Shown in pieces: positions 1 through 64,000 of a stretch of DNA of 64,000 nucleotides. Made by a program: the position numbers and the translations under genes. The stretch lies in assembly GCF_017301735.1 (NCBI RefSeq), contig NZ_CP071090.1:3214001-3278000 (forward strand), given 5' to 3'. Within the stretch, counting starts at the first letter, position 1. Each line of letters begins with the position of its first letter. The notes under the pieces were generated by a model. That model saw only the letters and a program-made list of their open reading frames with translations. It was not told where the DNA came from and searched no databases. This DNA comes from Pyxidicoccus parkwaysis (GTDB lineage Bacteria > Myxococcota > Myxococcia > Myxococcales > Myxococcaceae).

Positions 1-978
1 CCCGCGCACGTGCGCCTTGGTCAGCACCAGTGCACGCAGTGCCTCCAGTCCCGCGAGGTGCACGAGCCCCTCATCCGTCACTCGCGTGCTCCCCAGGTGA
101 AGCGCTTCGAGTGCGCGCAGCCCCGCCACATGCGCGAGCCCTGCGTCGGAGACCTCCGTCCGCGCGAGTCCCAGCCACGTCAGGCCAGGCATTCCATCGA
201 GCGCGACAAGGCCCGCGTTCGTCACGCGAGTCCCGCTCAGGATGAGCGTGCGCAGATGCGCTCCAGGCACGGAGACGAGGAGCGCGTCATCCACTGCCGT
301 GTCCGAGAGGTCCAGCCACTCCAGCTCCGTCTGCGCCGCGAGCAGCCCCAGTCCCTTCGTGCTCACCGCCGTGCCTGCCAACGAGACACGCCGAAGCGTG
401 GTGAGCCCGGAGAGCGAAGCGAGTCCCTTGGCGGAAACGGAAGTCTCATCCAGCCGCAGCGTGGCGAGCCGATGCATTCCCTGGAGATGGACGAGCCCGG
501 CATCCGTCACCCGGGTGCCATTGAGATGCAGCGCCTCCAGCCACGTCGCTCCCTGGATGGCGGCCAGATGCGCATCGCCGAAGCCCGTGCCGGAGAGCTG
601 GAGTGACACCACGGCGGTGCCTTCCAGCAGCGGCGTCAGCAGGGCAGGGTCAGGAAGCCCCACGTCCCCGAAGGAGAGCCCGGGCACGCGGTACTCGCGC
701 AGCACTGCGGACAGCGCGCGGGCTTCGTCCACGGTGCGCATGGGCTCCAGCGGCTCCGCGAACCAATCTCCCGAGTCAGGCGGCTGGAACGCGGAGGTGC
801 CCGGTGGCAGCACGGCCCACTCGGAAGAAGCTCCATCCGCCTGGAGCCGGTACACCTTGAGCAGGGGGCGCTGAGGTGGAGGAGGGGAGGGAGCCGGAGT
901 CGGCGCGGGAGGTGTAACAGTGGCGCAGCTCAGTGCGAGCATCAGCAGCCCAGCGAACCGCAACATCCGACAACCCAC
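1..978 (-). CDS. Leucine-rich-repeat lipoprotein, 3' end beyond the window
   Basis: The reverse strand is open from a GTG at 978 to the first base, so the C-terminus is missing (326 codons seen). I chose GTG 978 because an AGGAGGT ribosome site lies about 7 bases upstream; an ATG four codons later is the alternative. The N-terminus is hydrophobic and ends in a lipobox (LMLALSC), followed by a Pro-rich linker, so the protein is probably a lipoprotein. From about residue 120 there are at least eight repeats of 23-24 residues of the type LxxLxLxxTxVTDAGLxHLxGL, a curved LRR solenoid normally used for protein binding. No catalytic domain is visible. It diverges from the NRPS-PKS gene. The partner is unknown and nothing ties it to that pathway except position. 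It resembles LRR proteins that myxobacteria and planctomycetes carry in large numbers. Confidence 0.8.
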   Translation of the reverse strand, partial: MGCRMLRFAGLLMLALSCATVTPPAPTPAPSPPPPQRPLLKVYRLQADGASSEWAVLPPGTSAFQPPDSGDWFAEPLEPMRTVDEARALSAVLREYRVPGLSFGDVGLPDPALLTPLLEGTAVVSLQLSGTGFGDAHLAAIQGATWLEALHLNGTRVTDAGLVHLQGMHRLATLRLDETSVSAKGLASLSGLTTLRRVSLAGTAVSTKGLGLLAAQTELEWLDLSDTAVDDALLVSVPGAHLRTLILSGTRVTNAGLVALDGMPGLTWLGLARTEVSDAGLAHVAGLRALEALHLGSTRVTDEGLVHLAGLEALRALVLTKAHVRG

Positions 979-1304
979 GCAGGCACCTCCTCAAGGTCAG
1001 CGGCGCAAGCCAAGTGCTCCAGCCCGAGGGAGGTCAACGCGAAAGCGGCGGACGCAGCCAAAGAAAAGCCAGCCACCAGAAGAGTCACGGGCTCTCTCGA
1101 CTTCAGTTGGTTGGACCTCATTGCATGGACACGGCCATGAGGCCTTCTCGGTGGGCCGTTCGGTGACCGGACAAGGGAGCCCCGGGTCGTTAGGAGTCTC
1201 TGAACAACAGCCAATGAGTGTTGGGGGTCGGCTGGCCGAAAGGCGTGTCGTCCCGAACCCAGCCCCATTGCAGCGCACGTCGTTCCCGACCCACCTGAGG
1301 GTGA
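979..1304. other. Intergenic region between divergent LRR lipoprotein and NRPS-PKS genes
   Basis: These 326 bases must hold the promoters of both divergent genes. I found no convincing -35/-10 or sigma-54 element on either strand. A GAGG ribosome site lies at 1297-1300, just before the NRPS-PKS start. A short reverse-strand reading frame (942-1121) crosses the region but has weak codon bias and overlaps the lipoprotein start, so I do not call it a gene. Confidence 0.6.
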
Positions 1305-4300
1305 ATGCCGCATCCTGTTGAGTCGCAGTCCCACCACGCCACGGGCCTGGAGTCGGGCAGCGGGCGCCTCTCGTACAACCAGCAGGCACTGTGGTTCGCC
1401 TCCAAGCTGGACCCCATCGCGTACAACCTCGCGTACGGGTTCCGACTCCGAGGCGCGTTGGACCCGGAGTTGTTGCGGCGCGCGCTGTCGCTCCTCGTGG
1501 CGCGGCACCCCGTGCTCCGCACGACGTTCTCCGAGACGGAGCGCGGCCCGCAGCGGGTCCTCCATGACCGGATGGACTTCGCGTTCCAGCACGTCGAGGC
1601 GGCGCACCTCGACGAGGCCGCCATGCTCCAGCGGCTGTATTCCGACGCGGCCCGCCCCTACGACCTCCAGCACGGGCCGGTGCTCCGAAGCGCGCTCTAC
1701 GCGCTCGGCCCGGACGAGCACGTGCTGCTGCTGGCCTGCCATCACCTGTCGCTCGATGGCAGCTCGCTGAGTCTGCTGCTCCAGGACCTTCAGCGGAGCT
1801 ACGCCGCCGTGGCCAGCGGTCGCGAGGCCAGCCTCGGGCCCCCGCCCACGCGGGACTATGACGAGTTCGTCCAGTGGCAGTCGCAGTGGCTCGCCAGCGC
1901 CGAGGGTGAACGGGCACGCACCTGGTGGCGCGAGCAGCTCGCGGGATGCACACCGGTGCTGAACCTGCCGACGGACCGCCCCCGGCCGGCCCGGCAGAGC
2001 TTCCGCCAGCACACCCACGTGATGACGTTGGACGAGTCCCTGGCTAAGGCACTCGCGGCGCTGGCGAAGGAGGAGGGCACCAGCCTCTATGCGCTGCTGC
2101 TCGCGGCCTTCCAGGCCCTGCTTCACCGGCACAGCGGACAGGAAGATTTGTTGGTGGGCGTCCCTTCCTCGGGGCGCGGCGAGGAGTGGCACTCCCGGGT
2201 GGTGGGGTATCTCGTCAACACGCTGGCCGTGCGCTCCCGAACCCCGGCGGACATGCCCTTCCGGTCCTTCCTGCGGAACACCGCGCGCACGCTGCGCGAG
2301 GCGCTGGTCCATGGCAGCTACCCGCTCCCCAAGGTGATTGAAGAGCTGAAGCCGCCGCGCGACGCGGGCCGCTCGCCGCTCGTGCAGGCGACGTTCACCC
2401 AGATGCCGCGCCTCCGGCTCGACGCGGCCGCGGAGCCGCCCCCGTTCGAGCTCGAGCGACTCACCGCCTCCAACGTCGGACTGGCCGGCGACCTCTCGGT
2501 CCACGTCCACGCCACCCGCGATTCCGGGACGCAGCTGCTCTGGGCCGTGAATGCCGATGTCTTCGAGCCGGCCACCGTGGAGCGCCTAGCCGCGCGCTAT
2601 GTCACGCTGCTGGAGTCTCTCCTCACCGGGCTCGACCAGCCCCTCGCCGCGCTGCGCCTGCTCCCGCAGGATGAGGAGCACCAACTCGTCGTGGAGTGGA
2701 ACGAGACTGCGACGGACGTCGAGTCGGAGGTCTGTCTCCACGAGCTGTTCTCCCGGCAGGTGGCGCGCACGCCGGACGCCGTCGCGCTCCTGTTCGAGCG
2801 CGAGGCGCTGACGTATCGGGAGCTGGACGCGCGCGCCAACCGCCTCGCCCACCGCCTGCGGCGGCTTGGCGTGGGGCCCGAGGTCCGCGTGGGCCTGTGC
2901 GTGGACCGCTCGCCGGAGCTGGTGGTCGGGCTCCTCGGAGTGCTGAAGGCGGGGGGCGCCTACGTCCCACTCGACCCGGCCTATCCCACCGAGCGCCTCG
3001 CCTTCATGGTGGAGGACGCGCGGCTCACGGCCCTCGTGACTCAGCGCTCCCTCTCGGAGCGGCTGCCCGCGAGCGAGGCCTCGCGGCTCTTCATCGGCTC
3101 GGGGGACGAGGACCTGACGGGCCCCTGCGCCGCGCCCGAGAGCGGCGTGGGTCCTGGCAACGCGGCCTACGTCATCTACACCTCGGGTTCGACGGGCCGG
3201 CCCAAGGGCGTCACCGTCGAGCACCGCCAGGTCAGCAACCTGCTCGCGACGCAGCCCCGGGTGCTTCCTCTCGGACCGGGGGACACCATGCTCCAGTTCG
3301 CCTCGGTGAGCTTCGACATGGCGGTGCAGGAGGTCTTCTCCGCGCTCGTCTCGGGGGCCACCCTCTGCCTCGCGCGGCGGGAGTCGCTCGTGCCCGGGCC
3401 GGAGCTCGCGAGCCTCCTGCGAGAGCGGCGCATCTCCGCCGCCATCCTCTCCCCGTCAGCGCTCGCCGCGCTACCCGCGGGGGACTATCCGGCCCTGAAG
3501 GCCATCATGGTGGGCGGCGAGGCCAGCCCGGAGTCCCTGGTGGCGCGCTGGAGCGCCGGCCGCCGCTACATCAACGGCTACGGGCCCACCGAGGCCACCA
3601 TCTACGCCACCTGCACGCCGTGCACCGCGGGCGCGCCGGTGACGCTGGGCCGGCCCATTGGCAACGTACGGGTGTACCTGCTGGACGCAAGGCTCCAGCC
3701 GGTGCCGCGCGGAGTGGCGGGCGAGCTGTACATCGGAGGCGACGGCGTGGCGCGCGGCTACCTGGGCCGCCCCGAGCTGACCGCCGAGCGCTTCATCCCG
3801 GACCCCTTCGGTTCCTCGTCCGGGGGCCGCCTGTACCGGACCGGCGACCTCGCGCGCCATCTGCCTGATGGCCAGCTCGAGTTCCTCGGGCGGGTGGACC
3901 ATCAGGTGAAGCTTCGCGGCTTCCGCATCGAGCTCGGGGAGATTGAGTCCGGGCTGCGCGCGTACCCGGACGTGCGCGACGCAGTGGTGCTCGCGCGGGA
4001 GGAGCCCTCCGGTGGGAAGTTCCTCGTGGCCTACACGGTGGCGCACGAGGGCCGCGCGCTGGAGGAGTCCGGGCTGCGGGCCTTCCTCAAGCAGTCCCTG
4101 CCCGAGTACATGGTGCCCTCCGCCTTCGTCGCGTGCGAGCGCCTGCCACTGACGTCCAACGGAAAGGTGGACCGCGCGGCACTGCTCGCCATCCCCGTCC
4201 AGCGGACGCGCGCGCCCCGTTCGCGTCCGCCTGCCAACGAGGCCGAGCGCACTCTCGCGCGCATCTGGCAGGACGTCCTCCAGCTCGACCGGGTCGGCGC

Positions 4301-7300
4301 GACGGAGAGCTTCTTCGACCTCGGTGGACACTCGCTGCTGCTGACGCAGGTGCGGGCCCGGGTGGCGCAGGCCTTCGGCCGCGAGCCGTCCATGGTGGAG
4401 CTGTTCGAGCACGTCACCATCGAGTCCCTCGCGGCGCACCTCTCCGCCTCGCCCGCGCCGGAGCTCCCGCGTCGCACGGTTCTGCCCCAGACGGCAGGGG
4501 AAGGCGCGGTAGCCATCATCGGCCTGGCCGGGCAGTTCCCGGGGGCGAAGGACCTGGAGGAGTTCTGGCGCAACCTCGCCGCGGGCGTGGAGTCCATCTC
4601 GCAGCTGAGCGCCGAGGCGCTGGCCGAGGCCGGTGTCCCCGCCGCGCTGTCGGGCCGCTCCGGGTATGTGCGGGCCAAGGGCGTGCTGGAGGGCGCGGAG
4701 CTGTTCGACGCGGACTTCTTCGGCATCAACCCGCGCGAGGCGAGCCAGATGGACCCGCAGCAGCGGCGCTTCCTCGAGTGCGCGTGGGAAGCGCTGGAGG
4801 ACGCGGGCTATGCGCCCCAGACGCACGACGCCCCCGTCGGCGTCTTCGCCACCTCCAGCGCGACGAGCTACCAGCCGCTCCCGCTCTCCTCGGAACCCGC
4901 TGACGCCTACCAGCTCAAGCTGGGCCTGGAGAGCGACTTCCTGGCGACCCGCGTCTCCTACAAGCTGGACCTGCGTGGGCCCGCCATGACGGTGCGCACG
5001 GGCTGCTCGGGCTCGCTCGTGGCGGTGCACCTCGCCTGCCGCAGCGTGCTCTCCGGCGAGTGCGAGCTGGCGCTGGCGGGAGGCGTGGCCATCTCGGTGC
5101 CGCTGGCGGGCGGGTACGTCTACCAGCCCGGGATGATTCTCTCTCCCGACGGCCACTGCCGGGCCTTCGACGCTCGGGCCGGGGGCACGGTGCGGGGAAA
5201 CGGCGTGGGCGCCGTCGTGCTCAAGCGGCTCGACCGGGCCCTGGCTGATGGGGACACCATCCACGCGGTGATTCGCGGCTCCGCCCTCAACAACGACGGT
5301 GCGGGCAAGCTCGGCTACACCGCGCCGAGCATCACCGGACAGGCCGAGGTCATCCGCCGGGCGCACGACGCGGCCGGGGTCCTGCCCCACGAAATCTCGT
5401 TCGTGGAGACCCATGGCACGGGCACGCCGCTGGGGGACCCCGTCGAGGTCGCCGCACTGGCGAAGGCCTTCCAGCGTGGCACCGGCCCCCGAGGCTCCTG
5501 CGCGCTGGGCGCCACCAAGCCGAACATCGGCCACCTGGACTCGGCGGCGGGAATCGCCGGGCTCATCAAGACGGTGCTCAGCCTGCGCCATCGCCAGCTC
5601 CCGCCCGTCGTGCACTTCGAGCAGCCGAATCCCGCGCTGGGGCTGGAGGGGACGCCCTTCTCCGTCAACGCGCGGCTCTCGGACTGGACTCCGCCCGACG
5701 GCCTGCCGCGCATCGCCGGGGTGAGCTCCTTCGGCATCGGCGGCACCAATGCCCACGTCGTGGTGGCCGAGGCTCCGGCCATGGCCTCCGTGGAGGAGAC
5801 GGAGGGCTGGCGTGTGCTGCCCCTGTCCGCGCGCACTCAAACGGCGCTCGCCGCGACGGCGAGGCGCCTGGGGGAGGCCCTGGCCTCGCGGGCGGAGGTG
5901 TCGCTGGCCGACGTGGCCCACACGCTCCAGCAGGGGCGGACCGCCTTCGAGCAGCGCACGGCGCTCGTCTGCCGGGATGTGCCGGGCGCGGTGCGAGAGC
6001 TGGAGCGACTGGCGCGTGAGCTCTCGGAAGGTGAGCGCTCCGCGAGCGTGGCTCGGGGCAGGGAAGTGGTGTTCCTGTTTCCGGGGCAGGGCGCGCAGCA
6101 TCCCGGCATGGCGCGCGGGCTCTACTCCGCCCACGCCGTCTTCCGTGCCGAGGTGGACCGGTGCGCCGAGCTGCTGCTGCCGCACCTGGACCAGGACGTG
6201 CGCGAATGGCTCCTGCTGGAGGACGCCTCCGACGAGCGCATCCATCAGACGGCGCTCGCGCAGCCCTGCCTCTTCGTCATCGAGTACGCGCTGGCCCGCC
6301 TCTGGATGTCCCTGGGGCTGACTCCGGCGGCGATGGTGGGCCACAGCCTCGGGGAGTACGTGGCCGCCTGCCTCGCCGGTGTGTTCTCGCTGGAGGATGC
6401 ACTGGGGCTCGTCTGCGCCCGGGGCCGGCTGATGCAGGCCGCGCCCCCTGGAGCCATGCTCGCCGTCGGGCTGGACGCAGACGCCTTGCGCCCGCTGCTC
6501 GACGAGCATCTCTCCATCGCGGTGTACAACGCGCCCGCGCAGACGGTGGTGGCGGGCCCGGTGGAAGCCATCGCCGGGTTGCAGCGGCGGTTGGAAGCGC
6601 GAGGCACTGGATGCAGGCGCCTGCGGACCTCGCACGCCTACCACTCGCCGCTGATGGACTCGGCGCTGGAGCCGTTCGCCGATCAGGTGCGGCGCATCCG
6701 GCTCGCGGCACCGGGCATTCCCCTCGTCTCGAACGTCACGGGGACCTGGATGACGGAGGCGCAGGCGATGGATCCGGACTCCTGGGTCCAGCACCTGCGC
6801 CAGCCCGTGCGCTTTGCCCAGGGACTGGCGTGTCTGCTGGAGGGGCCGGAGCGGCTGCTGCTGGAGGTGGGCCCGGGTCAGGCCCTGGGCGGGCTCGTCC
6901 GCCAGTGCCCGGGGTTCGGCGCGTCCCATGCCGTGCTCGCGTCGCTTCCCAACCCGCGCACCCGGGCCGATGACGTGGAGTTCTTCCTGGCCCAGGTGGG
7001 CGAGGCGTGGAGCAATGGGGCGACGGTCGACTGGCGGGGACTGACTCCGGGCGAGCGGGGCCGGCGCGTCTCGTTGCCGACGTACCCGTTCGAGCGGCGC
7101 CGATATTGGGCCGAGCAGGTGGGGTCACACGCCGTTGCGCCGCTGGCGCCCACCGGCCGGCGATTCGAGGAGTCGGTGCCCGTCCTTCCGGTATCCACGA
7201 GCGCCCCCCACACGGACGCGGACCCCACCCACGAAGCCCTGACGCGCATCTGGCGCGAGCTGCTGGGCATCAGCGCGATGGGCCGCCACGATGACTTCTT

Positions 7301-8249
7301 CGACCTGGGTGGCCACTCGTTGCTCGCCGTGCAGCTCGGCACCCGGATTCGCGAGACGTTTCAAATCGACTTTCCCCAGCAGCGGGTGCTCGAGCACCGG
7401 ACGATTGCGCGGCAAGGCGCGTTCATCCAGGAGGCCACCCGCGGTGCACCAGTTCCCAGGGACTCGTCGCTGCTCGTCGAGCTGAACCGGGGAGACGCCC
7501 GCCGGCGCCCGCTCTTCCTGCTCCATCCGGTGGGCGGCACCGTCTTCACGTACCAGGCGCTGGCGCGCATGCTCGATCCGGGCCTTCCCATCTACGGCGT
7601 GCGCGCGCGAGGGTTGGAGCCCGGGGAGGCCCTCGCGGGGAATATCGAGAGCATGGCGGCCCTGTACCTGGAGGCCGTGCGCACCCGGCAGCCGTCCGGG
7701 CCCTACCTGCTCGCGGGGCACTCCTTCGGAGGCGTGGTGGCCTACGAGATGGCTCAGCAACTGCTCGCGAGGGGCGAACAGGTGGAGCAACTCGTGCTCA
7801 TGGACACGCCCGGCCCCGGGCAGATGCCGGTCAGCCTGGGCTCGCCTGAGGAGATACAGGAGTACTTCCGCCGCATGGCGCCCGAGCTGTTCCGCGAGCT
7901 CTTCCTGCGGCCCACCGGACACGAGAGTTCGCTGGAGACGTTGCTGCCTCGTAGCGAGGTGTTCCTCCGGGTGTTCCAGGAGAACGCCGCGGCCATGTTC
8001 GCGTACGCCCCGCGTCCGTATGCGGGCCGGCTCGTCTTCTTCCATGCCCGGGAGCGGGATGCCACCAACCCACCGCACCCCGAGCTGGCGTGGATTCCGC
8101 TCGCCACCGAGGGTGTCGAGGTCCACGTCGTGCCCGGCAACCACGTCACGATGCTGGCGGAGCCCCACGTCCGGAGCCTCGCGAGGAAGCTGCGCGGAGC
8201 GTTGGAGGAGCGAGCCGAGGCGCGCTCGGAGCTTGCGAGGACAGGCTGA
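1305..8249 (+). CDS. Hybrid NRPS-PKS, single protein: C-A-T-KS-AT-T-TE
   Basis: This 2314-residue megasynthase carries one peptide module and one polyketide module. Condensation domain: about 17-450, HHLSLDG at 146-152. Adenylation domain: about 480-960, YTSGSTGRPKG at 625-635. Carrier: Ser1010 in FFDLGGHSLL. Ketosynthase: about 1068-1490, Cys1234, His1370, His1410. Acyltransferase: GHSLGE at Ser1681 and HAYH at 1777-1780, closest to the malonyl-type HAFH. Second carrier: Ser2005. Type I thioesterase: GHSFGG, Ser2140. There is no KR, DH, ER or methyltransferase, so the extension should leave a beta-keto product. By-eye alignment to GrsA gives specificity residues D-M-Q-L-M-G-G-I-Y, matching no standard code I recall. 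The ketosynthase cysteine sits in TGCSGSL rather than the usual DTACSSSL. The leading C domain implies an acyl donor made elsewhere. No transporter, PPTase or tailoring gene is adjacent, so this looks like a one-gene pathway. Confidence 0.96.
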   Translation: MPHPVESQSHHATGLESGSGRLSYNQQALWFASKLDPIAYNLAYGFRLRGALDPELLRRALSLLVARHPVLRTTFSETERGPQRVLHDRMDFAFQHVEAAHLDEAAMLQRLYSDAARPYDLQHGPVLRSALYALGPDEHVLLLACHHLSLDGSSLSLLLQDLQRSYAAVASGREASLGPPPTRDYDEFVQWQSQWLASAEGERARTWWREQLAGCTPVLNLPTDRPRPARQSFRQHTHVMTLDESLAKALAALAKEEGTSLYALLLAAFQALLHRHSGQEDLLVGVPSSGRGEEWHSRVVGYLVNTLAVRSRTPADMPFRSFLRNTARTLREALVHGSYPLPKVIEELKPPRDAGRSPLVQATFTQMPRLRLDAAAEPPPFELERLTASNVGLAGDLSVHVHATRDSGTQLLWAVNADVFEPATVERLAARYVTLLESLLTGLDQPLAALRLLPQDEEHQLVVEWNETATDVESEVCLHELFSRQVARTPDAVALLFEREALTYRELDARANRLAHRLRRLGVGPEVRVGLCVDRSPELVVGLLGVLKAGGAYVPLDPAYPTERLAFMVEDARLTALVTQRSLSERLPASEASRLFIGSGDEDLTGPCAAPESGVGPGNAAYVIYTSGSTGRPKGVTVEHRQVSNLLATQPRVLPLGPGDTMLQFASVSFDMAVQEVFSALVSGATLCLARRESLVPGPELASLLRERRISAAILSPSALAALPAGDYPALKAIMVGGEASPESLVARWSAGRRYINGYGPTEATIYATCTPCTAGAPVTLGRPIGNVRVYLLDARLQPVPRGVAGELYIGGDGVARGYLGRPELTAERFIPDPFGSSSGGRLYRTGDLARHLPDGQLEFLGRVDHQVKLRGFRIELGEIESGLRAYPDVRDAVVLAREEPSGGKFLVAYTVAHEGRALEESGLRAFLKQSLPEYMVPSAFVACERLPLTSNGKVDRAALLAIPVQRTRAPRSRPPANEAERTLARIWQDVLQLDRVGATESFFDLGGHSLLLTQVRARVAQAFGREPSMVELFEHVTIESLAAHLSASPAPELPRRTVLPQTAGEGAVAIIGLAGQFPGAKDLEEFWRNLAAGVESISQLSAEALAEAGVPAALSGRSGYVRAKGVLEGAELFDADFFGINPREASQMDPQQRRFLECAWEALEDAGYAPQTHDAPVGVFATSSATSYQPLPLSSEPADAYQLKLGLESDFLATRVSYKLDLRGPAMTVRTGCSGSLVAVHLACRSVLSGECELALAGGVAISVPLAGGYVYQPGMILSPDGHCRAFDARAGGTVRGNGVGAVVLKRLDRALADGDTIHAVIRGSALNNDGAGKLGYTAPSITGQAEVIRRAHDAAGVLPHEISFVETHGTGTPLGDPVEVAALAKAFQRGTGPRGSCALGATKPNIGHLDSAAGIAGLIKTVLSLRHRQLPPVVHFEQPNPALGLEGTPFSVNARLSDWTPPDGLPRIAGVSSFGIGGTNAHVVVAEAPAMASVEETEGWRVLPLSARTQTALAATARRLGEALASRAEVSLADVAHTLQQGRTAFEQRTALVCRDVPGAVRELERLARELSEGERSASVARGREVVFLFPGQGAQHPGMARGLYSAHAVFRAEVDRCAELLLPHLDQDVREWLLLEDASDERIHQTALAQPCLFVIEYALARLWMSLGLTPAAMVGHSLGEYVAACLAGVFSLEDALGLVCARGRLMQAAPPGAMLAVGLDADALRPLLDEHLSIAVYNAPAQTVVAGPVEAIAGLQRRLEARGTGCRRLRTSHAYHSPLMDSALEPFADQVRRIRLAAPGIPLVSNVTGTWMTEAQAMDPDSWVQHLRQPVRFAQGLACLLEGPERLLLEVGPGQALGGLVRQCPGFGASHAVLASLPNPRTRADDVEFFLAQVGEAWSNGATVDWRGLTPGERGRRVSLPTYPFERRRYWAEQVGSHAVAPLAPTGRRFEESVPVLPVSTSAPHTDADPTHEALTRIWRELLGISAMGRHDDFFDLGGHSLLAVQLGTRIRETFQIDFPQQRVLEHRTIARQGAFIQEATRGAPVPRDSSLLVELNRGDARRRPLFLLHPVGGTVFTYQALARMLDPGLPIYGVRARGLEPGEALAGNIESMAALYLEAVRTRQPSGPYLLAGHSFGGVVAYEMAQQLLARGEQVEQLVLMDTPGPGQMPVSLGSPEEIQEYFRRMAPELFRELFLRPTGHESSLETLLPRSEVFLRVFQENAAAMFAYAPRPYAGRLVFFHARERDATNPPHPELAWIPLATEGVEVHVVPGNHVTMLAEPHVRSLARKLRGALEERAEARSELARTG

Positions 8250-8296
8250 CGCGTTGGCCCGCCGCGCGGCATGGAGGGTCAACGGCGCAAATAAAA

Positions 8297-8324
8297 AGCC
8301 CGGGGCGTCGCAGTGCCCCGGGCT
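8297..8324. terminator. Bidirectional intrinsic terminator
   Basis: A perfect 10-bp stem (8297-8306 with 8315-8324, AGCCCGGGGC) has an 8-base loop. On the reverse strand it is followed by a run of T from the ATAAAAA at 8291-8297, a classical terminator for the lipoprotein gene ending at 8349. On the forward strand it lies 47 bases past the NRPS-PKS stop but has only a weak T stretch. Confidence 0.85.
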
Positions 8325-8348
8325 CTTCACATCATCGAGTACGCTGTC

Positions 8349-9299
8349 TTACTGCGCGGAGACAGTCATGTTCGCGGTGCCCCTGACAAAGCCAGAGCTC
8401 TGCATTTGATAGCTCCGCAGAATCACGGGCGCGCTGGCAGTGAAGGGGCGCGCGGCGGGCATCTGCTGTTCGTCTACGACCCCAGAGACCACCATCGTGT
8501 CTGCCATTTCCAGCAAGAAGGGAGAGGTCACCGAGTCGCCTTCGCGGAAGAGCTCGAAGTTGGAGAACCTGATGACTCCCTCCGCAGCTCCGAAGACGTC
8601 GAAACGCACCCGAGCGCCCTGCAGCGAGGGCGCGATACGGTCGTGGATCAGTGTCGAGTAGGGCCCCCCGAACTGCACGGTGATGGGGCCGGTCTCCACG
8701 CGGATGAACTTGGTGTACTGCTCGTTGACTCGAGTGACCGTGGACGTACTCCAACTGATGACGAAGGGCAGGCTGGTCCCCCCGAGCGGTTCGAGGATGT
8801 TCGGAGGCCCGGGAAACACCGGATCGAAGTCGAGCGTACCGGCCATCCACCCCGCCGTGTCCACCGTGATGCCCACGTCCGCGGTGGCATTGCCGGGCGT
8901 CTTGAAGATGAACCGCACCGCGCGCGTCTGCCCCTCATCGAGGGAGAACGCCATCGGATTGGGAGAGATCAGGCTGGCCTGCACCGTCTGACCCGGCGCA
9001 TCCGTGCGCTCGAGGTGCCACTGCCCCTCGAGCCGGATGGAGTACGCGCCCGCCGGCAGCACCACGCTCACCGTGTCCGGCGACGTGTCCGAGATGTTGA
9101 CCGACTTGGGCCCCGTGATCGCGAACGTCGCCCCCACCAGCCGGTACTGCACCCCCTCCGACGTCGTCGACGTCATCGGCAGCTGCACCACGCCCTCGCC
9201 GGCCTGGGGCACCACGGGCTCCGACTTCTCCACCGGCGCCCCGCCGCACGCCGCCATCAACAACGCAATAGCAACCAGACTGAAATTGAACTTCCGCAT
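8349..9299 (-). CDS. Predicted lipoprotein of unknown function
   Basis: The 316-residue product begins with a short charged stretch, a hydrophobic segment and the lipobox LMAACGG (Cys18), so it should be lipid-anchored. The rest is rich in beta-forming Thr, Val and Ser with no recognisable enzyme motif. Phrases such as VVLPAGAYSIRLEG resemble the beta-sandwich folds of secreted myxobacterial proteins, but I do not recognise a family. An AGGAG ribosome site lies 6 bases before the ATG, a TTGACA promoter lies just upstream and a strong terminator just downstream, so it is a well-bounded single-gene unit. It converges on the NRPS-PKS gene. Confidence 0.88.
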   Translation of the reverse strand: MRKFNFSLVAIALLMAACGGAPVEKSEPVVPQAGEGVVQLPMTSTTSEGVQYRLVGATFAITGPKSVNISDTSPDTVSVVLPAGAYSIRLEGQWHLERTDAPGQTVQASLISPNPMAFSLDEGQTRAVRFIFKTPGNATADVGITVDTAGWMAGTLDFDPVFPGPPNILEPLGGTSLPFVISWSTSTVTRVNEQYTKFIRVETGPITVQFGGPYSTLIHDRIAPSLQGARVRFDVFGAAEGVIRFSNFELFREGDSVTSPFLLEMADTMVVSGVVDEQQMPAARPFTASAPVILRSYQMQSSGFVRGTANMTVSAQ

Positions 9300-9321
9300 T
9301 GGAACTCCTGGAGAGGCGCGG

Positions 9322-9351
9322 ACCCTATTTTTCGAGGGTTTGTCTTGTCAA
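9322..9351 (-). promoter_or_regulatory. Housekeeping-type promoter of the lipoprotein gene ending at 8349
   Basis: Read on the reverse strand, a perfect TTGACA (9351-9346) is followed after 18 bases by TAGGGT (9327-9322); ATAGGG with a 17-base spacer is an alternative -10. It lies 20-50 bases ahead of the lipoprotein start and is AT-rich for this genome. Confidence 0.55.
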
Positions 9352-9422
9352 ATGAGAGACATTGGGGTCGCCTCGGACCCCGACGCGTGGCCATGGAAGG
9401 CTGGTAGAAAGCCCGCCCACCG

Positions 9423-9992
9423 ATGACCCGCGAGTGGCGCATGACGTCTGGAAGAGGGCGCTGGCTGACAAGGATGATCCGCGCGGCGCTCCCGCTCGCA
9501 GCGCTGGCCCTGCCCGCCGTGGCCATGGCCGACGACACGCCGTACTACGCCGACCGCCGCGCGCTCTCGCTGATCCTCGGCCCGGGCGCCTCCTATACGG
9601 AGTACATCAAGTCGAGCGACAACGACGCGGAGTCAGGACCCGACGCGCACCTGGACCTCATGGGCACCCGGACGGTGGGCTACGACGGGAATGAGATCTA
9701 CGTGCTGATCCGCGGCAGCGTGCGGAACCTGGATCTCGCCGTCGGCGGCGGCTACCGGAACTTCTTCGGCAGGGACGCGTGGCAGTCCTTCTTCGACGTC
9801 GGCGTGCTCGTGAGGCCGTTTTCTGGGCCGTGGGTGGGGCCTCGCGTAGGGTTCGGCGTCAGACACACCTTCTCCGAGCGGCTCGCGGTGTTCGGCGGGC
9901 TGGGGATCACGCTCGGATTCGGATCAGGCCTGCGCGGGGATGCCGAAGCCTTCACCGGGGTGCAGTGGATCTTCCCGGTCGGATCGCAGTGA
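9423..9992 (+). CDS. Small predicted outer-membrane beta-barrel protein
   Basis: The product is up to 189 residues. A hydrophobic segment ending AVAMA-DD looks like a cleavable signal peptide, but it is preceded by about 17 charged residues. The true start may therefore be the internal ATG at 9474 (MIRAALPL); neither start has a clear ribosome site. The mature part alternates Gly/aromatic strands (for example the VGGGYRNFFGR region and FGVRH), typical of small 8-stranded barrels of the OmpA/OmpW kind. No family is recognised with certainty. It stands alone between a divergent lipoprotein and the ribbon-helix-helix gene. Confidence 0.75.
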   Translation: MTREWRMTSGRGRWLTRMIRAALPLAALALPAVAMADDTPYYADRRALSLILGPGASYTEYIKSSDNDAESGPDAHLDLMGTRTVGYDGNEIYVLIRGSVRNLDLAVGGGYRNFFGRDAWQSFFDVGVLVRPFSGPWVGPRVGFGVRHTFSERLAVFGGLGITLGFGSGLRGDAEAFTGVQWIFPVGSQ

Positions 9993-10053
9993 GAAAAAAT
10001 TGCGATCCACGAGGTCTGTGAGAGGGTGTGCGCATCTGTAGGAGGTCGCGCAC

Positions 10054-10218
10054 TTGGACATGAATCCCCGCCTCACCTCGGTGGTCTTCCGGCTCAACCG
10101 CGAGAAGCTCGACGCCCTGAAGGAGCTGTCGCGCTCCACGCGCATCCGTCAGAGCGAGTACCTGCGGGAGGCCATCTCGGACCTGCTGGCGAAGTACGAG
10201 GAGCGGCTGGTCGACTGA
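10054..10218 (+). CDS. Ribbon-helix-helix DNA-binding protein, 54 residues
   Basis: A short frame reads MDMNPRLTSVVFRL from a TTG at 10054; a GGAGG lies 8 bases upstream, whereas the in-frame ATG at 10060 is 14 bases away, so TTG is preferred. The N-terminal strand (TSVVFRL), then helix-turn-helix with RIRQSEYLREAI, is the layout of CopG/Arc/MetJ-type ribbon-helix-helix proteins, in which the strands of a dimer enter the major groove. No toxin gene is adjacent, so it is more likely a free-standing regulator than an antitoxin. Its targets are unknown. The family call rests on pattern only, but coding is well supported by codon bias and ribosome site. Confidence 0.82.
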   Translation: MDMNPRLTSVVFRLNREKLDALKELSRSTRIRQSEYLREAISDLLAKYEERLVD

Positions 10219-10245
10219 AGACCGCCGCTCGGACTCCGCCGCGCG

Positions 10246-11091
10246 TCACTCTGAAATGAAGGGTGGCTCGCGCGGCAGCCCCGGAGGGTGGAGGCGCTCT
10301 CCGGCGGTGAAGGGGTCCAACCCGGGAGGGTAGCGCACCTCCCAGAGCACCAGGCCAGGCGCGGGCGCCTTGAAGCCCTCCATGGCCGTCCCCGTCTCCA
10401 GCGCTGCCTTCCACGCATCTTCCGGCAACAGGCCCGCCGCCACCTTCAGCGCGCTCCCCATGAGGTAGCGCACCTGGTAGCGCGCGAAGCCGTCTCCGCT
10501 CAGCCTCGCCTCGTAGAGCCCTCCACCCAGCGCATGCAGGGTGGCGAACTCCAGGGTGCGCGGCTTGCGCGGGCTGGACTTCTCGTGGAAGGCGATGAAG
10601 TCCCTCGTCCCCACCGCCTGCGCGAGCAGCGCCTCCAGTCGCTCCGGCGTCACCCGCACGCCCTGGAGCAGCGGCTCGTCGCGCACGTCGAAGGCATACG
10701 GCGCCCACGCCGCGTCGGCCGGCCCGCCCAGCCGCACGCGGTAGCGGTACGCCTTGCCGCTCGCGCTCCACTGCGCATGGAAGGAGCCGGGCCGGCGCAC
10801 CGCGCACAGTCCCAATCCCGGAGGCAACCGGGGATGCAGCCGCTTCTCCAGGGCCTCCGCCGAGTCCCCCGGCTCCAGCCGCACGCTCACCACCTGCATC
10901 CGCGCGTGGACGCCCTTGTCTGTGCGCCCCGCCGGCATCACGGTGGCAGGCACGCCGACGGAGGCCAGCGCCTCCTCGAGCGCCCCCTGCACCGTGGGGC
11001 CCTCCGGCTGACGCTGGAAGCCGCGGAAGTTTCCGCCGCGGTACCAGATCCACAGTGCGACGGGAATCCGCTTGGAAGTCGAGGGGAGCAC
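10246..11091 (-). CDS. truA: tRNA pseudouridine synthase A
   Basis: The 281-residue product matches TruA, which converts uridines 38-40 of the tRNA anticodon arm to pseudouridine. The catalytic motif is AGRTDKGVHA with the nucleophilic Asp at residue 58; most homologues have A where this has K after the Asp. Later hallmarks include RYQVRYLMG near residue 200, the RNA-binding half. Length is normal for the family. The start is a GTG at 11091 with no clear ribosome site; no better start lies downstream. It is divergent from the GYF/AgmX-tail gene with 44 bases between them. Confidence 0.95.
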   Translation of the reverse strand: MLPSTSKRIPVALWIWYRGGNFRGFQRQPEGPTVQGALEEALASVGVPATVMPAGRTDKGVHARMQVVSVRLEPGDSAEALEKRLHPRLPPGLGLCAVRRPGSFHAQWSASGKAYRYRVRLGGPADAAWAPYAFDVRDEPLLQGVRVTPERLEALLAQAVGTRDFIAFHEKSSPRKPRTLEFATLHALGGGLYEARLSGDGFARYQVRYLMGSALKVAAGLLPEDAWKAALETGTAMEGFKAPAPGLVLWEVRYPPGLDPFTAGERLHPPGLPREPPFISE

Positions 11092-11135
11092 GGCGTTGCG
11101 AGGGTGTGGGGGAACACGGGATACTCGCGCGCGAA

Positions 11136-12077
11136 ATGGCGGCCGGACAAGACTTTGCGGTGGATGTGGAAGGACACTGGCTCTTCCGACAGGGGGACCT
11201 CGTCCTGGGGCCCGTGAGCGGCGGGCAGATTGTCGCGAAGCTCGACGCGGGAGAGCTGACGCCGGACACCCCGGTGGCGCCCGCGGGTGAGCGCAACTTC
11301 CTGCGCATGGCGGACGTGGATGCCTTCCGGGTGCACGTGGCCCGCGCGGAGGCTCGCGCCCGCGTGGACGCCGCCGTCGCCGTGGAGCGTGAGAAGTCCC
11401 GCAAGCGCCTGACGTACCTCGGCGCCGGCGCGGGCGTCATGGTGGTGCTGCTCGGCGTCGGCGGCCTGTGGGTGGCGCGCAACGCCGCCGTCCATGGCTG
11501 GCTCGGCGGAGGAGAGGAGGAGTTCGAGGGCATCGAGATGGACCCGCCCACCATCCGCCTCGCCCAGGCCCGCGCCGACGACGAGGAGCTCTTCGAGTAC
11601 CCCACCAACGGCACCCACCGCCCGGCGGGCACCGAGTCCGGCACGAAGCCCGCCAACGGCAGCACCGGCGCGAATGGCACCGGCACCGGCAAGACGGCGG
11701 TGGCGTCGACCACCCGCGTCGACCCCAAGCGCCCGCGCCCGACGGGCAACGTGAGCACGGACCCGGACGGCCTGGAGATGACGCAGCAGTTCGACCAGAC
11801 CGTCATCAACAAGGTGGTGGCCGGCAACAAGTCCACGCTCTTCAAGTGTCTGAAGGAGGAGGCCGAGCGCACTCCGGGTCTCTACGCGAAAATCCCCCTG
11901 GAGTTCGTCATCGGCAACGACGGCAAGGTGTCCAAGCTCTGGGTGGACAACCCGCAATTCAAGAAGGGCCCCCTCTACGACTGCCTCTTCGCCGAGCTGC
12001 AGAAGTGGCCGTTCCGCGCGTACGAGGGCGAGCGCGCCACCGTGGGCCTTTCGTTCACCATCGGTAAGCGGGGGTAG
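11136..12077 (+). CDS. GYF-domain membrane protein with AgmX/PglI-type C-terminal domain
   Basis: The longest frame begins at 11055, inside the divergent truA gene, so I take the ATG at 11136 (MAAGQDFAVDVEG), giving 313 residues. Residues about 10-65 (HWLFRQGDLVLGPVSG) match the GYF_2 fold. One membrane helix lies at about 95-115. A Gly/Thr/Asn-rich linker follows. The last 90 residues, with the paired cysteines of FKCLKEE and YDCLFAEL, match the C-terminal domain shared by many myxobacterial proteins named after the gliding proteins AgmX and PglI. The topology suggests a cytoplasmic GYF domain and a periplasmic tail. Whether this copy acts in motility cannot be told from sequence. Confidence 0.85.
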   Translation: MAAGQDFAVDVEGHWLFRQGDLVLGPVSGGQIVAKLDAGELTPDTPVAPAGERNFLRMADVDAFRVHVARAEARARVDAAVAVEREKSRKRLTYLGAGAGVMVVLLGVGGLWVARNAAVHGWLGGGEEEFEGIEMDPPTIRLAQARADDEELFEYPTNGTHRPAGTESGTKPANGSTGANGTGTGKTAVASTTRVDPKRPRPTGNVSTDPDGLEMTQQFDQTVINKVVAGNKSTLFKCLKEEAERTPGLYAKIPLEFVIGNDGKVSKLWVDNPQFKKGPLYDCLFAELQKWPFRAYEGERATVGLSFTIGKRG

Positions 12078-12104
12078 GGTCACTTTCTTGCCCACCCCCC
12101 GGGC

Positions 12105-12758
12105 ATGGCCGATACCAAGGCCATGTCCGCATCCGTTGCCGAGACTGAAATCGCGAAGAAGGCGCTGAGCGTCCCGCCGGGGACCTTCCGTCACACCGTG
12201 CTGGTGGCGGCCAAGCGCTTCAAGTCCACCTGGGCCGAGCTGGGCCAGCTGCTCGTGCAGGTCCGGGACGAGGCGAAGTTCGAGGAGTGGGGCTATCCCA
12301 CCTTCGAGGCCTACTGCCTCAAGGAACTGCACATCAAGAAGCAGACCGCCCTGAAGCTCACCCGCTCGTTCAGCTTCCTCGCCAAGCACGAGCCCGAGGA
12401 GGAGCTCAAGGCCCAGGAGTTCCCCGAGAAGGCCCCGGCCTTCGAGGTCATTGAGGTCCTGGCCGACGCGGAGGAGCGGGGGCAGCTTTCACCCAGCGAG
12501 TACCGCTCCCTGCGCGACAGCATCTGGAGCCCGGAGAAGTCTCCGACGGAGCTGAAGAAGGAGTTCACCGAGCGCTTCCCCCGGCCGGCCCCCGAGCCTC
12601 CTCCCGAGAGCGCCCAGGTGCGCAAGCTGGCGCAGATGGCCCGGAAGCTCGCCAGTGAGCTGGCGGGGTGCCGTCGGATCCCGAACGCCGTCGCCGAGCG
12701 AGCGTCCGCCCTGGCGGAGGACGTGGAGGACATTGCCGCGGGCGTGACGGACGCCTAG
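12105..12758 (+). CDS. Uncharacterised cytoplasmic protein with helix-turn-helix-like segment
   Basis: This 217-residue protein lies 27 bases after the GYF/AgmX gene and may share its transcript. It has no signal or membrane segment and is mostly helical and charged. Residues about 45-85 (EEWGYPTFEAYCLKEL, then HIKKQTALKLTRSF) resemble the helix-turn-helix of plasmid-type proteins that begin with a tryptophan-rich preamble, but the match is loose. A Pro-rich break (PRPAPEPPPES) separates this from a C-terminal helix. I do not recognise the family. Codon use is ordinary for the region. Confidence 0.8.
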   Translation: MADTKAMSASVAETEIAKKALSVPPGTFRHTVLVAAKRFKSTWAELGQLLVQVRDEAKFEEWGYPTFEAYCLKELHIKKQTALKLTRSFSFLAKHEPEEELKAQEFPEKAPAFEVIEVLADAEERGQLSPSEYRSLRDSIWSPEKSPTELKKEFTERFPRPAPEPPPESAQVRKLAQMARKLASELAGCRRIPNAVAERASALAEDVEDIAAGVTDA

Positions 12759-12826
12759 ACCGCTGTTACTGAACGCTGACCCGTTGGCGGGCATGTACGC
12801 TCGGCAACGGGCCTGTACCGCCGGGC

Positions 12827-12855
12827 TTCCTGCCCGAAGGGGAGGGCCCTATAGT
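12827..12855 (+). promoter_or_regulatory. Possible clpX promoter
   Basis: A good -10 (TATAGT, 12850-12855) has a weak -35 (TTCCTG, 12827-12832) 17 bases upstream. Two copies of AGGGCCC (12843-12849 and 12861-12867) flank the -10 with an 18-base period and can also pair as a hairpin, so they could be an operator. This is inference from pattern. Confidence 0.35.
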
Positions 12856-12981
12856 GGTTCAGGGCCCCATGTAGGTGGGCCTGACGGCTGTTCGAGACGT
12901 GGGCAGGCCGTGAGGGTAGGGGAGCGGTGGACGGCGTAGTAGGCTCCGGGGGACCCGGGGTCGGCGAACTCGGAGGCGGCA

Positions 12982-14259
12982 GTGAAGAAGGAGCACCACG
13001 TCAACCTGTCCTGTTCGTTCTGCGGCAAATCGCAGCGCGAGGTCCGCAAGCTCATTGCCGGGCCGACGGTCTACATCTGCGACGAGTGCATCAAGCTCTG
13101 TAACGACATCATCGCGGATGAGAACGAGCGTGAGGAGGGCAAGCCGCAGGTCAGCCTGCCGACGCCCGCTGAAATCAAGGCGTTCCTCGACGACTACGTC
13201 ATCGGGCAGGACCAGGCGAAGAAGGTCCTCGCGGTGGCGGTGTACAACCACTACAAGCGCATCTACCAGAAGAAGCCGGCCGCCCGGCCGCGCCCCGGCG
13301 TCAAGAGCCCCGGCGGCGAGGACGTGGAGCTGAGCAAGAGCAACATCCTGCTCATCGGCCCCACGGGTAGCGGCAAGACGCTGCTGGCTCAGTCACTGGC
13401 GCGCTTCCTCAATGTTCCCTTCACCATCGCCGACGCCACCAGCCTCACCGAGGCCGGCTACGTGGGCGAGGACGTGGAGAACATCATCCAGAACCTCCTC
13501 CACAACGCCGACTACGACGTGGAGAAGGCCGCGCGCGGCATCGTCTACATCGACGAAATCGACAAGATTGCGCGCAAGGGCGACATGCCCAGCGCCACCC
13601 GCGACGTGGGCGGCGAGGGCGTGCAGCAGGCCCTGCTGAAGATCATCGAAGGCACCCGCGCCAACGTCACGCCGCGCGGCGGGAAGAAGTACAACCAGCA
13701 GGAGTACGTCCAGGTCGACACGACGAACATCCTCTTCATCTGCGGCGGTGCCTTCCACGGCATCGACGGCGTCATCAAGCGCCGCGTGGGTGAGAAGGGC
13801 CTGGGCTTCGGCGCGAAAATCACGCACCGCGAGGAGCGCAGCGTAGGCGAGCTGCTCGCGCTGACGGAGCCGGAGGACCTGATGAAGTTCGGGATGATTC
13901 CCGAGTTCATCGGCCGCCTGCCCATGATTGCGACGCTGAACGACCTGAAGGAAGAGGACCTCGTCACCATCCTCTCGCAGCCGAAGAACGCGCTGGTGAA
14001 GCAGTACCAGAAGCTCTTCGAGATGGAGAAGGTGAAGCTGACCTTCACCAAGGAAGCGCTGCGCGCCATTGCCCGCGAGGCGATGCGCCGTCACTCCGGA
14101 GCGCGCGGCCTGCGCGCCATCCTGGAGGACGCGATGCTGGAGATCATGTACGACGTGCCGTTCCGCGAGGGCGTCAAGGAGTGCAAGATCACCGAGCAGG
14201 TGATTACCAAGCACGAGCCCCCGCAGCTCGTGATGGAGAAGGAGAAGAAGACGGCCTAG
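12982..14259 (+). CDS. clpX: ATP-dependent Clp protease unfoldase subunit ClpX
   Basis: The 425-residue product is a full-length ClpX, the AAA+ unfoldase that feeds tagged substrates to ClpP. A zinc-binding domain has Cys11, Cys14, Cys33 and Cys36. Walker A is GPTGSGKT (126-133), Walker B is IVYIDEID, and the IGF-type loop that docks on ClpP appears as GLGFGAKI. The GTG start is supported by GGAGG at 12972-12976, five bases upstream. Unlike the common tig-clpP-clpX order, neither tig nor clpP is next to it, so clpX is here a single-gene unit with its own terminator. Confidence 0.97.
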
Positions 14260-14285
14260 CGCCGCGCTTCTCCCTCCGAAGCAAG

Positions 14286-14327
14286 AAGGCCCTTCTTCCC
14301 GTGCAGGGAAGAGGGGCCTTCGCTTTT
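14286..14327. terminator. Strong intrinsic terminator after clpX
   Basis: A 15-bp stem (14286-14300 with 14306-14320, one G-T wobble) with a 5-base loop is followed by CGCTTTT. It lies between the convergent clpX and sensor-kinase genes and can act for clpX; the reverse direction has a weaker T tract. Confidence 0.9.
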
Positions 14328-14337
14328 CAGGCGCGCA

Positions 14338-17300
14338 TCAGGCCGCGGCGCCGGACTTGGAGGCGATGGGGGCGGGCAGGGTGATGATGAACTCGGCGTA
14401 CTCGCCGGGCGTGCTCTCCACGCGGATGTCGCCCTGGTGCTCCTGGACGATGTCGTGGACGAGCGACAGTCCCAGGCCGGTGCCCACTCCCGCGGGCTTG
14501 GTGGTGAAGAACGGGTGGAAGAGCTTCTCGCGCACGTGCTCGGGGATTCCGGAGCCGTTGTCGCGCACGCGCAGCTCCACCTTGTCACCCAGGCGCTTCG
14601 TGCGGACGGCGACATGCGGCGTGTAGCCAGCGCCCCCCGCCTGCTGCTTCTGCACCGTGGCGTAGAAGGCATTCTCCAGGATGTTGATGAGCAGACGGCT
14701 GATGTCACTGGCCACCAGCTCCACCGAGCCCACGGCCGGGTCCAGCTCGGACTGCGTCTCCACACTGGCGCCGCCCGAGCGGCTGCGCAGCCCCTGCACG
14801 GCGAGGCCCAGGCTGTCGCGCACCAGCGTGTTGAGGTCCGCGCGCGTGCGCGTCCCCTCGGAGCGGCGCGAGTGGCGCAGCATCGTCTTGATGATGTCCG
14901 ACGCCCGCTTGCCGTGGGTGTGGATGCGCTGCGAGTTCTGGCGCAGGTCCTCCAGCAGCTCCATCACGTCCCGCATCGCGCTCGCGTCCAGCGAGCCGGA
15001 CAGGCCGCGCAGCGACTCCTCCAGCTCGCCGGCCAGCCGCGTGGACAGGTCCGAGAAGTTGTTCACGAAGTTGAGCGGGTTCTGCAACTCGTGCGCGATG
15101 CCGGCGGTGAGCGCGCCCAGCGACGCGAGCTTCTCCTGCGCGACGAGCTGGCGCTGCATCTCCTGGAGGCGCGTCAGCGTCTCCGCGAGCTCCGCGTTCT
15201 TTCGCTGAATCTCCGTGGTGCGCTCCTCCACCCGGCGCTCCAGCGTGCGGCTGTAGTCCTCGAGGCTGGCGTAGAGGCCGGCGTTCTCCAGGGAGATGGC
15301 GGCCTGGAAGGACAACAGGCGCAGCACCTCCAGCCGCTCGCGGGTGAAGGCTCCGCGCGTGGCGTCGTTCTCCAGGTACAGCACGCCGGTGAGCGAGCCC
15401 TGCTTCAACAGCGGGCTGCACAGCACGGACTTGGGACGAGCGGTGCGGATGTACGGGTCCTCGGAGAAGGGCTCCTCCGCCGCCGCGTCGTGCAGCAGCA
15501 CCGTCTCTCCCGTGCGCACCACGTAGTGGATGATGGACGCCGGCAGCGCGGTGGAGGACTCCACCGGCACGGCCTGCTCCACCACCACGTCGGCGCCGTC
15601 CACCGAACCCTCGGCTTCGATGAAGAGCCCCTCCTGCTTCTTCAGGATGAGGAAGCCCCGCCGTGCGCCCGCGTTCTCGATGACCAGTGTCATCAACTTG
15701 CGCAGCAGCTTGCCCAGGACGATTTCGCCGGACAGCGCGCGCGCCGTCTTGAGCACCGACTCCAAATCCAGCGCCGCCAGCGGAGTTCCGGCCGCCTCCT
15801 CGGCACGCACGGGGCTGGCGGGTGCGGTGGGCAACAGGCGCGGATGCTCGCGCTCCAGCCGAGTGGCGACGGCGCGACCACCCCAGCGCAGGAAGGCGTC
15901 TCGCGCTTCCACGAGATAGGTCCGTGCCACGGCCTCGCGGCCTTCCGTGAGGTGGAAGCGAGCAGCGGCCTCGCAGGCCACACCCTCGTCGAGCGAAAGG
16001 CCGTACTGCCGGGCCAGGCGGATGGCGCGGTCATAGCCGTCGGCAGCGGCGTCCTTCTCTCCGTCCAGACGGGCCCGCTCCGCGTCCAGCAACTCCGCTC
16101 GCGCGCCGTAGTTCATGGGCGCGATGCGGGCCCAACCGCGCATCGACTTGCGGATTGCATCGATGGAACGCGTGGCACGCAGCCGCTCCAGCGGGCCCCG
16201 CGATGGATGGAGCGAGATGAGCGCCAGCGCCTGGAAGAACTTGTACCAGGGCAGGTAGATCTGCCCGGCGATGAGCTCCACCTGCGCGTCCACGGCTTCG
16301 GCGCTCGCCAGCGTGCCGCGCACATCGCCCCAGAGCCAGCGGCGCAGGGTGCGCAGCACGTCGCATGTGGCGATGCCATTCGCGTAGCCGAGCTGCCGGT
16401 ACGGCGCGACGATTTCCTCCTCGCGCGCGTCCACGTCGCCGGTGAAGGTGCCGGTGAGGGCGTCGAGCGTGTGCCGCATGTACTCGACGAAGGGCACGTT
16501 CTTGTGCCGGTGCGCGGCGAGCGCATCGCGGTAGCGGTCGATGCGCGGGCCGCCCTCGGCGAGGCCATCACGGGCGATGAAGGACGTGGCGCAGCCGGCG
16601 CTCGCGGCGTAGCCGAAGTACTCGATGTCGCCCATCTCCTGTCCCTTGCGGGCGGCGGCGAAGAAGTCCTCGATGCAGGCGGAGAGCGGCTCCTTCCAGT
16701 GACGGATGAAGAGGTTGAAGACGAACGTCACCATGGACCGCAGGCTCTCCGCCTGGAAGCGGTCCAGCGTCTTCAACGAGAGCCGGCCATAGCGGAAGCC
16801 CTCCTCGGGATTGCCGAGGTGCACGCTGAGCATCAACCCGTAGCCCACGTAACCGAAGGCGGCCACACCCGTGGCGCCATGGCGGATGGTGAGCTGGAGG
16901 ATGCGCAGCACCACGAGCGGGAACAGCAGCGGCCGCGCCATGAAGGCCACCGACGACAGCTTCACCAGCAGGCGCAGCGTGGCCAGCAGCAGCGGGTCCG
17001 TACACTCGGGCAGGGCCTCGAGGTCCTCGGGCTTGCGCAGACCGAGACGCAGCTTCGTCTTCGCCACCGCGGCGAGCACATGCGGCTGCTTGGGATTCGC
17101 CGGCAGCGGCTGGCCCAGCTTGCGAAGCACTTCGAGGCCCAGGTCCACGCCTCGCGCGTGCTCGCCCCGGTGCGCGTAGCACTGGAGCCGCACCTCCTGC
17201 ACCCGCACCTCTTCCGCGCCGTCCGCCGCCCGGGAGAGCGCCGCCGCGGCCAGACGCTCCATCAAGTCGAAGTCCGCCGCGAGGTAGGCCGCCTCGGCCG

Positions 17301-19665
17301 CGTCCACGTGCAGGTCGAAGGTGAGGCGGCGGTCCTTCCTCCAGCCGTCCTCTCCCACCAGCGTGAGGCCCGTCGTCAGCAGGCGCAGCGCGGGTGCCCA
17401 CGCGCCGCGCGACTTGGCGCTTCGTCCAGCGCGCAGGTCCAGGCCGGCGATGCGGTGCCGCTCGTCCGCGTCCGTCAACACCGGCAGCGCGAGGTGGAAG
17501 TGGCTGACCAGGTCCGCGAGCCCTTCGTCGAGCCGCTCCGGAGGCGTGTGCTTCAACAACAGCCGGCCGATGCGCGCGTGGACATTCGGCCGCTCGGAAG
17601 AGGGCGTTAGCTCCAGCGCGGCCTGCTGCACGCGGTCATGCGTGAACTGGTATGCGCCACCGGACTCCGCGTCGGGCTCGCCCACGGGAGCGATGAGGCC
17701 GGCCTGCAGCACCTCGCCGAGCGCCTCCGCCGCCTGCGAGGACGGACGCTCCAGGATGATGGCGAGCGTGCGCAGGTCGAAGGTGTGGCCCAGCGCCGCG
17801 GCCCATGGCAGCAGCGCCTGCGAGGCGGGGCTCAGCTCGCGGATGCGCGAGGTGAGCAGCGCCACCACGCCGTCGCTGAAGTCCTGGTCGCGCAGCGCTC
17901 CGGCATCCCAGCGGAAGCCGCCACCCTCCGCATCGAAGCGGACGAGGCCACGCTCGTAGAACGTGCGCAGGAGCTGCACGGCGAAGAAGGGATTGCCCTC
18001 GGTGAGCGACAACACCAGCGCGCCGAGCTGCGCGTCCGGCTGTCCCGCCGCCGGAGGGAACACGTCCGCCACCAGTCGCGACACCTGCTCGGGCGACAGC
18101 GGCTCCAGCGCGATGCGCTGCACCGGTGTGCCGTCCTCGTGCAGCGCGCGGACAAGGCCCTCCACCGGATGGTCCGGCCCCAGTTCCTCCGAGCGGCACG
18201 CGGCCACCACGAACAGGTGCTCGATGTCGCGGTCGGTGAGGAGCAGCCGCAGGAGCTGGAGGCTGGCGCTGTCGGCCCACTGCACGTCGTCCAACACCAT
18301 GACGAGCGGGTGCTCGCGCGTGGCGAGCGCGGCCACCAGCTTGCGCAGCACGAGCTGGAAGCGCAGCTCCGACTCGGCGGGCCCGAGCTCGGGCACGGGA
18401 GGTTGTTCTCCCAGCACCAGCGCCATGCGCGGCACGGCATCCACCACCAGCCGGCCCATGCCGCCCACGGCCTCCAGCAGTCGCCGCTTCGAGGACTCCA
18501 GTGCCCCTTCCTCCTCGCCGAGGAGGCTTCGCGCCACCTCGCGGAAGGCCTCGAAGATGCCGCTGTAGGGCGTGTCGCGCAGGAGCTGGTCGTACTTGCC
18601 GCGCACGAAGACGCCATGGCGCTCGGACACGGCGCGCTTGAGCGTGCCGGTGAGCGTCGACTTGCCCATGCCCGCCGCGCCGGAGAGCAGCACGAAGCCG
18701 GAGCGGCCGGACGCTGCGCGCTCGAAGGCGGCGCGCAATGCGGCCTGTTGGGACTCGCGGCCGTAGAGGCGCTCGGGGACGGCGAAGCGCTCGGGTACGT
18801 CCTTCGCTCCGAGCTCGAAGGAGGCCACCGGGGTGTCGGTGTCCTCCAGTGCATCCAGGCAGCGCTGCAGGTCCGCGACGAGGCCGTATGCGCTCTGGTA
18901 GCGCTCCTCGGGAGACTTCGCGAGCAGCTTGAGCGCGATGTCCGACAGGGGCCTCGGCAGCCCCGGCTCCAGCGACGTGGGCGGCGGGGGAGGGAGGGCC
19001 ACGTGCGCGTGGATGAGCCCCAGCGCGTCGGTGTCCGCGAAGGGCCTGCGCCCGGTGAGCAGCTCGAAGAGGATGACGCCCAGCGAGTAGAAGTCGCTGC
19101 GTGAGTCCACGCTGCGGTGCGTGCGGCCCGTGCCCTCGGGCGACATGTATTCGAGCGTGCCTTCCAGGCGGTCCGGCGCCACGGGCGCCACCTCCGCGCG
19201 GGGACGGCGCGTGGCGAGCGTGAAGCCGGTGAGCTTCACGGACTCGCCGTCCGCGCCCAGCAGCACGCAGCCGGGCTGGAGGTCGCGGTGGACGATGCCC
19301 GCCGCGTGGATGGCGCCCACCGTGCGGGCCAGGGCCAATGCAATGCGACACGCGGTGCGAGGCTCCAGCCTGCCCTGTGTCAGTCTTTGCGCGAGCGTGG
19401 ACTCGCCGAAGCCCTCCAGCACGAGCACGGGGCCGCCCGCCCGTGACTCCACCAGCGCGAGGGCATGGAGGACGCCGTCGATGCGCAGCGACTGCGTCAG
19501 CTCGAGCTCATGGCGAAGCCGCGCGGAGAGGGAGGCGGCTCGCGAGGAGTCTGGGACCTTGAGGAGGACCGACGTGCCGTGCTCTTCCCGGGTGGCGCGG
19601 AGCAGTTGGAAGGGACCAGAGGCGGGAAGCTCTCTGACGAAACGGTAGCCGGGGACGTCAATCAT
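14338..19665 (-). CDS. Giant hybrid sensor: kinase-like / AAA ATPase / GAF / histidine kinase
   Basis: From the ATG at 19665 the protein has 1775 residues; the longer frame upstream runs into the divergent desaturase and is not used. Order: Ser/Thr-kinase-like domain (1-275), AAA-type ATPase (Walker A GAAGMGKS ending near Lys335), a long helical repeat region (about 700-1250), GAF (about 1270-1430), coiled coil, HisKA with His1525 in IAHELQNPLNF, and HATPase (DNGSGIP, GTGLGLSL). This is the layout of the trifunctional Ser/Thr kinase/ATPase/histidine kinases common in myxobacteria and cyanobacteria. The kinase-like part keeps Lys36 and HRD (126-128), but the catalytic loop reads HRDLQPGC and the DFG motif is TGF (146-148), so it is probably a pseudokinase. 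No response regulator is adjacent. Confidence 0.93.
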   Translation of the reverse strand: MIDVPGYRFVRELPASGPFQLLRATREEHGTSVLLKVPDSSRAASLSARLRHELELTQSLRIDGVLHALALVESRAGGPVLVLEGFGESTLAQRLTQGRLEPRTACRIALALARTVGAIHAAGIVHRDLQPGCVLLGADGESVKLTGFTLATRRPRAEVAPVAPDRLEGTLEYMSPEGTGRTHRSVDSRSDFYSLGVILFELLTGRRPFADTDALGLIHAHVALPPPPPTSLEPGLPRPLSDIALKLLAKSPEERYQSAYGLVADLQRCLDALEDTDTPVASFELGAKDVPERFAVPERLYGRESQQAALRAAFERAASGRSGFVLLSGAAGMGKSTLTGTLKRAVSERHGVFVRGKYDQLLRDTPYSGIFEAFREVARSLLGEEEGALESSKRRLLEAVGGMGRLVVDAVPRMALVLGEQPPVPELGPAESELRFQLVLRKLVAALATREHPLVMVLDDVQWADSASLQLLRLLLTDRDIEHLFVVAACRSEELGPDHPVEGLVRALHEDGTPVQRIALEPLSPEQVSRLVADVFPPAAGQPDAQLGALVLSLTEGNPFFAVQLLRTFYERGLVRFDAEGGGFRWDAGALRDQDFSDGVVALLTSRIRELSPASQALLPWAAALGHTFDLRTLAIILERPSSQAAEALGEVLQAGLIAPVGEPDAESGGAYQFTHDRVQQAALELTPSSERPNVHARIGRLLLKHTPPERLDEGLADLVSHFHLALPVLTDADERHRIAGLDLRAGRSAKSRGAWAPALRLLTTGLTLVGEDGWRKDRRLTFDLHVDAAEAAYLAADFDLMERLAAAALSRAADGAEEVRVQEVRLQCYAHRGEHARGVDLGLEVLRKLGQPLPANPKQPHVLAAVAKTKLRLGLRKPEDLEALPECTDPLLLATLRLLVKLSSVAFMARPLLFPLVVLRILQLTIRHGATGVAAFGYVGYGLMLSVHLGNPEEGFRYGRLSLKTLDRFQAESLRSMVTFVFNLFIRHWKEPLSACIEDFFAAARKGQEMGDIEYFGYAASAGCATSFIARDGLAEGGPRIDRYRDALAAHRHKNVPFVEYMRHTLDALTGTFTGDVDAREEEIVAPYRQLGYANGIATCDVLRTLRRWLWGDVRGTLASAEAVDAQVELIAGQIYLPWYKFFQALALISLHPSRGPLERLRATRSIDAIRKSMRGWARIAPMNYGARAELLDAERARLDGEKDAAADGYDRAIRLARQYGLSLDEGVACEAAARFHLTEGREAVARTYLVEARDAFLRWGGRAVATRLEREHPRLLPTAPASPVRAEEAAGTPLAALDLESVLKTARALSGEIVLGKLLRKLMTLVIENAGARRGFLILKKQEGLFIEAEGSVDGADVVVEQAVPVESSTALPASIIHYVVRTGETVLLHDAAAEEPFSEDPYIRTARPKSVLCSPLLKQGSLTGVLYLENDATRGAFTRERLEVLRLLSFQAAISLENAGLYASLEDYSRTLERRVEERTTEIQRKNAELAETLTRLQEMQRQLVAQEKLASLGALTAGIAHELQNPLNFVNNFSDLSTRLAGELEESLRGLSGSLDASAMRDVMELLEDLRQNSQRIHTHGKRASDIIKTMLRHSRRSEGTRTRADLNTLVRDSLGLAVQGLRSRSGGASVETQSELDPAVGSVELVASDISRLLINILENAFYATVQKQQAGGAGYTPHVAVRTKRLGDKVELRVRDNGSGIPEHVREKLFHPFFTTKPAGVGTGLGLSLVHDIVQEHQGDIRVESTPGEYAEFIITLPAPIASKSGAAA

Positions 19666-19821
19666 CGCTTCCACCCATGCGCGCAGGGGCGCATCCCCCG
19701 TGAGAGGAACGAGGCTAGCCCTGGCCTCCAGGGGTCGCAACAACACGCCCGCCCGTCGGGCGCGCACGCCTGGCTCCCGGGAGTGGAGCGCGCGGCTCGG
19801 GTATGCGATGCATGCAACACG

Positions 19822-21339
19822 GTGCTGAGACCCTTGGGCAATGTTGGTTCCGCGGCGCGGCAGGATGGCAGGCACGCGCTCGTCATCGGCAGTGGCTTTG
19901 GAGGGCTCGCTGCGGCCGTGCGCCTGGCGGCCCGGGGCTGGCGCGTCACGGTGCTGGAGCGAAGGGATGGACCGGGCGGGCGGGCGAACGCCTTCCTGCA
20001 GGACGGCTTCACCTTCGACGCGGGGCCCACCGTCATCACCTGCCCGCACCTGCTAGAGGAACTGTGGGCGCTGGCGGGGCAGCGGCTCGCGGACCATGTG
20101 GAATTGCGGCCGGTGGAACCGCTGTACCGGATGCGTTTCCCGGACGGAGCGACGTTCGACTACCACACGGACCGTCAGGCCATGCGCGAGTCCGTGCGCG
20201 TATTGTCTCCCGGGGACACCGCGGGCTTCGACTCGCTGTGCCAACGCGTGGAGCGGATGTACGAGGGAGGCATTGGCCCGCTGATGAGCGCGCCGGTGCC
20301 GCACATGCTGAGCCTGGCGCCCTTCGCGCCGGCGCTCGTGAGGGATGAGGCGTTCCGGACGATGTATGGGCTGGTGTCCCGGCACGTGAAGGATGAGCGA
20401 TTGCGTCAGGCGCTCAGCTTCCATCCACTGCTCATTGGCGGCAGTCCTTTCACGACAGCGAGCGCGGTGTATGCGTCCATCCAGTTCGTGGAGCGGCGCT
20501 GGGGCGCGTTTTTTCCCGTGGGAGGAACGGGAGCCCTGGTGCGCGGGCTGGTGACGCTGCTGGAGTCATTGGGCGGCGAGGTGCGCTACGGCAGCGAGGT
20601 GACGGAAATCACCGTGGAGGGGCGGCGCGCCACGGGCGTGCGGCTGGGCAACGGGACGTGGTTGCCGGCGGACGCGGTGGTGTCCAACGCGGACGCGGCA
20701 TGGACGTACCGGTACCTGCTGCCGGGACACGTGCGCAGGCACTGGACGGACGAGCGCATCCATCGGGCGCGCTACTCGATGAGCGTGTTCCTCTGGTACT
20801 TCGGCACCCGGAAGCAGTACCCGGAGGTGGCGCACCACACGCTGCTGTTCGGCCGGGACTTCAAGGGCATGTTCACGGGGCTGGAGGGACCGGGAGCACC
20901 CTCCTCGGACCCGCTGCTGTACCTGCACCGGCCCACGGCGACGGACGCTGCGCTGGCGCCGCCGGGGCATGACACGTTCTACGTGCTGGCCCCGGTGCCG
21001 CACCTGGGCGAGGGCATGGACTGGCGGACGCGGGCGGAGCCGTTCCGCCGGAAGCTCCAGGAACGGCTCGCGCGCACCGTGCTGCCAGGGCTGAATGAGG
21101 CATTGGTGACCTCGCGCGTCTTCACGCCCGAGGGCTTCCGCGATGAATTGCGCTCATTCCGTGGCGCCGCGTTCAGCTTCGCGCCCACGTTGTTGCAGAC
21201 CACCTTCCTCCGCGCGCAGGCGCAGAGTGAAGACGTGGAGCGGTTGTACATGGTGGGCGCGGGCACGCACCCAGGCGCAGGGCTGCCCGCGGTGCTCTGC
21301 TCGGCGAAGATTGTCGACACGGTGATTGCTCGCGCCTGA
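19822..21339 (+). CDS. CrtI-type carotenoid (phytoene) desaturase family FAD enzyme
   Basis: Residues near the start form a dinucleotide fold (VIGSGFGGLAAAVRL, then ERRDGPGGRA). The end has the family signature GAGTHPGAGLPAVL, as in bacterial phytoene desaturases and isomerase-like relatives, which use FAD to introduce double bases of conjugation into C40 chains. About 505 residues is the usual size. The start is uncertain: no ATG exists between the divergent kinase gene and the FAD motif, so I use GTG 19822, with TTG 19834 as alternative. No phytoene synthase is nearby. In Myxococcus xanthus the desaturase carC is also unlinked from the main carotenoid cluster, so this could be its counterpart, but that is not shown here. 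Confidence 0.9.
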   Translation: MLRPLGNVGSAARQDGRHALVIGSGFGGLAAAVRLAARGWRVTVLERRDGPGGRANAFLQDGFTFDAGPTVITCPHLLEELWALAGQRLADHVELRPVEPLYRMRFPDGATFDYHTDRQAMRESVRVLSPGDTAGFDSLCQRVERMYEGGIGPLMSAPVPHMLSLAPFAPALVRDEAFRTMYGLVSRHVKDERLRQALSFHPLLIGGSPFTTASAVYASIQFVERRWGAFFPVGGTGALVRGLVTLLESLGGEVRYGSEVTEITVEGRRATGVRLGNGTWLPADAVVSNADAAWTYRYLLPGHVRRHWTDERIHRARYSMSVFLWYFGTRKQYPEVAHHTLLFGRDFKGMFTGLEGPGAPSSDPLLYLHRPTATDAALAPPGHDTFYVLAPVPHLGEGMDWRTRAEPFRRKLQERLARTVLPGLNEALVTSRVFTPEGFRDELRSFRGAAFSFAPTLLQTTFLRAQAQSEDVERLYMVGAGTHPGAGLPAVLCSAKIVDTVIARA

Positions 21340-21494
21340 GCAGGCGCGAGGGTTGCTCCAGAGACACCGGTTCGCGCATACCGCTTGACAAGTTTTGAGC
21401 ACAAAGGGCATTCCAGAGGCATGGGCTTCCAGGGCATGGGCTACCGCACCGTGCCCCGGATTCGTTGACACAGACATGCGCCTCGGAGGCCACA

Positions 21495-22862
21495 TTGCGG
21501 TTTGGAGTTCTCGACTACAAGACCCAGAACCTGGGTGATGAAATCCAATCCCTTGCGGCCATGCGCTTCCTGCCGCGGGTCGATGACTACATCGAGCGCG
21601 ACAGCCTTGGCGCCTTCCAGCCCGTGAATGACGAGCCCATCGCCATGGTGCTCAACGGCTGGTTCGGTCACGGTGCCGAGAGCTGGCCACCCCCGGAAGC
21701 CATCCGGCCCCTGCTGGTCTCCATGCACCTGGCCTCGTGGGAGGGCGGGCCTGCGCATGTCTCCGCGGCGGACTTCTTCCTCGACGAGCCCGTCGTCCAG
21801 TACCTCCGGGAGAACGGCCCGGTGGGGGCGCGAGACCTGCACACGCTGGACCTGCTCCAGAAGCGCAACGTGCCCGCCTATTTCTCCGGGTGCATGACGC
21901 TCACCCTCCAGCGCTCATCCCAGGCGCCGCGCGGTGACTACATCGTCGTGAATGACGTTCCGGACGAGGTGCTGCTCCAGGTCCGACGGCTGACCCACCG
22001 GAGAATCATCCATACGACGCACGAGGACCTGACCACTCCCGCGGGCAAGGCGCGCTTCGACAAGGCTCGCGAATTGCTGGCGCTCTACGAGTCCGCTCAC
22101 TGCGTCATCACCACGCGGCTGCACTGCATGCTGCCCTGCCTCGCGCTCGGCACGCCCGTGCTACTGATTGAGGCAGGGCAGGAGCCTTCGCGGTTCCCCG
22201 GCCTGGACACCCTGGTGCGGCGCTGTTCTGCCACCGACTTCGTCGAGGGCAGGGCCCCCTTCGATGTCGAGCGGCCCGAGCCCAACAGCGACGAGTTCAG
22301 GAAGCTGCGGAGCTCGCTCGAACAGACAGTCACTTCCTACATCGAGCGCATGAGCACCTCTCCGGCTCCGTCCAGGGGAACGACGCCTCCGATGGAGCTC
22401 CGTCTCCAGACGCTCCAGCGGCTCTGCGCGCGGCGGCGGGAGCAGCTGGAGCGGGTGAGCGCCGAGCTGCCGAAGCAGGCGGATGCGCTCGCCTCCGTCA
22501 CGGCCAGGCTGACCGCACGCGACGCGGAGCTGGCGGCGCTCGCGAGCGAGCGGGAGCAGCTGCGCCAGCAGCTCACGACGACATCCCAGGAGGGCGAGCG
22601 ACTCCGGTCCGACCTGGCGGCGCTCACGAGCGAGCGGGAGCGGTTGCGCCAGCAGCTCGCGGCCGCAACCCAGGAGGGTGAGGGACTCCGGTCCGCGCTG
22701 GCCGCGATGACTGGCGAGCGCGACGGCCTGCTGCGCCAGCTCCACGAGTGGGGCGGCAGCTATGCGTGGCGCATGACGGTGGGACTCAGGACGGCGGCCG
22801 CGCGGGTGCCCGGCCTCCGGGCCGGGGCACGTCAGGTCATGGACGCGCTCGCGAAGCGCTGA
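21495..22862 (+). CDS. Polysaccharide pyruvyl transferase-like protein with coiled-coil tail
   Basis: I start at TTG 21495 because CGGAGG lies five bases upstream; a TTG ten codons earlier lacks one. The first 290 of 455 residues resemble the polysaccharide pyruvyl transferase superfamily (YKTQNLGDEIQSLAA at the start, then TTRLHCMLPCLALGTPVLLI), which modifies surface sugars with pyruvate ketals. After a Ser/Pro hinge comes a coiled coil with two 28-residue repeats. The last 35 residues include YAWRMTVGLR, like the tails of some glycosyltransferases of surface polysaccharide loci. No polysaccharide operon surrounds it. Convergent with the oxygenase gene, only 4 bases apart. The donor and acceptor cannot be inferred. 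Confidence 0.85.
   Translation: MRFGVLDYKTQNLGDEIQSLAAMRFLPRVDDYIERDSLGAFQPVNDEPIAMVLNGWFGHGAESWPPPEAIRPLLVSMHLASWEGGPAHVSAADFFLDEPVVQYLRENGPVGARDLHTLDLLQKRNVPAYFSGCMTLTLQRSSQAPRGDYIVVNDVPDEVLLQVRRLTHRRIIHTTHEDLTTPAGKARFDKARELLALYESAHCVITTRLHCMLPCLALGTPVLLIEAGQEPSRFPGLDTLVRRCSATDFVEGRAPFDVERPEPNSDEFRKLRSSLEQTVTSYIERMSTSPAPSRGTTPPMELRLQTLQRLCARRREQLERVSAELPKQADALASVTARLTARDAELAALASEREQLRQQLTTTSQEGERLRSDLAALTSERERLRQQLAAATQEGEGLRSALAAMTGERDGLLRQLHEWGGSYAWRMTVGLRTAAARVPGLRAGARQVMDALAKR
22548..22715 (+). repeat. Two 84-base in-frame tandem repeats encoding coiled coil
   Basis: Two adjacent copies (22548-22631 and 22632-22715) each encode 28 residues beginning ERExLRQQL and ending LAAxT; a third partial copy follows. 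Twenty-eight residues equal four heptads, so copy-number change would lengthen the coil without breaking register. Confidence 0.8.
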
Positions 22863-22866
22863 GCCG

Positions 22867-25023
22867 TCACCGATTCGGCTTCCTCGGGAAGTGCGGGTAC
22901 ACGTCCTCTTCCAACACCTGGCGCAGCTTCGGGAAGTTGAGCGCCCACTTCACGCCCAGCCGCCACGGCGCGAACAGGACCTTTGGTACCCGGGGGAACA
23001 GTCCCTCCGGCCACTCGAGGTATGTCTTTTCAATCTCCTCGATGTCGAAGTCCTTCTTCACGTCCACGACGTACGGCGCGGAGTGGTCATCCGGATGCCC
23101 GTCCAATTCCTTCAGCAGCCCCGAGGGAAGGAACGTGGTGTGCAGCGTCATCCCGATGTCGAAGTTGCTGCTGCCGAGCCGGCAGATGGGGCCCTTCGCG
23201 ATGTCCTGCGAGTCGAAGATCCACACCTCGTCACCGGTGGAGTCCTTGGGCAGGTCCGGCGTCGGGTCCGACACCACGAGCGCCACCATGTAGCCCTTCC
23301 AATGCGACACCGCCGGGAAGCGCGCGCTCGGTACGAACTGCGGCGCGAAGCCGAACCAGCCCGTGGGCAGCACGTATCCGTCGAAGCGGCCCGTGTGCAC
23401 GAAGAACTTGAAGAAGCTCGCCGCGCGCCCCTCCTGGATGGGCAGTGAGTCCTTCTCCCCGACGATGGGCTTGTAGAGCTGATACAGCCGCTCCGGCACC
23501 ATGTCCGCGCAGAAGCCATCTGAATTGAAATAGATGGCCAGCTCCTCGGGGGGAACCTTCGCGTTCACCGGCGTGTGATTCAGCCGCAGGTTCGTCTCCA
23601 GCTCGCCATTCACCAGACCCGCGTTGGAGAACACCGTCAGTCCCCACGTGTAGTCGTCGTGCGAATACAGGTTGGACTGGATGCGCAGCCGCTTCATGTC
23701 GATTTTGTGCACGCCCAGCGAGCTGCGTGTGACGGGCACCGCGGTGGGCATGCCCACCTGCCAGTCCTGCACGTGGTTGCCGTTGATGAGCAGCTCGCCC
23801 TTCTCCAGCGTGTGCGACAAATCCTCGGTGGGCGAGTGCCCGGCCACCAGCGTGATGACGTCGTCGGGATTCTCATACAGCGCCGCGAAGTGCAGCCCGC
23901 CCCCGCCCGACTGGAAGCGATACGCGGGAATCACCGGCGGGTCCTCCGCGGACAGCGTTCCCGGAGAGGGGCGCAGGTCCGCGCGCTTCACCACCCAGAA
24001 CACCGCCTGCGGATACGACGGCTCCGAGGACAGCCACTCCACCACCCGCTTCGAGCCCGGCAGCCACGGCGCCACCGCCTGCGAGGCGATCTGCCAGAAG
24101 TTGATGGGGAAGTTCGAGTCCAACAGGATGACGTAGTCCCGCGTGGCGCCAATCTGGTGCAGCGACGCCGTCACCACGGGCTTGCCCGTCGCCGCGTCCA
24201 TCAGCTTCCAGTGGTGCAGCCGGTTCTCCTGCGTGTCCCAGCTCACCAGCTGCGTGTACCCGTTCCCCAGCGGCCACTTCGGTGCGTGGTTGGTGAAGAA
24301 CAGCCGCGGGCGCTGCCGGTCCGGCTCCTCCGGTGACAGCGGCTGCGGCGGCTCGGAGTCGAAGGCCGGGTGCGCGGTGCTCTGCAGGAGCGGGAAGGTC
24401 CACGGCGCGGGGATGGCCCGGTTCCACTCGCGGTTGTAGCCCAGGGGCGTGTATGCCTTCAGCGTCCTGGGGTGGATGGCCCACGGACGCCCCGCGTCCG
24501 TCGTCACCAGCAGCATCTTCTCGCCCTCGACGAGGAAGGGCGCCGTGTTGGGCGTCTCCTGCACGCCGAGTGTCAGTGATACATCCGTGAGTGTCGTGTC
24601 ACGGAATTGGTTCAGGTAGCGCGTCAGCGGCCCGCGCGCCGTGGCGCCTTCATCCACCGACTGGCGCGCGTAGTACGACGGCGTGCGCATGGTGGCGGAC
24701 GTGAAGCGCGCCGAGCCCCCGAGGAAGTCGAGCCGCAGCACCAGGCCGTCCGACGCGAGGGCCGGGGCTCCGGCGTGGACGCTCGGGCCCGCGACGAAGA
24801 CGTGACCCTGCAGGTCCGGCGGGAGCTTGCCGGCGAGCACCTTCAGGGGCTCGTCGACGTACTCCACGGGGCTGGTGGTCATCGTGTTGTGCGGCATGCC
24901 CGGGCGCGGGCCCGGAGGGACGACGAGACCTGGGTAGTCATGTCCATCCGGCTGGGGCGGGTCACCAGCGGGCGGGCGGGGAAAAGGAACATCGGGCTTC
25001 GGTGCCGGGTCGGCTTCGCGCAT
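22867..25023 (-). CDS. Carotenoid oxygenase family protein (RPE65 superfamily)
   Basis: From the ATG at 25023 the product has 718 residues, longer than the 450-550 usual for bacterial members. Superfamily signatures appear in order: LPPDLQGHVFVAGP near residue 70, NTAPFLVEGEKMLLVTTDAG, then histidines in the positions of the iron ligands (STAHPAFD, LHQIGATRDYVIL, GGLHFAALYEN). These non-haem iron enzymes split carotenoids or related alkenes with oxygen. No signal peptide is evident, although the N-terminus is Pro-rich. Placed near a CrtI-type desaturase, it may act on a carotenoid. The weak conservation of the C-terminal ligand region leaves activity unproven. Confidence 0.85.
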   Translation of the reverse strand: MREADPAPKPDVPFPRPPAGDPPQPDGHDYPGLVVPPGPRPGMPHNTMTTSPVEYVDEPLKVLAGKLPPDLQGHVFVAGPSVHAGAPALASDGLVLRLDFLGGSARFTSATMRTPSYYARQSVDEGATARGPLTRYLNQFRDTTLTDVSLTLGVQETPNTAPFLVEGEKMLLVTTDAGRPWAIHPRTLKAYTPLGYNREWNRAIPAPWTFPLLQSTAHPAFDSEPPQPLSPEEPDRQRPRLFFTNHAPKWPLGNGYTQLVSWDTQENRLHHWKLMDAATGKPVVTASLHQIGATRDYVILLDSNFPINFWQIASQAVAPWLPGSKRVVEWLSSEPSYPQAVFWVVKRADLRPSPGTLSAEDPPVIPAYRFQSGGGGLHFAALYENPDDVITLVAGHSPTEDLSHTLEKGELLINGNHVQDWQVGMPTAVPVTRSSLGVHKIDMKRLRIQSNLYSHDDYTWGLTVFSNAGLVNGELETNLRLNHTPVNAKVPPEELAIYFNSDGFCADMVPERLYQLYKPIVGEKDSLPIQEGRAASFFKFFVHTGRFDGYVLPTGWFGFAPQFVPSARFPAVSHWKGYMVALVVSDPTPDLPKDSTGDEVWIFDSQDIAKGPICRLGSSNFDIGMTLHTTFLPSGLLKELDGHPDDHSAPYVVDVKKDFDIEEIEKTYLEWPEGLFPRVPKVLFAPWRLGVKWALNFPKLRQVLEEDVYPHFPRKPNR

Positions 25024-25253
25024 GGCGGCTCCAGGAAAGGGGGGCGAGGGACGCCGTGTCGGGGAAGAGGGCGGCAAGGTATCACGCGCCACACGAGGGG
25101 GCGGACCGTGTCGCCCGCCCGTCCGGTGTGGAGGGGAGCGTTGCAGGATGTTTCATGCAGTACCCCGCCGTGGGCGGGTGTGAGAAGATTCGCGGCGCCT
25201 TTGCGGGAGCCCCCCCGACTCCCGTGACGAAGATGTCCCCCGAGGCCACGACG

Positions 25254-27269
25254 ATGGATGAACACGGCACGTCCGAGCGCCAGACGGTTGGCGGCAGGTA
25301 CATCCTGGAGCGGCGACTCGCCGGTGGCGGCATGGGCACCATCTGGGTCGCGCTGGATCCGAAGCTCCAGCGTCAGGTGGCGCTGAAGCTGATGGCGTCG
25401 CATTGCGCGCCGACGCCGTTTGCCCGCCAGCAGTTCGAGTGGGAGGCGCAGGCCATTGCCCGCCTCCAGAACCCGCACGTCATCCAGGTCCACGACTGCG
25501 ACCTCTCCGGCGACACGCCTTACATCGTCATGGAGCTGCTCGACGGCGAGGACCTGGAGGCGCTCCTCAACCGCCGCGAGCGGCTGTCGCTGGCCATGGT
25601 GGACCGCATCCTCACGCAGGCGTCGCGCGCGCTGACGGCCGCGCACGCCGCGGGCGTCATCCACCGGGACCTCAAGCCCGCCAACCTCTTCCTCGCCCGC
25701 ACCGCGAGCGGCGAGCTGGTGAAGGTGCTCGACTTCGGGCTCGCGCTCCTCATGTCCGGCGGAGCGGCGAAGCCCCACCCGGAAGAGGAGATGGCGGGCA
25801 CGCCGCGCTACATGAGCCCGGAGCAGCTCCGGGGAATCGAGCCGCGGCTGGACCACCGCTGCGACCTCTGGGCGCTCTGCGTCGTCGCGTACCGCGCGCT
25901 CACCGGGCAGCACCCGTTCTCCCTCGAGGCGCTGCGGCAGATGCGGATGGGCAACGCGCCCCCGGCGCCTCCGCCGCCCTCCAGCATCGTCCCCGAGCTG
26001 GGCGCGGAGGTGGATGCCTTCTTCGCACGCGCGTTGGACCCGGAGCCCTCGAGGCGCTACCAGTCCGCGCACGAGCTGGCCTCGGCCTTCACCTCGCGCG
26101 TGGAGGCGGGCCGGCCGTCGCGCCCCGCGAAGGTGCTGGTGGTGGACGACGAGCCGGACATCGTCGTGCTGATGGAGCAGAGCTTCCGCAAGCAGATCCG
26201 CCGCTCCGTCTACCAGTTCCTCTTCGCCGCGGACGGCGAGGAGGCGCTGGAGCAGATGCGCCAGCACCCCGACGTCCAGGTCGTCCTCTGCGACATCAAC
26301 ATGCCGCGCATGGACGGGCTCACCTTCCTGTCGCGCGTGGGCGAGGTCAGTTCATTGACTCGCGTGGTCATCGTCTCGGCGTACGGCGACATGAACAACA
26401 TCCGCACGGCGATGAACCGCGGTGCGTATGACTTCATCACCAAGCCCATCGACTTCCCGGACCTGGAGACGACGCTCGTCAAGACGCTGAAGCACGTGCG
26501 CGAGCTGCGCAGCACCATCCGCTCCACGGAGGAGAACGGCCTGCTGCGCATGTTCGTCCCCGGCGGCGTGCTGGAGCGCCTGCCTCCGCTCCTGCAGGGC
26601 TCGGACGCGCTCGCGGGTGAGCGCGTGGAGGGCACGGTGGTGTTCATCGACGTGGACGCCTTCACGCCCGTGCTCCACCAGGAGGCGCCTGCGGAGTCGC
26701 TGCGCCGGCTCAACGCCAACTTCGAGGCCATCGTCCCCGAGGTGCTGTCGCACGGCGGCACGGTGGACAAGTTCGTCGGCGACGCCGTCATGGCCGTCTT
26801 CCGGGGCCCGGGCCATGTGGACCGCGCGCAGGAGGCCTGCCTCGCCATCCGTCGGCAGCTCGGCACGCTCGCGGACCGGGGAGGCGAGCGCGCCCCGTAT
26901 GCCCATGGCGTCTGCATCGGCCTGGACTCGGGAGAGCTGGTGTCCGGCAGCGTGGGCGCCAAGGCCTCCGGCCGGCTGGACTTCACGGTGCTGGGCGAGG
27001 TGGTGAATACCGCTTCCAGGCTCGCCGCCCGCGCCGAGCGGGGCCAGGTGCTGCTCAGCGCCCGCGCCCGCGAGCTGTCGCAGGTGCCCTTCGAGTACAC
27101 CTCGCTGGGAGAGCAGGCGCTGCCCGGGGCGGGGCAGGTGTCAGTCTTCGAGCTGGTGCGCCGCGAGGGGGAGACCCGCGTGGCCCCGAACGAGCCCACG
27201 CCCTTCGTGCCGTCCCAGCCCCGCGAGGAGCAGGGGCCGGCGGTGCTGGTGGCCGGGCCCTCGCGCTAG
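25254..27269 (+). CDS. Ser/Thr kinase - receiver - class III nucleotide cyclase fusion
   Basis: The product of 671 residues (start ATG 25254 with GAGG 8 bases upstream; ATG 25233 is possible) joins three signalling modules. Kinase (about 13-275): Gly loop LAGGGMG, Lys45, HRDLKPANLF at 137, DFG at 160, all intact. Receiver (about 290-410): DDEPD and phospho-acceptor Asp347 in CDINMP, with the KP motif. Class III cyclase (about 465-640): metal aspartates Asp466 in FIDVDAFT and Asp510 in GDAVMAVF. There is no membrane segment. Such fusions let phosphorylation steer cAMP or cGMP synthesis. No histidine kinase is adjacent to feed the receiver. It converges on the chaperone gene, 20 bases apart. 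Confidence 0.95.
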   Translation: MDEHGTSERQTVGGRYILERRLAGGGMGTIWVALDPKLQRQVALKLMASHCAPTPFARQQFEWEAQAIARLQNPHVIQVHDCDLSGDTPYIVMELLDGEDLEALLNRRERLSLAMVDRILTQASRALTAAHAAGVIHRDLKPANLFLARTASGELVKVLDFGLALLMSGGAAKPHPEEEMAGTPRYMSPEQLRGIEPRLDHRCDLWALCVVAYRALTGQHPFSLEALRQMRMGNAPPAPPPPSSIVPELGAEVDAFFARALDPEPSRRYQSAHELASAFTSRVEAGRPSRPAKVLVVDDEPDIVVLMEQSFRKQIRRSVYQFLFAADGEEALEQMRQHPDVQVVLCDINMPRMDGLTFLSRVGEVSSLTRVVIVSAYGDMNNIRTAMNRGAYDFITKPIDFPDLETTLVKTLKHVRELRSTIRSTEENGLLRMFVPGGVLERLPPLLQGSDALAGERVEGTVVFIDVDAFTPVLHQEAPAESLRRLNANFEAIVPEVLSHGGTVDKFVGDAVMAVFRGPGHVDRAQEACLAIRRQLGTLADRGGERAPYAHGVCIGLDSGELVSGSVGAKASGRLDFTVLGEVVNTASRLAARAERGQVLLSARARELSQVPFEYTSLGEQALPGAGQVSVFELVRREGETRVAPNEPTPFVPSQPREEQGPAVLVAGPSR

Positions 27270-27289
27270 CGCCGCGGCCCCCCGCGCGT

Positions 27290-28810
27290 TCAGCTCTGCG
27301 TCACGCGCACCGTGGTCTTCATCTCCCGGCCGGTGACGGGGTCCCTCGCGCGCATGGTGAGGATGCCTTCCACGCTCACGTCGAAGGTGATCTCCACCTG
27401 CACGCCGCCGGCGCGGGCCTGCTGGATGCCGGAGAAGGTGAACTCGCCGAGCATGTCGTTGCGCGCCACCATGTCGTGGTCGCCCTGGAAGATGCGCATG
27501 GCCAGCTCGGTCTGGTTGTCCATGCTGGTGGTGGCCAGCAACTGCTTCGCGTTGGGGATGGGCGCGTTGCGCGGGAAGACGACGTGGAACGCGCCGCCCG
27601 CCTTCTCCAGGCCAATGGCCATGGGAATCACGTCCAGCAGCTGGATGCGCAGGTTGGTGTCGTCCTGCAGCGAGTGCGCGTAGAGCGCCGCGCCGATGGC
27701 GACGGCCTCGTCCGGGTGCACGCCTTTGCTGGGCGGCTTGCCGAAGAACTTCGTGAGCCGGTCCTGGACGACGGGCATGCGCGTCTGCCCGCCCACCAGC
27801 ATCACCTCGTCCACGTCCTTGGTGGACAGCCCCGAGTCCACCAGCACGCGCGCCACCATCTGCAGCGTGCGGTCCACGAGCTGGTTGGTGAGCTGCTCCA
27901 GCATCTTCCGCGTGAACTTCATCTCGATGTTCAGGGGCTGGCCCTGGGACGTCATCGTGATGAAGGGGATGTTGAAGGGCACTTCCTCGCGCGCGGAGAG
28001 GTCAATCTTCGTGCGCTCGGCCAGGTCCTTGATGCGCTGCATGGCCACCGGGTCCGTGGCCAGGTCGATGCCCGTCTTCGCCGCGAAGTCCTTGAGGACG
28101 TGGTGGATGATGGCGTTGTCGAAGTCGATGCCGCCCAGGAAGACGTCGCCGCCGGTGGCCTTCACCTCGAAGACGCGGTCGCGAATCTCGATGATGGACA
28201 CGTCGAACGTGCCGCCGCCGAGGTCGTAGATGACGACCTTCTCCTTGAGCCCCTTGCCCACGCCGTACGCGAGCGCCGCGGCGGTGGGCTCGTTGATGAT
28301 GCGCACCACCTCCAGGTCGATGAGCTTCCCCGCGTCCTTCACCGACTGGCGCTGCCTGTCGTTGAAGTAGGCGGGGACGGTCACCACCGCCCGCTTGATG
28401 GGCATCTTCAGGTAGTTGGAGGCGACCTCGCGGATCTTCGCGAGAATCTTCGCGCTGATCTCCTGGAGGGTGAACTCCTTCTTGCCCACATCCAGGGCGA
28501 CGTCGTTCTTCTTGCCGGGGCGCAGGTTGTACGCCACGACCTTCTTCATCGTCTCGACGACGTCGCTGTTGAAGGGCCGGCCCACCAGGCGCTTCGCGCC
28601 GTAGACGGTGTTGCGCGGGTTGAGCTGCCACTGGCGCTTGGCCTCGTAGCCGATGAGCTCGTTCCCCTTGTCGTCGATGGCGAAGATGGAGGGGATGGTG
28701 TACTCGCCCCCCTTGTAGGGGATGAGCTTCACGTTCCCACTGTCCTCGACAATGGCCGCGCACGAGTTCGTCGTGCCGAGGTCGATGCCGATGATGGGCT
28801 CCTTGTGCAT
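27290..28810 (-). CDS. DnaK-like Hsp70 chaperone lacking the C-terminal lid
   Basis: The ATPase domain is complete: GIDLGTTNSCAA at the start, DLGGGTFDVS, GGDVFLGGIDFD and LVGGQTRMP. The beta-sandwich substrate domain follows (about 385-500). The protein stops at 506 residues, right after the substrate sandwich, whereas DnaK is about 610-640 with a helical lid and tail. The stop is followed by ordinary sequence and the codon bias is intact, so this looks like a natural short paralogue, not a frameshift. No grpE or dnaJ is nearby. It diverges from prkA across a region with tandem 12-base repeats. Myxobacteria carry several Hsp70 paralogues, including ones tied to motility, but this copy's role is unknown. 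Confidence 0.94.
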   Translation of the reverse strand: MHKEPIIGIDLGTTNSCAAIVEDSGNVKLIPYKGGEYTIPSIFAIDDKGNELIGYEAKRQWQLNPRNTVYGAKRLVGRPFNSDVVETMKKVVAYNLRPGKKNDVALDVGKKEFTLQEISAKILAKIREVASNYLKMPIKRAVVTVPAYFNDRQRQSVKDAGKLIDLEVVRIINEPTAAALAYGVGKGLKEKVVIYDLGGGTFDVSIIEIRDRVFEVKATGGDVFLGGIDFDNAIIHHVLKDFAAKTGIDLATDPVAMQRIKDLAERTKIDLSAREEVPFNIPFITMTSQGQPLNIEMKFTRKMLEQLTNQLVDRTLQMVARVLVDSGLSTKDVDEVMLVGGQTRMPVVQDRLTKFFGKPPSKGVHPDEAVAIGAALYAHSLQDDTNLRIQLLDVIPMAIGLEKAGGAFHVVFPRNAPIPNAKQLLATTSMDNQTELAMRIFQGDHDMVARNDMLGEFTFSGIQQARAGGVQVEITFDVSVEGILTMRARDPVTGREMKTTVRVTQS

Positions 28811-28879
28811 CGTGCTTGGACTCCGGGGTGGGGGGCGCCGCGGGGTTGAAGGACTGAACGGTATCTCACCGCGAACACC

Positions 28880-28903
28880 TGCGCGAGTATGTGCGCGAGT
28901 ATG
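28880..28903. repeat. Tandem 12-base direct repeat between dnaK-like gene and prkA
   Basis: TGCGCGAGTATG occurs twice back to back (28880-28891, 28892-28903), about 70 bases upstream of the chaperone start and 200 upstream of prkA. Position and spacing fit a binding site for a regulator of the divergent genes; no CIRCE element is present. Confidence 0.6.
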
Positions 28904-29100
28904 CTTGCATCCAGGCTCCCTGCTCCCCCGGGTGGGAGGCAGGGCCCCTCGCCAGGGTGGACCGCGCGGCCCCGAACAGACACCTTGGCGGGGGCTGGAC
29001 ATCCGCATGGCTGGCGGAAAAGTTCGCAAGCATGACGGGGCCGTGCGGCCGTCCGGCGCCATGGCTAGATCGAACTGACTCGTACCGAGGAGAGACACCC

Positions 29101-31347
29101 GTGGACGCGAAGGGCTTTCTGCAGGAAGTGGGCGCGCAGGTGAACGCCGACTTCGTCAAGAACCGGTCGATCCTGTCCTTCGAGGAATATCTCTCCCTCT
29201 TCTTCAACGACCCGAAGGGCCAGGCGCGCAATGCCGCCCAGTACCTGCGGGACGTGATGGACCACTTCGGCACGGAGACGGTGCCGCACCCCACCGGCAC
29301 CATCCGCCGCTTCAAGGTGTTCGACGCCCCCTCGGGCGACCGGGACGGCAGGGTGGCCGGCCAGGAGGAGGTGCAGAACTCCATCTACCGGCTGCTCGGC
29401 AACTTCGTCCGCGCCGGCCGCATCAACAAGCTCATCCTTCTGCACGGCCCCAACGGCAGCGCCAAGTCCACGCTGGTCAACGCCCTCAAGGAGGGCATGG
29501 AGGCGTACTCGCGGCTGCCGCAGGGCGCGCTCTACCGCATCGCCTGGGTGTTCCCGTCCGAGAAGCTCATCAAGGGCTCCATCGGCTTCGGCGAGCGCGA
29601 CATCACCCAGGGCGAGGTGGCGTCCTTCGCGCACCTGGAGTCGGAGGCCATCGACCTGCGCATGCCGTGTGAGCTGAGGGACCACCCGCTCTTCGCCGTG
29701 CCGCCGGGCGAGCGCAAGAAGCTCTTGGAGACCGCCCTCAAGAAGAAGGGGCTGGGCAACGGGGACGGGGAGACGGGCGACTTCATCCTCTCCGACTACC
29801 TGCGCGAGGGCGGGCTGTGCTCCAAGTGCCGGAGCATCTACACCGCGCTGCTCAACTCGTACGGCGGGGACTGGCTCAAGGTGATGCGCCACGTCCAGGT
29901 GGAGCGCTTCTACGTCTCGCGCCGCTACCAGGTGGGCACGGTGACGGTGGAGCCGCAGATGAGCGTGGACGCCATGGTCCAGCAGATCACCGCGGACCGC
30001 ACCCAGCTCAACGTGCCCGCCCCCCTGCACAGCACGGTGCTCTACGAGCCCCACGGGCCGCTCATCCACGCCAACCGCGGCCTCATCGAGTACGCGGACC
30101 TGCTCAAGCGGCCGCTCGAGGCCTTCAAGTACCTGCTCGGCTTCAGCGAGACGGGCGAGGTGCCGCTGGAGCCCTTCGTCCTCCAGCTGGACGAGGTGCT
30201 CATCGCCTCCGCCAACGAGAAGCACCTGGGCGCCTTCAAGGAGCTGCCGGACTTCGCGTCCTTCAAGGGCCGCATCGAGCTGGTCCGCGTGCCGTACCTG
30301 CGCCGCTACAAGACGGAGCAGCAGATCTACGACGCGCAGATCACCTCCACCACGGTGGGCAAGCACGTGGCGCCGCACGCCACGGAGGTCGCCGCCATGT
30401 GGGCCGTGCTCACGCGCCTCAAGAAGCCCATCCCGGACCGCTACCCCAATGACGTGAAGGAGCTCATCGACCACGTCTCTCCGGTGGAGAAGCTGCACCT
30501 CTACGAGGAGGGGGCCCCGCCGGACCGGCTGAGCCTGGCCAACACCAAGGAGCTCAAGAAGCTGCGCGAGGACCTCTTCACCGAGTCGGACGCGTACCCC
30601 AACTACGAGGGCCGCTCGGGCGCCAGCGCGCGTGAAATCAAGACGGCGCTGTTCAACGCCGCGCAGAACCCCGACTACAAGTGCCTCAACGCGCTGGCCG
30701 TGCTGGAGGAGCTGCACGCCATCTGCAAGGACAAGAGCGTCTACGAGTTCCTCCTCCAGGAGGTGGTGGACGGCTACCACGACCACGAGGCCTTCGTGCG
30801 CGTGGCCGAGACCGAGTACCTGGACCGCGTGGACACCGAGGTCCGCGAGTCCATGGGCCTCGTGTCGGAAGGGCAGTACCGCGAGCTGGTGGAGCGCTAC
30901 ATCCAGAGCGTCAGCCACTGGGTGCGCGGCGAGAAGATGCGCAACCGCATCACCGGGGAGATGGAGAAGCCGGACGAGAACCGCATGGCGGAGGTAGAGG
31001 CCATCGTCATGCCCAAGGGCGAGCAGGCCGCCGAGTTCCGCCGCGGCCTCATCTCCGCCATCGGCGCGCACCGGCTCGACAACCCGGACCTGGAGATGGA
31101 CTACCCGCGCATCTTCCCGGACATGTTCCGGCGTCTGCGAGACCACTACTTCGAGGAGCGCAAGCGGGTGCTGCGCAAGAACAAGGAGAACGTCCTCAAG
31201 TACCTCTCCGAGGACCGCAACCAGCTCACCCCGCGCGAGCAGACACAGGTGCAGAGCACGCTCAAGACGATGTCCGAGCGCTACGGCTACTGCGAGAGCT
31301 GCGCGAAGGACGCCATCCTGTTCCTGATGAAGAAGCGCTACGGGTGA
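29101..31347 (+). CDS. prkA: PrkA-type serine protein kinase (AAA fold)
   Basis: The 748-residue product matches the PrkA/YeaG family, which combines an AAA-type ATPase fold with a C-terminal kinase-related domain and is linked to stress and starvation responses. Walker A is LLHGPNGSAKST near residue 120. The C-terminal half contains CESCAKD at the very end. It is about 100 residues longer than E. coli YeaG. GTG 29101 is chosen because CGAGGAGAG lies just upstream; the longer frame lacks such a site. The usual partners of this system, a DUF444 (YeaH) protein and SpoVR (YcgB), are absent from the neighbourhood: upstream is a divergent Hsp70 and downstream a protease. Confidence 0.95.
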   Translation: MDAKGFLQEVGAQVNADFVKNRSILSFEEYLSLFFNDPKGQARNAAQYLRDVMDHFGTETVPHPTGTIRRFKVFDAPSGDRDGRVAGQEEVQNSIYRLLGNFVRAGRINKLILLHGPNGSAKSTLVNALKEGMEAYSRLPQGALYRIAWVFPSEKLIKGSIGFGERDITQGEVASFAHLESEAIDLRMPCELRDHPLFAVPPGERKKLLETALKKKGLGNGDGETGDFILSDYLREGGLCSKCRSIYTALLNSYGGDWLKVMRHVQVERFYVSRRYQVGTVTVEPQMSVDAMVQQITADRTQLNVPAPLHSTVLYEPHGPLIHANRGLIEYADLLKRPLEAFKYLLGFSETGEVPLEPFVLQLDEVLIASANEKHLGAFKELPDFASFKGRIELVRVPYLRRYKTEQQIYDAQITSTTVGKHVAPHATEVAAMWAVLTRLKKPIPDRYPNDVKELIDHVSPVEKLHLYEEGAPPDRLSLANTKELKKLREDLFTESDAYPNYEGRSGASAREIKTALFNAAQNPDYKCLNALAVLEELHAICKDKSVYEFLLQEVVDGYHDHEAFVRVAETEYLDRVDTEVRESMGLVSEGQYRELVERYIQSVSHWVRGEKMRNRITGEMEKPDENRMAEVEAIVMPKGEQAAEFRRGLISAIGAHRLDNPDLEMDYPRIFPDMFRRLRDHYFEERKRVLRKNKENVLKYLSEDRNQLTPREQTQVQSTLKTMSERYGYCESCAKDAILFLMKKRYG

Positions 31348-31488
31348 GACACGCCCGAGTCTGAGCGGGCAGGCTGCCGGGGCCATGCCGGACGCCTGCT
31401 TCCAATGCCGGCGGGAGCCCGGGATGATTCGGGCTGCAAGTGGGTTGAAGTTACTGCAGCGCAGCCGTTCCCCCCAGCCGGAGAGTCG

Positions 31489-32364
31489 ATGAGCCGCTTC
31501 TTCCCGGGCGTTTCCGCCCTGCTCGCCCTCGTGTCTTGCGCCAGTGCTCCCTCGCAGCAGGCCGCCGTCGCTTCCGCGTCCGAGGCGGCTCCTGTCCTGG
31601 AGCGCGTCGTGAAGGCCGAGGCCCCGCGTCCCACTCGCAAGGAGCAGGTGCGGCGCATCCTCCCGCACAACGTGCGCTTGCAGATTCTGGAGGACGGCCG
31701 GACGCGGAGCACGGCGTCGGGCGTGGTGGTGGGCTCGGAGCGGGACGAGCAGGGTGGGGCGGTGGCGTGGGTCGTCACCAACGCGCACGCGGTGGAGATG
31801 GGGCACCTGAAGGCCCCCGTGCTACGGGTGATGGTGGACCGCCGGGGCGACGTGCTGGAGCGCACGGCCGAGGTGGTGGCGAAGGGGCAGGTGCCGGACC
31901 TGGACCTCGCGCTGCTCCGCGTGCCGGGCCTGGAGTTGCCCGCGGCGGAGTTGGCGGACGACGCGGAGCTGGAGTTGGGTGAGGACGTGGTGGTGGCGGC
32001 CTCGCCGTTCGGCCGCGCGCTGTCCCTGTCCGGCGGCATGCTGTCCCAGGTGGAGTGGGACCGGGAGACGAAGCGCCCGCACATGGTGAAGACGGACGCG
32101 CCCATCGGCTACGGCGCGTCGGGCGGCGGCATCTTCAGCCTGGAGACAGGGCGCCTTTTGGCCATCGTCGAGGGCTACCGCACCGCGAAGGTGGACTTCG
32201 CCGTGCAGGAGCAGAGCTACAGCTTCGACGTGCCCATGCCCGGCGAGACGTTCGCCGCACCCAGCGCGAAGGTGCGCCAGTTCCTCCAGTCGAATGGCTT
32301 CGCGCGCCTCCTGAAGCACGCGGCCCCCACCGAGGGCGGCGTGGCGCAGGCGGCTGGCCGTTAG
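31489..32364 (+). CDS. Lipoprotein trypsin-like serine protease
   Basis: The 291-residue product starts at ATG 31489 after a GGAGAG site. The lipobox is LALVSC (Cys17). A serine protease domain of the trypsin/HtrA kind follows with a complete triad: His100 in TNAHAV, Asp139 in DLDLALL and Ser211 in GASGGG. No PDZ domain is present, so it is a minimal, membrane-anchored relative of DegP/HtrA. It follows prkA by 141 bases and may or may not share a transcript. Its substrate is unknown. Confidence 0.9.
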   Translation: MSRFFPGVSALLALVSCASAPSQQAAVASASEAAPVLERVVKAEAPRPTRKEQVRRILPHNVRLQILEDGRTRSTASGVVVGSERDEQGGAVAWVVTNAHAVEMGHLKAPVLRVMVDRRGDVLERTAEVVAKGQVPDLDLALLRVPGLELPAAELADDAELELGEDVVVAASPFGRALSLSGGMLSQVEWDRETKRPHMVKTDAPIGYGASGGGIFSLETGRLLAIVEGYRTAKVDFAVQEQSYSFDVPMPGETFAAPSAKVRQFLQSNGFARLLKHAAPTEGGVAQAAGR

Positions 32365-32450
32365 CCGGCGCACACGGACGGATCCGCGAGGCGGGAGGAT
32401 TTCTGGACGCGTAGATGGGCCAGGGTACATCCCGGCCCTGGAGGTGGCGC

Positions 32451-32903
32451 ATGTCCGGACGCGTTTCGTGGGATCAGTACTTCATGGACATCGCGAAGCA
32501 GGTGGCCACGCGGGCCACGTGTGATCGCAAGCACGTGGGCGCCGTCATCGTGCGCGGCAGGACGATTCTTTCCACGGGCTACAACGGCTCCATCCGCGGC
32601 CTGCCGCACTGCGATGACGTGGGCCACATGATGGAGAACGGCCACTGCGTGGCCACCGTCCACGCCGAGGCCAACGCCATCATCCAGGCGGCCACCAACG
32701 GCGTCGGCATCGAGGGCGGCACCATCTACACGACGGCGAGTCCCTGCTGGCCGTGCTTCAAGCTGATCGCCAACGCGGGCCTCGTGCGCATCGTCTTCGG
32801 CGAGTTCTACAGAGATCCCCGCATCTTCGAGTTCGCCGCCCGGCTGAAGCTCGAGCTCGTCGGCCTGGGTGAGGGCGCTCGCCCCCCGGCGACGACGACC
32901 TGA
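32451..32903 (+). CDS. Deoxycytidylate (dCMP) deaminase family protein
   Basis: At 150 residues this is a typical dCMP/cytidine deaminase fold. Zinc and catalytic residues are present: HAE at 71-73 and PCWPC with Cys99 and Cys102. The N-terminus (WDQYFMDIAKQVATRATC) is characteristic of dCMP deaminases and ComEB, which make dUMP for thymidylate synthesis. ATG 32451 is preceded by GGAGG; an upstream ATG at 32415 lacks a site. It stands alone ahead of a hairpin. Confidence 0.92.
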   Translation: MSGRVSWDQYFMDIAKQVATRATCDRKHVGAVIVRGRTILSTGYNGSIRGLPHCDDVGHMMENGHCVATVHAEANAIIQAATNGVGIEGGTIYTTASPCWPCFKLIANAGLVRIVFGEFYRDPRIFEFAARLKLELVGLGEGARPPATTT

Positions 32904-32985
32904 TTCACGCCTTCGTCCGCTGCCTGACACCGGAAACGTCGCGATGATCGCGCGGCGAGCCGGAATCGTCGTCTGACGGACACTC

Positions 32986-33010
32986 GGGAGCCCACTCAAG
33001 TGGGCGTCCC
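32986..33010 (+). terminator. Hairpin downstream of the deaminase gene
   Basis: GCCCACT (32990-32996) pairs perfectly with AGTGGGC (32999-33005) and GGGA/TCCC extends the stem around one bulged base. There is no T tract, so it may be a processing or weak termination structure. Confidence 0.4.
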
Positions 33011-33021
33011 GCCACGGGAAT

Positions 33022-33083
33022 TTGCCGAATCCGGCAAGAATTACCGACCCAGGGTTGACGTTCCGGAAGGGGCTCCCTAACTC
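33022..33083 (+). promoter_or_regulatory. Palindrome and possible promoter of the two-component pair
   Basis: The palindrome TTGCCG-AATC-CGGCAA (33022-33037), flanked by AATT on both sides, precedes TTGACG (33055-33060), a 17-base spacer and TAACTC (33078-33083). The -35 is good and the -10 poor. The arrangement suggests an operator just upstream of a promoter for the genes at 33140 and 33894. Confidence 0.4.
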
Positions 33084-33139
33084 TTGGCACCGGTGAGGGT
33101 GGCGGGCAGGAAGGTTGGCAAAATCCCGAGGAGTTTCCG

Positions 33140-33817
33140 TTGGTTAGCTCGACGGCTGTGTCCAATACCGCACCCTCTGTCCAGGAGCCGGCGGACCCCA
33201 TGGTGGGCGCGGTCCGCTACGGCGCCGTTCCCACGCTGATGGACAGCCTGATGCATGACGTGCGCAATCCGCTGAACGCGCTCGCCATCCACCTGGAGGT
33301 GCTGGCCGAGAAGCTGAAGGCGGAGACGGGCCAGGTGCCGCCGTCGCAGGAGAAGAACCTCAAGGCCATGCGTGATCAGATCCAGCGCGTGGACGGCATC
33401 CTGAAGCTGTTCTCCGAGTTCGTGGTCCACCGCGGCGCGACGCCGGGCGAGGCGGACCTGTCGGAGGCCGCGACGCGCGCCTTGGGCGTGCTGGGCCACG
33501 AGGGCCGCAAGCGCCGCGTGCAGGTGCAGTCCGCGGTGGAGGCCGGAGTGCGGGTGCGGCTGCCGGACACGTCCGAGGTGGGCTTCTTCCTCGTGCAGGC
33601 CCTGATGCGCGCCTTCCGCCGCGCGGAAGGGGGCGGGTCGGTGAAGGTGCTGGTGCGAGCGGACGGTGCTTCCGCGGTGCTGGAGGTGGAGGACTCGGGC
33701 GGCACGTCCGAGCTGTCGCCGGAGGTGGTGGCCGCCCTGGAATTGCGCTGCGCGCAATTGGGCGTGGAGCCGCACATCCGCGCCGGACACTGCCGGCTGG
33801 TCTTCCCCCGGGCATGA
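33140..33817 (+). CDS. Histidine-kinase-like protein with degenerate ATP-binding half
   Basis: A TTG at 33140 with GAGGAG six bases upstream gives 225 residues. Residues 32-100 form a dimerisation/phosphoacceptor helix pair with His39 in MHDVRNPLNAL, a good H box. The rest is the size of an ATPase domain, but the N box has no asparagine (the region reads FFLVQALMRAFRRAEGG) and the DxGxG box reads DSGGT. It may therefore accept or pass phosphate without making it, or work as a scaffold. No sensor or membrane segment is present. It lies 76 bases before an NtrC-type regulator, its probable partner. Confidence 0.85.
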   Translation: MVSSTAVSNTAPSVQEPADPMVGAVRYGAVPTLMDSLMHDVRNPLNALAIHLEVLAEKLKAETGQVPPSQEKNLKAMRDQIQRVDGILKLFSEFVVHRGATPGEADLSEAATRALGVLGHEGRKRRVQVQSAVEAGVRVRLPDTSEVGFFLVQALMRAFRRAEGGGSVKVLVRADGASAVLEVEDSGGTSELSPEVVAALELRCAQLGVEPHIRAGHCRLVFPRA

Positions 33818-33893
33818 GCTTTCGTCCGCGGAGCCTGGCTCCTGTCGGACTCTGACAACTTCGCGTCACGACGCAGTACGGGAGGTCTTCATC

Positions 33894-35339
<1,446 letters not shown>

Positions 35340-35614
35340 CCTGACGGGTAGGAAATCCCCTCCGGATTCCGCAAGCTTGGCAGGGCTCGGAGGGGGCTCG
35401 AAAGGTGAGCCCGTCGAGGGCCCTTCCAGCCTCGAAACCCCGCGTCAATTCTTGACTTTTGACCTCCGGGCGGGGGATTCTGCGGTAATCTCCCACCCAC
35501 AGGGAGGGCCCGGCCGCATGAGTCGACGCACCGGGCCACTCCGACGCCTTCTTCTGGGCCGTCATGAGTGCGCATCAGGTGCCGCCGGGGGGGCACAAGG
35601 AAGGCCACAACCCA

Positions 35615-37582
35615 ATGAGCGACGCGCGAGTTCTTCACTTCTTCGGCGGCAAGGGCGGGGCAGGCAAGACCACGCTCGCGGCAGCATACGCGTTGAGGTT
35701 GTCGGAAGACGCGCCGAAGGAACGGATACTGCTCGTCTCGCTGGATCCGGTGCGCTCCCTGTCGGACCTCGTGAAGAAGAAGCTCACGGCGAAGCCGACG
35801 AAGCTGGTGCCGGGCAAGGGTGACGGTGGCGTCTACGCCCTGGAGCTGGAGCCGGCCGCGCTGATGAAGCCCTTCCTCGCGGAGTACCTGCCCGCGCTGC
35901 AGAAGGCCGCCGCGAAGGGCACGCACATCTCCGAGGAGGACATGGGCAAGCTGTACCAGCAGGCCGTCCCGGGCCTGGAGGAGCTGGTGGGGCTCTTCCA
36001 CGTCGTGGACCTGCTGGAGGGCAAGGAGAAGGAGTTCGACCGCATCATCGTCGACGCCTCGCCCACGAGTCACACGCTGCGCCTGTTCGATTTGCCGGTG
36101 GGCCTGCGCAAGTTCCTGGGCTTCGTGAAGGCGGGCGGTGAGAAGCCCGCTCCCGCGGCCAAGGGCAAGAAGGCCGCGGAGCCCGCGGAGCCGGGCTTCC
36201 TGGAGCAGGTGGGCCAGAGGGCGGAGAAGCTGCTGGCGCTGCTGAAGGACCCGGCGCGCACGGCCTTCCACCTCGTGGCGCTGGCGGAGCCGGTGCCCGA
36301 GGCGCAGACGCGCATGCTCTTCGCGCAGCTTCGCGAGCGCGGCATCCCCGTGACGGAGATCGTCGTCAACCAGGTGGAGGAGCGCGGCGGCTGTCCGGCG
36401 TGTCAGGGCCGCCGGGGGCTCCAGGCCCCGCACGTGCGCAAGTTCCAGGCGCTGGACAAGGCCGTCCCCGTGCACCTGCTGGGCCGCCGCGAGCTGGCGC
36501 CACGCGGGCTGGACGGGCTGGCGCTGTTCGCCAAGGCGTGGGCCGGTGGCAAGGAGACGAAGGCGCTGGAGTTCGCCGCCGCCGAGGGGCCTCCGGCCCT
36601 GGTGCGCGCGCCGTCCATGCCGCCCATCGCCGCGCCGCCGCTGCCTCCCACGCGGCTCATCTTCTTCGTGGGCCAGGGTGGGGTGGGCAAGAGCTCCTGC
36701 GCCGCCGCGGCCGCCGTCACGCTGACGGAGAAGGAGGGGCCTGTGCTCCTCATCTCCACGGATCCGTCGCACTCGCTGTCGGACGTGCTGCAGAGCCGGC
36801 TGACGGACACCGAGACGCAGGTGAAGGGCACCAAGGGCCTGTACGCGCGCGAGCTGGACATCGGCGGCTGGTTCAATGCCCTGCGCAAGCGGCTGAAGGA
36901 GAAGGCGGAGAAGGCCTTCGAGGGCGCGCCCAAGGCGGGCAGCGAGGTGCCGGCGGATCTGCTCTACCTGCGCAACCTGCTGGACTGCGCGCCCCCGGGC
37001 ATCGACGAGCTGGCGGCGCTGTCGTGCCTCACGGACGCGCTGGTGCAGGAGCGCTTCAAGCGCATCGTCGTGGACTCCTCGCCGGTGGTGACGTCGGTGC
37101 GGGTGGTGGAGCTGGCGGAGACGGCCAAGACGTGGCTGGGCGCGCTGCACACCGTGCTGAGCAAGCACCGCGCGAAGGGCCTGGGCGACCTGGCGGACGA
37201 CATCGCCGCGATGGTCAAGCACGTGAAGCGCTTCGAGGACGCGCTGGCGTCGCCCACCGAGGCGCGCTTCGTCGTCGTCACGCGCGGCGAGGAGCTGGCC
37301 GCGGCCCGCACCGAGCGGCTGGTGGAGTACCTCAAGGAGAAGAAGCTCCCGGTGGAGCGCGTGCTCGTCAACCGCGTGGGCCCCAAGTCCACCTGCGAGA
37401 AGTGCGAGAACCGCCGCAAGCTGGAGCTCAACGCGGCGAAGGCGATTGAAAAGAAGATTGGCCTGCCCGTCACCATGGCGCCGGCCCTGGGCCGTCACCC
37501 GGCGGGCCTGCGCGAGCTGAAGGCGTTCCGCACCGCGTGGTACGCGCTGTCTCCGCCGGCGGCGAAGATCAAGGCGGCCTGA
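35615..37582 (+). CDS. Tandem ArsA/Get3-type ATPase
   Basis: Two homologous ATPase halves lie in one 655-residue chain. The P-loops are GGKGGAGKT (11-19) and GQGGVGKSS (353-361). The first is the deviant Walker A of the ArsA/Get3/MinD class, with the intermonomer lysine; in the second, the deviant position is glutamine (GQGG). Each half has a CxxC (Cys260/Cys263 and Cys594/Cys597), like the zinc-binding pair of the tail-anchored-protein factor Get3, not the arsenite-binding cysteines of ArsA. There is no arsB, arsR or arsC nearby, so arsenite export is unlikely to be its job. ATG 35615 follows AAGGAAGG; ATG 35564 is possible. A TTGACT element at 35452-35457 is a weak promoter candidate in the 275-base gap upstream. 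Confidence 0.92.
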   Translation: MSDARVLHFFGGKGGAGKTTLAAAYALRLSEDAPKERILLVSLDPVRSLSDLVKKKLTAKPTKLVPGKGDGGVYALELEPAALMKPFLAEYLPALQKAAAKGTHISEEDMGKLYQQAVPGLEELVGLFHVVDLLEGKEKEFDRIIVDASPTSHTLRLFDLPVGLRKFLGFVKAGGEKPAPAAKGKKAAEPAEPGFLEQVGQRAEKLLALLKDPARTAFHLVALAEPVPEAQTRMLFAQLRERGIPVTEIVVNQVEERGGCPACQGRRGLQAPHVRKFQALDKAVPVHLLGRRELAPRGLDGLALFAKAWAGGKETKALEFAAAEGPPALVRAPSMPPIAAPPLPPTRLIFFVGQGGVGKSSCAAAAAVTLTEKEGPVLLISTDPSHSLSDVLQSRLTDTETQVKGTKGLYARELDIGGWFNALRKRLKEKAEKAFEGAPKAGSEVPADLLYLRNLLDCAPPGIDELAALSCLTDALVQERFKRIVVDSSPVVTSVRVVELAETAKTWLGALHTVLSKHRAKGLGDLADDIAAMVKHVKRFEDALASPTEARFVVVTRGEELAAARTERLVEYLKEKKLPVERVLVNRVGPKSTCEKCENRRKLELNAAKAIEKKIGLPVTMAPALGRHPAGLRELKAFRTAWYALSPPAAKIKAA

Positions 37583-37788
37583 GGCCGCGGTCTGAGTCAA
37601 AGTGGGGGCCCGCCACCCGCGTGCCTCCAGCCCCGGTACTGCCCCGAAAGTCTCTGCCGCCCCGCCCCCGGCGCGCACATTGACCACTTGCGTCATGGGT
37701 GCCAAGGGCGGGTCGCCGGCTCTTCGTGTAAGCGTGCGGGCCCCATCACCCCGAATGGTGGGCCTTCGTCACTGGGCCCCCAGGTGTC

Positions 37789-38475
37789 TCAGGCATCGCA
37801 CTCGGACGGTGAGTCGGTGAACGTGCCCAGCTCGGGGAAGGTGAGGGCGCCGGTGCCGTTCAGCGTCCCCACCAGCGAGGCCCGCCCCTTCAGCCGCAAT
37901 TCCACCTGACGGCCGTGCACGCTCCAGGTGCCGGGCACTTCCCGGAGCCGGGATGTGCCGTCTTCACCCACCTCCTTCGTCCAGAGCGAGACCTTCCCTC
38001 CGGCCTTGAAGCGCAGGCCCTGGGTGGAGCCGTGGATGCCCATGGCGGGGCCGAACCAGGAGACGGCGGAGAGCAGGGCGGGCACGTCCGCCTCGCGCTC
38101 CGGAGTGCGGCCGAGCAGGCGCTGCCAGCCGAGCGTGTCGCGGATGGAGTCGAAGTCCCGGTCCACTTTCGCCCGGGCCAGCCGGCGCGCGTCCAGCTTC
38201 ACCGCCTGGGTGAGGTGCTCGACGATGACGTCCCGGTGGGCGCTGTACTCGCACACCTTGCCCTGCTTGCGCAGCAGCCCCAGCGTGGCGGCGACGTTGT
38301 AGCGGGCGAGCGCGTAGTCCGGGGCCTGCCGTGCGGCCTCCTGGAACTTCTCCAGCGCCTCCGGATAGCGGCCGGCCTGGTAGAGGCGGAAGCCCTCGGT
38401 GTTCAGGGTCCTCGCGGCGGGGGCGGGGGTGGAGGCCGTCAGGGCCAGGGCCAGAAGCAAAGACGTGGAGAGCAT
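37789..38475 (-). CDS. Secreted TPR-containing protein
   Basis: From ATG 38475 the product has 228 residues: a hydrophobic signal segment ending STPAPA, then one or two tetratricopeptide units (AGRYPEALEKFQEAARQAPDYALARYN, shown only in part here as AGRYPEALEKF). The second half (from about 130) is beta-rich, has no known motif and ends in a Cys near the stop. The function is unknown. It is divergent from accA with 93 bases between, and converges on the ArsA-like gene. Confidence 0.82.
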   Translation of the reverse strand: MLSTSLLLALALTASTPAPAARTLNTEGFRLYQAGRYPEALEKFQEAARQAPDYALARYNVAATLGLLRKQGKVCEYSAHRDVIVEHLTQAVKLDARRLARAKVDRDFDSIRDTLGWQRLLGRTPEREADVPALLSAVSWFGPAMGIHGSTQGLRFKAGGKVSLWTKEVGEDGTSRLREVPGTWSVHGRQVELRLKGRASLVGTLNGTGALTFPELGTFTDSPSECDA

Positions 38476-38568
38476 GTCGTCCGTCGGATGGCAGGACCCG
38501 CCCTTTCGGCGGGGTGCGTAAGCTCTTGCGCGTTGAAAGCCTCCCAACCCTGGTGCTAGTCCCGCGCC

Positions 38569-39537
<969 letters not shown>

Positions 39538-39558
39538 AGTCATTACTCCTGGCCCTGC

Positions 39559-40650
39559 ATGCGACCTCTCGTTCCAACCCACGTTGAGACTCTCAAGCCC
39601 TACGTCCCGGGCAAGCCCATTGAAGAGACCGAGCGCGAGTTCGGCCTGAAGGGCGTCATCAAGCTCGCTTCGAACGAGAACCCGCTGGGGCCCTCGCCCC
39701 GCGCCGTGGAGGCCATGCGGACGGCCTCCGCCGCGACGCACCTCTACCCGGACGCCACGTCCTTCCACCTCGTGCGCAAGCTGGCCGCGCACGTGGGCGT
39801 GCGCCCGGAGGAAGTGGTGCTGGGCTGCGGCTCGAACGAGCTCATCGAGCTGCTCATCCGCACCTTCACGACGCCAGAGGACGAAATCCTCCTCTGCAAG
39901 GGCTCCTTCTCCGCGTACCGCATCTCCGCGCAGGCGCACGGGCGGCCCTTCGTCGAGGTGCCCATGAAGGCGGGCTACCAGTACGATTTGGAGGCCATGG
40001 CGAAGGCGGTGACGCCCCGCACGCGGATGGTGTTCCTGGCCAACCCGGACAACCCCACGGGCACGGCCTTCTCGCGCGCCGCGCTGGAGCAGTTCCTCGC
40101 CGCCGTGCCCGCCGAGGTGCTGGTGGTGCACGACGAGGCCTACTTCGAGTTCGTCGACTGGCCCGAGTACGCGAGCGGCGTGGAGCTGTTCCGCAAGCAT
40201 CCGAACCTGGTGGCGCTGCGCACGTTCAGCAAGATTCACGGGCTGGCGGGCGTGCGGCTGGGCTACGGCATCATGGACGCGAAGCTCGCGGCGTACGTGC
40301 ACCGCACGCGGATGCCCTTCAACCTGACGGTGGTGGCACAGGCGGCGGGCATGGCCGCGCTGGAGGACACCGAGCACGTCAAGCGCACGCGCGAGAACAA
40401 CCGCCTGGGCCTGCGCTACTACGCGGAGGAGTTGCCGAAGCTGGGCGCGACGCTGACGCACAGCCACGCCAACTTCGTGTTCGCGGACTTCCACCGCCCG
40501 GCGGTGGAGCTGTACGAATTGCTGCTGCGCAAGGGCGTCATCGTCCGGCCCTTCGCGAGCCAGGGCTTCCCCACCTGCCTGCGCATCTCCGTGGGCACGC
40601 CCGCGGAGAACGAGCGCTGCGTCCGGGCACTGAAGGAGATTCTGTCGTGA
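39559..40650 (+). CDS. hisC: Histidinol-phosphate aminotransferase
   Basis: A fold-type I PLP aminotransferase of 363 residues. The PLP lysine is Lys225 in TFSKIHGLAGVRLGYG, and the start (KLASNENPLGPSP) is the HisC/ aromatic aminotransferase signature. HisC makes L-histidinol phosphate; related enzymes also transaminate aromatic or branched acids. No other his gene is present, and its place between accA and cmk resembles the aroA-region neighbourhoods, so a broad or aromatic role is possible. Its stop overlaps the cmk start by four bases. Confidence 0.92.
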   Translation: MRPLVPTHVETLKPYVPGKPIEETEREFGLKGVIKLASNENPLGPSPRAVEAMRTASAATHLYPDATSFHLVRKLAAHVGVRPEEVVLGCGSNELIELLIRTFTTPEDEILLCKGSFSAYRISAQAHGRPFVEVPMKAGYQYDLEAMAKAVTPRTRMVFLANPDNPTGTAFSRAALEQFLAAVPAEVLVVHDEAYFEFVDWPEYASGVELFRKHPNLVALRTFSKIHGLAGVRLGYGIMDAKLAAYVHRTRMPFNLTVVAQAAGMAALEDTEHVKRTRENNRLGLRYYAEELPKLGATLTHSHANFVFADFHRPAVELYELLLRKGVIVRPFASQGFPTCLRISVGTPAENERCVRALKEILS

Positions 40651-41339
40651 GCACGCGCCCCTTCATCGTCGCCATCGACGGCCCGGCGGGTGCGGGCAAG
40701 TCCTCCGTGTCCAAGCTGCTCGCGCGGAGGATGGGCTTCGCGCTGGTGGACACCGGCGCCATCTACCGCTGTGTGGCGCTGATGGCGACGCGTGAGGGGG
40801 TTGCGCTCGACGATGACAAGGCCCTGGAGTCGCTGCTGGGCCGCGTGCGCATCCACTTCCAGGTGGTGGGCGAGGAGAACCACGTCTTCCTCGACGGGAA
40901 GGACGTGTCCTCGGACATCCGCACGCCGGAAATCTCCATGGCCGCGTCGCGCGTGTCCGGCCGGCCGGTGGTGCGCGCGGGGCTCTTGCAGCTCCAGCGG
41001 CGGCTCGCGCTGGAGGCGGGGAAGGGCGCCATCCTGGAGGGGCGCGACATCGGCACCGTGGTGTTCCCCGACGCGGACGCCAAGTTCTTCCTGGAGGCCA
41101 ACCCCGAGGTGCGCGCGCGGCGCCGCTACGAGGAGCTGTTCCAGAAGGGAGTGGAGAGCACGCTGGAGGAGGTGCTCGCGGACCAGATGAAGCGCGACAA
41201 GGACGACTCCGCGCGCGCCGTGGCCCCGCTCAAGGCCGCGGAGGATGCCCTCCGCGTGGACTCCAGCAGCAGCCCCCTCTCCGAGGTGGTGCACTCGCTG
41301 GAGGCCGAAATCGTCCGCCGCATGGGCGCGCGGAAGTAG
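40647..41339 (+). CDS. cmk: Cytidylate kinase
   Basis: The 230-residue product starts at a GTG that overlaps the hisC stop (GTGA), showing translational coupling. The P-loop is GPAGAGKSSVSK near the start, with DTGAIYRCVAL next and EGRDIGTVVFPDA later, all CMP-kinase signatures. It phosphorylates CMP and dCMP. Length fits the bacterial family (220-230). Confidence 0.96.
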   Translation: MSTRPFIVAIDGPAGAGKSSVSKLLARRMGFALVDTGAIYRCVALMATREGVALDDDKALESLLGRVRIHFQVVGEENHVFLDGKDVSSDIRTPEISMAASRVSGRPVVRAGLLQLQRRLALEAGKGAILEGRDIGTVVFPDADAKFFLEANPEVRARRRYEELFQKGVESTLEEVLADQMKRDKDDSARAVAPLKAAEDALRVDSSSSPLSEVVHSLEAEIVRRMGARK

Positions 41340-41371
41340 CCCGCGCGCTCCGGCGTACATCCGGCGTCACG

Positions 41372-43510
41372 TCAGAAGGTGACGCCCTCCACGGAGGGTT
41401 CCGGCACCTTCAGCGACAGCCGCAGGCCCTTGCCATTCGCATCGTAGAAGGCGTGGTAGAGGAACAGGTCCGCCACCACCTGCTTCACGTAGCCGCGCGT
41501 CTCCTTGAACGGAATCGTCTCCACGAAGAGGTCCAGGGGCAGCGAGCCGCGCTCCTGGGCCCACTTCACCGTGGCGCTCGGGCCGGCGTTGTAGGCCGCG
41601 GCCGCGAGCACCGGGTGTCCGAAGCGCGCCATCAGCCGGGAGAGGTACCAGGCGCCGTAGCGGATGTTGCGCTCGGGGGAGAAGAGGTCCGCGGGCGCGG
41701 GGGCGGGCTCGGAGAGACGCTCGGCGATGGCGGTGGCCGTGGGCGGGATGATTTGCATCAGCCCGCGCGCGTCCGCCGCGCTCATGACCTCCGGGCGGAA
41801 GGCGCTCTCGCGCCGCATGATGGCCCACACCAGGAACGGGTCCACCTTCGCCTGCGCCGCGGCCTGCTCCACCGCGTTGGCGAAGGCGCGCGGGTAGAAG
41901 GCCGCCAGCGCGTCCGGCTCGCGCGAGCCGAAGGCGCGGCCCCAGAGGTAGCGTGCCGCCACCGCGTGCGCCTGGCCGTACTCGCCCAGCTTCAGCAGCG
42001 CGTGCGCGAAGGGCAGTGCCTGCTCCGCCGTGCGCAGCCGGGATGCGTGCGCCTCCACCTCGTCCGCCGCGTCGCGGAACAGGCCCGCGCGCGTCAGCTC
42101 CATGGCCAGCGCCAATTCCGGCGGGCGCGGCAGCTCCAACTGCTTCGGCGGCTGCGGGAAGAGGACGGGCGGGGTGCGGCCCAGCTCCTTCAGCCGCTCG
42201 ACGGCCATCAGCGCGTAGAAGGACGCGGGCGCGGAGGTGACGAGCGCCTCATACGCGGGGCCCACCACGTCCGCCTTCGCGCCCTCCAACTCGCGGCTGC
42301 GCGCGGCCCAGTAGCGCGCCTGCGGCACCATGCTGCTGCGCGGGAAGGCATCCACCAGCGAGTCCAGCGTCTGCCGTGCCTTCGCGTACTCCTCCAACCT
42401 CAGGTGTGCGAGCGCGCGGAACCACAGCCCCTCGTCGCGGCGGCGCGAGCGCGGGTAGCGCGTGTCGAAGGCCGTGAGCGCCTTCACCGCGTCCGCGAAG
42501 CGGCCGGCCTGCAAGTCCAACCAGCCCGCGAAGAAGGCGCCCTCGTCGCCCGCGGCCTGCGAGGGGTACTTCGCGTCCAGCGCCGCCATCAGCGCGCGGG
42601 CCTTCGCGTTGTCGTCCGTGCGCAGCGCGCGGCGGGCCACCACCAGCGCGGCCTCGGACGCCACGTCCGGCGGGCCCTTCTCCGCCACCGCGAGCGCCTT
42701 CTCCGCGTCCTCCAGGCGCTTCAGCCCGAAGTACGCCTGCGCGCGAAGAAGAGCCACCTTCGCCTGCTGCGGCTTCGCCAGCTTCGCGCTCTTCTCCAGC
42801 GCGTCCAGCTCGTCCAGCGCCCGCTGCGGCATGCCTCCGTCGAGGAAGCCGTCCGCGCGGCGGGTGCGCTCGGCGAAGCCCAGCTTCGCGGCGGGCTTCT
42901 TGCCCTCCGTGAGCCACTTCACCGCGTCGTCCGCGTACGGGTGCGTGGGGAAGCGCAGCGCCACCGCGAGAAAATCCGCGACCTGGCCCGCGTGGTTGCC
43001 CGAGGCTCCGCGTGAAATGCCACGCTGATACAACAGTTCCGGAGTAGGCGACGCCTTCGCGGCGCCTTCCAGCACCGCGGACGCCTCCTTCGCCTTGCCG
43101 GCCTTCAGCAGCGACTCGCCCAGCCGCGCTCGCGCACGGGCCGCCAACTGCGCGGGAGGCTGGGCCTCCAGCACGCGCGCGAAGTCCGCGGCGGCGCCCA
43201 CGGCGTCACCGGCGTAGAAGCGCGCCTGGCCCAGGTAGAAGGCGTGGAAGGGAGCGAGGGCCTCCGGAGGAGGGTGGGCGGACAGGAGGTCTCTCGCCTC
43301 GGCCGCCTGCCCGTCCGACAGGGCGAGCGTGCCCGCGAGCAGCGCGAGCCGCCCGGCGTCCGGGCACTTCTTGGCGACACAGGCCGCCAGCTCGTCCTTC
43401 GCCAGGGCGCCCGCGTCGGATTTGTGCAGCCGCACCGCCTCCAGCGTCGCTGGAGACTGTCCCAGGGCCACCCCCGCAACCAGACCCGCCACCAGCCCGG
43501 TCCAACTCAT
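41372..43510 (-). CDS. Soluble lytic murein transglycosylase with TPR-like repeats
   Basis: From ATG 43510, after AAGGAAG, the product has 712 residues. A signal peptide (MSWTGLVAGLVAGVALGQS) is followed by about 480 residues of helical TPR-like repeats. The C-terminal SLT domain has the catalytic Glu568 in MRRESAF, then GLMQIIPPTA and AAAYNAGP. Such enzymes cut the glycan chain of peptidoglycan, leaving anhydro-muramyl ends, and often work in the periplasm during growth or secretion-apparatus insertion. It is convergent with cmk. Confidence 0.95.
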   Translation of the reverse strand: MSWTGLVAGLVAGVALGQSPATLEAVRLHKSDAGALAKDELAACVAKKCPDAGRLALLAGTLALSDGQAAEARDLLSAHPPPEALAPFHAFYLGQARFYAGDAVGAAADFARVLEAQPPAQLAARARARLGESLLKAGKAKEASAVLEGAAKASPTPELLYQRGISRGASGNHAGQVADFLAVALRFPTHPYADDAVKWLTEGKKPAAKLGFAERTRRADGFLDGGMPQRALDELDALEKSAKLAKPQQAKVALLRAQAYFGLKRLEDAEKALAVAEKGPPDVASEAALVVARRALRTDDNAKARALMAALDAKYPSQAAGDEGAFFAGWLDLQAGRFADAVKALTAFDTRYPRSRRRDEGLWFRALAHLRLEEYAKARQTLDSLVDAFPRSSMVPQARYWAARSRELEGAKADVVGPAYEALVTSAPASFYALMAVERLKELGRTPPVLFPQPPKQLELPRPPELALAMELTRAGLFRDAADEVEAHASRLRTAEQALPFAHALLKLGEYGQAHAVAARYLWGRAFGSREPDALAAFYPRAFANAVEQAAAQAKVDPFLVWAIMRRESAFRPEVMSAADARGLMQIIPPTATAIAERLSEPAPAPADLFSPERNIRYGAWYLSRLMARFGHPVLAAAAYNAGPSATVKWAQERGSLPLDLFVETIPFKETRGYVKQVVADLFLYHAFYDANGKGLRLSLKVPEPSVEGVTF

Positions 43511-43858
43511 GTGGTCTTCCTTTCCTGACGCGGCTTTGCGGCCTGCCAACGGGATGCGCGCGCCGATCATTCCCCTTGCATTCTCACGGGGGTGGTTTGA
43601 CAGAACGAGCGACAAGTCCTAGATCCCCGCGGCGTCGGGCCGGTCCGGACTGTTCGTCACCCATCAACATTCGCCGAAAGAGTCCAGGCGATTACGTGCA
43701 CTTGGGTAGGAGAAGTCGGCCCGTTGCGTCACCAGGAGTGAATCACTACTTTGCGCGGCCGTTACGCGCCACTCCGGTCACCCACCCTGTTGGTGGGCAT
43801 GTCGTCCGGTAGCACTGCTCGTTCACTGCGCTCGGGGGGGAAACAGAGGGAGGGCTCC
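43511..43858. other. 348-base intergenic region with likely promoter and hairpin
   Basis: A good promoter candidate reads forward: TTGACA (43597-43602), 17-base spacer, TAGATC (43620-43625). It would leave a leader of about 225 bases before the Cys-protein gene at 43859. Within that leader a perfect 6-bp stem CCCACC (43781-43786) pairs with GGTGGG (43792-43797). No other gene is seen. The long leader with a hairpin near the ribosome site suggests post-transcriptional control, which is inference. Confidence 0.5.
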
Positions 43859-44092
43859 ATGAAGCCGTGTCCAGCCGATCTGCCGCAAACCATCAACCCC
43901 GAGGCCGGGCCGAAGCGTGCCGGCGTCGAGACGCATCGCAACCTCAACTGCCATCAGTACGACAACTGCCTGGACGAGGCCGTCCGGCGGGGTTGGCAGT
44001 CCTTCACGTGCATGAAGTGCCCGATGTACCAGCACGTGGCGCCGCCCCAGATGGGGCTCGAGGCCTACGCCACGCAGCGCCGTCCTGTCTGA
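43859..44092 (+). CDS. Small cysteine-containing protein of unknown function
   Basis: ATG 43859 follows a strong GAGGGAGGG site, giving 77 residues. The product has no signal peptide. It has four cysteines in its central part, spaced as NCHQYDNC and FTCMKCPMY, plus one near the start (CPADL), which suggests a zinc- or metal-binding knuckle. I do not recognise a family. The strong ribosome site and separate promoter point to an expressed gene. Confidence 0.75.
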   Translation: MKPCPADLPQTINPEAGPKRAGVETHRNLNCHQYDNCLDEAVRRGWQSFTCMKCPMYQHVAPPQMGLEAYATQRRPV

Positions 44093-44177
44093 AGCGAGCT
44101 TGCTCCACGTCCCGGGGTCGCCCCTGCCTTGGAGGAGGGGCGTCACGCCCGGTGTCCGCTGCGTGCTCCGTGTCTCT

Positions 44178-45710
44178 TCAGCGGACCGAGGCGTAGATGA
44201 CGGCCACCCAGTAGCGCCTGCTGCCGAAGCGGCGCGAGTCACCGCGCACGACGCCGATGCCCACCCGGTTGTTGGTGGCGTCCCCGAGGCTGCGTGACTC
44301 CGGCAGCGCGGACGGGTCCGTGAGGACGAAGAAGTCCACCGCCGCCGTGCCCGCGTCCGGCAACGCCTGGAACACACGCTCGTGCAGGGGCGGGCCGGCG
44401 TCCTCCGACGGCTGGTCCAAATCCAACGCGCGCTTCGCATGCGCCTGCGCGAGCGCCTCCAACGCGGGGCTGCGCTCCAGCGGTGGCAGCTTGTGCGCTG
44501 TGCGCCAGCGGGCGAGCGTGTCGTAGACGTCCTGTCGCGGGTCCTCCGGCGTCTCCGGAGCGCGAGAAGAGGTGGGAGAAGCGGCCGTATAGACTTCGGT
44601 AAGGATGACTTCATCCCTCCCATCCACCTTGTGGAAGGTGACGCCCAGGCCCATGACGCGGAACGCGGGGTCCAGCAGGTTGCGGCGGTGGCCGGGGCTG
44701 TGCTCGATGCCGAAGTGCGCGGCCAGCGGCCCGTCCGCGACGCCCAGGTTCTCTCCGGAGCGCATGCTGCGCAGGGATGCGGGCAGCCGCTGCGTCAGCG
44801 TGGAGCCGTCCGGCGCGACGTGGGCGAAGAAGCCCTCCGCGGCCATGCGGTCGCTGTAGGCCTGGGCCACGCGCTCCAACACCGGCTCCGGCGTCAATTC
44901 GGGCACGTGGTGCGCGCGGCGCAGCGAGTTGATGCGCTCGTACACGGCCGCACGGGCCTCTTCGGGCGTGGTGGGCTCCGCGTCCTCCGTGCGCTCGCCG
45001 CGCTCGCGCGGCATGCCGAGCTGGACGAGGAAGAGGGCCGCCACCTCCGGGCCGTTGTTGCCCGTGCCCACCACCTCCACCGTGTAGCCGCCGGGCTTGG
45101 GGAACTGGAGGCGGGCGCAGAAGACCCCATTCGAGCCCTTGCGGCTGAGGGACACGCGGTCCACGTCGCCGTCCGGGCGGGTGACGTAGACGTCCGCCTC
45201 GCGCAGGGGGGCCACCAGGGTGCCGCAGAGGGTGCTCGCGGCGCGCTCGCCGCCGGCGAGGTTGCGCGGGAAGGGCTGCAGCTCCGCCTTCCGGTCCGCG
45301 AGCAGCAGCACGAAGGCGGTGCGCTGACCCTGCTGCGCCACGCCCAGGCCGTAGTGCGAGGCGCGCTCGGCGTTGAAGTCCGTGCGCGCGAGGAAGGTCT
45401 CGAGTCCGTTGCGAGGCGTCCACGCGCGGATGAGGAGCGTGCGGGGAGTGGGGTCCGCGCCGCCCGCGTCGCTGACGGCCTCGGTGAGGGTGTAGTGGTC
45501 CGGCGCGCCTGTCGTGTACTCGGTGAGCGCCTCCAGCGCGAGGCGTCGCGCCGCCGTGCTCAGGTTGGCGTCCTGCTCCGGCGCGCGCCGGCCCACGCGC
45601 TCGAACTCCTGCACCACGTGACGTGTGGCCGCGGCCTCCATGTCCCCGGTGGACGGAGGGGCGGGCGGGGTCGCGGCGAGGAAGGCGCCGAGCGCGAGCA
45701 GCGCAATCAT
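44178..45710 (-). CDS. Secreted CAP (SCP/PR1) domain protein
   Basis: The 510-residue product begins with a signal peptide (MIALLALGAFLAATPP). A beta-rich region of about 250 residues precedes a CAP domain with typical marks: a His in FFAHVAPDG and GHRRNLLDPAF. A second, weaker CAP-like copy follows near the C-terminus (NVYDTLARWRTAHKL-like start, seen as VYDTLARWRTAHKLPP). CAP proteins are secreted with varied binding or protease-linked roles. Its ATG overlaps the stop of the upstream DUF721 gene by four bases, so the two are translationally coupled. Confidence 0.87.
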   Translation of the reverse strand: MIALLALGAFLAATPPAPPSTGDMEAAATRHVVQEFERVGRRAPEQDANLSTAARRLALEALTEYTTGAPDHYTLTEAVSDAGGADPTPRTLLIRAWTPRNGLETFLARTDFNAERASHYGLGVAQQGQRTAFVLLLADRKAELQPFPRNLAGGERAASTLCGTLVAPLREADVYVTRPDGDVDRVSLSRKGSNGVFCARLQFPKPGGYTVEVVGTGNNGPEVAALFLVQLGMPRERGERTEDAEPTTPEEARAAVYERINSLRRAHHVPELTPEPVLERVAQAYSDRMAAEGFFAHVAPDGSTLTQRLPASLRSMRSGENLGVADGPLAAHFGIEHSPGHRRNLLDPAFRVMGLGVTFHKVDGRDEVILTEVYTAASPTSSRAPETPEDPRQDVYDTLARWRTAHKLPPLERSPALEALAQAHAKRALDLDQPSEDAGPPLHERVFQALPDAGTAAVDFFVLTDPSALPESRSLGDATNNRVGIGVVRGDSRRFGSRRYWVAVIYASVR

Positions 45711-46006
45711 CGGACCTCCAGCCGGAAGGCGAGCGTCTTCACCAGGTTCTCCCCGAGGCGCGCGTTGAGCCGCTCGCACAGCGAGGCCGCCTCGTCCTCC
45801 AGACTTCGGAGCCACTCCGGGCCGGCCACATCTATCACCAGCGTGCGGCCCTGCAGGGCATGCGGGGTGGTGTGGCGGGCGAGGTGGGGGCCCACCACCG
45901 CCGCCCACACGGGAGCCAGCGTCTGGCCACGGCCGGACTCCTCCGCGAGGCGGGCGAGGACACGGGGGAGGAGGCTCTCGATGGACTTGGGCTCGCTTCG
46001 CGCCAT
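45707..46006 (-). CDS. DUF721 (DciA-like) protein
   Basis: This 99-residue protein (MARSEPKSIESLLPRVLARL start) matches DUF721. The family includes DciA, which helps load the replicative helicase DnaB in bacteria lacking DnaC. Short myxobacterial members often sit beside unrelated genes. The end overlaps the CAP-domain gene by four bases. Assignment as the true DciA is not proven. Confidence 0.8.
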   Translation of the reverse strand: MARSEPKSIESLLPRVLARLAEESGRGQTLAPVWAAVVGPHLARHTTPHALQGRTLVIDVAGPEWLRSLEDEAASLCERLNARLGENLVKTLAFRLEVR

Positions 46007-46185
46007 TCGTGGGCGATTCTGATGGGCGGCCACCCGAAAGCCAACCATCGAGGTGTGCGCCCTGCGCGGCGAGCGGCCGGGCGGACATGGCGGCTGTCGG
46101 AAGGGCGGCGGTCGATGTCGGCGACCGTCGCACGGCGGTCGGGCTGCTTGTAAGGTCGCGGACTGTCCCCCTGGAGCCGCACCGC

Positions 46186-48795
46186 ATGAGCCCCTCACCT
46201 CGCTTTCCATCGCTGCTCGGCCCCGCCTGCGCGCTGCTGCTGGCCCTGGCCGGCTGCGCATCGGGTGACGAGATGGACCCGGGCATCCGGCAGGACACCC
46301 CGCCGCAGCGCACGTGCGCGGTGGACCAGGACTGTCCGAGCGCGGCCTTCTTCTTCTGCGACACCGCTGTCGCGCGCTGTGCGCCCGCGTGCCGCACCCC
46401 CGACGACTGTCGCGCGGCAAGGCGCGGTGAGTACGCGCTGCCCGAGTGCGACAGCTCGCCGCTGGGCTGCCAGTGCGACTTCAACCGCTGTCTGCCGGGC
46501 GTCTGCGCGGCGGACTCGGATTGTCCTGGCGAGAAGGTGTGCCGGGACGGCGCCTGCGTGAATCCTCCCGACGTGCATGAGGCGGACGCGTGCGAGGTGA
46601 CCCCGGACGTCGTCGTGGGGCGCCCGGGCATGTCCGTCGCCTTCACCGTGTGGGCTCGCACGCGCGAGGGTGCGCCGCTGGTGCCTCACGCGGGCGCGAC
46701 GTGGCGCTCGCTCGCGCCGGCCGTGGCGGGCGAGGGCACGGGGCTGAGCGCCACCTTCGTCCTCGGCGTGCCGGGCGAAGAGCGCGACGCGGTGGAGGCC
46801 CGCGTGGGCAGCGCGACCTGCCGCGCCCGCGTCACCGTGCTGCCGGCGGACGTGCCAGTCGGGGGCGTGCGTGTGCTGGTGGTGGATGAGCTCACCGGAC
46901 GCCCGGTGCCCCTGGCCACCGTGGCGGCGTCCTCGCTGTTGGGCAGCGTGACGGCCAGCACGGTGACGGGCCCCCAGGGCGCCGCGTGGGTGGCGGCCGT
47001 GGGCGAGGTGGGCCTGTCCGTCTTCCACCCGGACTACGGCTACCTCACGCTGGCGCGCCATGACGCCACGGCCGCGCGCGACGTGCGCGTGGCGCTGCGG
47101 CGCAACCCGCTGGACCGCGCGGGCGGCGTGGCCGGCACCTTCAACCGGGGCACCGAGCCGGAGGCGTCCGCCCAGTCGCTGCGGCTGGGCGTGGCGGGCC
47201 TGTCCGTGCCGGGGCTGCCCGCGGAGCTGTCGCCCGAGGCGCTGCTGGGGCCGGAGCGCGAGGTGGAGGTGAGCATCGGCACCAGCCGGCGGCGGCTGAA
47301 GCTGCCCTCGGGCGCGGGCGTGTGGCTGGCCGGCTCGTCCGCCATGTCGGTGCGCGCGCCCGGCGTGGCCGGCGTCTGTGACGAGTCTCCGGACGGCGAG
47401 CTGGAGCCGGAGGCCGCGGTGCGCGCGGGCGCGTGTGGCACCCGCGCCGCGTGGGCGCTGCAGGGCGAGTTGCCGCTGCGCGAGCTGCCGCTGAACGCGC
47501 TGGAGCCGGGGACGGACCCGTTGCTGCTCCTGGGCCACATGGTGCCGGGCTCGCCGCGCTTCACCTCGACGGTGCGGCGCGACACGCGCTTCTCCCTCGC
47601 GCCCACGCCCGTTGGCGCCAGCGGGACGCCGGACCTGGACGCCGTGAAGTACTCGCAGGACGTGTCCTTCGAGGAGGGCGGCGTGCGGCTGGCCTTCCCC
47701 TTCGCCGTGCGCGTGCCGGAGTTGCCGCGCTACCGAGGCGCCTACCTGGACCGTGCCTACGTGCTGGCCACGGTGGCCGCGCCGGGCCGGGGCCTGGTGC
47801 CGCTGGGCCTGGGCGGCGCGCCGAACGTGTCCCCCGCGGACCCCAACACGGACAAGGACGCGCGGCTGTCCGACGCGGGGCTGGTGCTGGTGCGCATGGC
47901 CCCCGCGCATGGCGGCCTGGAGGGACAGCCGTACCGGCTCGTGGTGGCCGCCACCTCCGGCACCGCGCGCGACGACGCGTCCTCGGCCGTGGCCACCACC
48001 ACGCTGGTGGCGGACCTGCCGGCGCTCGACTTCGACCCGACGGGCAGCAGGCCCGTGGACCTGCACGCGGGCTTCCTCGCCATCCCCGAGGGTGCCCGCT
48101 ACAACTTCGACCCCGCGGCGTACCAGGGGCTCGCGGGCCGTCAGTTCCTCGCCGACGTGGACACGCGCGCCAGCCTGGTGCGCGTCGTCTTCACCGACCG
48201 GGCCGGCCGCCGTTGGACGGTGCTCGCGGACCCGGACCAGGTCCGCGAGGGCCTCCGCGTGCCCCTCCCGCCGGCCACCGTCGCGGACCGCACGTACTGG
48301 GGTGACGCCACAGGCTCGCGCGCGCGGCTCCAGGTGGAGGTACTCACCGTGGGCGGCTTCACGGCGAAGGACAGGCTCGGCCCCTCGCGCCTCGCCGCGG
48401 CGGATGGCCCGGGGCTGGAGCACACGGGGACGCTGACGCGCGCCGTGTCCTCGCTGGATGTGGGGCGCCCTGCGGTGACGTGGTTGTTCCCGGAGCTGGA
48501 GGGCCAGCGGCTCATTCGCGGAAGCGCCGTGCGCGTGCGTGTCACGGGCTTCCGGGTGGGCAGTGGCACTGGAGCGGACGGCCATGTGCGCCTGTCGCTT
48601 CAAGGGGGCTCCGGCTGCGCCGGCACCGTGCTGCTCGGTGACGAGGACGTGTCGCAGGGGCAGGGCGAGGTGGAGCTGAGGCTCCCGGTTGCCTGCTCGG
48701 GCACCGGCGTGACGCTGACGGCGGAGCTGGCCGACACCGAGGGACGGCCCCTGCGCCCGCCCGTCGCCGCCGTGCGCGGTGTGGACATCCCCTGA
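46186..48795 (+). CDS. Large cysteine-rich lipoprotein of unknown function
   Basis: From ATG 46186 the product has 869 residues. The lipobox is LALAGC. The next 140 residues hold about 17 cysteines in a repeated CxxDxDC pattern (CAVDQDC, CRTPDDC, CAADSDC), a disulfide-rich module common in secreted myxobacterial proteins. The remainder is beta-sandwich-like and includes a carboxypeptidase-regulatory-like stretch (VLVVDELTGRPVPLATV). No catalytic motif is seen. Probably an outer surface protein. Its neighbours share no obvious function. Confidence 0.85.
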   Translation: MSPSPRFPSLLGPACALLLALAGCASGDEMDPGIRQDTPPQRTCAVDQDCPSAAFFFCDTAVARCAPACRTPDDCRAARRGEYALPECDSSPLGCQCDFNRCLPGVCAADSDCPGEKVCRDGACVNPPDVHEADACEVTPDVVVGRPGMSVAFTVWARTREGAPLVPHAGATWRSLAPAVAGEGTGLSATFVLGVPGEERDAVEARVGSATCRARVTVLPADVPVGGVRVLVVDELTGRPVPLATVAASSLLGSVTASTVTGPQGAAWVAAVGEVGLSVFHPDYGYLTLARHDATAARDVRVALRRNPLDRAGGVAGTFNRGTEPEASAQSLRLGVAGLSVPGLPAELSPEALLGPEREVEVSIGTSRRRLKLPSGAGVWLAGSSAMSVRAPGVAGVCDESPDGELEPEAAVRAGACGTRAAWALQGELPLRELPLNALEPGTDPLLLLGHMVPGSPRFTSTVRRDTRFSLAPTPVGASGTPDLDAVKYSQDVSFEEGGVRLAFPFAVRVPELPRYRGAYLDRAYVLATVAAPGRGLVPLGLGGAPNVSPADPNTDKDARLSDAGLVLVRMAPAHGGLEGQPYRLVVAATSGTARDDASSAVATTTLVADLPALDFDPTGSRPVDLHAGFLAIPEGARYNFDPAAYQGLAGRQFLADVDTRASLVRVVFTDRAGRRWTVLADPDQVREGLRVPLPPATVADRTYWGDATGSRARLQVEVLTVGGFTAKDRLGPSRLAAADGPGLEHTGTLTRAVSSLDVGRPAVTWLFPELEGQRLIRGSAVRVRVTGFRVGSGTGADGHVRLSLQGGSGCAGTVLLGDEDVSQGQGEVELRLPVACSGTGVTLTAELADTEGRPLRPPVAAVRGVDIP

Positions 48796-48912
48796 CGGGG
48801 TAGGGCGTGGTAGGTCGCCTCTGCACTCACGGGACGGTTCCGCCCGGACTCCCGTGTCCGACTCGCTTTCGTGATTTACCGGGTGGTAGCGTTGAGCTGT
48901 TCGGGAGGCACG

Positions 48913-49788
48913 GTGCAGAAGGAGACGGTCGTCACGGTCATCTCGAAGATCTCCGACCGGCCGGTCAACCTCGACGCGGCGCTGGTGGTGATCTACGGGT
49001 TGGATTTGGGGCGGAAGTTCGACCTCACGCGCGAGGAGACGCTCATCGGGCGCTCTTCCAAGGCGGACATCCAGATCGACCAGGAGTCGGTGAGCCGCAA
49101 CCACGCGGGCATCACCAACACGCGCGAGGGCGTGCGCATCCGTGACCTGGGTTCCACCAACGGCACGTTCATCAACGACGACCTGGTGGAGGGCACCTGC
49201 AGCCTGCGCAACGGCGACCTGGTGAAGATTGGCCGCACCATCTTCAAGTTCATCGCCGGCGGCAACATCGAGGCGGCGTACCACGATGAGATCTACCGGC
49301 TGACCACCATGGACGGCCTGACGCAGATCTACAACCGCCGCTACTTCGACGAGCAGCTGGACCGCGAGCTCTCACGCAGCCGGCGCTACGAGCGCGTGCT
49401 GTCGATGGTGCTGCTGGACATCGACTTCTTCAAGAAGGTGAACGACACCTTCGGTCACCTGGCGGGTGACTCGGTGTTGAAGCAGCTCGCGTCCACGGTG
49501 CGCACGAAGATTCGCCGCGAGGACGTCTTCGCCCGCTACGGCGGCGAGGAGTTCGCCATCCTCCTGCCGGAGGTCGCGCTGGGCGGCACGCGGCAGCTCG
49601 CGGAGAAGGTGCGGCGGCTGGTGGAGAAGCAGCGCTTCGAGTTCGACAAGCAGCACATCCCCGTCACCGTGTCCGTGGGCATCGCCACGCTGGAGCCGCA
49701 GCACCGCGAGGCCGGAGACCTGGTGCGCACGGCGGACGAGCGGCTGTACGAGGCGAAGTCCTCGGGCCGCAACCGCGTGGTGGGCTGA
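48913..49788 (+). CDS. FHA-GGDEF diguanylate cyclase
   Basis: GTG 48913 with GGGAGG upstream gives 291 residues. The FHA domain (about 25-100) has [17 protein letters not shown] and [10 protein letters not shown], the phosphothreonine-binding loops. The GGDEF domain has GGEEF (210-214), so cyclic di-GMP synthesis is expected. An RxxD I site (Arg201-Asp204), five residues before it, implies product inhibition. FHA control suggests that a Ser/Thr kinase feeds it; several are encoded in this window, but none is adjacent. Confidence 0.95.
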
Positions 49789-49900
49789 GCGCCGCCCGCG
49801 CGGCGCCCCGCGTGCACTGAGCCCGCGCGAAGCTGGAGCGCCGCCCGCGGGGTGCCCCGAGAGCGCTCAGCCCGCGAAGACGGAGCGCCGCTCGCGCAGG
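49787..49900. repeat. Imperfect tandem repeat of about 48 bases at a convergent gene junction
   Basis: Units beginning GAGCGCCGC start at 49787, 49836 and 49883. The third lies inside the 3' end of the acyltransferase gene, and each carries a version of that gene's last codons (CCCGCG-AAG type end). It looks like local tandem duplication of the acyltransferase 3' end. Confidence 0.55.
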
Positions 49901-52077
49901 AGCGACTGGAGCATGCCCATGATGGACTCGCGGGTGCGCTCGGTGAGGCGCTGCACCTCTCCCAGGTCGTCCGCGGCCTCGGGTGACAGGCCCTCCATGC
50001 CGACGGGCTCACCGAAGCGGATGCTCCACTTGGCGGGCAGGGGCAGGGGGCCCAGCGGCGTGAGCGGCACGTAGGGCAGGCCGAGGAAGGACGCGGGGAG
50101 CCGGCCCAGCAGCGGCGACGTCTCCTCCGCGCCGACGATGGCCACCGGGACGATGGGCGCTCCCGTGCGCAGCGCCAGCTTCACGAAGCCGCCGCGCCCG
50201 AAGCGCTTGAGGCGGTAGCGCTCCGCGAAGGGCTTGCTGAGGGCCTGGTAGCCCTCGGGGAAGACCACCAGCGGGCGGTGCTCGTCGAGCAGCCGCAGCG
50301 CGTTCTCTGGGCAGGCCCGCACCGCGCCGAGGCGGTTGAAGAGCGTGCCCAGCACCGGCGCGTGGAAGACCTGGTCCTCCACCAGCCACCGCGGCTCGCG
50401 CAGGTCGGGACGCTCGCGGGTGATGGCCAGCGACATGACGAGCCCGTCGTAGGGCAGGGCGCCCGAGTGGTTGGCCACCAGGATGGCCGCGCCCCGAGGC
50501 ACCTGGTCCGCGCCCGTCACCGACACACGCCAGTATTGCGAGTAGAGGAACTCCAGCACCGGGTCCAGGCGCTCCACCAGCGACGGGTCCTTGCCGTACT
50601 CGTCGATGGTGGCGCCGCCGCCCGCGCCCAGTCCGGCGCGCAGCGCGTCCATCAGCCCGTTCACCGCGCCCATCGCCCGGCCGAGTCCCTGGCTCGCCAG
50701 CGCCTGACCGGCGATGTCCCGCGCGAGCGCCAGCACTCCGGCCGCGCGCTGTGCGAGGGGCCGCGCGGCTTCGGGCTCGCGGATCTGCTCCGTGAAGAAC
50801 GGCTCGCGCGGGCCGCCCTCGGAGTCGGACGGAGGCACCAGCGTCAGCGGCGGGTTGCGCCGGCCCAGCGGCAGCTCGTCGCGCGTCGCGTCCGGCACCT
50901 CGACCTCGGGCTCCAGCGTCGAGGCGTCGCGCTCCTCGGGGTCCTGCACCGAGAGCGTCACGGAGAGCTCCAGTCCGGACGTGTCGTAGGTGGACTCCTC
51001 TTCGTCCTCGTCGTCTTCGCCGGGGCCGAAGCCTCCCTCGGCCTCGGCTTCGAGGTCGTAGCCCGTGCCGTCCTCGCCCTCGTCGGAGTCGGCGGCGCGC
51101 TCCTCCAGGTCCTCGTCGTCGCTGGCGGTGAAGGTGGGCGGCTGCGTGCCGGCGTGGCGGTCGAGGACCTCGGCCACGGCGACCTCGGCGGCGGCCTCGG
51201 CGACCTGTGCGGCCACGGCGGCGGCGAGTTCGCGCTCACGCTCCGGGCGCTGCGAGGGCGGGCTGTGGTCGAGCACCTGCTCCACCGCGGCCTCGGCCAG
51301 CTCGGTGGCGAGCTCGGTGGCAATCAGCCGGTCCACTTCCTGTTCCTGACCGGGCCGGCGCTCCAGCGCTTCGTCCACCGCGACCTTCGCAGTGGCCTCG
51401 GCCACCTCGGCGGCGAGCGCCCCCGCGAGCGCGTGGTCCACCTCGCGCTGCCGGTCCGTGCGCGCGCCCACTTCATCCGCCACCACCGGCTTGCGGGGCG
51501 GAGACGGCCTGCGCGGAGCGACGGGCGCGGCGGGCTCACGCAGCGGAAGCCCCGCGTCGTCTTCCACGGGTGCGGCGTGGGTGGGCCCCGCTCCGGGCCG
51601 CTGCTGCTCGTGCGTGTCGAGGCTCGCGGGGGCGCGCGGCGTGGCGCCGGACTCTTCCCGCTCCGGGGGCCGCTGGGCGCGTCCATTGGCCCGCTGCCCG
51701 CGCGCGGAGCTGGAGGCGGAGGCCGCCGAATCCCCCGGCCCGTGGGCGGCGTGCTCCTTCTGGCCCCTGCCCGCCGAGCCCCCGGCCTTCGCGGCCCTGG
51801 CACTCGCGGCCTTCGCCTCCACCGGCTGCTTTCCGGTGTTTGCCGTGGACGCCTTCGGAGGCGCCGCACCGGCGCTGGCCTTCGTCGCCGACGCCTTCGC
51901 GGATGCCGACTTCGCGCCCGACTTTCCACGCGCGGATGCCTTCGGCGCGGGAGCCTTCTTCGCGGCGGCCTTGCGCGCGGGCGTTGCCTCCGCGTCCGTG
52001 GCCTCCTTCGCCCCGTTGCCCGTGCGCGATGCGGCGCCACGCTGGAAGGGGTCGTTCCCGAGGACTCCCTTGGCCAT
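49867..52077 (-). CDS. Acyltransferase (PlsC-like) fused to long low-complexity N-terminus
   Basis: The 736-residue product has three parts. Residues 1-110 are Ala/Lys-rich, like a histone H1 tail or the phasin-type tails. Residues about 220-340 hold three helical repeats of about 40 residues (xxExxxAAEVAEAxAEVAVxEVLDR pattern), then an acidic stretch. The C-terminal 280 residues form a lysophosphatidic-acid-type acyltransferase: NHSGALPYDG, then FPEGYQALSK. The NHxxxxD spacing is that of the NHSG(x)LPxDG subclass. The lipid substrate is not known. AGGAG of the preceding SDR gene end serves as ribosome site and the two genes are two bases apart. Confidence 0.88.
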   Translation of the reverse strand: MAKGVLGNDPFQRGAASRTGNGAKEATDAEATPARKAAAKKAPAPKASARGKSGAKSASAKASATKASAGAAPPKASTANTGKQPVEAKAASARAAKAGGSAGRGQKEHAAHGPGDSAASASSSARGQRANGRAQRPPEREESGATPRAPASLDTHEQQRPGAGPTHAAPVEDDAGLPLREPAAPVAPRRPSPPRKPVVADEVGARTDRQREVDHALAGALAAEVAEATAKVAVDEALERRPGQEQEVDRLIATELATELAEAAVEQVLDHSPPSQRPERERELAAAVAAQVAEAAAEVAVAEVLDRHAGTQPPTFTASDDEDLEERAADSDEGEDGTGYDLEAEAEGGFGPGEDDEDEEESTYDTSGLELSVTLSVQDPEERDASTLEPEVEVPDATRDELPLGRRNPPLTLVPPSDSEGGPREPFFTEQIREPEAARPLAQRAAGVLALARDIAGQALASQGLGRAMGAVNGLMDALRAGLGAGGGATIDEYGKDPSLVERLDPVLEFLYSQYWRVSVTGADQVPRGAAILVANHSGALPYDGLVMSLAITRERPDLREPRWLVEDQVFHAPVLGTLFNRLGAVRACPENALRLLDEHRPLVVFPEGYQALSKPFAERYRLKRFGRGGFVKLALRTGAPIVPVAIVGAEETSPLLGRLPASFLGLPYVPLTPLGPLPLPAKWSIRFGEPVGMEGLSPEAADDLGEVQRLTERTRESIMGMLQSLLRERRSVFAG

Positions 52078-52079
52078 GA

Positions 52080-53042
52080 CTAGCTCCTCTTCAGCGCCGC
52101 AGCGGCGTCCCTGACGTGGTGGTAGGGGATGAAGCCGAGCGCGGACTCGGCACGCTCGCCGTCCGCGACCCACGAGTAATGGATGTAGTCGAGCAGGGCC
52201 ATGGGCAACGTGCCGGCACCCACGACGTCCAGCGTGCGCAGCGCGGCCCGGAACAGCGGCCCTGGCAGGGGGAGCGGGCGGGCGCCCGCCTGTTGGATGA
52301 GCCCGGACAGCGGCAGCACACCCCGGCCCACGATGTTGAACTCGCCGGACGTCTGGGCGCGCAGCGCGAGGTGCAGCGCGCGCGAGGCGTCCTCCTCGTG
52401 CAGGCCCTGCCAGAGCGGGTCATACCCCATCAACGTCGGCACCACGCCGCGCTGGAGCAGGCGCGTCGCGGGGTTGTCCACCGAGGGACCGAGCACCGGT
52501 GCGAAGCGCAGCACCAGCACGCGCATGTCCGGGTGGCGCTCGCGGAAGGCGCGCACCTGGCCCTCCACCTCCACCTTGTCGGTGACGAAGCGGCTGCCCG
52601 GGCACCCCTGCAGCGGCGAGTCCTCGCGCATGAGCGCCGGGTTGTTCCCACGCGCTCCATACACGGCCGTCATCGACGGGACGACGAGCCGCGGAATCCG
52701 AGCGCGCCCCGCCGCCGTCAGCACGTTCATGGTGCCGATGACTTCCAGTTCGTGCGCCAGCGAGCCGTTGCGGATGGGCCCGAAGAGGAAGGCCAGGTGG
52801 TAGAGCGCGTCCACGGGCCGGTCGGTGAGCGCGTCGGTCAGGTCGCCCTCCGCGTCGTACCGGGTGAGGTCCACGCGGTGGTACTCCACCTTGTCTCCCT
52901 CGGGACGTGCCACGTCCAATACGAGGATGCTCTCCACCTCCGGGTCGCGCTCCAGCCGATGCAGCAGCAGCTTTCCGTAGTCTCCGCTCGCGCCAGTCAC
53001 TGCGACGCGCAGCCGCCCCTTGCCTGGTCGTGACACGTCCAT
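52080..53042 (-). CDS. NAD-dependent epimerase/SDR-like protein, catalytic Tyr replaced
   Basis: The 320-residue product has an N-terminal GASGDYGKL dinucleotide motif and the extended-SDR layout (LYHLAFLFGPIRNGS, then VPSMTAVYGARG). The usual YxxxK reads FVTDK (Phe152, Lys156), so the catalytic tyrosine is absent. Such changes occur in atypical SDRs that bind cofactor but may not reduce. It is two bases upstream of the acyltransferase gene, so the two are likely cotranscribed. Confidence 0.88.
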   Translation of the reverse strand: MDVSRPGKGRLRVAVTGASGDYGKLLLHRLERDPEVESILVLDVARPEGDKVEYHRVDLTRYDAEGDLTDALTDRPVDALYHLAFLFGPIRNGSLAHELEVIGTMNVLTAAGRARIPRLVVPSMTAVYGARGNNPALMREDSPLQGCPGSRFVTDKVEVEGQVRAFRERHPDMRVLVLRFAPVLGPSVDNPATRLLQRGVVPTLMGYDPLWQGLHEEDASRALHLALRAQTSGEFNIVGRGVLPLSGLIQQAGARPLPLPGPLFRAALRTLDVVGAGTLPMALLDYIHYSWVADGERAESALGFIPYHHVRDAAAALKRS

Positions 53043-53144
53043 TCGCGGTGGCGGGTGTTAGCCCAGCCGCTCGGGAATGTCAGCCATTGCCGGTGCTGTC
53101 GCGCTTTACAACGTCGTCCCGGTGGCGGAGGGTGAACGAAAGCC

Positions 53145-55013
53145 ATGGCTCGCATCGCCCGTCTCAGTGACGTCCTCATCAACAAGATTGCCGCCGGTGA
53201 GGTGGTGGAGCGCCCCGCCTCCGTGGTGAAGGAGCTGGTGGAGAACTCGCTCGATGCAGAGGCGAGCACCATCCGCGTCGAGCTGGAGGGCGGCGGCGTG
53301 GACCGCATCATCGTCTCCGACGACGGGCACGGCATGGGCCGGCAGGACGCCATCGCCTGTCTGGAGCGTCACGCCACCAGCAAGCTGCGTGAGCTGGATG
53401 ACCTCTTCCACATCCACTCCATGGGCTTCCGGGGCGAGGCCATTCCGGCGATTGCTTCCGTCTCGCGCTTCACACTCCACACCGCCGAGGTGGGCGCGGA
53501 CGTCGGCACGCGCATCACGGTGGAGGGTGGGGCGCCACCGTTGGTGGAGGACGCACCGCCGCGCACCGGCACCGTCATCACCATCGAGGACCTGTTCTTC
53601 AACGTGCCCGCGAGAAGAAAGTTCCTGCGTCGCGGTGACACCGAGCTGAAGCACGCGGAGGAGGCGGTGGTTCGCCTGGCGCTGGCGTACCCGGAGGTGG
53701 GCTTCTTCGCCAAGCACGAGGGCGGCACGCTCTTCTCCAGCGCGGCCTGTCCGGATGACCCGCGCGAGCGCATCGCCGCGGCGCTGGGCCCCACCGCGCA
53801 CCCGCACCTGTTCCCGGTGGAGGAGCGGCGGCTGGGCGTCTCTGTCACCGGCTATGCCGCGTCACCTGAATTCACCTTCAACAACGCGCGAGGCCTCTAC
53901 ACATACGTCAACCGGCGCTTCGTGCGGGACAGGGGCCTCATCGGCACCATCCAGCGCGCGTACCAGGACTTCCTCGCGGCGGGCCGGCAGCCGGTGGTGG
54001 TGCTCCACATCGACGTGGACCCGGTGGCGGTGGACGTCAACGTGCACCCGCAGAAGCTGGAGGTCCGCTTCTCCGACGCGCGCGGTGTGCAGGAGGCGAT
54101 CACCGCCGCGCTCACCCGCATGCTGCGCGCCGCCCCATGGCTGGGGGCCGCCGCGGATGCGAATGCCCAGCAGGCCGCGCAGCCTCGCGAGGCCGCGCAC
54201 TACGCGCTCGCCGTGGAGCGCTTCCTCACCCGCGCCCAGGAGGCCACGTGGGGCGCGCCGCTGCCCACCGCCATGGACGCGCCGGGCGCACCGTCCACGC
54301 CGCCTCGCGCGCCCCTGGGGCCACTGCCGACGGGGGTCCGTCCTCCGGCGGCGCTGCCGTTCGCTCCGGGAGCGGGGCAGGCGCCCGCCTTCGGTCAGGC
54401 ACAGCCCCAGCTCAACGAGGCTCCGCCGCCCGGCTACTTCGCGGCGCTCAAGCCCATGGGCATGCTGGGCGGGTGCTTCCACGTCTGCGAGGGCCCGGGC
54501 GGCACGCTGGTGGTGTTGGACCCGCACGCCGCGCTGGAGCGAGCGCGCCTCAACGGCTACCTGAACGCGCTGAAGGACGAGAAGCCCCCTCCGGCGCCGT
54601 CGCTGTTCGGCACCACGCTGGAGCTGCCGCTGCCGGCCGCGAAGGCCCTGGTGGAGGGGCGTGAGGCACTGTCCCGGCTGGGCTTCGACGTGGAGCCCTT
54701 CGGCGGCACCACGGTGGCGCTGAAGACGGCGCCGCCGGGGCTGGAGGGCGTGGACGCGCGCTCGCTGCTGGAGGCGCTGGCGCGCGCGCTGCCGCCCAAG
54801 GGCGCCACGCTGGACGCGGTGTCGCTCGCGGAGGCGGTGCGGGTGATGGCCTGCCACGCCGCGCGCCGCGCCAGTGCCACGCCGCTCACCGACGCGCAGC
54901 TGCGCGCACTGCTCGGTGAATTGGACCGCGCGGACTTCCACCCCACCTGCATCCACGGCACGGTGGTGGTGCTGGAGATGCCGCTCCTGGAGCTGGAGCG
55001 CCGCGCCCGCTGA
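53145..55013 (+). CDS. mutL: DNA mismatch repair protein MutL
   Basis: The 622-residue product has an N-terminal GHKL ATPase (ENSLDAEA, DDGHGM, GFRGEA) and a Pro-rich linker, then the C-terminal dimerisation domain. MutL couples MutS recognition to strand cutting. In endonuclease-type MutL the metal site is DQHAxxExxxxE; here it reads DPHAALERARLN (459-470), so the last Glu is Asn. The ACHxAxR-type box appears as ACHAARR and CPHGRP as CIHGTV. mutS is not in the window. Confidence 0.96.
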   Translation: MARIARLSDVLINKIAAGEVVERPASVVKELVENSLDAEASTIRVELEGGGVDRIIVSDDGHGMGRQDAIACLERHATSKLRELDDLFHIHSMGFRGEAIPAIASVSRFTLHTAEVGADVGTRITVEGGAPPLVEDAPPRTGTVITIEDLFFNVPARRKFLRRGDTELKHAEEAVVRLALAYPEVGFFAKHEGGTLFSSAACPDDPRERIAAALGPTAHPHLFPVEERRLGVSVTGYAASPEFTFNNARGLYTYVNRRFVRDRGLIGTIQRAYQDFLAAGRQPVVVLHIDVDPVAVDVNVHPQKLEVRFSDARGVQEAITAALTRMLRAAPWLGAAADANAQQAAQPREAAHYALAVERFLTRAQEATWGAPLPTAMDAPGAPSTPPRAPLGPLPTGVRPPAALPFAPGAGQAPAFGQAQPQLNEAPPPGYFAALKPMGMLGGCFHVCEGPGGTLVVLDPHAALERARLNGYLNALKDEKPPPAPSLFGTTLELPLPAAKALVEGREALSRLGFDVEPFGGTTVALKTAPPGLEGVDARSLLEALARALPPKGATLDAVSLAEAVRVMACHAARRASATPLTDAQLRALLGELDRADFHPTCIHGTVVVLEMPLLELERRAR

Positions 55014-55139
55014 GTCTCCCAGCGTCGGCCTGGCTTCGAGCCGGGTCCATGTCCGGAGCTGGGACGGGGAGGTCCCGCTCGCGGTCATCCTCTCGCGACC
55101 GCACCCTGGGTTTTCGTGCTGTTGCCGGGCGTGCACACC

Positions 55140-55156
55140 CTGGCACAGGGATTGCT
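55140..55156 (+). promoter_or_regulatory. Sigma-54 (-24/-12) promoter
   Basis: TGGCACA-GGGA-TTGCT at 55141-55156 matches the sigma-54 consensus TGGCACG-N4-TTGCW at all core positions, with 10 bases between the invariant GG (55142-55143) and GC (55154-55155). It lies 64 bases before the serine hydrolase start. An enhancer-binding activator is required; two are encoded in this window. Confidence 0.8.
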
Positions 55157-55219
55157 GTTGCAATCGCGTCCCAGAATCCATTCCCGCAGGGGGGCAGTGA
55201 CGGGAAGAGGGCCCATCCC

Positions 55220-57139
55220 ATGTTCCAGCTTCGTCGCCCCCTCGTTGCGAGCGTCCTCTGCTTCCTCTTCCTGGCCCCCCATCGCGGCGCGCATGCGCTG
55301 GATGCCGGTACGCCCGTTCGTGACGCCGGGGTGCCCCTGCCCGCCATCGCGCCGCCGTCGCTCGAGGCCCGTGTCCAGGCCATCTCCGAGGCCTTCGAGG
55401 AACGGCGACGCAAGCATGGTGTTCCCGGCGCCGCCCTCGTCATCGTCGCGCAGGGGAGGGTGGTGCTGATGCGGGGCTTCGGGGCTCGAGACGTGGAGCG
55501 CGAGCTGCCTGTCACCGCCGATACCCGCTTCCTCATCGGCAGCGTGACGAAGTCCTTCACCTCCGCGCTGGCGGGCCTGTCGGTGGAGGAGCAGCGCCTC
55601 GACCTGGACGAGCCGCTGCGGCGGTACCTGCCCGACTTCCAATGGAAGGATGCGGAGCTCCGCCGCGCGCTGACACTACGAGACCTGCTCTGCCACCGCA
55701 GCGGCCTGGACCGGGCGGGAGACAAGGCCATGGGCTTTGGCGTCCTCACCCGCGCCGAGCTCCTCCAGTTGCTCGCCCGCGCCGAGCCGGGTGCGCCCCT
55801 CCGGGCGAGCTTCGGCTACAGCAACCTGGGCTACGTGGTGGTCGGCGAGGCGCTGGCCGCGGCATACGGAGCCCCCTACGAGCAGCTCGTCGAGCAGAAG
55901 CTCCTCCAGCCGCTGGGCATGAGCGCGTCGGGCTTCGGACGCCCTGCCCAGGAGTCATCCGCGGAGCCCTCCCGGGGCTATGAGCGGCGCGGAGGAGACC
56001 CCACGCGCGTCGCCCCCTACGTGGCGGGCCGCCATGACACGCTGCTCGAGGACTCCGCGGCCGGAGCCCTCTTCAGCACGGCGCGGGACATGGCCCGCTG
56101 GCTGCGGATGCTCACGGAGCGGGGGACGCTCGACGGGCAGCGACTGCTCCAGGCCTCCACCGTCGAAGAGCTCTGGCGCGAGCACCTCAAGACGGGCTGG
56201 GGAAATGGCAACCCGGGCTATGCGCTGGGGTGGTTCACCCGTCAGTGGCGCGGGCAGCCGCTGGTGGAACACGGCGGAAATGTCGGCGGCTTCGAGACGT
56301 CGGTCGAGCTCATCCCCTCCCAGGGCGTGGGCTTCGTGATGCTCACCAACGTCACCGCCTCACCGCTGCGCAGGGAGGCCCGGGAGCTCGTCTTCTCGCG
56401 GCTGTTGGACCTCCCCGAGCCACCGCCCGCGCCGGCCGCGTCGCCCTCTCCGGAGCCCGTTCCCGCCTCCAGCCCGGTCCCTCTCACCGTGGACGCGCTG
56501 ATGAACCGGATGATCCGCGCGCAGGGAGGCAGGGGACGTCTGTCGTCGCTCGGCGGTTACGAGGTGCGCTCGCGGGTCCGGTATCCCCAGCAGGCCCTCG
56601 AGAGCGAGCTGGTGCTGACCTCCGGGAACGGCCACGGCTACCACCAGGTGGAGACGTACTCCGCGCTGGGCAAGCCGCTGGGCCGCGAGGAGTTCTGGCT
56701 CAGCGGTGACGAGGCGTGGTTCGGCAAGGCCGCCGTGGGCGAGCCCGTGGTGGCCAGGGCGCTGTCGAAGGAGCTCGCACTGGAGAACCGGCGCGCGCTC
56801 GCGCTCGATGGCGACCTGCGCTGGAAGACGGAGTGGGCGAGGGTGGAGCTCACCGGCATGTCCGAAGTGGACGGAGAGCCGTGCTACGTGCTGCGCCGGA
56901 GCGCCCCGGACAGCGACCCGGTGGAGGACCTCGTCTCCACGCGCCGCTTCGTGGTGCTGCTGCGCCGCCAGGGCGAGGCGAGCGAGAAGTACTCGGACTT
57001 CCGCAAGGTGGGCGGCCTCCTGCTTCCCTTCCGCACAGAGGTCCACCAACCGGGAGGCATGAGCTCGGTGCGGGAGGTGACGTCCTGGAAGCTCGGTGTG
57101 CGGACGCGCGACCTCGACTTCCGACCTCCGCAAAATTGA
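55220..57139 (+). CDS. Secreted beta-lactamase-family serine hydrolase with C-terminal domain
   Basis: ATG 55220 gives 639 residues with a signal peptide ending near AHA-LDAG. The hydrolase domain (about 55-400) has SxxK (Ser108-Lys111 in GSVTKSF), YSN at 200 and HGG at 351, complete for the class C beta-lactamase/esterase/peptidase family. A Pro-rich linker leads to a C-terminal domain (about 440-639) resembling outer-membrane lipoprotein-sorting (LolA-like) folds. Substrate unknown; antibiotic cleavage is not implied. It sits behind a sigma-54 promoter. Confidence 0.93.
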   Translation: MFQLRRPLVASVLCFLFLAPHRGAHALDAGTPVRDAGVPLPAIAPPSLEARVQAISEAFEERRRKHGVPGAALVIVAQGRVVLMRGFGARDVERELPVTADTRFLIGSVTKSFTSALAGLSVEEQRLDLDEPLRRYLPDFQWKDAELRRALTLRDLLCHRSGLDRAGDKAMGFGVLTRAELLQLLARAEPGAPLRASFGYSNLGYVVVGEALAAAYGAPYEQLVEQKLLQPLGMSASGFGRPAQESSAEPSRGYERRGGDPTRVAPYVAGRHDTLLEDSAAGALFSTARDMARWLRMLTERGTLDGQRLLQASTVEELWREHLKTGWGNGNPGYALGWFTRQWRGQPLVEHGGNVGGFETSVELIPSQGVGFVMLTNVTASPLRREARELVFSRLLDLPEPPPAPAASPSPEPVPASSPVPLTVDALMNRMIRAQGGRGRLSSLGGYEVRSRVRYPQQALESELVLTSGNGHGYHQVETYSALGKPLGREEFWLSGDEAWFGKAAVGEPVVARALSKELALENRRALALDGDLRWKTEWARVELTGMSEVDGEPCYVLRRSAPDSDPVEDLVSTRRFVVLLRRQGEASEKYSDFRKVGGLLLPFRTEVHQPGGMSSVREVTSWKLGVRTRDLDFRPPQN

Positions 57140-57243
57140 CGCGTGGGAGGCCCCTGCTACGGTGCGCCACACGCCTGTAGCACCGGGCGGATTCTGCAAG
57201 GACGTCGCGACGGACACCCACGGCAACGCACAGGAGCGGACAC

Positions 57244-57402
57244 ATGCGCGGTGTGATCACCCTGCGGGACGTGGTGGCCAACCTGGGCGTCGTGCTCCGC
57301 GAGTTCGGCGCGCTCTGCGTCGTGCGCTGCCTGCTCGCCTCGCTGCGCCGCAAGCAGACGACGTTCCTCGAAATCGCGCTGCGCCCCCCAGAGTCCCATT
57401 GA
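57244..57402 (+). CDS. Small 52-residue protein coupled to the next gene
   Basis: ATG 57244 follows AGGAG by eight bases; the frame ends in TGA, which shares its A with the next gene's ATG (TGATG). The product (MRGVITLRDVVANL start) is amphipathic and has two Cys near ALCVVRCL. It has no recognised family. Its stop-start overlap indicates translational coupling and suggests it acts with the barrel protein or simply paces its translation. Confidence 0.7.
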   Translation: MRGVITLRDVVANLGVVLREFGALCVVRCLLASLRRKQTTFLEIALRPPESH

Positions 57403-58133
57403 TGCTTCGCCGCCTCCTTCCGTCGCTCACCCTGCTCCTCGCCGCTCCCGCCTTCGCCCAGGACCCCGAGCCCGAGTCTTCCGAGGAAGAAGTCTCCACG
57501 TCGCTCAACGGAGTGGGGCGCATCTCCATCCAGGCCGGCTACCGCTACACGTCCAACGAGACGTTCTACAAACGGTGGTACGGCCAGGTGGCCTTTCCCC
57601 AGGACCCGCAGCTGCCCCGGGCCCGCGAGGCCTCGGGTGGGCCGCTCGCGGTGGGCTCCTTCGCTTACGCCATCACCGACCTGGTGGAGCTGGGCATCGA
57701 CCTGTTCGCCACGGGCGGGCGGCTCTACATCAACACGCCCGACGGCGAGCAGCACCTCGACACCCTGACCTACGGCGCCGCCGTGGGCCTGCGCTTCCAG
57801 ACGGTGCTGCCCGAGGTAGGGCCGTACGGGCTCGTGCCCTTCGCGGGCATCCTCACCGGCCCCTCGCTCGTCTCCTCGAAGCGCCAGGGGCAGACCCTCC
57901 AGGAGAGCACCACCCAGATGTGGCTGGGCTCCCTGGGCGCCACGCTGCGCCTGTCGCCGCGCTGGGGCGTCACGGCCGAGTACCGGCTGGCCTTCATCCG
58001 GGGGCCCGTGGCGCCTTTTGACGCCGAGAAGGACAAGCCGAGCAGCTTCAGCAACGGCGGCAGCTGGATGTCGGTGGGGGTGACGTACAGCTTTCCGCCC
58101 GAGCCGTCGCGGCCCCTGCCAGGAAGTCTGTAG
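57402..58133 (+). CDS. Predicted outer-membrane beta-barrel protein
   Basis: The 243-residue product has a signal peptide (MLRRLLPSLTLLLAAPAFAQ) and then alternating strands with aromatic ends (ISIQAGYRYTS, AVGLRFQ, VTAEYRLAFIRG), finishing in MSVGVTYSF, a C-terminal pattern typical of barrels. Family not recognised. Its start overlaps the stop of the 52-residue gene. Confidence 0.85.
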   Translation: MLRRLLPSLTLLLAAPAFAQDPEPESSEEEVSTSLNGVGRISIQAGYRYTSNETFYKRWYGQVAFPQDPQLPRAREASGGPLAVGSFAYAITDLVELGIDLFATGGRLYINTPDGEQHLDTLTYGAAVGLRFQTVLPEVGPYGLVPFAGILTGPSLVSSKRQGQTLQESTTQMWLGSLGATLRLSPRWGVTAEYRLAFIRGPVAPFDAEKDKPSSFSNGGSWMSVGVTYSFPPEPSRPLPGSL

Positions 58134-58244
58134 GGGAGGCGGGCGGGCGGGGCCCGTCTGTCTGCTTTCCGGAAATGGACCGGCCGCGCGGGGCTGTTCC
58201 GCTCCGGAATTTATATCGCCATACGCCCCGGAGAACTCCTTACG

Positions 58245-59252
58245 ATGCGTGAGTCGGCCGAAGTCGTTTCCGCGCCCAGGAAGATGTCCATGCCAGAGCA
58301 GCCGAAGACCGATGTGGAGAAGGAGCTGGCGGACCTCCGCCGCGAAATCGTCGAGGCCCGAAACCTCGTCATCAAGAGCGACAACCTGCTGAAGAACCTC
58401 CACGCGGAGGTGAAGGCGGTGGGCAAGCGCCACGAGGACTTCCAGAAGCGCCAGTGGATTTCGTCCGCGGCGGCGTACGTCCTCTTCGCCGTCATCGCCG
58501 TGGGCGCCGCGCTGATGATTACCGGCGCGCGCAGCTCCAGCGCCAACAGCGAGCGCGAGCGGCTGGAGAAGATGGTCGCCGACCTGTCCACGCAGCTCGA
58601 GAAGCAGCGCACGGACCTGGCCTCGCACCAGACGGCCCAGCGCGCCGCGGGCGAGGTCTACAAGATGATGACCACGCTCCCCGGCGACGAGCGCCTCAAG
58701 GGCATCGACGCGCTGGTGAAGCTGGACACCTCGCGCCTGTCCACGCTGGAGCGCCAGGCCCTCAATGACCGCGCCGCCATGCTGCGCCGCGAGACGGGCG
58801 ACGCCGCCTTCGAGCGCGGGAAGATTGCCTTCCGCAAGAACGAGATGTCCTCCGTCATCTCGGAGATGGAGCGCTTCCTGGCCATGAACCCGCCGCAGGA
58901 GCAGGCGCTGGACGCGTCCTTCTTCCTCGGCACGGCGTACAACAACACCAAGCAGCACGACAAGGCGGTGCCCATGCTGGCCCGCTTCGTCGAGGGCGAC
59001 AAGTCGTCCAAGACGCGCGACTACGCCATGCTGCTGCTGGCCCAGTCGTACCAGGAGGTCGGTCAGATGGAGAAGGCGCTGGAGACCGCGCGTGACGCCG
59101 CCGGCGCCTACCCCAACAGCCAGTACCAGCCGCAGTTCCGCGGCCGCATCGCCACCGTGAAGCGCGCCATGGGTGGCCCCGAGGCCGCTCCGGCCGCCCC
59201 CGCGGCGGTGCCAGCCGCCGCGCCGCAGGCGGCCTCGCCCGCCGGCCAGTAG
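58245..59252 (+). CDS. Membrane-anchored coiled-coil/TPR protein
   Basis: The 335-residue product has an N-terminal coiled coil (about 22-70), one membrane helix (about 72-93) and a C-terminal domain of TPR-like repeats (FFLGTAYNNTKQHDKAVPML and AQSYQEVGQMEKALE). An Ala/Pro-rich tail ends it. The ATG at 58245 is used, with ATG 58284 possible. Function unknown; scaffold or assembly role is typical. Confidence 0.85.
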   Translation: MRESAEVVSAPRKMSMPEQPKTDVEKELADLRREIVEARNLVIKSDNLLKNLHAEVKAVGKRHEDFQKRQWISSAAAYVLFAVIAVGAALMITGARSSSANSERERLEKMVADLSTQLEKQRTDLASHQTAQRAAGEVYKMMTTLPGDERLKGIDALVKLDTSRLSTLERQALNDRAAMLRRETGDAAFERGKIAFRKNEMSSVISEMERFLAMNPPQEQALDASFFLGTAYNNTKQHDKAVPMLARFVEGDKSSKTRDYAMLLLAQSYQEVGQMEKALETARDAAGAYPNSQYQPQFRGRIATVKRAMGGPEAAPAAPAAVPAAAPQAASPAGQ

Positions 59253-59263
59253 CCCGGGCAGCC

Positions 59264-59320
59264 GGGCCCCTGACACACACCATCAGGGGCCCACAAACTC
59301 CCACCGGTCAACGGTGGGAG
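59264..59320 (+). terminator. Two tandem hairpins after the TPR gene
   Basis: A perfect 10-bp stem GGGCCCCTGA/TCAGGGGCCC (59264-59273 with 59283-59292) is followed by a perfect 9-bp stem CTCCCACCG/CGGTGGGAG (59298-59306 with 59312-59320). Neither has a T tract. They may be termination, processing or stability elements. Confidence 0.55.
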
Positions 59321-59337
59321 GACACGGAAGCGTTGCC

Positions 59338-59374
59338 ACACGGGGTCCACGGTCGTAAGACCTGGGCCCCGTGT
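59338..59374 (+). promoter_or_regulatory. Long hairpin enclosing the next gene's start codon
   Basis: ACACGGGGTCCA (59338-59349) pairs with TGGGCCCCGTGT (59363-59374, one G-T), and after one bulged base GGTC (59351-59354) pairs with GACC (59359-59362) around a GTAA loop: 16 pairs in all. The GTG at 59371 lies in the stem, and there is no clear ribosome site. Consistent with translational control or a terminator abutting the gene. Confidence 0.5.
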
Positions 59375-59883
59375 CCGTTCCAGACCCTCGCAAAGACCCT
59401 CGCTTCCGCCGTTACCGCGGCGCCGCGTACGGTGTGCACATCGCGCTCGCCAGCGTCTTCTCGCTGTGGATCATCTGGAACGTGAGCCGCTCGGTGGCGG
59501 CCATGACGCCGGAGAAGCTCCCCCCGGCGCCCGAGCTGCTCACCTTCCGCGAGTGCCTCGACGGCGCGCAGGCGCTGTGGGCGGACCTGGAGTCCGAGCG
59601 CGAGAAGCTGGTGCGCGTGTCGCCCGCGAGCAAGGTGGACCAGCAGTGGATGGCCTTCCGCACTGGCTGGCTGGAGCGGCTGCGTCAGCGCGAGTCCATG
59701 TGCGGGCTCACGTCGCGCGACAGGCAGACGCTGCGCGCGGTGTACCGCCGCCTGGAGGGCGTGCAGGACCTCTACACCATCCACGCGGTGCAGTACGCGG
59801 GCGAGGTGGGCGGCGCGGTGGACGCGCTGCACGCCGCCTTCGCCACCGCGCGCCAGGACCCGGGCGCGGGCAAGCTGCCCTGA
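59371..59883 (+). CDS. Single-pass membrane protein of unknown function
   Basis: GTG 59371 gives 170 residues: a basic N-terminus (DPRKDPRFRRYRG), one membrane helix (about 20-40) and a helical periplasmic or cytoplasmic tail rich in charged residues. The start codon lies in a strong hairpin and has no ribosome site, so a downstream GTG near 59431 could be used instead, but it would cut the basic stretch and move the start close to the helix. No family recognised. It follows a TPR-protein gene and precedes, convergent, a lipoprotein. Confidence 0.7.
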   Translation: MSVPDPRKDPRFRRYRGAAYGVHIALASVFSLWIIWNVSRSVAAMTPEKLPPAPELLTFRECLDGAQALWADLESEREKLVRVSPASKVDQQWMAFRTGWLERLRQRESMCGLTSRDRQTLRAVYRRLEGVQDLYTIHAVQYAGEVGGAVDALHAAFATARQDPGAGKLP

Positions 59884-59892
59884 GCGTACCGC

Positions 59893-61524
59893 TCACCGCA
59901 CCGGAATCAGTGCGGTGTAGCGGCCCTCCTGGTCCGACACCGCCTGCGACAGCAGCACCGAAGAGGGCTGCCCCTCCACCGTCACCACCCGGTAGAAGCG
60001 GATGGAGGCATAGGCCGCGCCCTTCCGGGTCCCCGCGTCCGCGGCGAGCTCCGTCACCCGGCCGCTGACGGTGCGCCCCTTCTGCAGCGGGAAGGTGGCC
60101 AGCACCTGCTCCGTGACGTCGTCGCCGGGCAGCACGGTGACGGTGCGGCTGACGCGCGGAAGGTTCTCCGTGGGCACGAAGTCCACGCGGTACACGGCCG
60201 GGTCCAACCGCAGCCGGAAGGTGCCGGTGTCGTCCGTGGTGCCCAGCGCCTCGCCGCCCGCGGGCGGGCGGGGCCAGCCCGGCACCTGGCCGATGGGCTC
60301 GGCCAGCACGCGCACGCCCGGCGCGGCGGTGAGGTTGTCCGGCAGCAGCAGCGTGCCCCTCAGGACGCGGCGGTCCGGGCAGAGCACGTCCGGCAGCGCG
60401 ACGCCGGTGCGCGGCACCTCCACCGGCAGCACCGTGAGGCCCGACGTGCTGCCCGGCGGCGGCACCACCACCAGCGACAGCGTCCCGCCCGGCGCGGACG
60501 GCAGCGTGTCCGCCGCGAAGCGCCCCTCCGTGCCGGTGGTGGCCAGCGGGCCATGGAACGTTCCGCCTCCGCCCACCTCGCCCTGGAGCGACACGGTGGC
60601 GCCGGGAATCGGCCGTCCATTCAAACCCACCACACGGCCCGTCACGCGCACCGGCGTGCCGTAGTCGCCCAGCGCCAGCGGCGCGGTGAGCGGCGCGCGC
60701 GGGTCCACGGTGAAGGTCTTCTGCGGCACCCACGGGGCCTCGCCGCTGGCCGTCACCCGCAGCAGCACGGCGGAGCGCTGCGCCGCTTCGCCGGGAATGA
60801 CGACGGTGAAGTCCCCCGTGCCCCGAGTCACCGGCACGCGCTGGGACAGCGCCGTCAGGTCCGAGTCCAGCGCCTGGATTTCGAGCGGCGCGTCCACCAG
60901 CACGCCGCCCTGGCGCTCCACGCGGCCACTCAGCCGTGCCAGCGTGTTCGCGGCGGGCAGCACCAGGTCCAGCGGTGCCGAGGCACCGGGCTCCACGTGG
61001 CTCTGGCCGCGGACGGGAGGCACCTCCAGGTCGTCCGGGGACAGCGTCACGGTGTACAGCCCCGTGCCCACCGGCAGTGTCCACGCGCCGTTGGTGGGCA
61101 CCAGCGTGGCGTCGTACTGCCGCGTGACGCCGGGCAACAGGAGGCTCTCGCCCGCGGCGCGCAGGTGGAGGACCTCGTTGTAGTTGCGCATGACGACGCC
61201 CCCGTCCTCCGAGGGCAGCGTGGTGGCTCGCACCACCCGGCCCGCCACTTCCGCGGGCTCGGCCAGCCTCAGGTTCTGCTCCGGCCGCAGGTTGTCCACG
61301 CGGAAGTCCTGGGCGTGGCTGCGCGCCGGCGGGTTGGGCACCACCTCCACGACGATGTCGCGGCCCGGGTCTCCACACCCGTCGGGGAAGCAGATTTCAT
61401 TCACCCCGCACTCGGCATCCGAGCTGCACACGAGCTGGCTGGGGTCCGGCTCCTCCTCCAGCAGCGCGCAGCCGGCACCCGCGAGCAGCGCCAGCAGCAC
61501 GAGCGCCGCGCCCCGGCGTGTCAC
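59893..61524 (-). CDS. Lipoprotein with carboxypeptidase-regulatory-like domains
   Basis: The GTG at 61524 overlaps the upstream stop (GTGA), giving 543 residues. The lipobox is LLAGAGC and a short Cys cluster follows (CSSDAECGVNEIC). The rest holds several beta-sandwich units, clearest in VTGRVVGLNGRPIPGATVSL, the carboxypeptidase-regulatory-like fold often found in secreted adhesins and receptors. No catalytic site. It is cotranscribed and coupled with the lipoprotein upstream. Confidence 0.87.
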   Translation of the reverse strand: MTRRGAALVLLALLAGAGCALLEEEPDPSQLVCSSDAECGVNEICFPDGCGDPGRDIVVEVVPNPPARSHAQDFRVDNLRPEQNLRLAEPAEVAGRVVRATTLPSEDGGVVMRNYNEVLHLRAAGESLLLPGVTRQYDATLVPTNGAWTLPVGTGLYTVTLSPDDLEVPPVRGQSHVEPGASAPLDLVLPAANTLARLSGRVERQGGVLVDAPLEIQALDSDLTALSQRVPVTRGTGDFTVVIPGEAAQRSAVLLRVTASGEAPWVPQKTFTVDPRAPLTAPLALGDYGTPVRVTGRVVGLNGRPIPGATVSLQGEVGGGGTFHGPLATTGTEGRFAADTLPSAPGGTLSLVVVPPPGSTSGLTVLPVEVPRTGVALPDVLCPDRRVLRGTLLLPDNLTAAPGVRVLAEPIGQVPGWPRPPAGGEALGTTDDTGTFRLRLDPAVYRVDFVPTENLPRVSRTVTVLPGDDVTEQVLATFPLQKGRTVSGRVTELAADAGTRKGAAYASIRFYRVVTVEGQPSSVLLSQAVSDQEGRYTALIPVR

Positions 61525-62072
61525 CGGCAGTCCCCCTGCACCGTGTTCACCACCCACGCGTACGTGGTGACGAACCCCGGGTTCTGGAGCGTGGTGCCGT
61601 CCGGCAGTTGCATCGTCTCAGACCTTGGCACCCGGTCCACCAGCGCGGTGTCGCTGACGAGCGCCTCCACCAGGTGGGGGCCCGGCGTGCCCAGCGGGTT
61701 GTTGGCGGAGGCGAGGCTGATGAGCAGCGTGCCCCGGTCCGCGCGCCGCGGCTCGTTGGTGGGCGCCAGCGCGTACTGACGGTAGGGCTGGCGCGGGTCC
61801 TGCGGGTTGTAGTCCACGAACCAGTTCACCACGAGGCTGTCGTCCACGTCCGGGTCTTCCACCACGACTTCGAACGTGAGGTCGCACTGCTGCCCGGCGC
61901 CGAAGTTGGAGATGATGCGCGTCTGCGGCGTCACCAGGCTCTCGATGATGCGCGGGGGCCGGTTCATGAACTCGGGGATGCTGTCGAGCTGGGTGTCGTC
62001 CTGGGGAATGAGGCATCCCGTCGCGCCCCACGCCACGAGCACCAGCAGCCCCGCCCAGGTCTGTCGCCGCAT
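61521..62072 (-). CDS. Small lipoprotein of unknown function
   Basis: ATG 62072 has GGAG six bases upstream, giving 183 residues; ATG 62084 is also possible. The lipobox is AWGATGC. Residues further on (CDLTFEVVVEDPDVDDSL) have the look of a beta-sandwich. It lies 38 bases after the FHA activator gene and its stop overlaps the next gene, forming one probable operon. Confidence 0.85.
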   Translation of the reverse strand: MRRQTWAGLLVLVAWGATGCLIPQDDTQLDSIPEFMNRPPRIIESLVTPQTRIISNFGAGQQCDLTFEVVVEDPDVDDSLVVNWFVDYNPQDPRQPYRQYALAPTNEPRRADRGTLLISLASANNPLGTPGPHLVEALVSDTALVDRVPRSETMQLPDGTTLQNPGFVTTYAWVVNTVQGDCR

Positions 62073-62110
62073 CGTGCGCTCCATCGTCCGTCCAGGCCGC
62101 TCGCGAGGCA

Positions 62111-64000
62111 CTAGAGCAGCTCCTCGCCCTCCTCGGGCGGAAGGGGCCGGCCCGACTTCTCCGCCTCCAGCTTCTCCAGGTGGCGGAAGATGGTGCGCGG
62201 GTCCACGCCCAGGTCCTTGGCTGTCTTGGTGCGGTTGCCGTTGTTCCGCGCCAGCACTTCGTTGATGTAACGCTTCTGGAACTCTTCCTTGGCCTGGAGC
62301 AGCGGCATGATGGGCTCCAGGTTCTCCGGCTTGAGGTCCAAATCGTCTGGCCCGAGCAGCGGCTTGTCCGCGAGCACCACCGCCTTCTTCAGACGGTTCT
62401 CCAGCTCGCGGATGTTGCCGGGCCAGCCGTACTTGCGCATGGACACCGCGGCGGACGGGGTGAAGCCCCGGGCCTTGGAGTTGAACTCGCGCGCGTACTT
62501 CTGGAGGAAGAACTTGCCCAGCACCACCACGTCCTCGCCGCGCTCGCGCAGGGGCGGCAGCTTCAGCGTGACGACGTTGAGCCGGTAGTAGAGGTCCTCG
62601 CGGAAGGTGTTCTTCTTCACCTCGTCCTCGAGGACCTTGTTGGTGGCGGCCACCACGCGGATGTCCACCGGCTCGCCGCGGTTGTCGCCGACCTTGTAGA
62701 CAATCTTCTCCTGGAGCGCGCGCAACAGCTTCACCTGGAGCTGGAGGGGCATCTCGCCAATCTCGTCCAGGAAGAGGGTGCCGCCGATGGCCGCCTGGAA
62801 CTTGCCCGCCTTGGTGGCCACCGCGCCGGTGAAGGCGCCCTTCACGTGGCCGAACAGCTCGCTCTCCAGCAGGCTCTCCGGAATGGCGCCGCAGTTGATG
62901 GTGATGAAGGGGCCCTTGACGCGCGGCGAGCGGCGGTGGATTTCGCGGGCGATGAGCTCCTTGCCGGTGCCCGTCTCGCCGGTAATCAGCACGGAGATGT
63001 CCGTGGGCGCAATCTTGTCGATGCGCTTGTACACGTCGCGCATGCCCTGACACGCGCCGACGATGTCGCCGTAGCGCTGGTCCTCCAGCTTCCGGCGCAG
63101 CTCGGTGTTGTCCAGCTTGAGGTCGTTCACCAGCATCGCGTTCTGCAGCACCAGCGACGCCTGCGCCGCGAAGATGGTGAGCATGTCCGCGCTCTTCGGC
63201 TCGAAGCGATTCACGAGCCTGTCGTTGCCCACGTAGATGACGCCGAAGAGGTCGCCCTTGTGCATCAGCGGCACGCACATGACGGAGTGCACGCGCAGGT
63301 TGACCACGGACTCGCTGGCCTTGAACTCGGGAGCGTCCACCGCGTCCGCGACGATGAGCGGCTTCTGGTCCTTCACCACCATGGCGATGATGGAGTCCGA
63401 CAGCTTCTCCACCGCGTCCTCGATGTTCTCCCGGGCCACGTTGCGTGCCACCTTCACGCGGGGCTCGCCGCTCTCCATGAGGATGAGGAAGCCCTTGTCG
63501 GCGCGCGTCACCTCGATGGCCTCGTCCATGAGGCTCTCCAGGATGCGGTCCACGTCGTAGAGCCCGAGCAGCCGCTCGCTGAAGGCGGTGAGGCGGCGCA
63601 GCATGACCAGCTCGCGGCCGGGGATGCCGGGCAGCTCCGAGGTGTGCGAGTCCGGGTTGCCGGTGCGGGCCTCCTCGCGCGGGCGGGCGGGGGGCGGCGG
63701 AGGCGGCGCGCGGGGCGCGTCCTCGCGGGCGAAGGTCAGCTCGGTGGCGCCCACGCGGACCACGTCGCCGGTGGACAGGGCGTGCGCGTCGCGCTTCTTG
63801 CCGTTGACCTGGAATGTCGCGCCGAGGCTGCCGACTTCGTAACGGCTGCCGTCGAACGTCACGTGCAGGGCGCTGTCGGGCACGCCCGGGTCCTCGAGCT
63901 GCACGTCGTTGTCCGGGCCCCGGCCGATGCTGGTGATGCGCTTGAGCAGGGAGACGGAGCGGACCTTTCCATCAGGAGAGCGGACGGTGAGGCTGGCCAT
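62111..64000 (-). CDS. FHA-GAF sigma-54-dependent transcriptional activator
   Basis: The frame is complete, starting with ATG at the last window base (64000), 629 residues. FHA (about 1-95): SIGRGPDNDV, then the DSALHV region. GAF (about 145-305). AAA+ domain: GETGTGKE, then GAFTGA, the sigma-54 contact. Fis-type helix-turn-helix (NRTKTAKDLGVDPRTIFRHL) near 590-610. It has no receiver domain, so it is probably switched by phosphothreonine binding at FHA and a ligand at GAF, as in the myxobacterial FHA-type activators. It heads the operon with the two lipoprotein genes. Confidence 0.95.
   Translation of the reverse strand: MASLTVRSPDGKVRSVSLLKRITSIGRGPDNDVQLEDPGVPDSALHVTFDGSRYEVGSLGATFQVNGKKRDAHALSTGDVVRVGATELTFAREDAPRAPPPPPPARPREEARTGNPDSHTSELPGIPGRELVMLRRLTAFSERLLGLYDVDRILESLMDEAIEVTRADKGFLILMESGEPRVKVARNVARENIEDAVEKLSDSIIAMVVKDQKPLIVADAVDAPEFKASESVVNLRVHSVMCVPLMHKGDLFGVIYVGNDRLVNRFEPKSADMLTIFAAQASLVLQNAMLVNDLKLDNTELRRKLEDQRYGDIVGACQGMRDVYKRIDKIAPTDISVLITGETGTGKELIAREIHRRSPRVKGPFITINCGAIPESLLESELFGHVKGAFTGAVATKAGKFQAAIGGTLFLDEIGEMPLQLQVKLLRALQEKIVYKVGDNRGEPVDIRVVAATNKVLEDEVKKNTFREDLYYRLNVVTLKLPPLRERGEDVVVLGKFFLQKYAREFNSKARGFTPSAAVSMRKYGWPGNIRELENRLKKAVVLADKPLLGPDDLDLKPENLEPIMPLLQAKEEFQKRYINEVLARNNGNRTKTAKDLGVDPRTIFRHLEKLEAEKSGRPLPPEEGEELL

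Follow-up and report, generated by a model that had tools for sequence, protein, structure and literature searches.

A single plus-strand gene near the start of a 64,000-nucleotide stretch of the Pyxidicoccus parkwaysis genome (contig NZ_CP071090.1, positions 3,214,001 to 3,278,000; hereafter the window) encodes an NRPS-PKS of 2314 aa with the domain order C-A-T-KS-AT-T-TE (Table 1). We propose, tentatively and at somewhat less than an even chance, that it is a self-contained line for an N-acyl amino-acid-derived ketide released as an N-acyl aminomethyl ketone. The C domain would take an acyl chain, from an acyl-CoA or from an acyl-ACP made elsewhere, with which the one amino acid on the first carrier would be acylated; the KS and a malonyl AT would then add one acetate unit without reduction, and the TE would free an N-acyl-gamma-amino-beta-keto acid that would lose CO2 to give the N-acyl aminomethyl ketone, as in the coralinone synthase CorA. 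Activation would come from a PPTase encoded at another site in the genome, and the product would probably be exported by a DHA2-family pump whose gene adjoins the synthase gene in two relatives but is unlinked to it in this genome.

The single-protein architecture that the earlier note had read from the letters was confirmed by Pfam domains and intact motifs. The matches covered aa 22–462 (Condensation), 482–820 and 879–954 (AMP-binding and its C-terminal part), 1068–1312 and 1320–1439 (the two ketoacyl-synt parts), 1589–1870 (Acyl_transf_1) and 2068–2297 (Thioesterase), along with two PP-binding stretches, the better one at aa 983–1046. The checked motifs comprised HHLSLDG (aa 146), YTSGSTGRPKG (625), YRTGD (844), NGKVD (952) and DLGGHSL (1005 and 2000) in the C, A and T domains, TGCSGS (1232), HGTGT (1370) and NIGH (1407) in the KS, GHSLG (1679) and SHAYHS (1776) in the AT, and GHSFGG (2138) and GNH (2278) in the TE, and were identical in all three orthologs, the window gene counted. 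HAYH together with GHSLG in the AT presumably marks malonyl-CoA specificity, so that a malonyl extender unit is predicted from the motif. Eleven Pfam families were matched at E 0.001, with KR, DH, ER and MT models not among them, which agrees with the non-reducing PKS module and beta-keto product claimed beforehand. The codon-position GC of 0.75/0.50/0.91 is the profile of a real gene. Four PF01648 (PPTase) matches were found elsewhere in the genome.

Table 1. Features of the synthase gene and its immediate surroundings (window coordinates).
Feature	Position	Strand	Basis
Single-gene NRPS-PKS, C-A-T-KS-AT-T-TE, 2314 aa, ATG start	1305..8249	+	ORF, Pfam, motifs
Condensation domain, acyl-initiating type by phylogeny	1368..2690	+	PF00668, 306.6 bits; tree of 131 C domains
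Adenylation domain, code DMQIMGGIYK	2748..4166	+	Pfam, A-code alignment
First carrier domain (T/PCP)	4251..4442	+	PF00550; DLGGHSL at aa 1005
Ketosynthase, Cys-His-His present	4506..5621	+	PF00109/PF02801; motifs
Acyltransferase, malonyl-type motif HAYH	6069..6914	+	PF00698; motif
Second carrier domain (T/ACP), limits approximate	7212..7424	+	second PP-binding stretch; DLGGHSL at aa 2000
Type I thioesterase, Ser and His motifs present	7506..8195	+	PF00975; motifs
Presumed promoter and leader; 5' region shared with both orthologous loci	1146..1304	+	nucleotide homology from 1146 (L101) and 1155 (L022)
Divergent neighbour, LRR protein (606 aa in full, runs past window start); left edge of variable locus	1..978	-	
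Convergent neighbour, 316 aa, no Pfam family	8349..9299	-	homologs on truA side in L022, G006, G020, G026
11-bp G+C-rich hairpin between convergent genes, A-run before, T-rich tail after; possible two-way terminator	8297..8324	.	fold

A query with the TE identified orthologs in two of the 26 other genomes of the genus that were compared, those of Pyxidicoccus caerfyrddinensis CA032A (G022, TE 93%; locus L022) and of G009 (TE 95%; locus L101), so that the synthase is present in 3 of 27 genomes, the window's included. Over the full length the window protein shared 90.2% identity with the L022 ortholog and 90.8% with that of L101. Nucleotide homology extended over window positions 1155–8197 against L022 and 1146–8213 against L101, taking in some 150 leader bases and almost the entire gene. 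Values of dN/dS (NG86) were 0.249 and 0.243 for the window gene with its orthologs and 0.245 for one ortholog with the other; in each of the three pairs the TE had the lowest value of all domains (0.092, 0.144 and 0.125). These low ratios, lowest for the TE, indicate purifying selection on the gene, strongest on the release step.

The C domain had been called loading-competent in the earlier note, and its phylogeny sustains this. A tree was built from 131 C domains of the retrieved NRPS/PKS loci and three Sinorhizobium records, leaving out matches under 330 aa or with no A domain after them and counting ORFs at a contig end or following another synthase as first-position. The window domain fell in a 20-member clade (support 0.997) of which 12 members were first in their ORF, seven stood directly after a FAAL-like ligase and one followed a PKS carrier, whereas none of the 25 internal NRPS domains belonged to it. 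As 10 of the 12 first-in-ORF members were the window synthase, orthologs of it, or relatives that have the same order, are split or are cut by a contig end, the independent support consists of the seven FAAL-fed, the one PKS-fed and two other domains. The six clade ligases tested, out of seven, scored 424–461 bits with the fatty-acid-AMP-ligase model NF004509 (below its cut-off of 775) against 146–156 bits with amino-acid adenylation (cut-off 317.4). As a point against an acyl-initiating type, the nearest solved C domain was Txo1 (224.7 bits), and CDA-C1, which we take to be a starter C domain, was distant at 77.5 bits. Clustering with first-position and FAAL-fed domains to the exclusion of internal ones makes it likely that the window C domain takes an acyl chain. 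The myxobacterial starter domain Crz1-C1 is described as accepting octanoyl-CoA, with an acyl-ACP proposed as its natural donor (PMC11342130). The window's genome held 12 FAAL-like matches, none above the model cut-off.

The A-domain code was DMQIMGGIYK in the window and L101 and DMQVMGGIYK in L022. The same alignment yielded familiar codes elsewhere (e.g. DVWHFSLVDK, DILQLGLIWK and DFWNIGMVHK), which supports the reading; the code and its spelling variants had no match in the main texts of the open-licence literature. Pockets for proline and other imino acids have hydrophobic residues at positions 278 and 299, and Gln239 is found in DAQDLGVVDK, a code for Gln/Glu, as well as in proline codes. 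In the latter it is combined with Val236 (59 cases), and an azetidine code, DMQLVSQQVK, has been reported (PMC12283262). Set against the proline pattern, the window code has Q239, I278 and M299 but M236. Its similarity to codes known to us was highest for Pip and Orn (21 each), then Pro and Ile (20 each), and Orn led in identical positions (5 of 10, with 3 for Pro). An imino acid is thus possible but weakly supported as one of several candidate substrates read from the code. The window A domain grouped mostly with A domains that feed KS-AT-T-TE ends (supports 0.72–0.94), near the last A domain of A-T-C-A-T-KS-AT-T-TE genes of Corallococcus and Nannocystis (13-member clade, 0.831).

In the window's genome, Pfam analysis of the neighbours showed no transporter, PPTase or tailoring gene adjoining the synthase; beyond the convergent neighbour lie truA and then clpX. 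A plus-strand ORF at 8313–9407 was considered as a cotranscribed partner and set aside, codon-position GC favouring the overlapping minus-strand gene. The hairpin between the convergent genes folded with a z of −1.76 (9 of 200 shuffles folded equally well) and was absent from the terminator-scan list, and a promoter scan found no sigma-70 consensus in the presumed promoter and leader. The earlier note would have given up its one-gene pathway had cotranscribed tailoring genes turned up beyond the window; across the 15 kb preceding it, eight ORFs were scanned, which encode regulators, APS kinase, ThiF and others, and include no such gene and no transporter, PPTase or synthase partner. Pfam likewise recognized no peptidase family (cf. 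corB) among the scanned neighbours, and no MucABC-like C-3 acetylation genes from about 11 kb upstream to 13 kb downstream.

A giant Ser/Thr kinase-AAA-GAF-histidine kinase is encoded at 14338–20049, 6 kb from the synthase. Its type has at least seven strong matches in this genome, in ORFs of 1786–1962 aa (150 of 396 candidates scored), and a kinase of the same make stands directly upstream, on the same strand, of same-order synthases in two of the loci described below (L031 and L038). Since most of the kinase stretch is missing at this spot in both L022 and L101, no regulator role is claimed for it. A separate cluster about 25 kb upstream (L121:1232-17873, G000:C1 at about 3.174–3.191 Mb) comprises FAAL-T-C-A-T and two PKS genes; it was discarded as an acyl donor because a C domain and modules of its own are part of it. 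Two lone KS-AT-T-TE genes (L109:8402-12169 and L110:9315-13124) also occur in this genome, each oriented against the NRPS genes beside it.

The synthase lies on the same side of truA in all three genomes, while its surroundings vary. In both L022 and L101 it is followed by four minus-strand genes, which encode an MFS pump, a DUF4215 protein, a 440-aa product and a kinase-STAND protein. These roughly 9 kb are absent from the window's locus, and the pump was the element of them that was sought elsewhere. On the upstream side, the synthase of L101 is preceded on its own strand by a histidine kinase ORF (L101:8269-9774) that stops 216 bp short of it, and the L022 counterpart of this kinase (6470–7840) is cut off from the synthase by two minus-strand ORFs. 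The L101 kinase means that opposed genes do not flank the synthase in every genome. Two divergent lipoxygenase-family genes lie about 4–9 kb upstream of the synthase in both relatives (L022:995-5163 and L101:2125-6293); the families were identified in L022, and the two loci share 95% nucleotide identity there. Among synthase-free congeners, five complete junctions were read and a sixth (G011) ended at a contig edge. The LRR gene is joined directly to the truA side in G019 and G021, the DUF4215-440-kinase block is present with a homolog of the 8349 gene and no pump in G020 and G026, and in G006 that homolog is accompanied by a 262-aa ORF. Gene content between the LRR gene and truA (window 1–978 and 8349–12758) is variable across the genus, and three genomes have the NRPS-PKS there.

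The L022 pump is a DHA2-family efflux permease of 476 aa (TIGR00711, 285.5 bits, cut-off 230.2), convergent with the synthase and separated from its end by 45 bp in L022 and 25 bp in L101. The absence of adjacent partners noted beforehand is therefore true of the window's genome and not of G009 or P. caerfyrddinensis; likewise, the expected isolated, conserved copy is seen as a single gene in both close relatives, but with the pump adjoining in each and with the same-strand kinase in L101. Pump orthologs (93–100%) and the synthase share one distribution, 3 of 27 genomes, and in all others identity to the pump is at most 41%. The window genome's ortholog (93%; G000:C1:12310980-12312362) is unlinked to the synthase and stands alone, its 1.4 kb alone matching the sister loci and its neighbours being an alpha/beta hydrolase gene and genes with no evident link. 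As the three genomes are related, the co-occurrence of synthase and pump does not amount to three independent events. We infer that the two genes entered the variable spot together in the Pyxidicoccus lineage; in the lineage of the window's genome the block would later have disappeared and the pump have changed place, an order of events reconstructed from the present arrangements. By association, the pump probably serves the synthase product.

In the open-licence literature the domain string of the window gene was found in PMC10979478 alone, there as part of the CorA string, and no product of the window gene was found. CorA, the coralinone synthase of Corallococcus exiguus SDU70, is described in that paper as a one-gene A-T-C-A-T-KS-AT-ACP-TE enzyme: corA alone gave coralinones in E. 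coli BAP1, its PKS part made the product from a dipeptidyl-SNAC and malonyl-CoA, and the proposed route passes through a beta-keto acid with spontaneous loss of CO2 (PMC10979478). Judged by the published domain order, the window gene shares with corA its nature as a single myxobacterial gene, the A-T-KS-AT-ACP-TE tail, the non-reducing PKS ending in a TE and, by prediction, the beta-keto acid. CorA differs in beginning with an amino-acid-loading A-T and having two A domains, and its free-amine dipeptidyl beta-keto acid goes on to a pyrazinone; the window protein, with its one A domain and an acyl-type C domain at the N-terminus, is expected to give neither a free amine nor a pyrazinone. It thus resembles CorA with acyl loading in place of the first amino-acid module. 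As the coralinone survey demanded two A domains (PMC10979478), one-A-domain relatives such as the window gene lay outside it.

Single genes of 8.6–9 kb with the CorA domain order were observed in Nannocystis and Corallococcus (L026, L029, L047 and L089). The idea that such A-T-C-A-T-KS-AT-T-TE loci are FAAL-primed was rejected, the first A domain being a true amino-acid A in L026 and L029, the two tested. In a TE tree the window TE fell outside these four CorA-like TEs, a point against the CorA analogy, although support is weak (0.595). Strict monophyly of the KS-AT-T-TE tail was not supported: 15 of 19 such KS domains fell in a 30-member clade (0.83) that included 12 classed as "other" and three further non-reducing KS.

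The same order was present as a single ORF on Sinorhizobium plasmids (L106, L107 and L108) and in two gammaproteobacterial MAGs (Hahella/Pseudomonadales; L031 and L038). Seven Sinorhizobium records had a one-piece match, and the three examined each encoded the C-A-T-KS-AT-T-TE protein in one ORF (about 2375 aa). L106 and L107 also have MFS genes nearby, of DHA2 type in L106, as well as transposases. C-domain identity to the window was 34% (L106), 26% (L031) and 28% (L038), and the A codes (DAFGKGSVYK, DAYLIGAIVK and DAFLVGAVWK) and neighbours differ. We know of no product of these ORFs. Myxococcus sp. RHSTA-1-4 (L079) has adjacent C-A-T and KS-AT-T-TE ORFs with a C domain in the window's clade; it differs in being split in two and in its code, DGWWTASVCK, which we take to be Trp-like. 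With the same order in Sinorhizobium and the MAGs, and split in L079, the architecture is not unique to the window gene.

The second precedent is the mutanocyclin pair MucD and MucE, whose reutericyclin counterparts are RtcN and RtcK; by domain order, both pairs have the starter C domain, one amino-acid module, one non-reducing PKS module and TE of the window gene, which resembles MucD and MucE fused. Both pairs differ in consisting of two proteins, in having no cis AT, in using leucine, in the acetylation genes of their clusters and in their firmicute hosts. The window protein adds a cis AT to this order; its front part is like that of Muc, and its tail is common to CorA and Muc. MucD is reported as C-A-PCP with a starter C and MucE as KS-ACP-TE, and in vitro MucE converted a decenoyl-D-leucyl thioester, not the L form, with malonate to an N-acyl tetramate by lactam formation (PMC10161427).

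Both precedents, equally close in domain order, bear on the fate of the beta-keto acid, which is predicted here by analogy. The earlier note had offered a tetramic acid or a decarboxylated ketone, and each proves to have a model, in MucD/MucE (PMC10161427) and CorA (PMC10979478) respectively, although the tetramate depends on the amino acid. In the former case the TE would close the ring, the amide N attacking the thioester to give an N-acyl tetramic acid without C-3 decoration, as with MucE. We regard this outcome as possible but less likely than the ketone. The shared domain order of MucD and MucE, the lactam formation shown in vitro (PMC10161427) and the position of the TE as the most constrained domain of the synthase speak for it. 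Ring closure needs an N-H amide, however, and the A code allows an imino acid, a substrate with which no closure in the manner of MucE could occur. Moreover, MucE is described as active on the D-leucyl substrate only (PMC10161427) and the window gene has no E domain, which MucD also lacks; the scanned neighbours contain no recognizable MucABC-like acetylation genes, and in myxobacteria the route taken by CorA leads to a free beta-keto acid. Because the myxobacterial sibling CorA gives a ketone and an imino acid would bar the lactam, the methyl ketone is tentatively ranked above the tetramate.

A decidedly unlikely alternative is that the synthase is one module of a longer pathway, receiving an acyl- or peptidyl-ACP from another megasynthase for a larger hybrid molecule. 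The genome is rich in possible donors, with no fewer than 111 C domains (a count that comes from scoring 111 of 168 candidates and does not include the C domain of the window gene) and ten FAAL-like matches (407–455 bits) in ORFs of 1399–14490 aa, one such match being in the NRPS-PKS cluster about 25 kb upstream. Against this, that cluster carries its own C domain and modules, all three genomes have a convergent gene downstream of the synthase and two of them a divergent one upstream, the upstream gene of the third (L101) is the histidine kinase at 216 bp and not an NRPS or PKS gene, and the synthase stays intact while its surroundings differ between genomes. That the synthase has become silent or useless here on separation from its exporter, as the loss of the adjoining pump and roughly 9-kb block might suggest, is very improbable given its intact frame and checked motifs, dN/dS values (0.249 and 0.243) like that of the ortholog pair (0.245) and the 93% pump ortholog kept elsewhere in the genome.

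Returning to release as an N-acyl aminomethyl ketone, a fuller version can be entertained as an unlikely, more speculative extension. The gene would be a one-gene route to an N-acyl imino-acid methyl ketone of the acylated acetylpyrrolidine or acetylpiperidine type, a coralinone-like small lipid signal or morphogen with a dedicated DHA2 exporter, synthase and pump having been acquired together in Pyxidicoccus and later separated in this genome.

The synthase is a compact test object, one 7-kb gene with no adjoining tailoring and with two precedents that predict different products, and the system could reveal how the choice between hydrolysis and lactam formation is made by a TE acting on an acyl-aminoacyl beta-keto thioester. 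A survey restricted to two A domains misses relatives with one, and a gene may look partnerless merely because its likely exporter sits elsewhere in that genome. The relocated pump and the two rival precedents are what make this synthase worth expressing.
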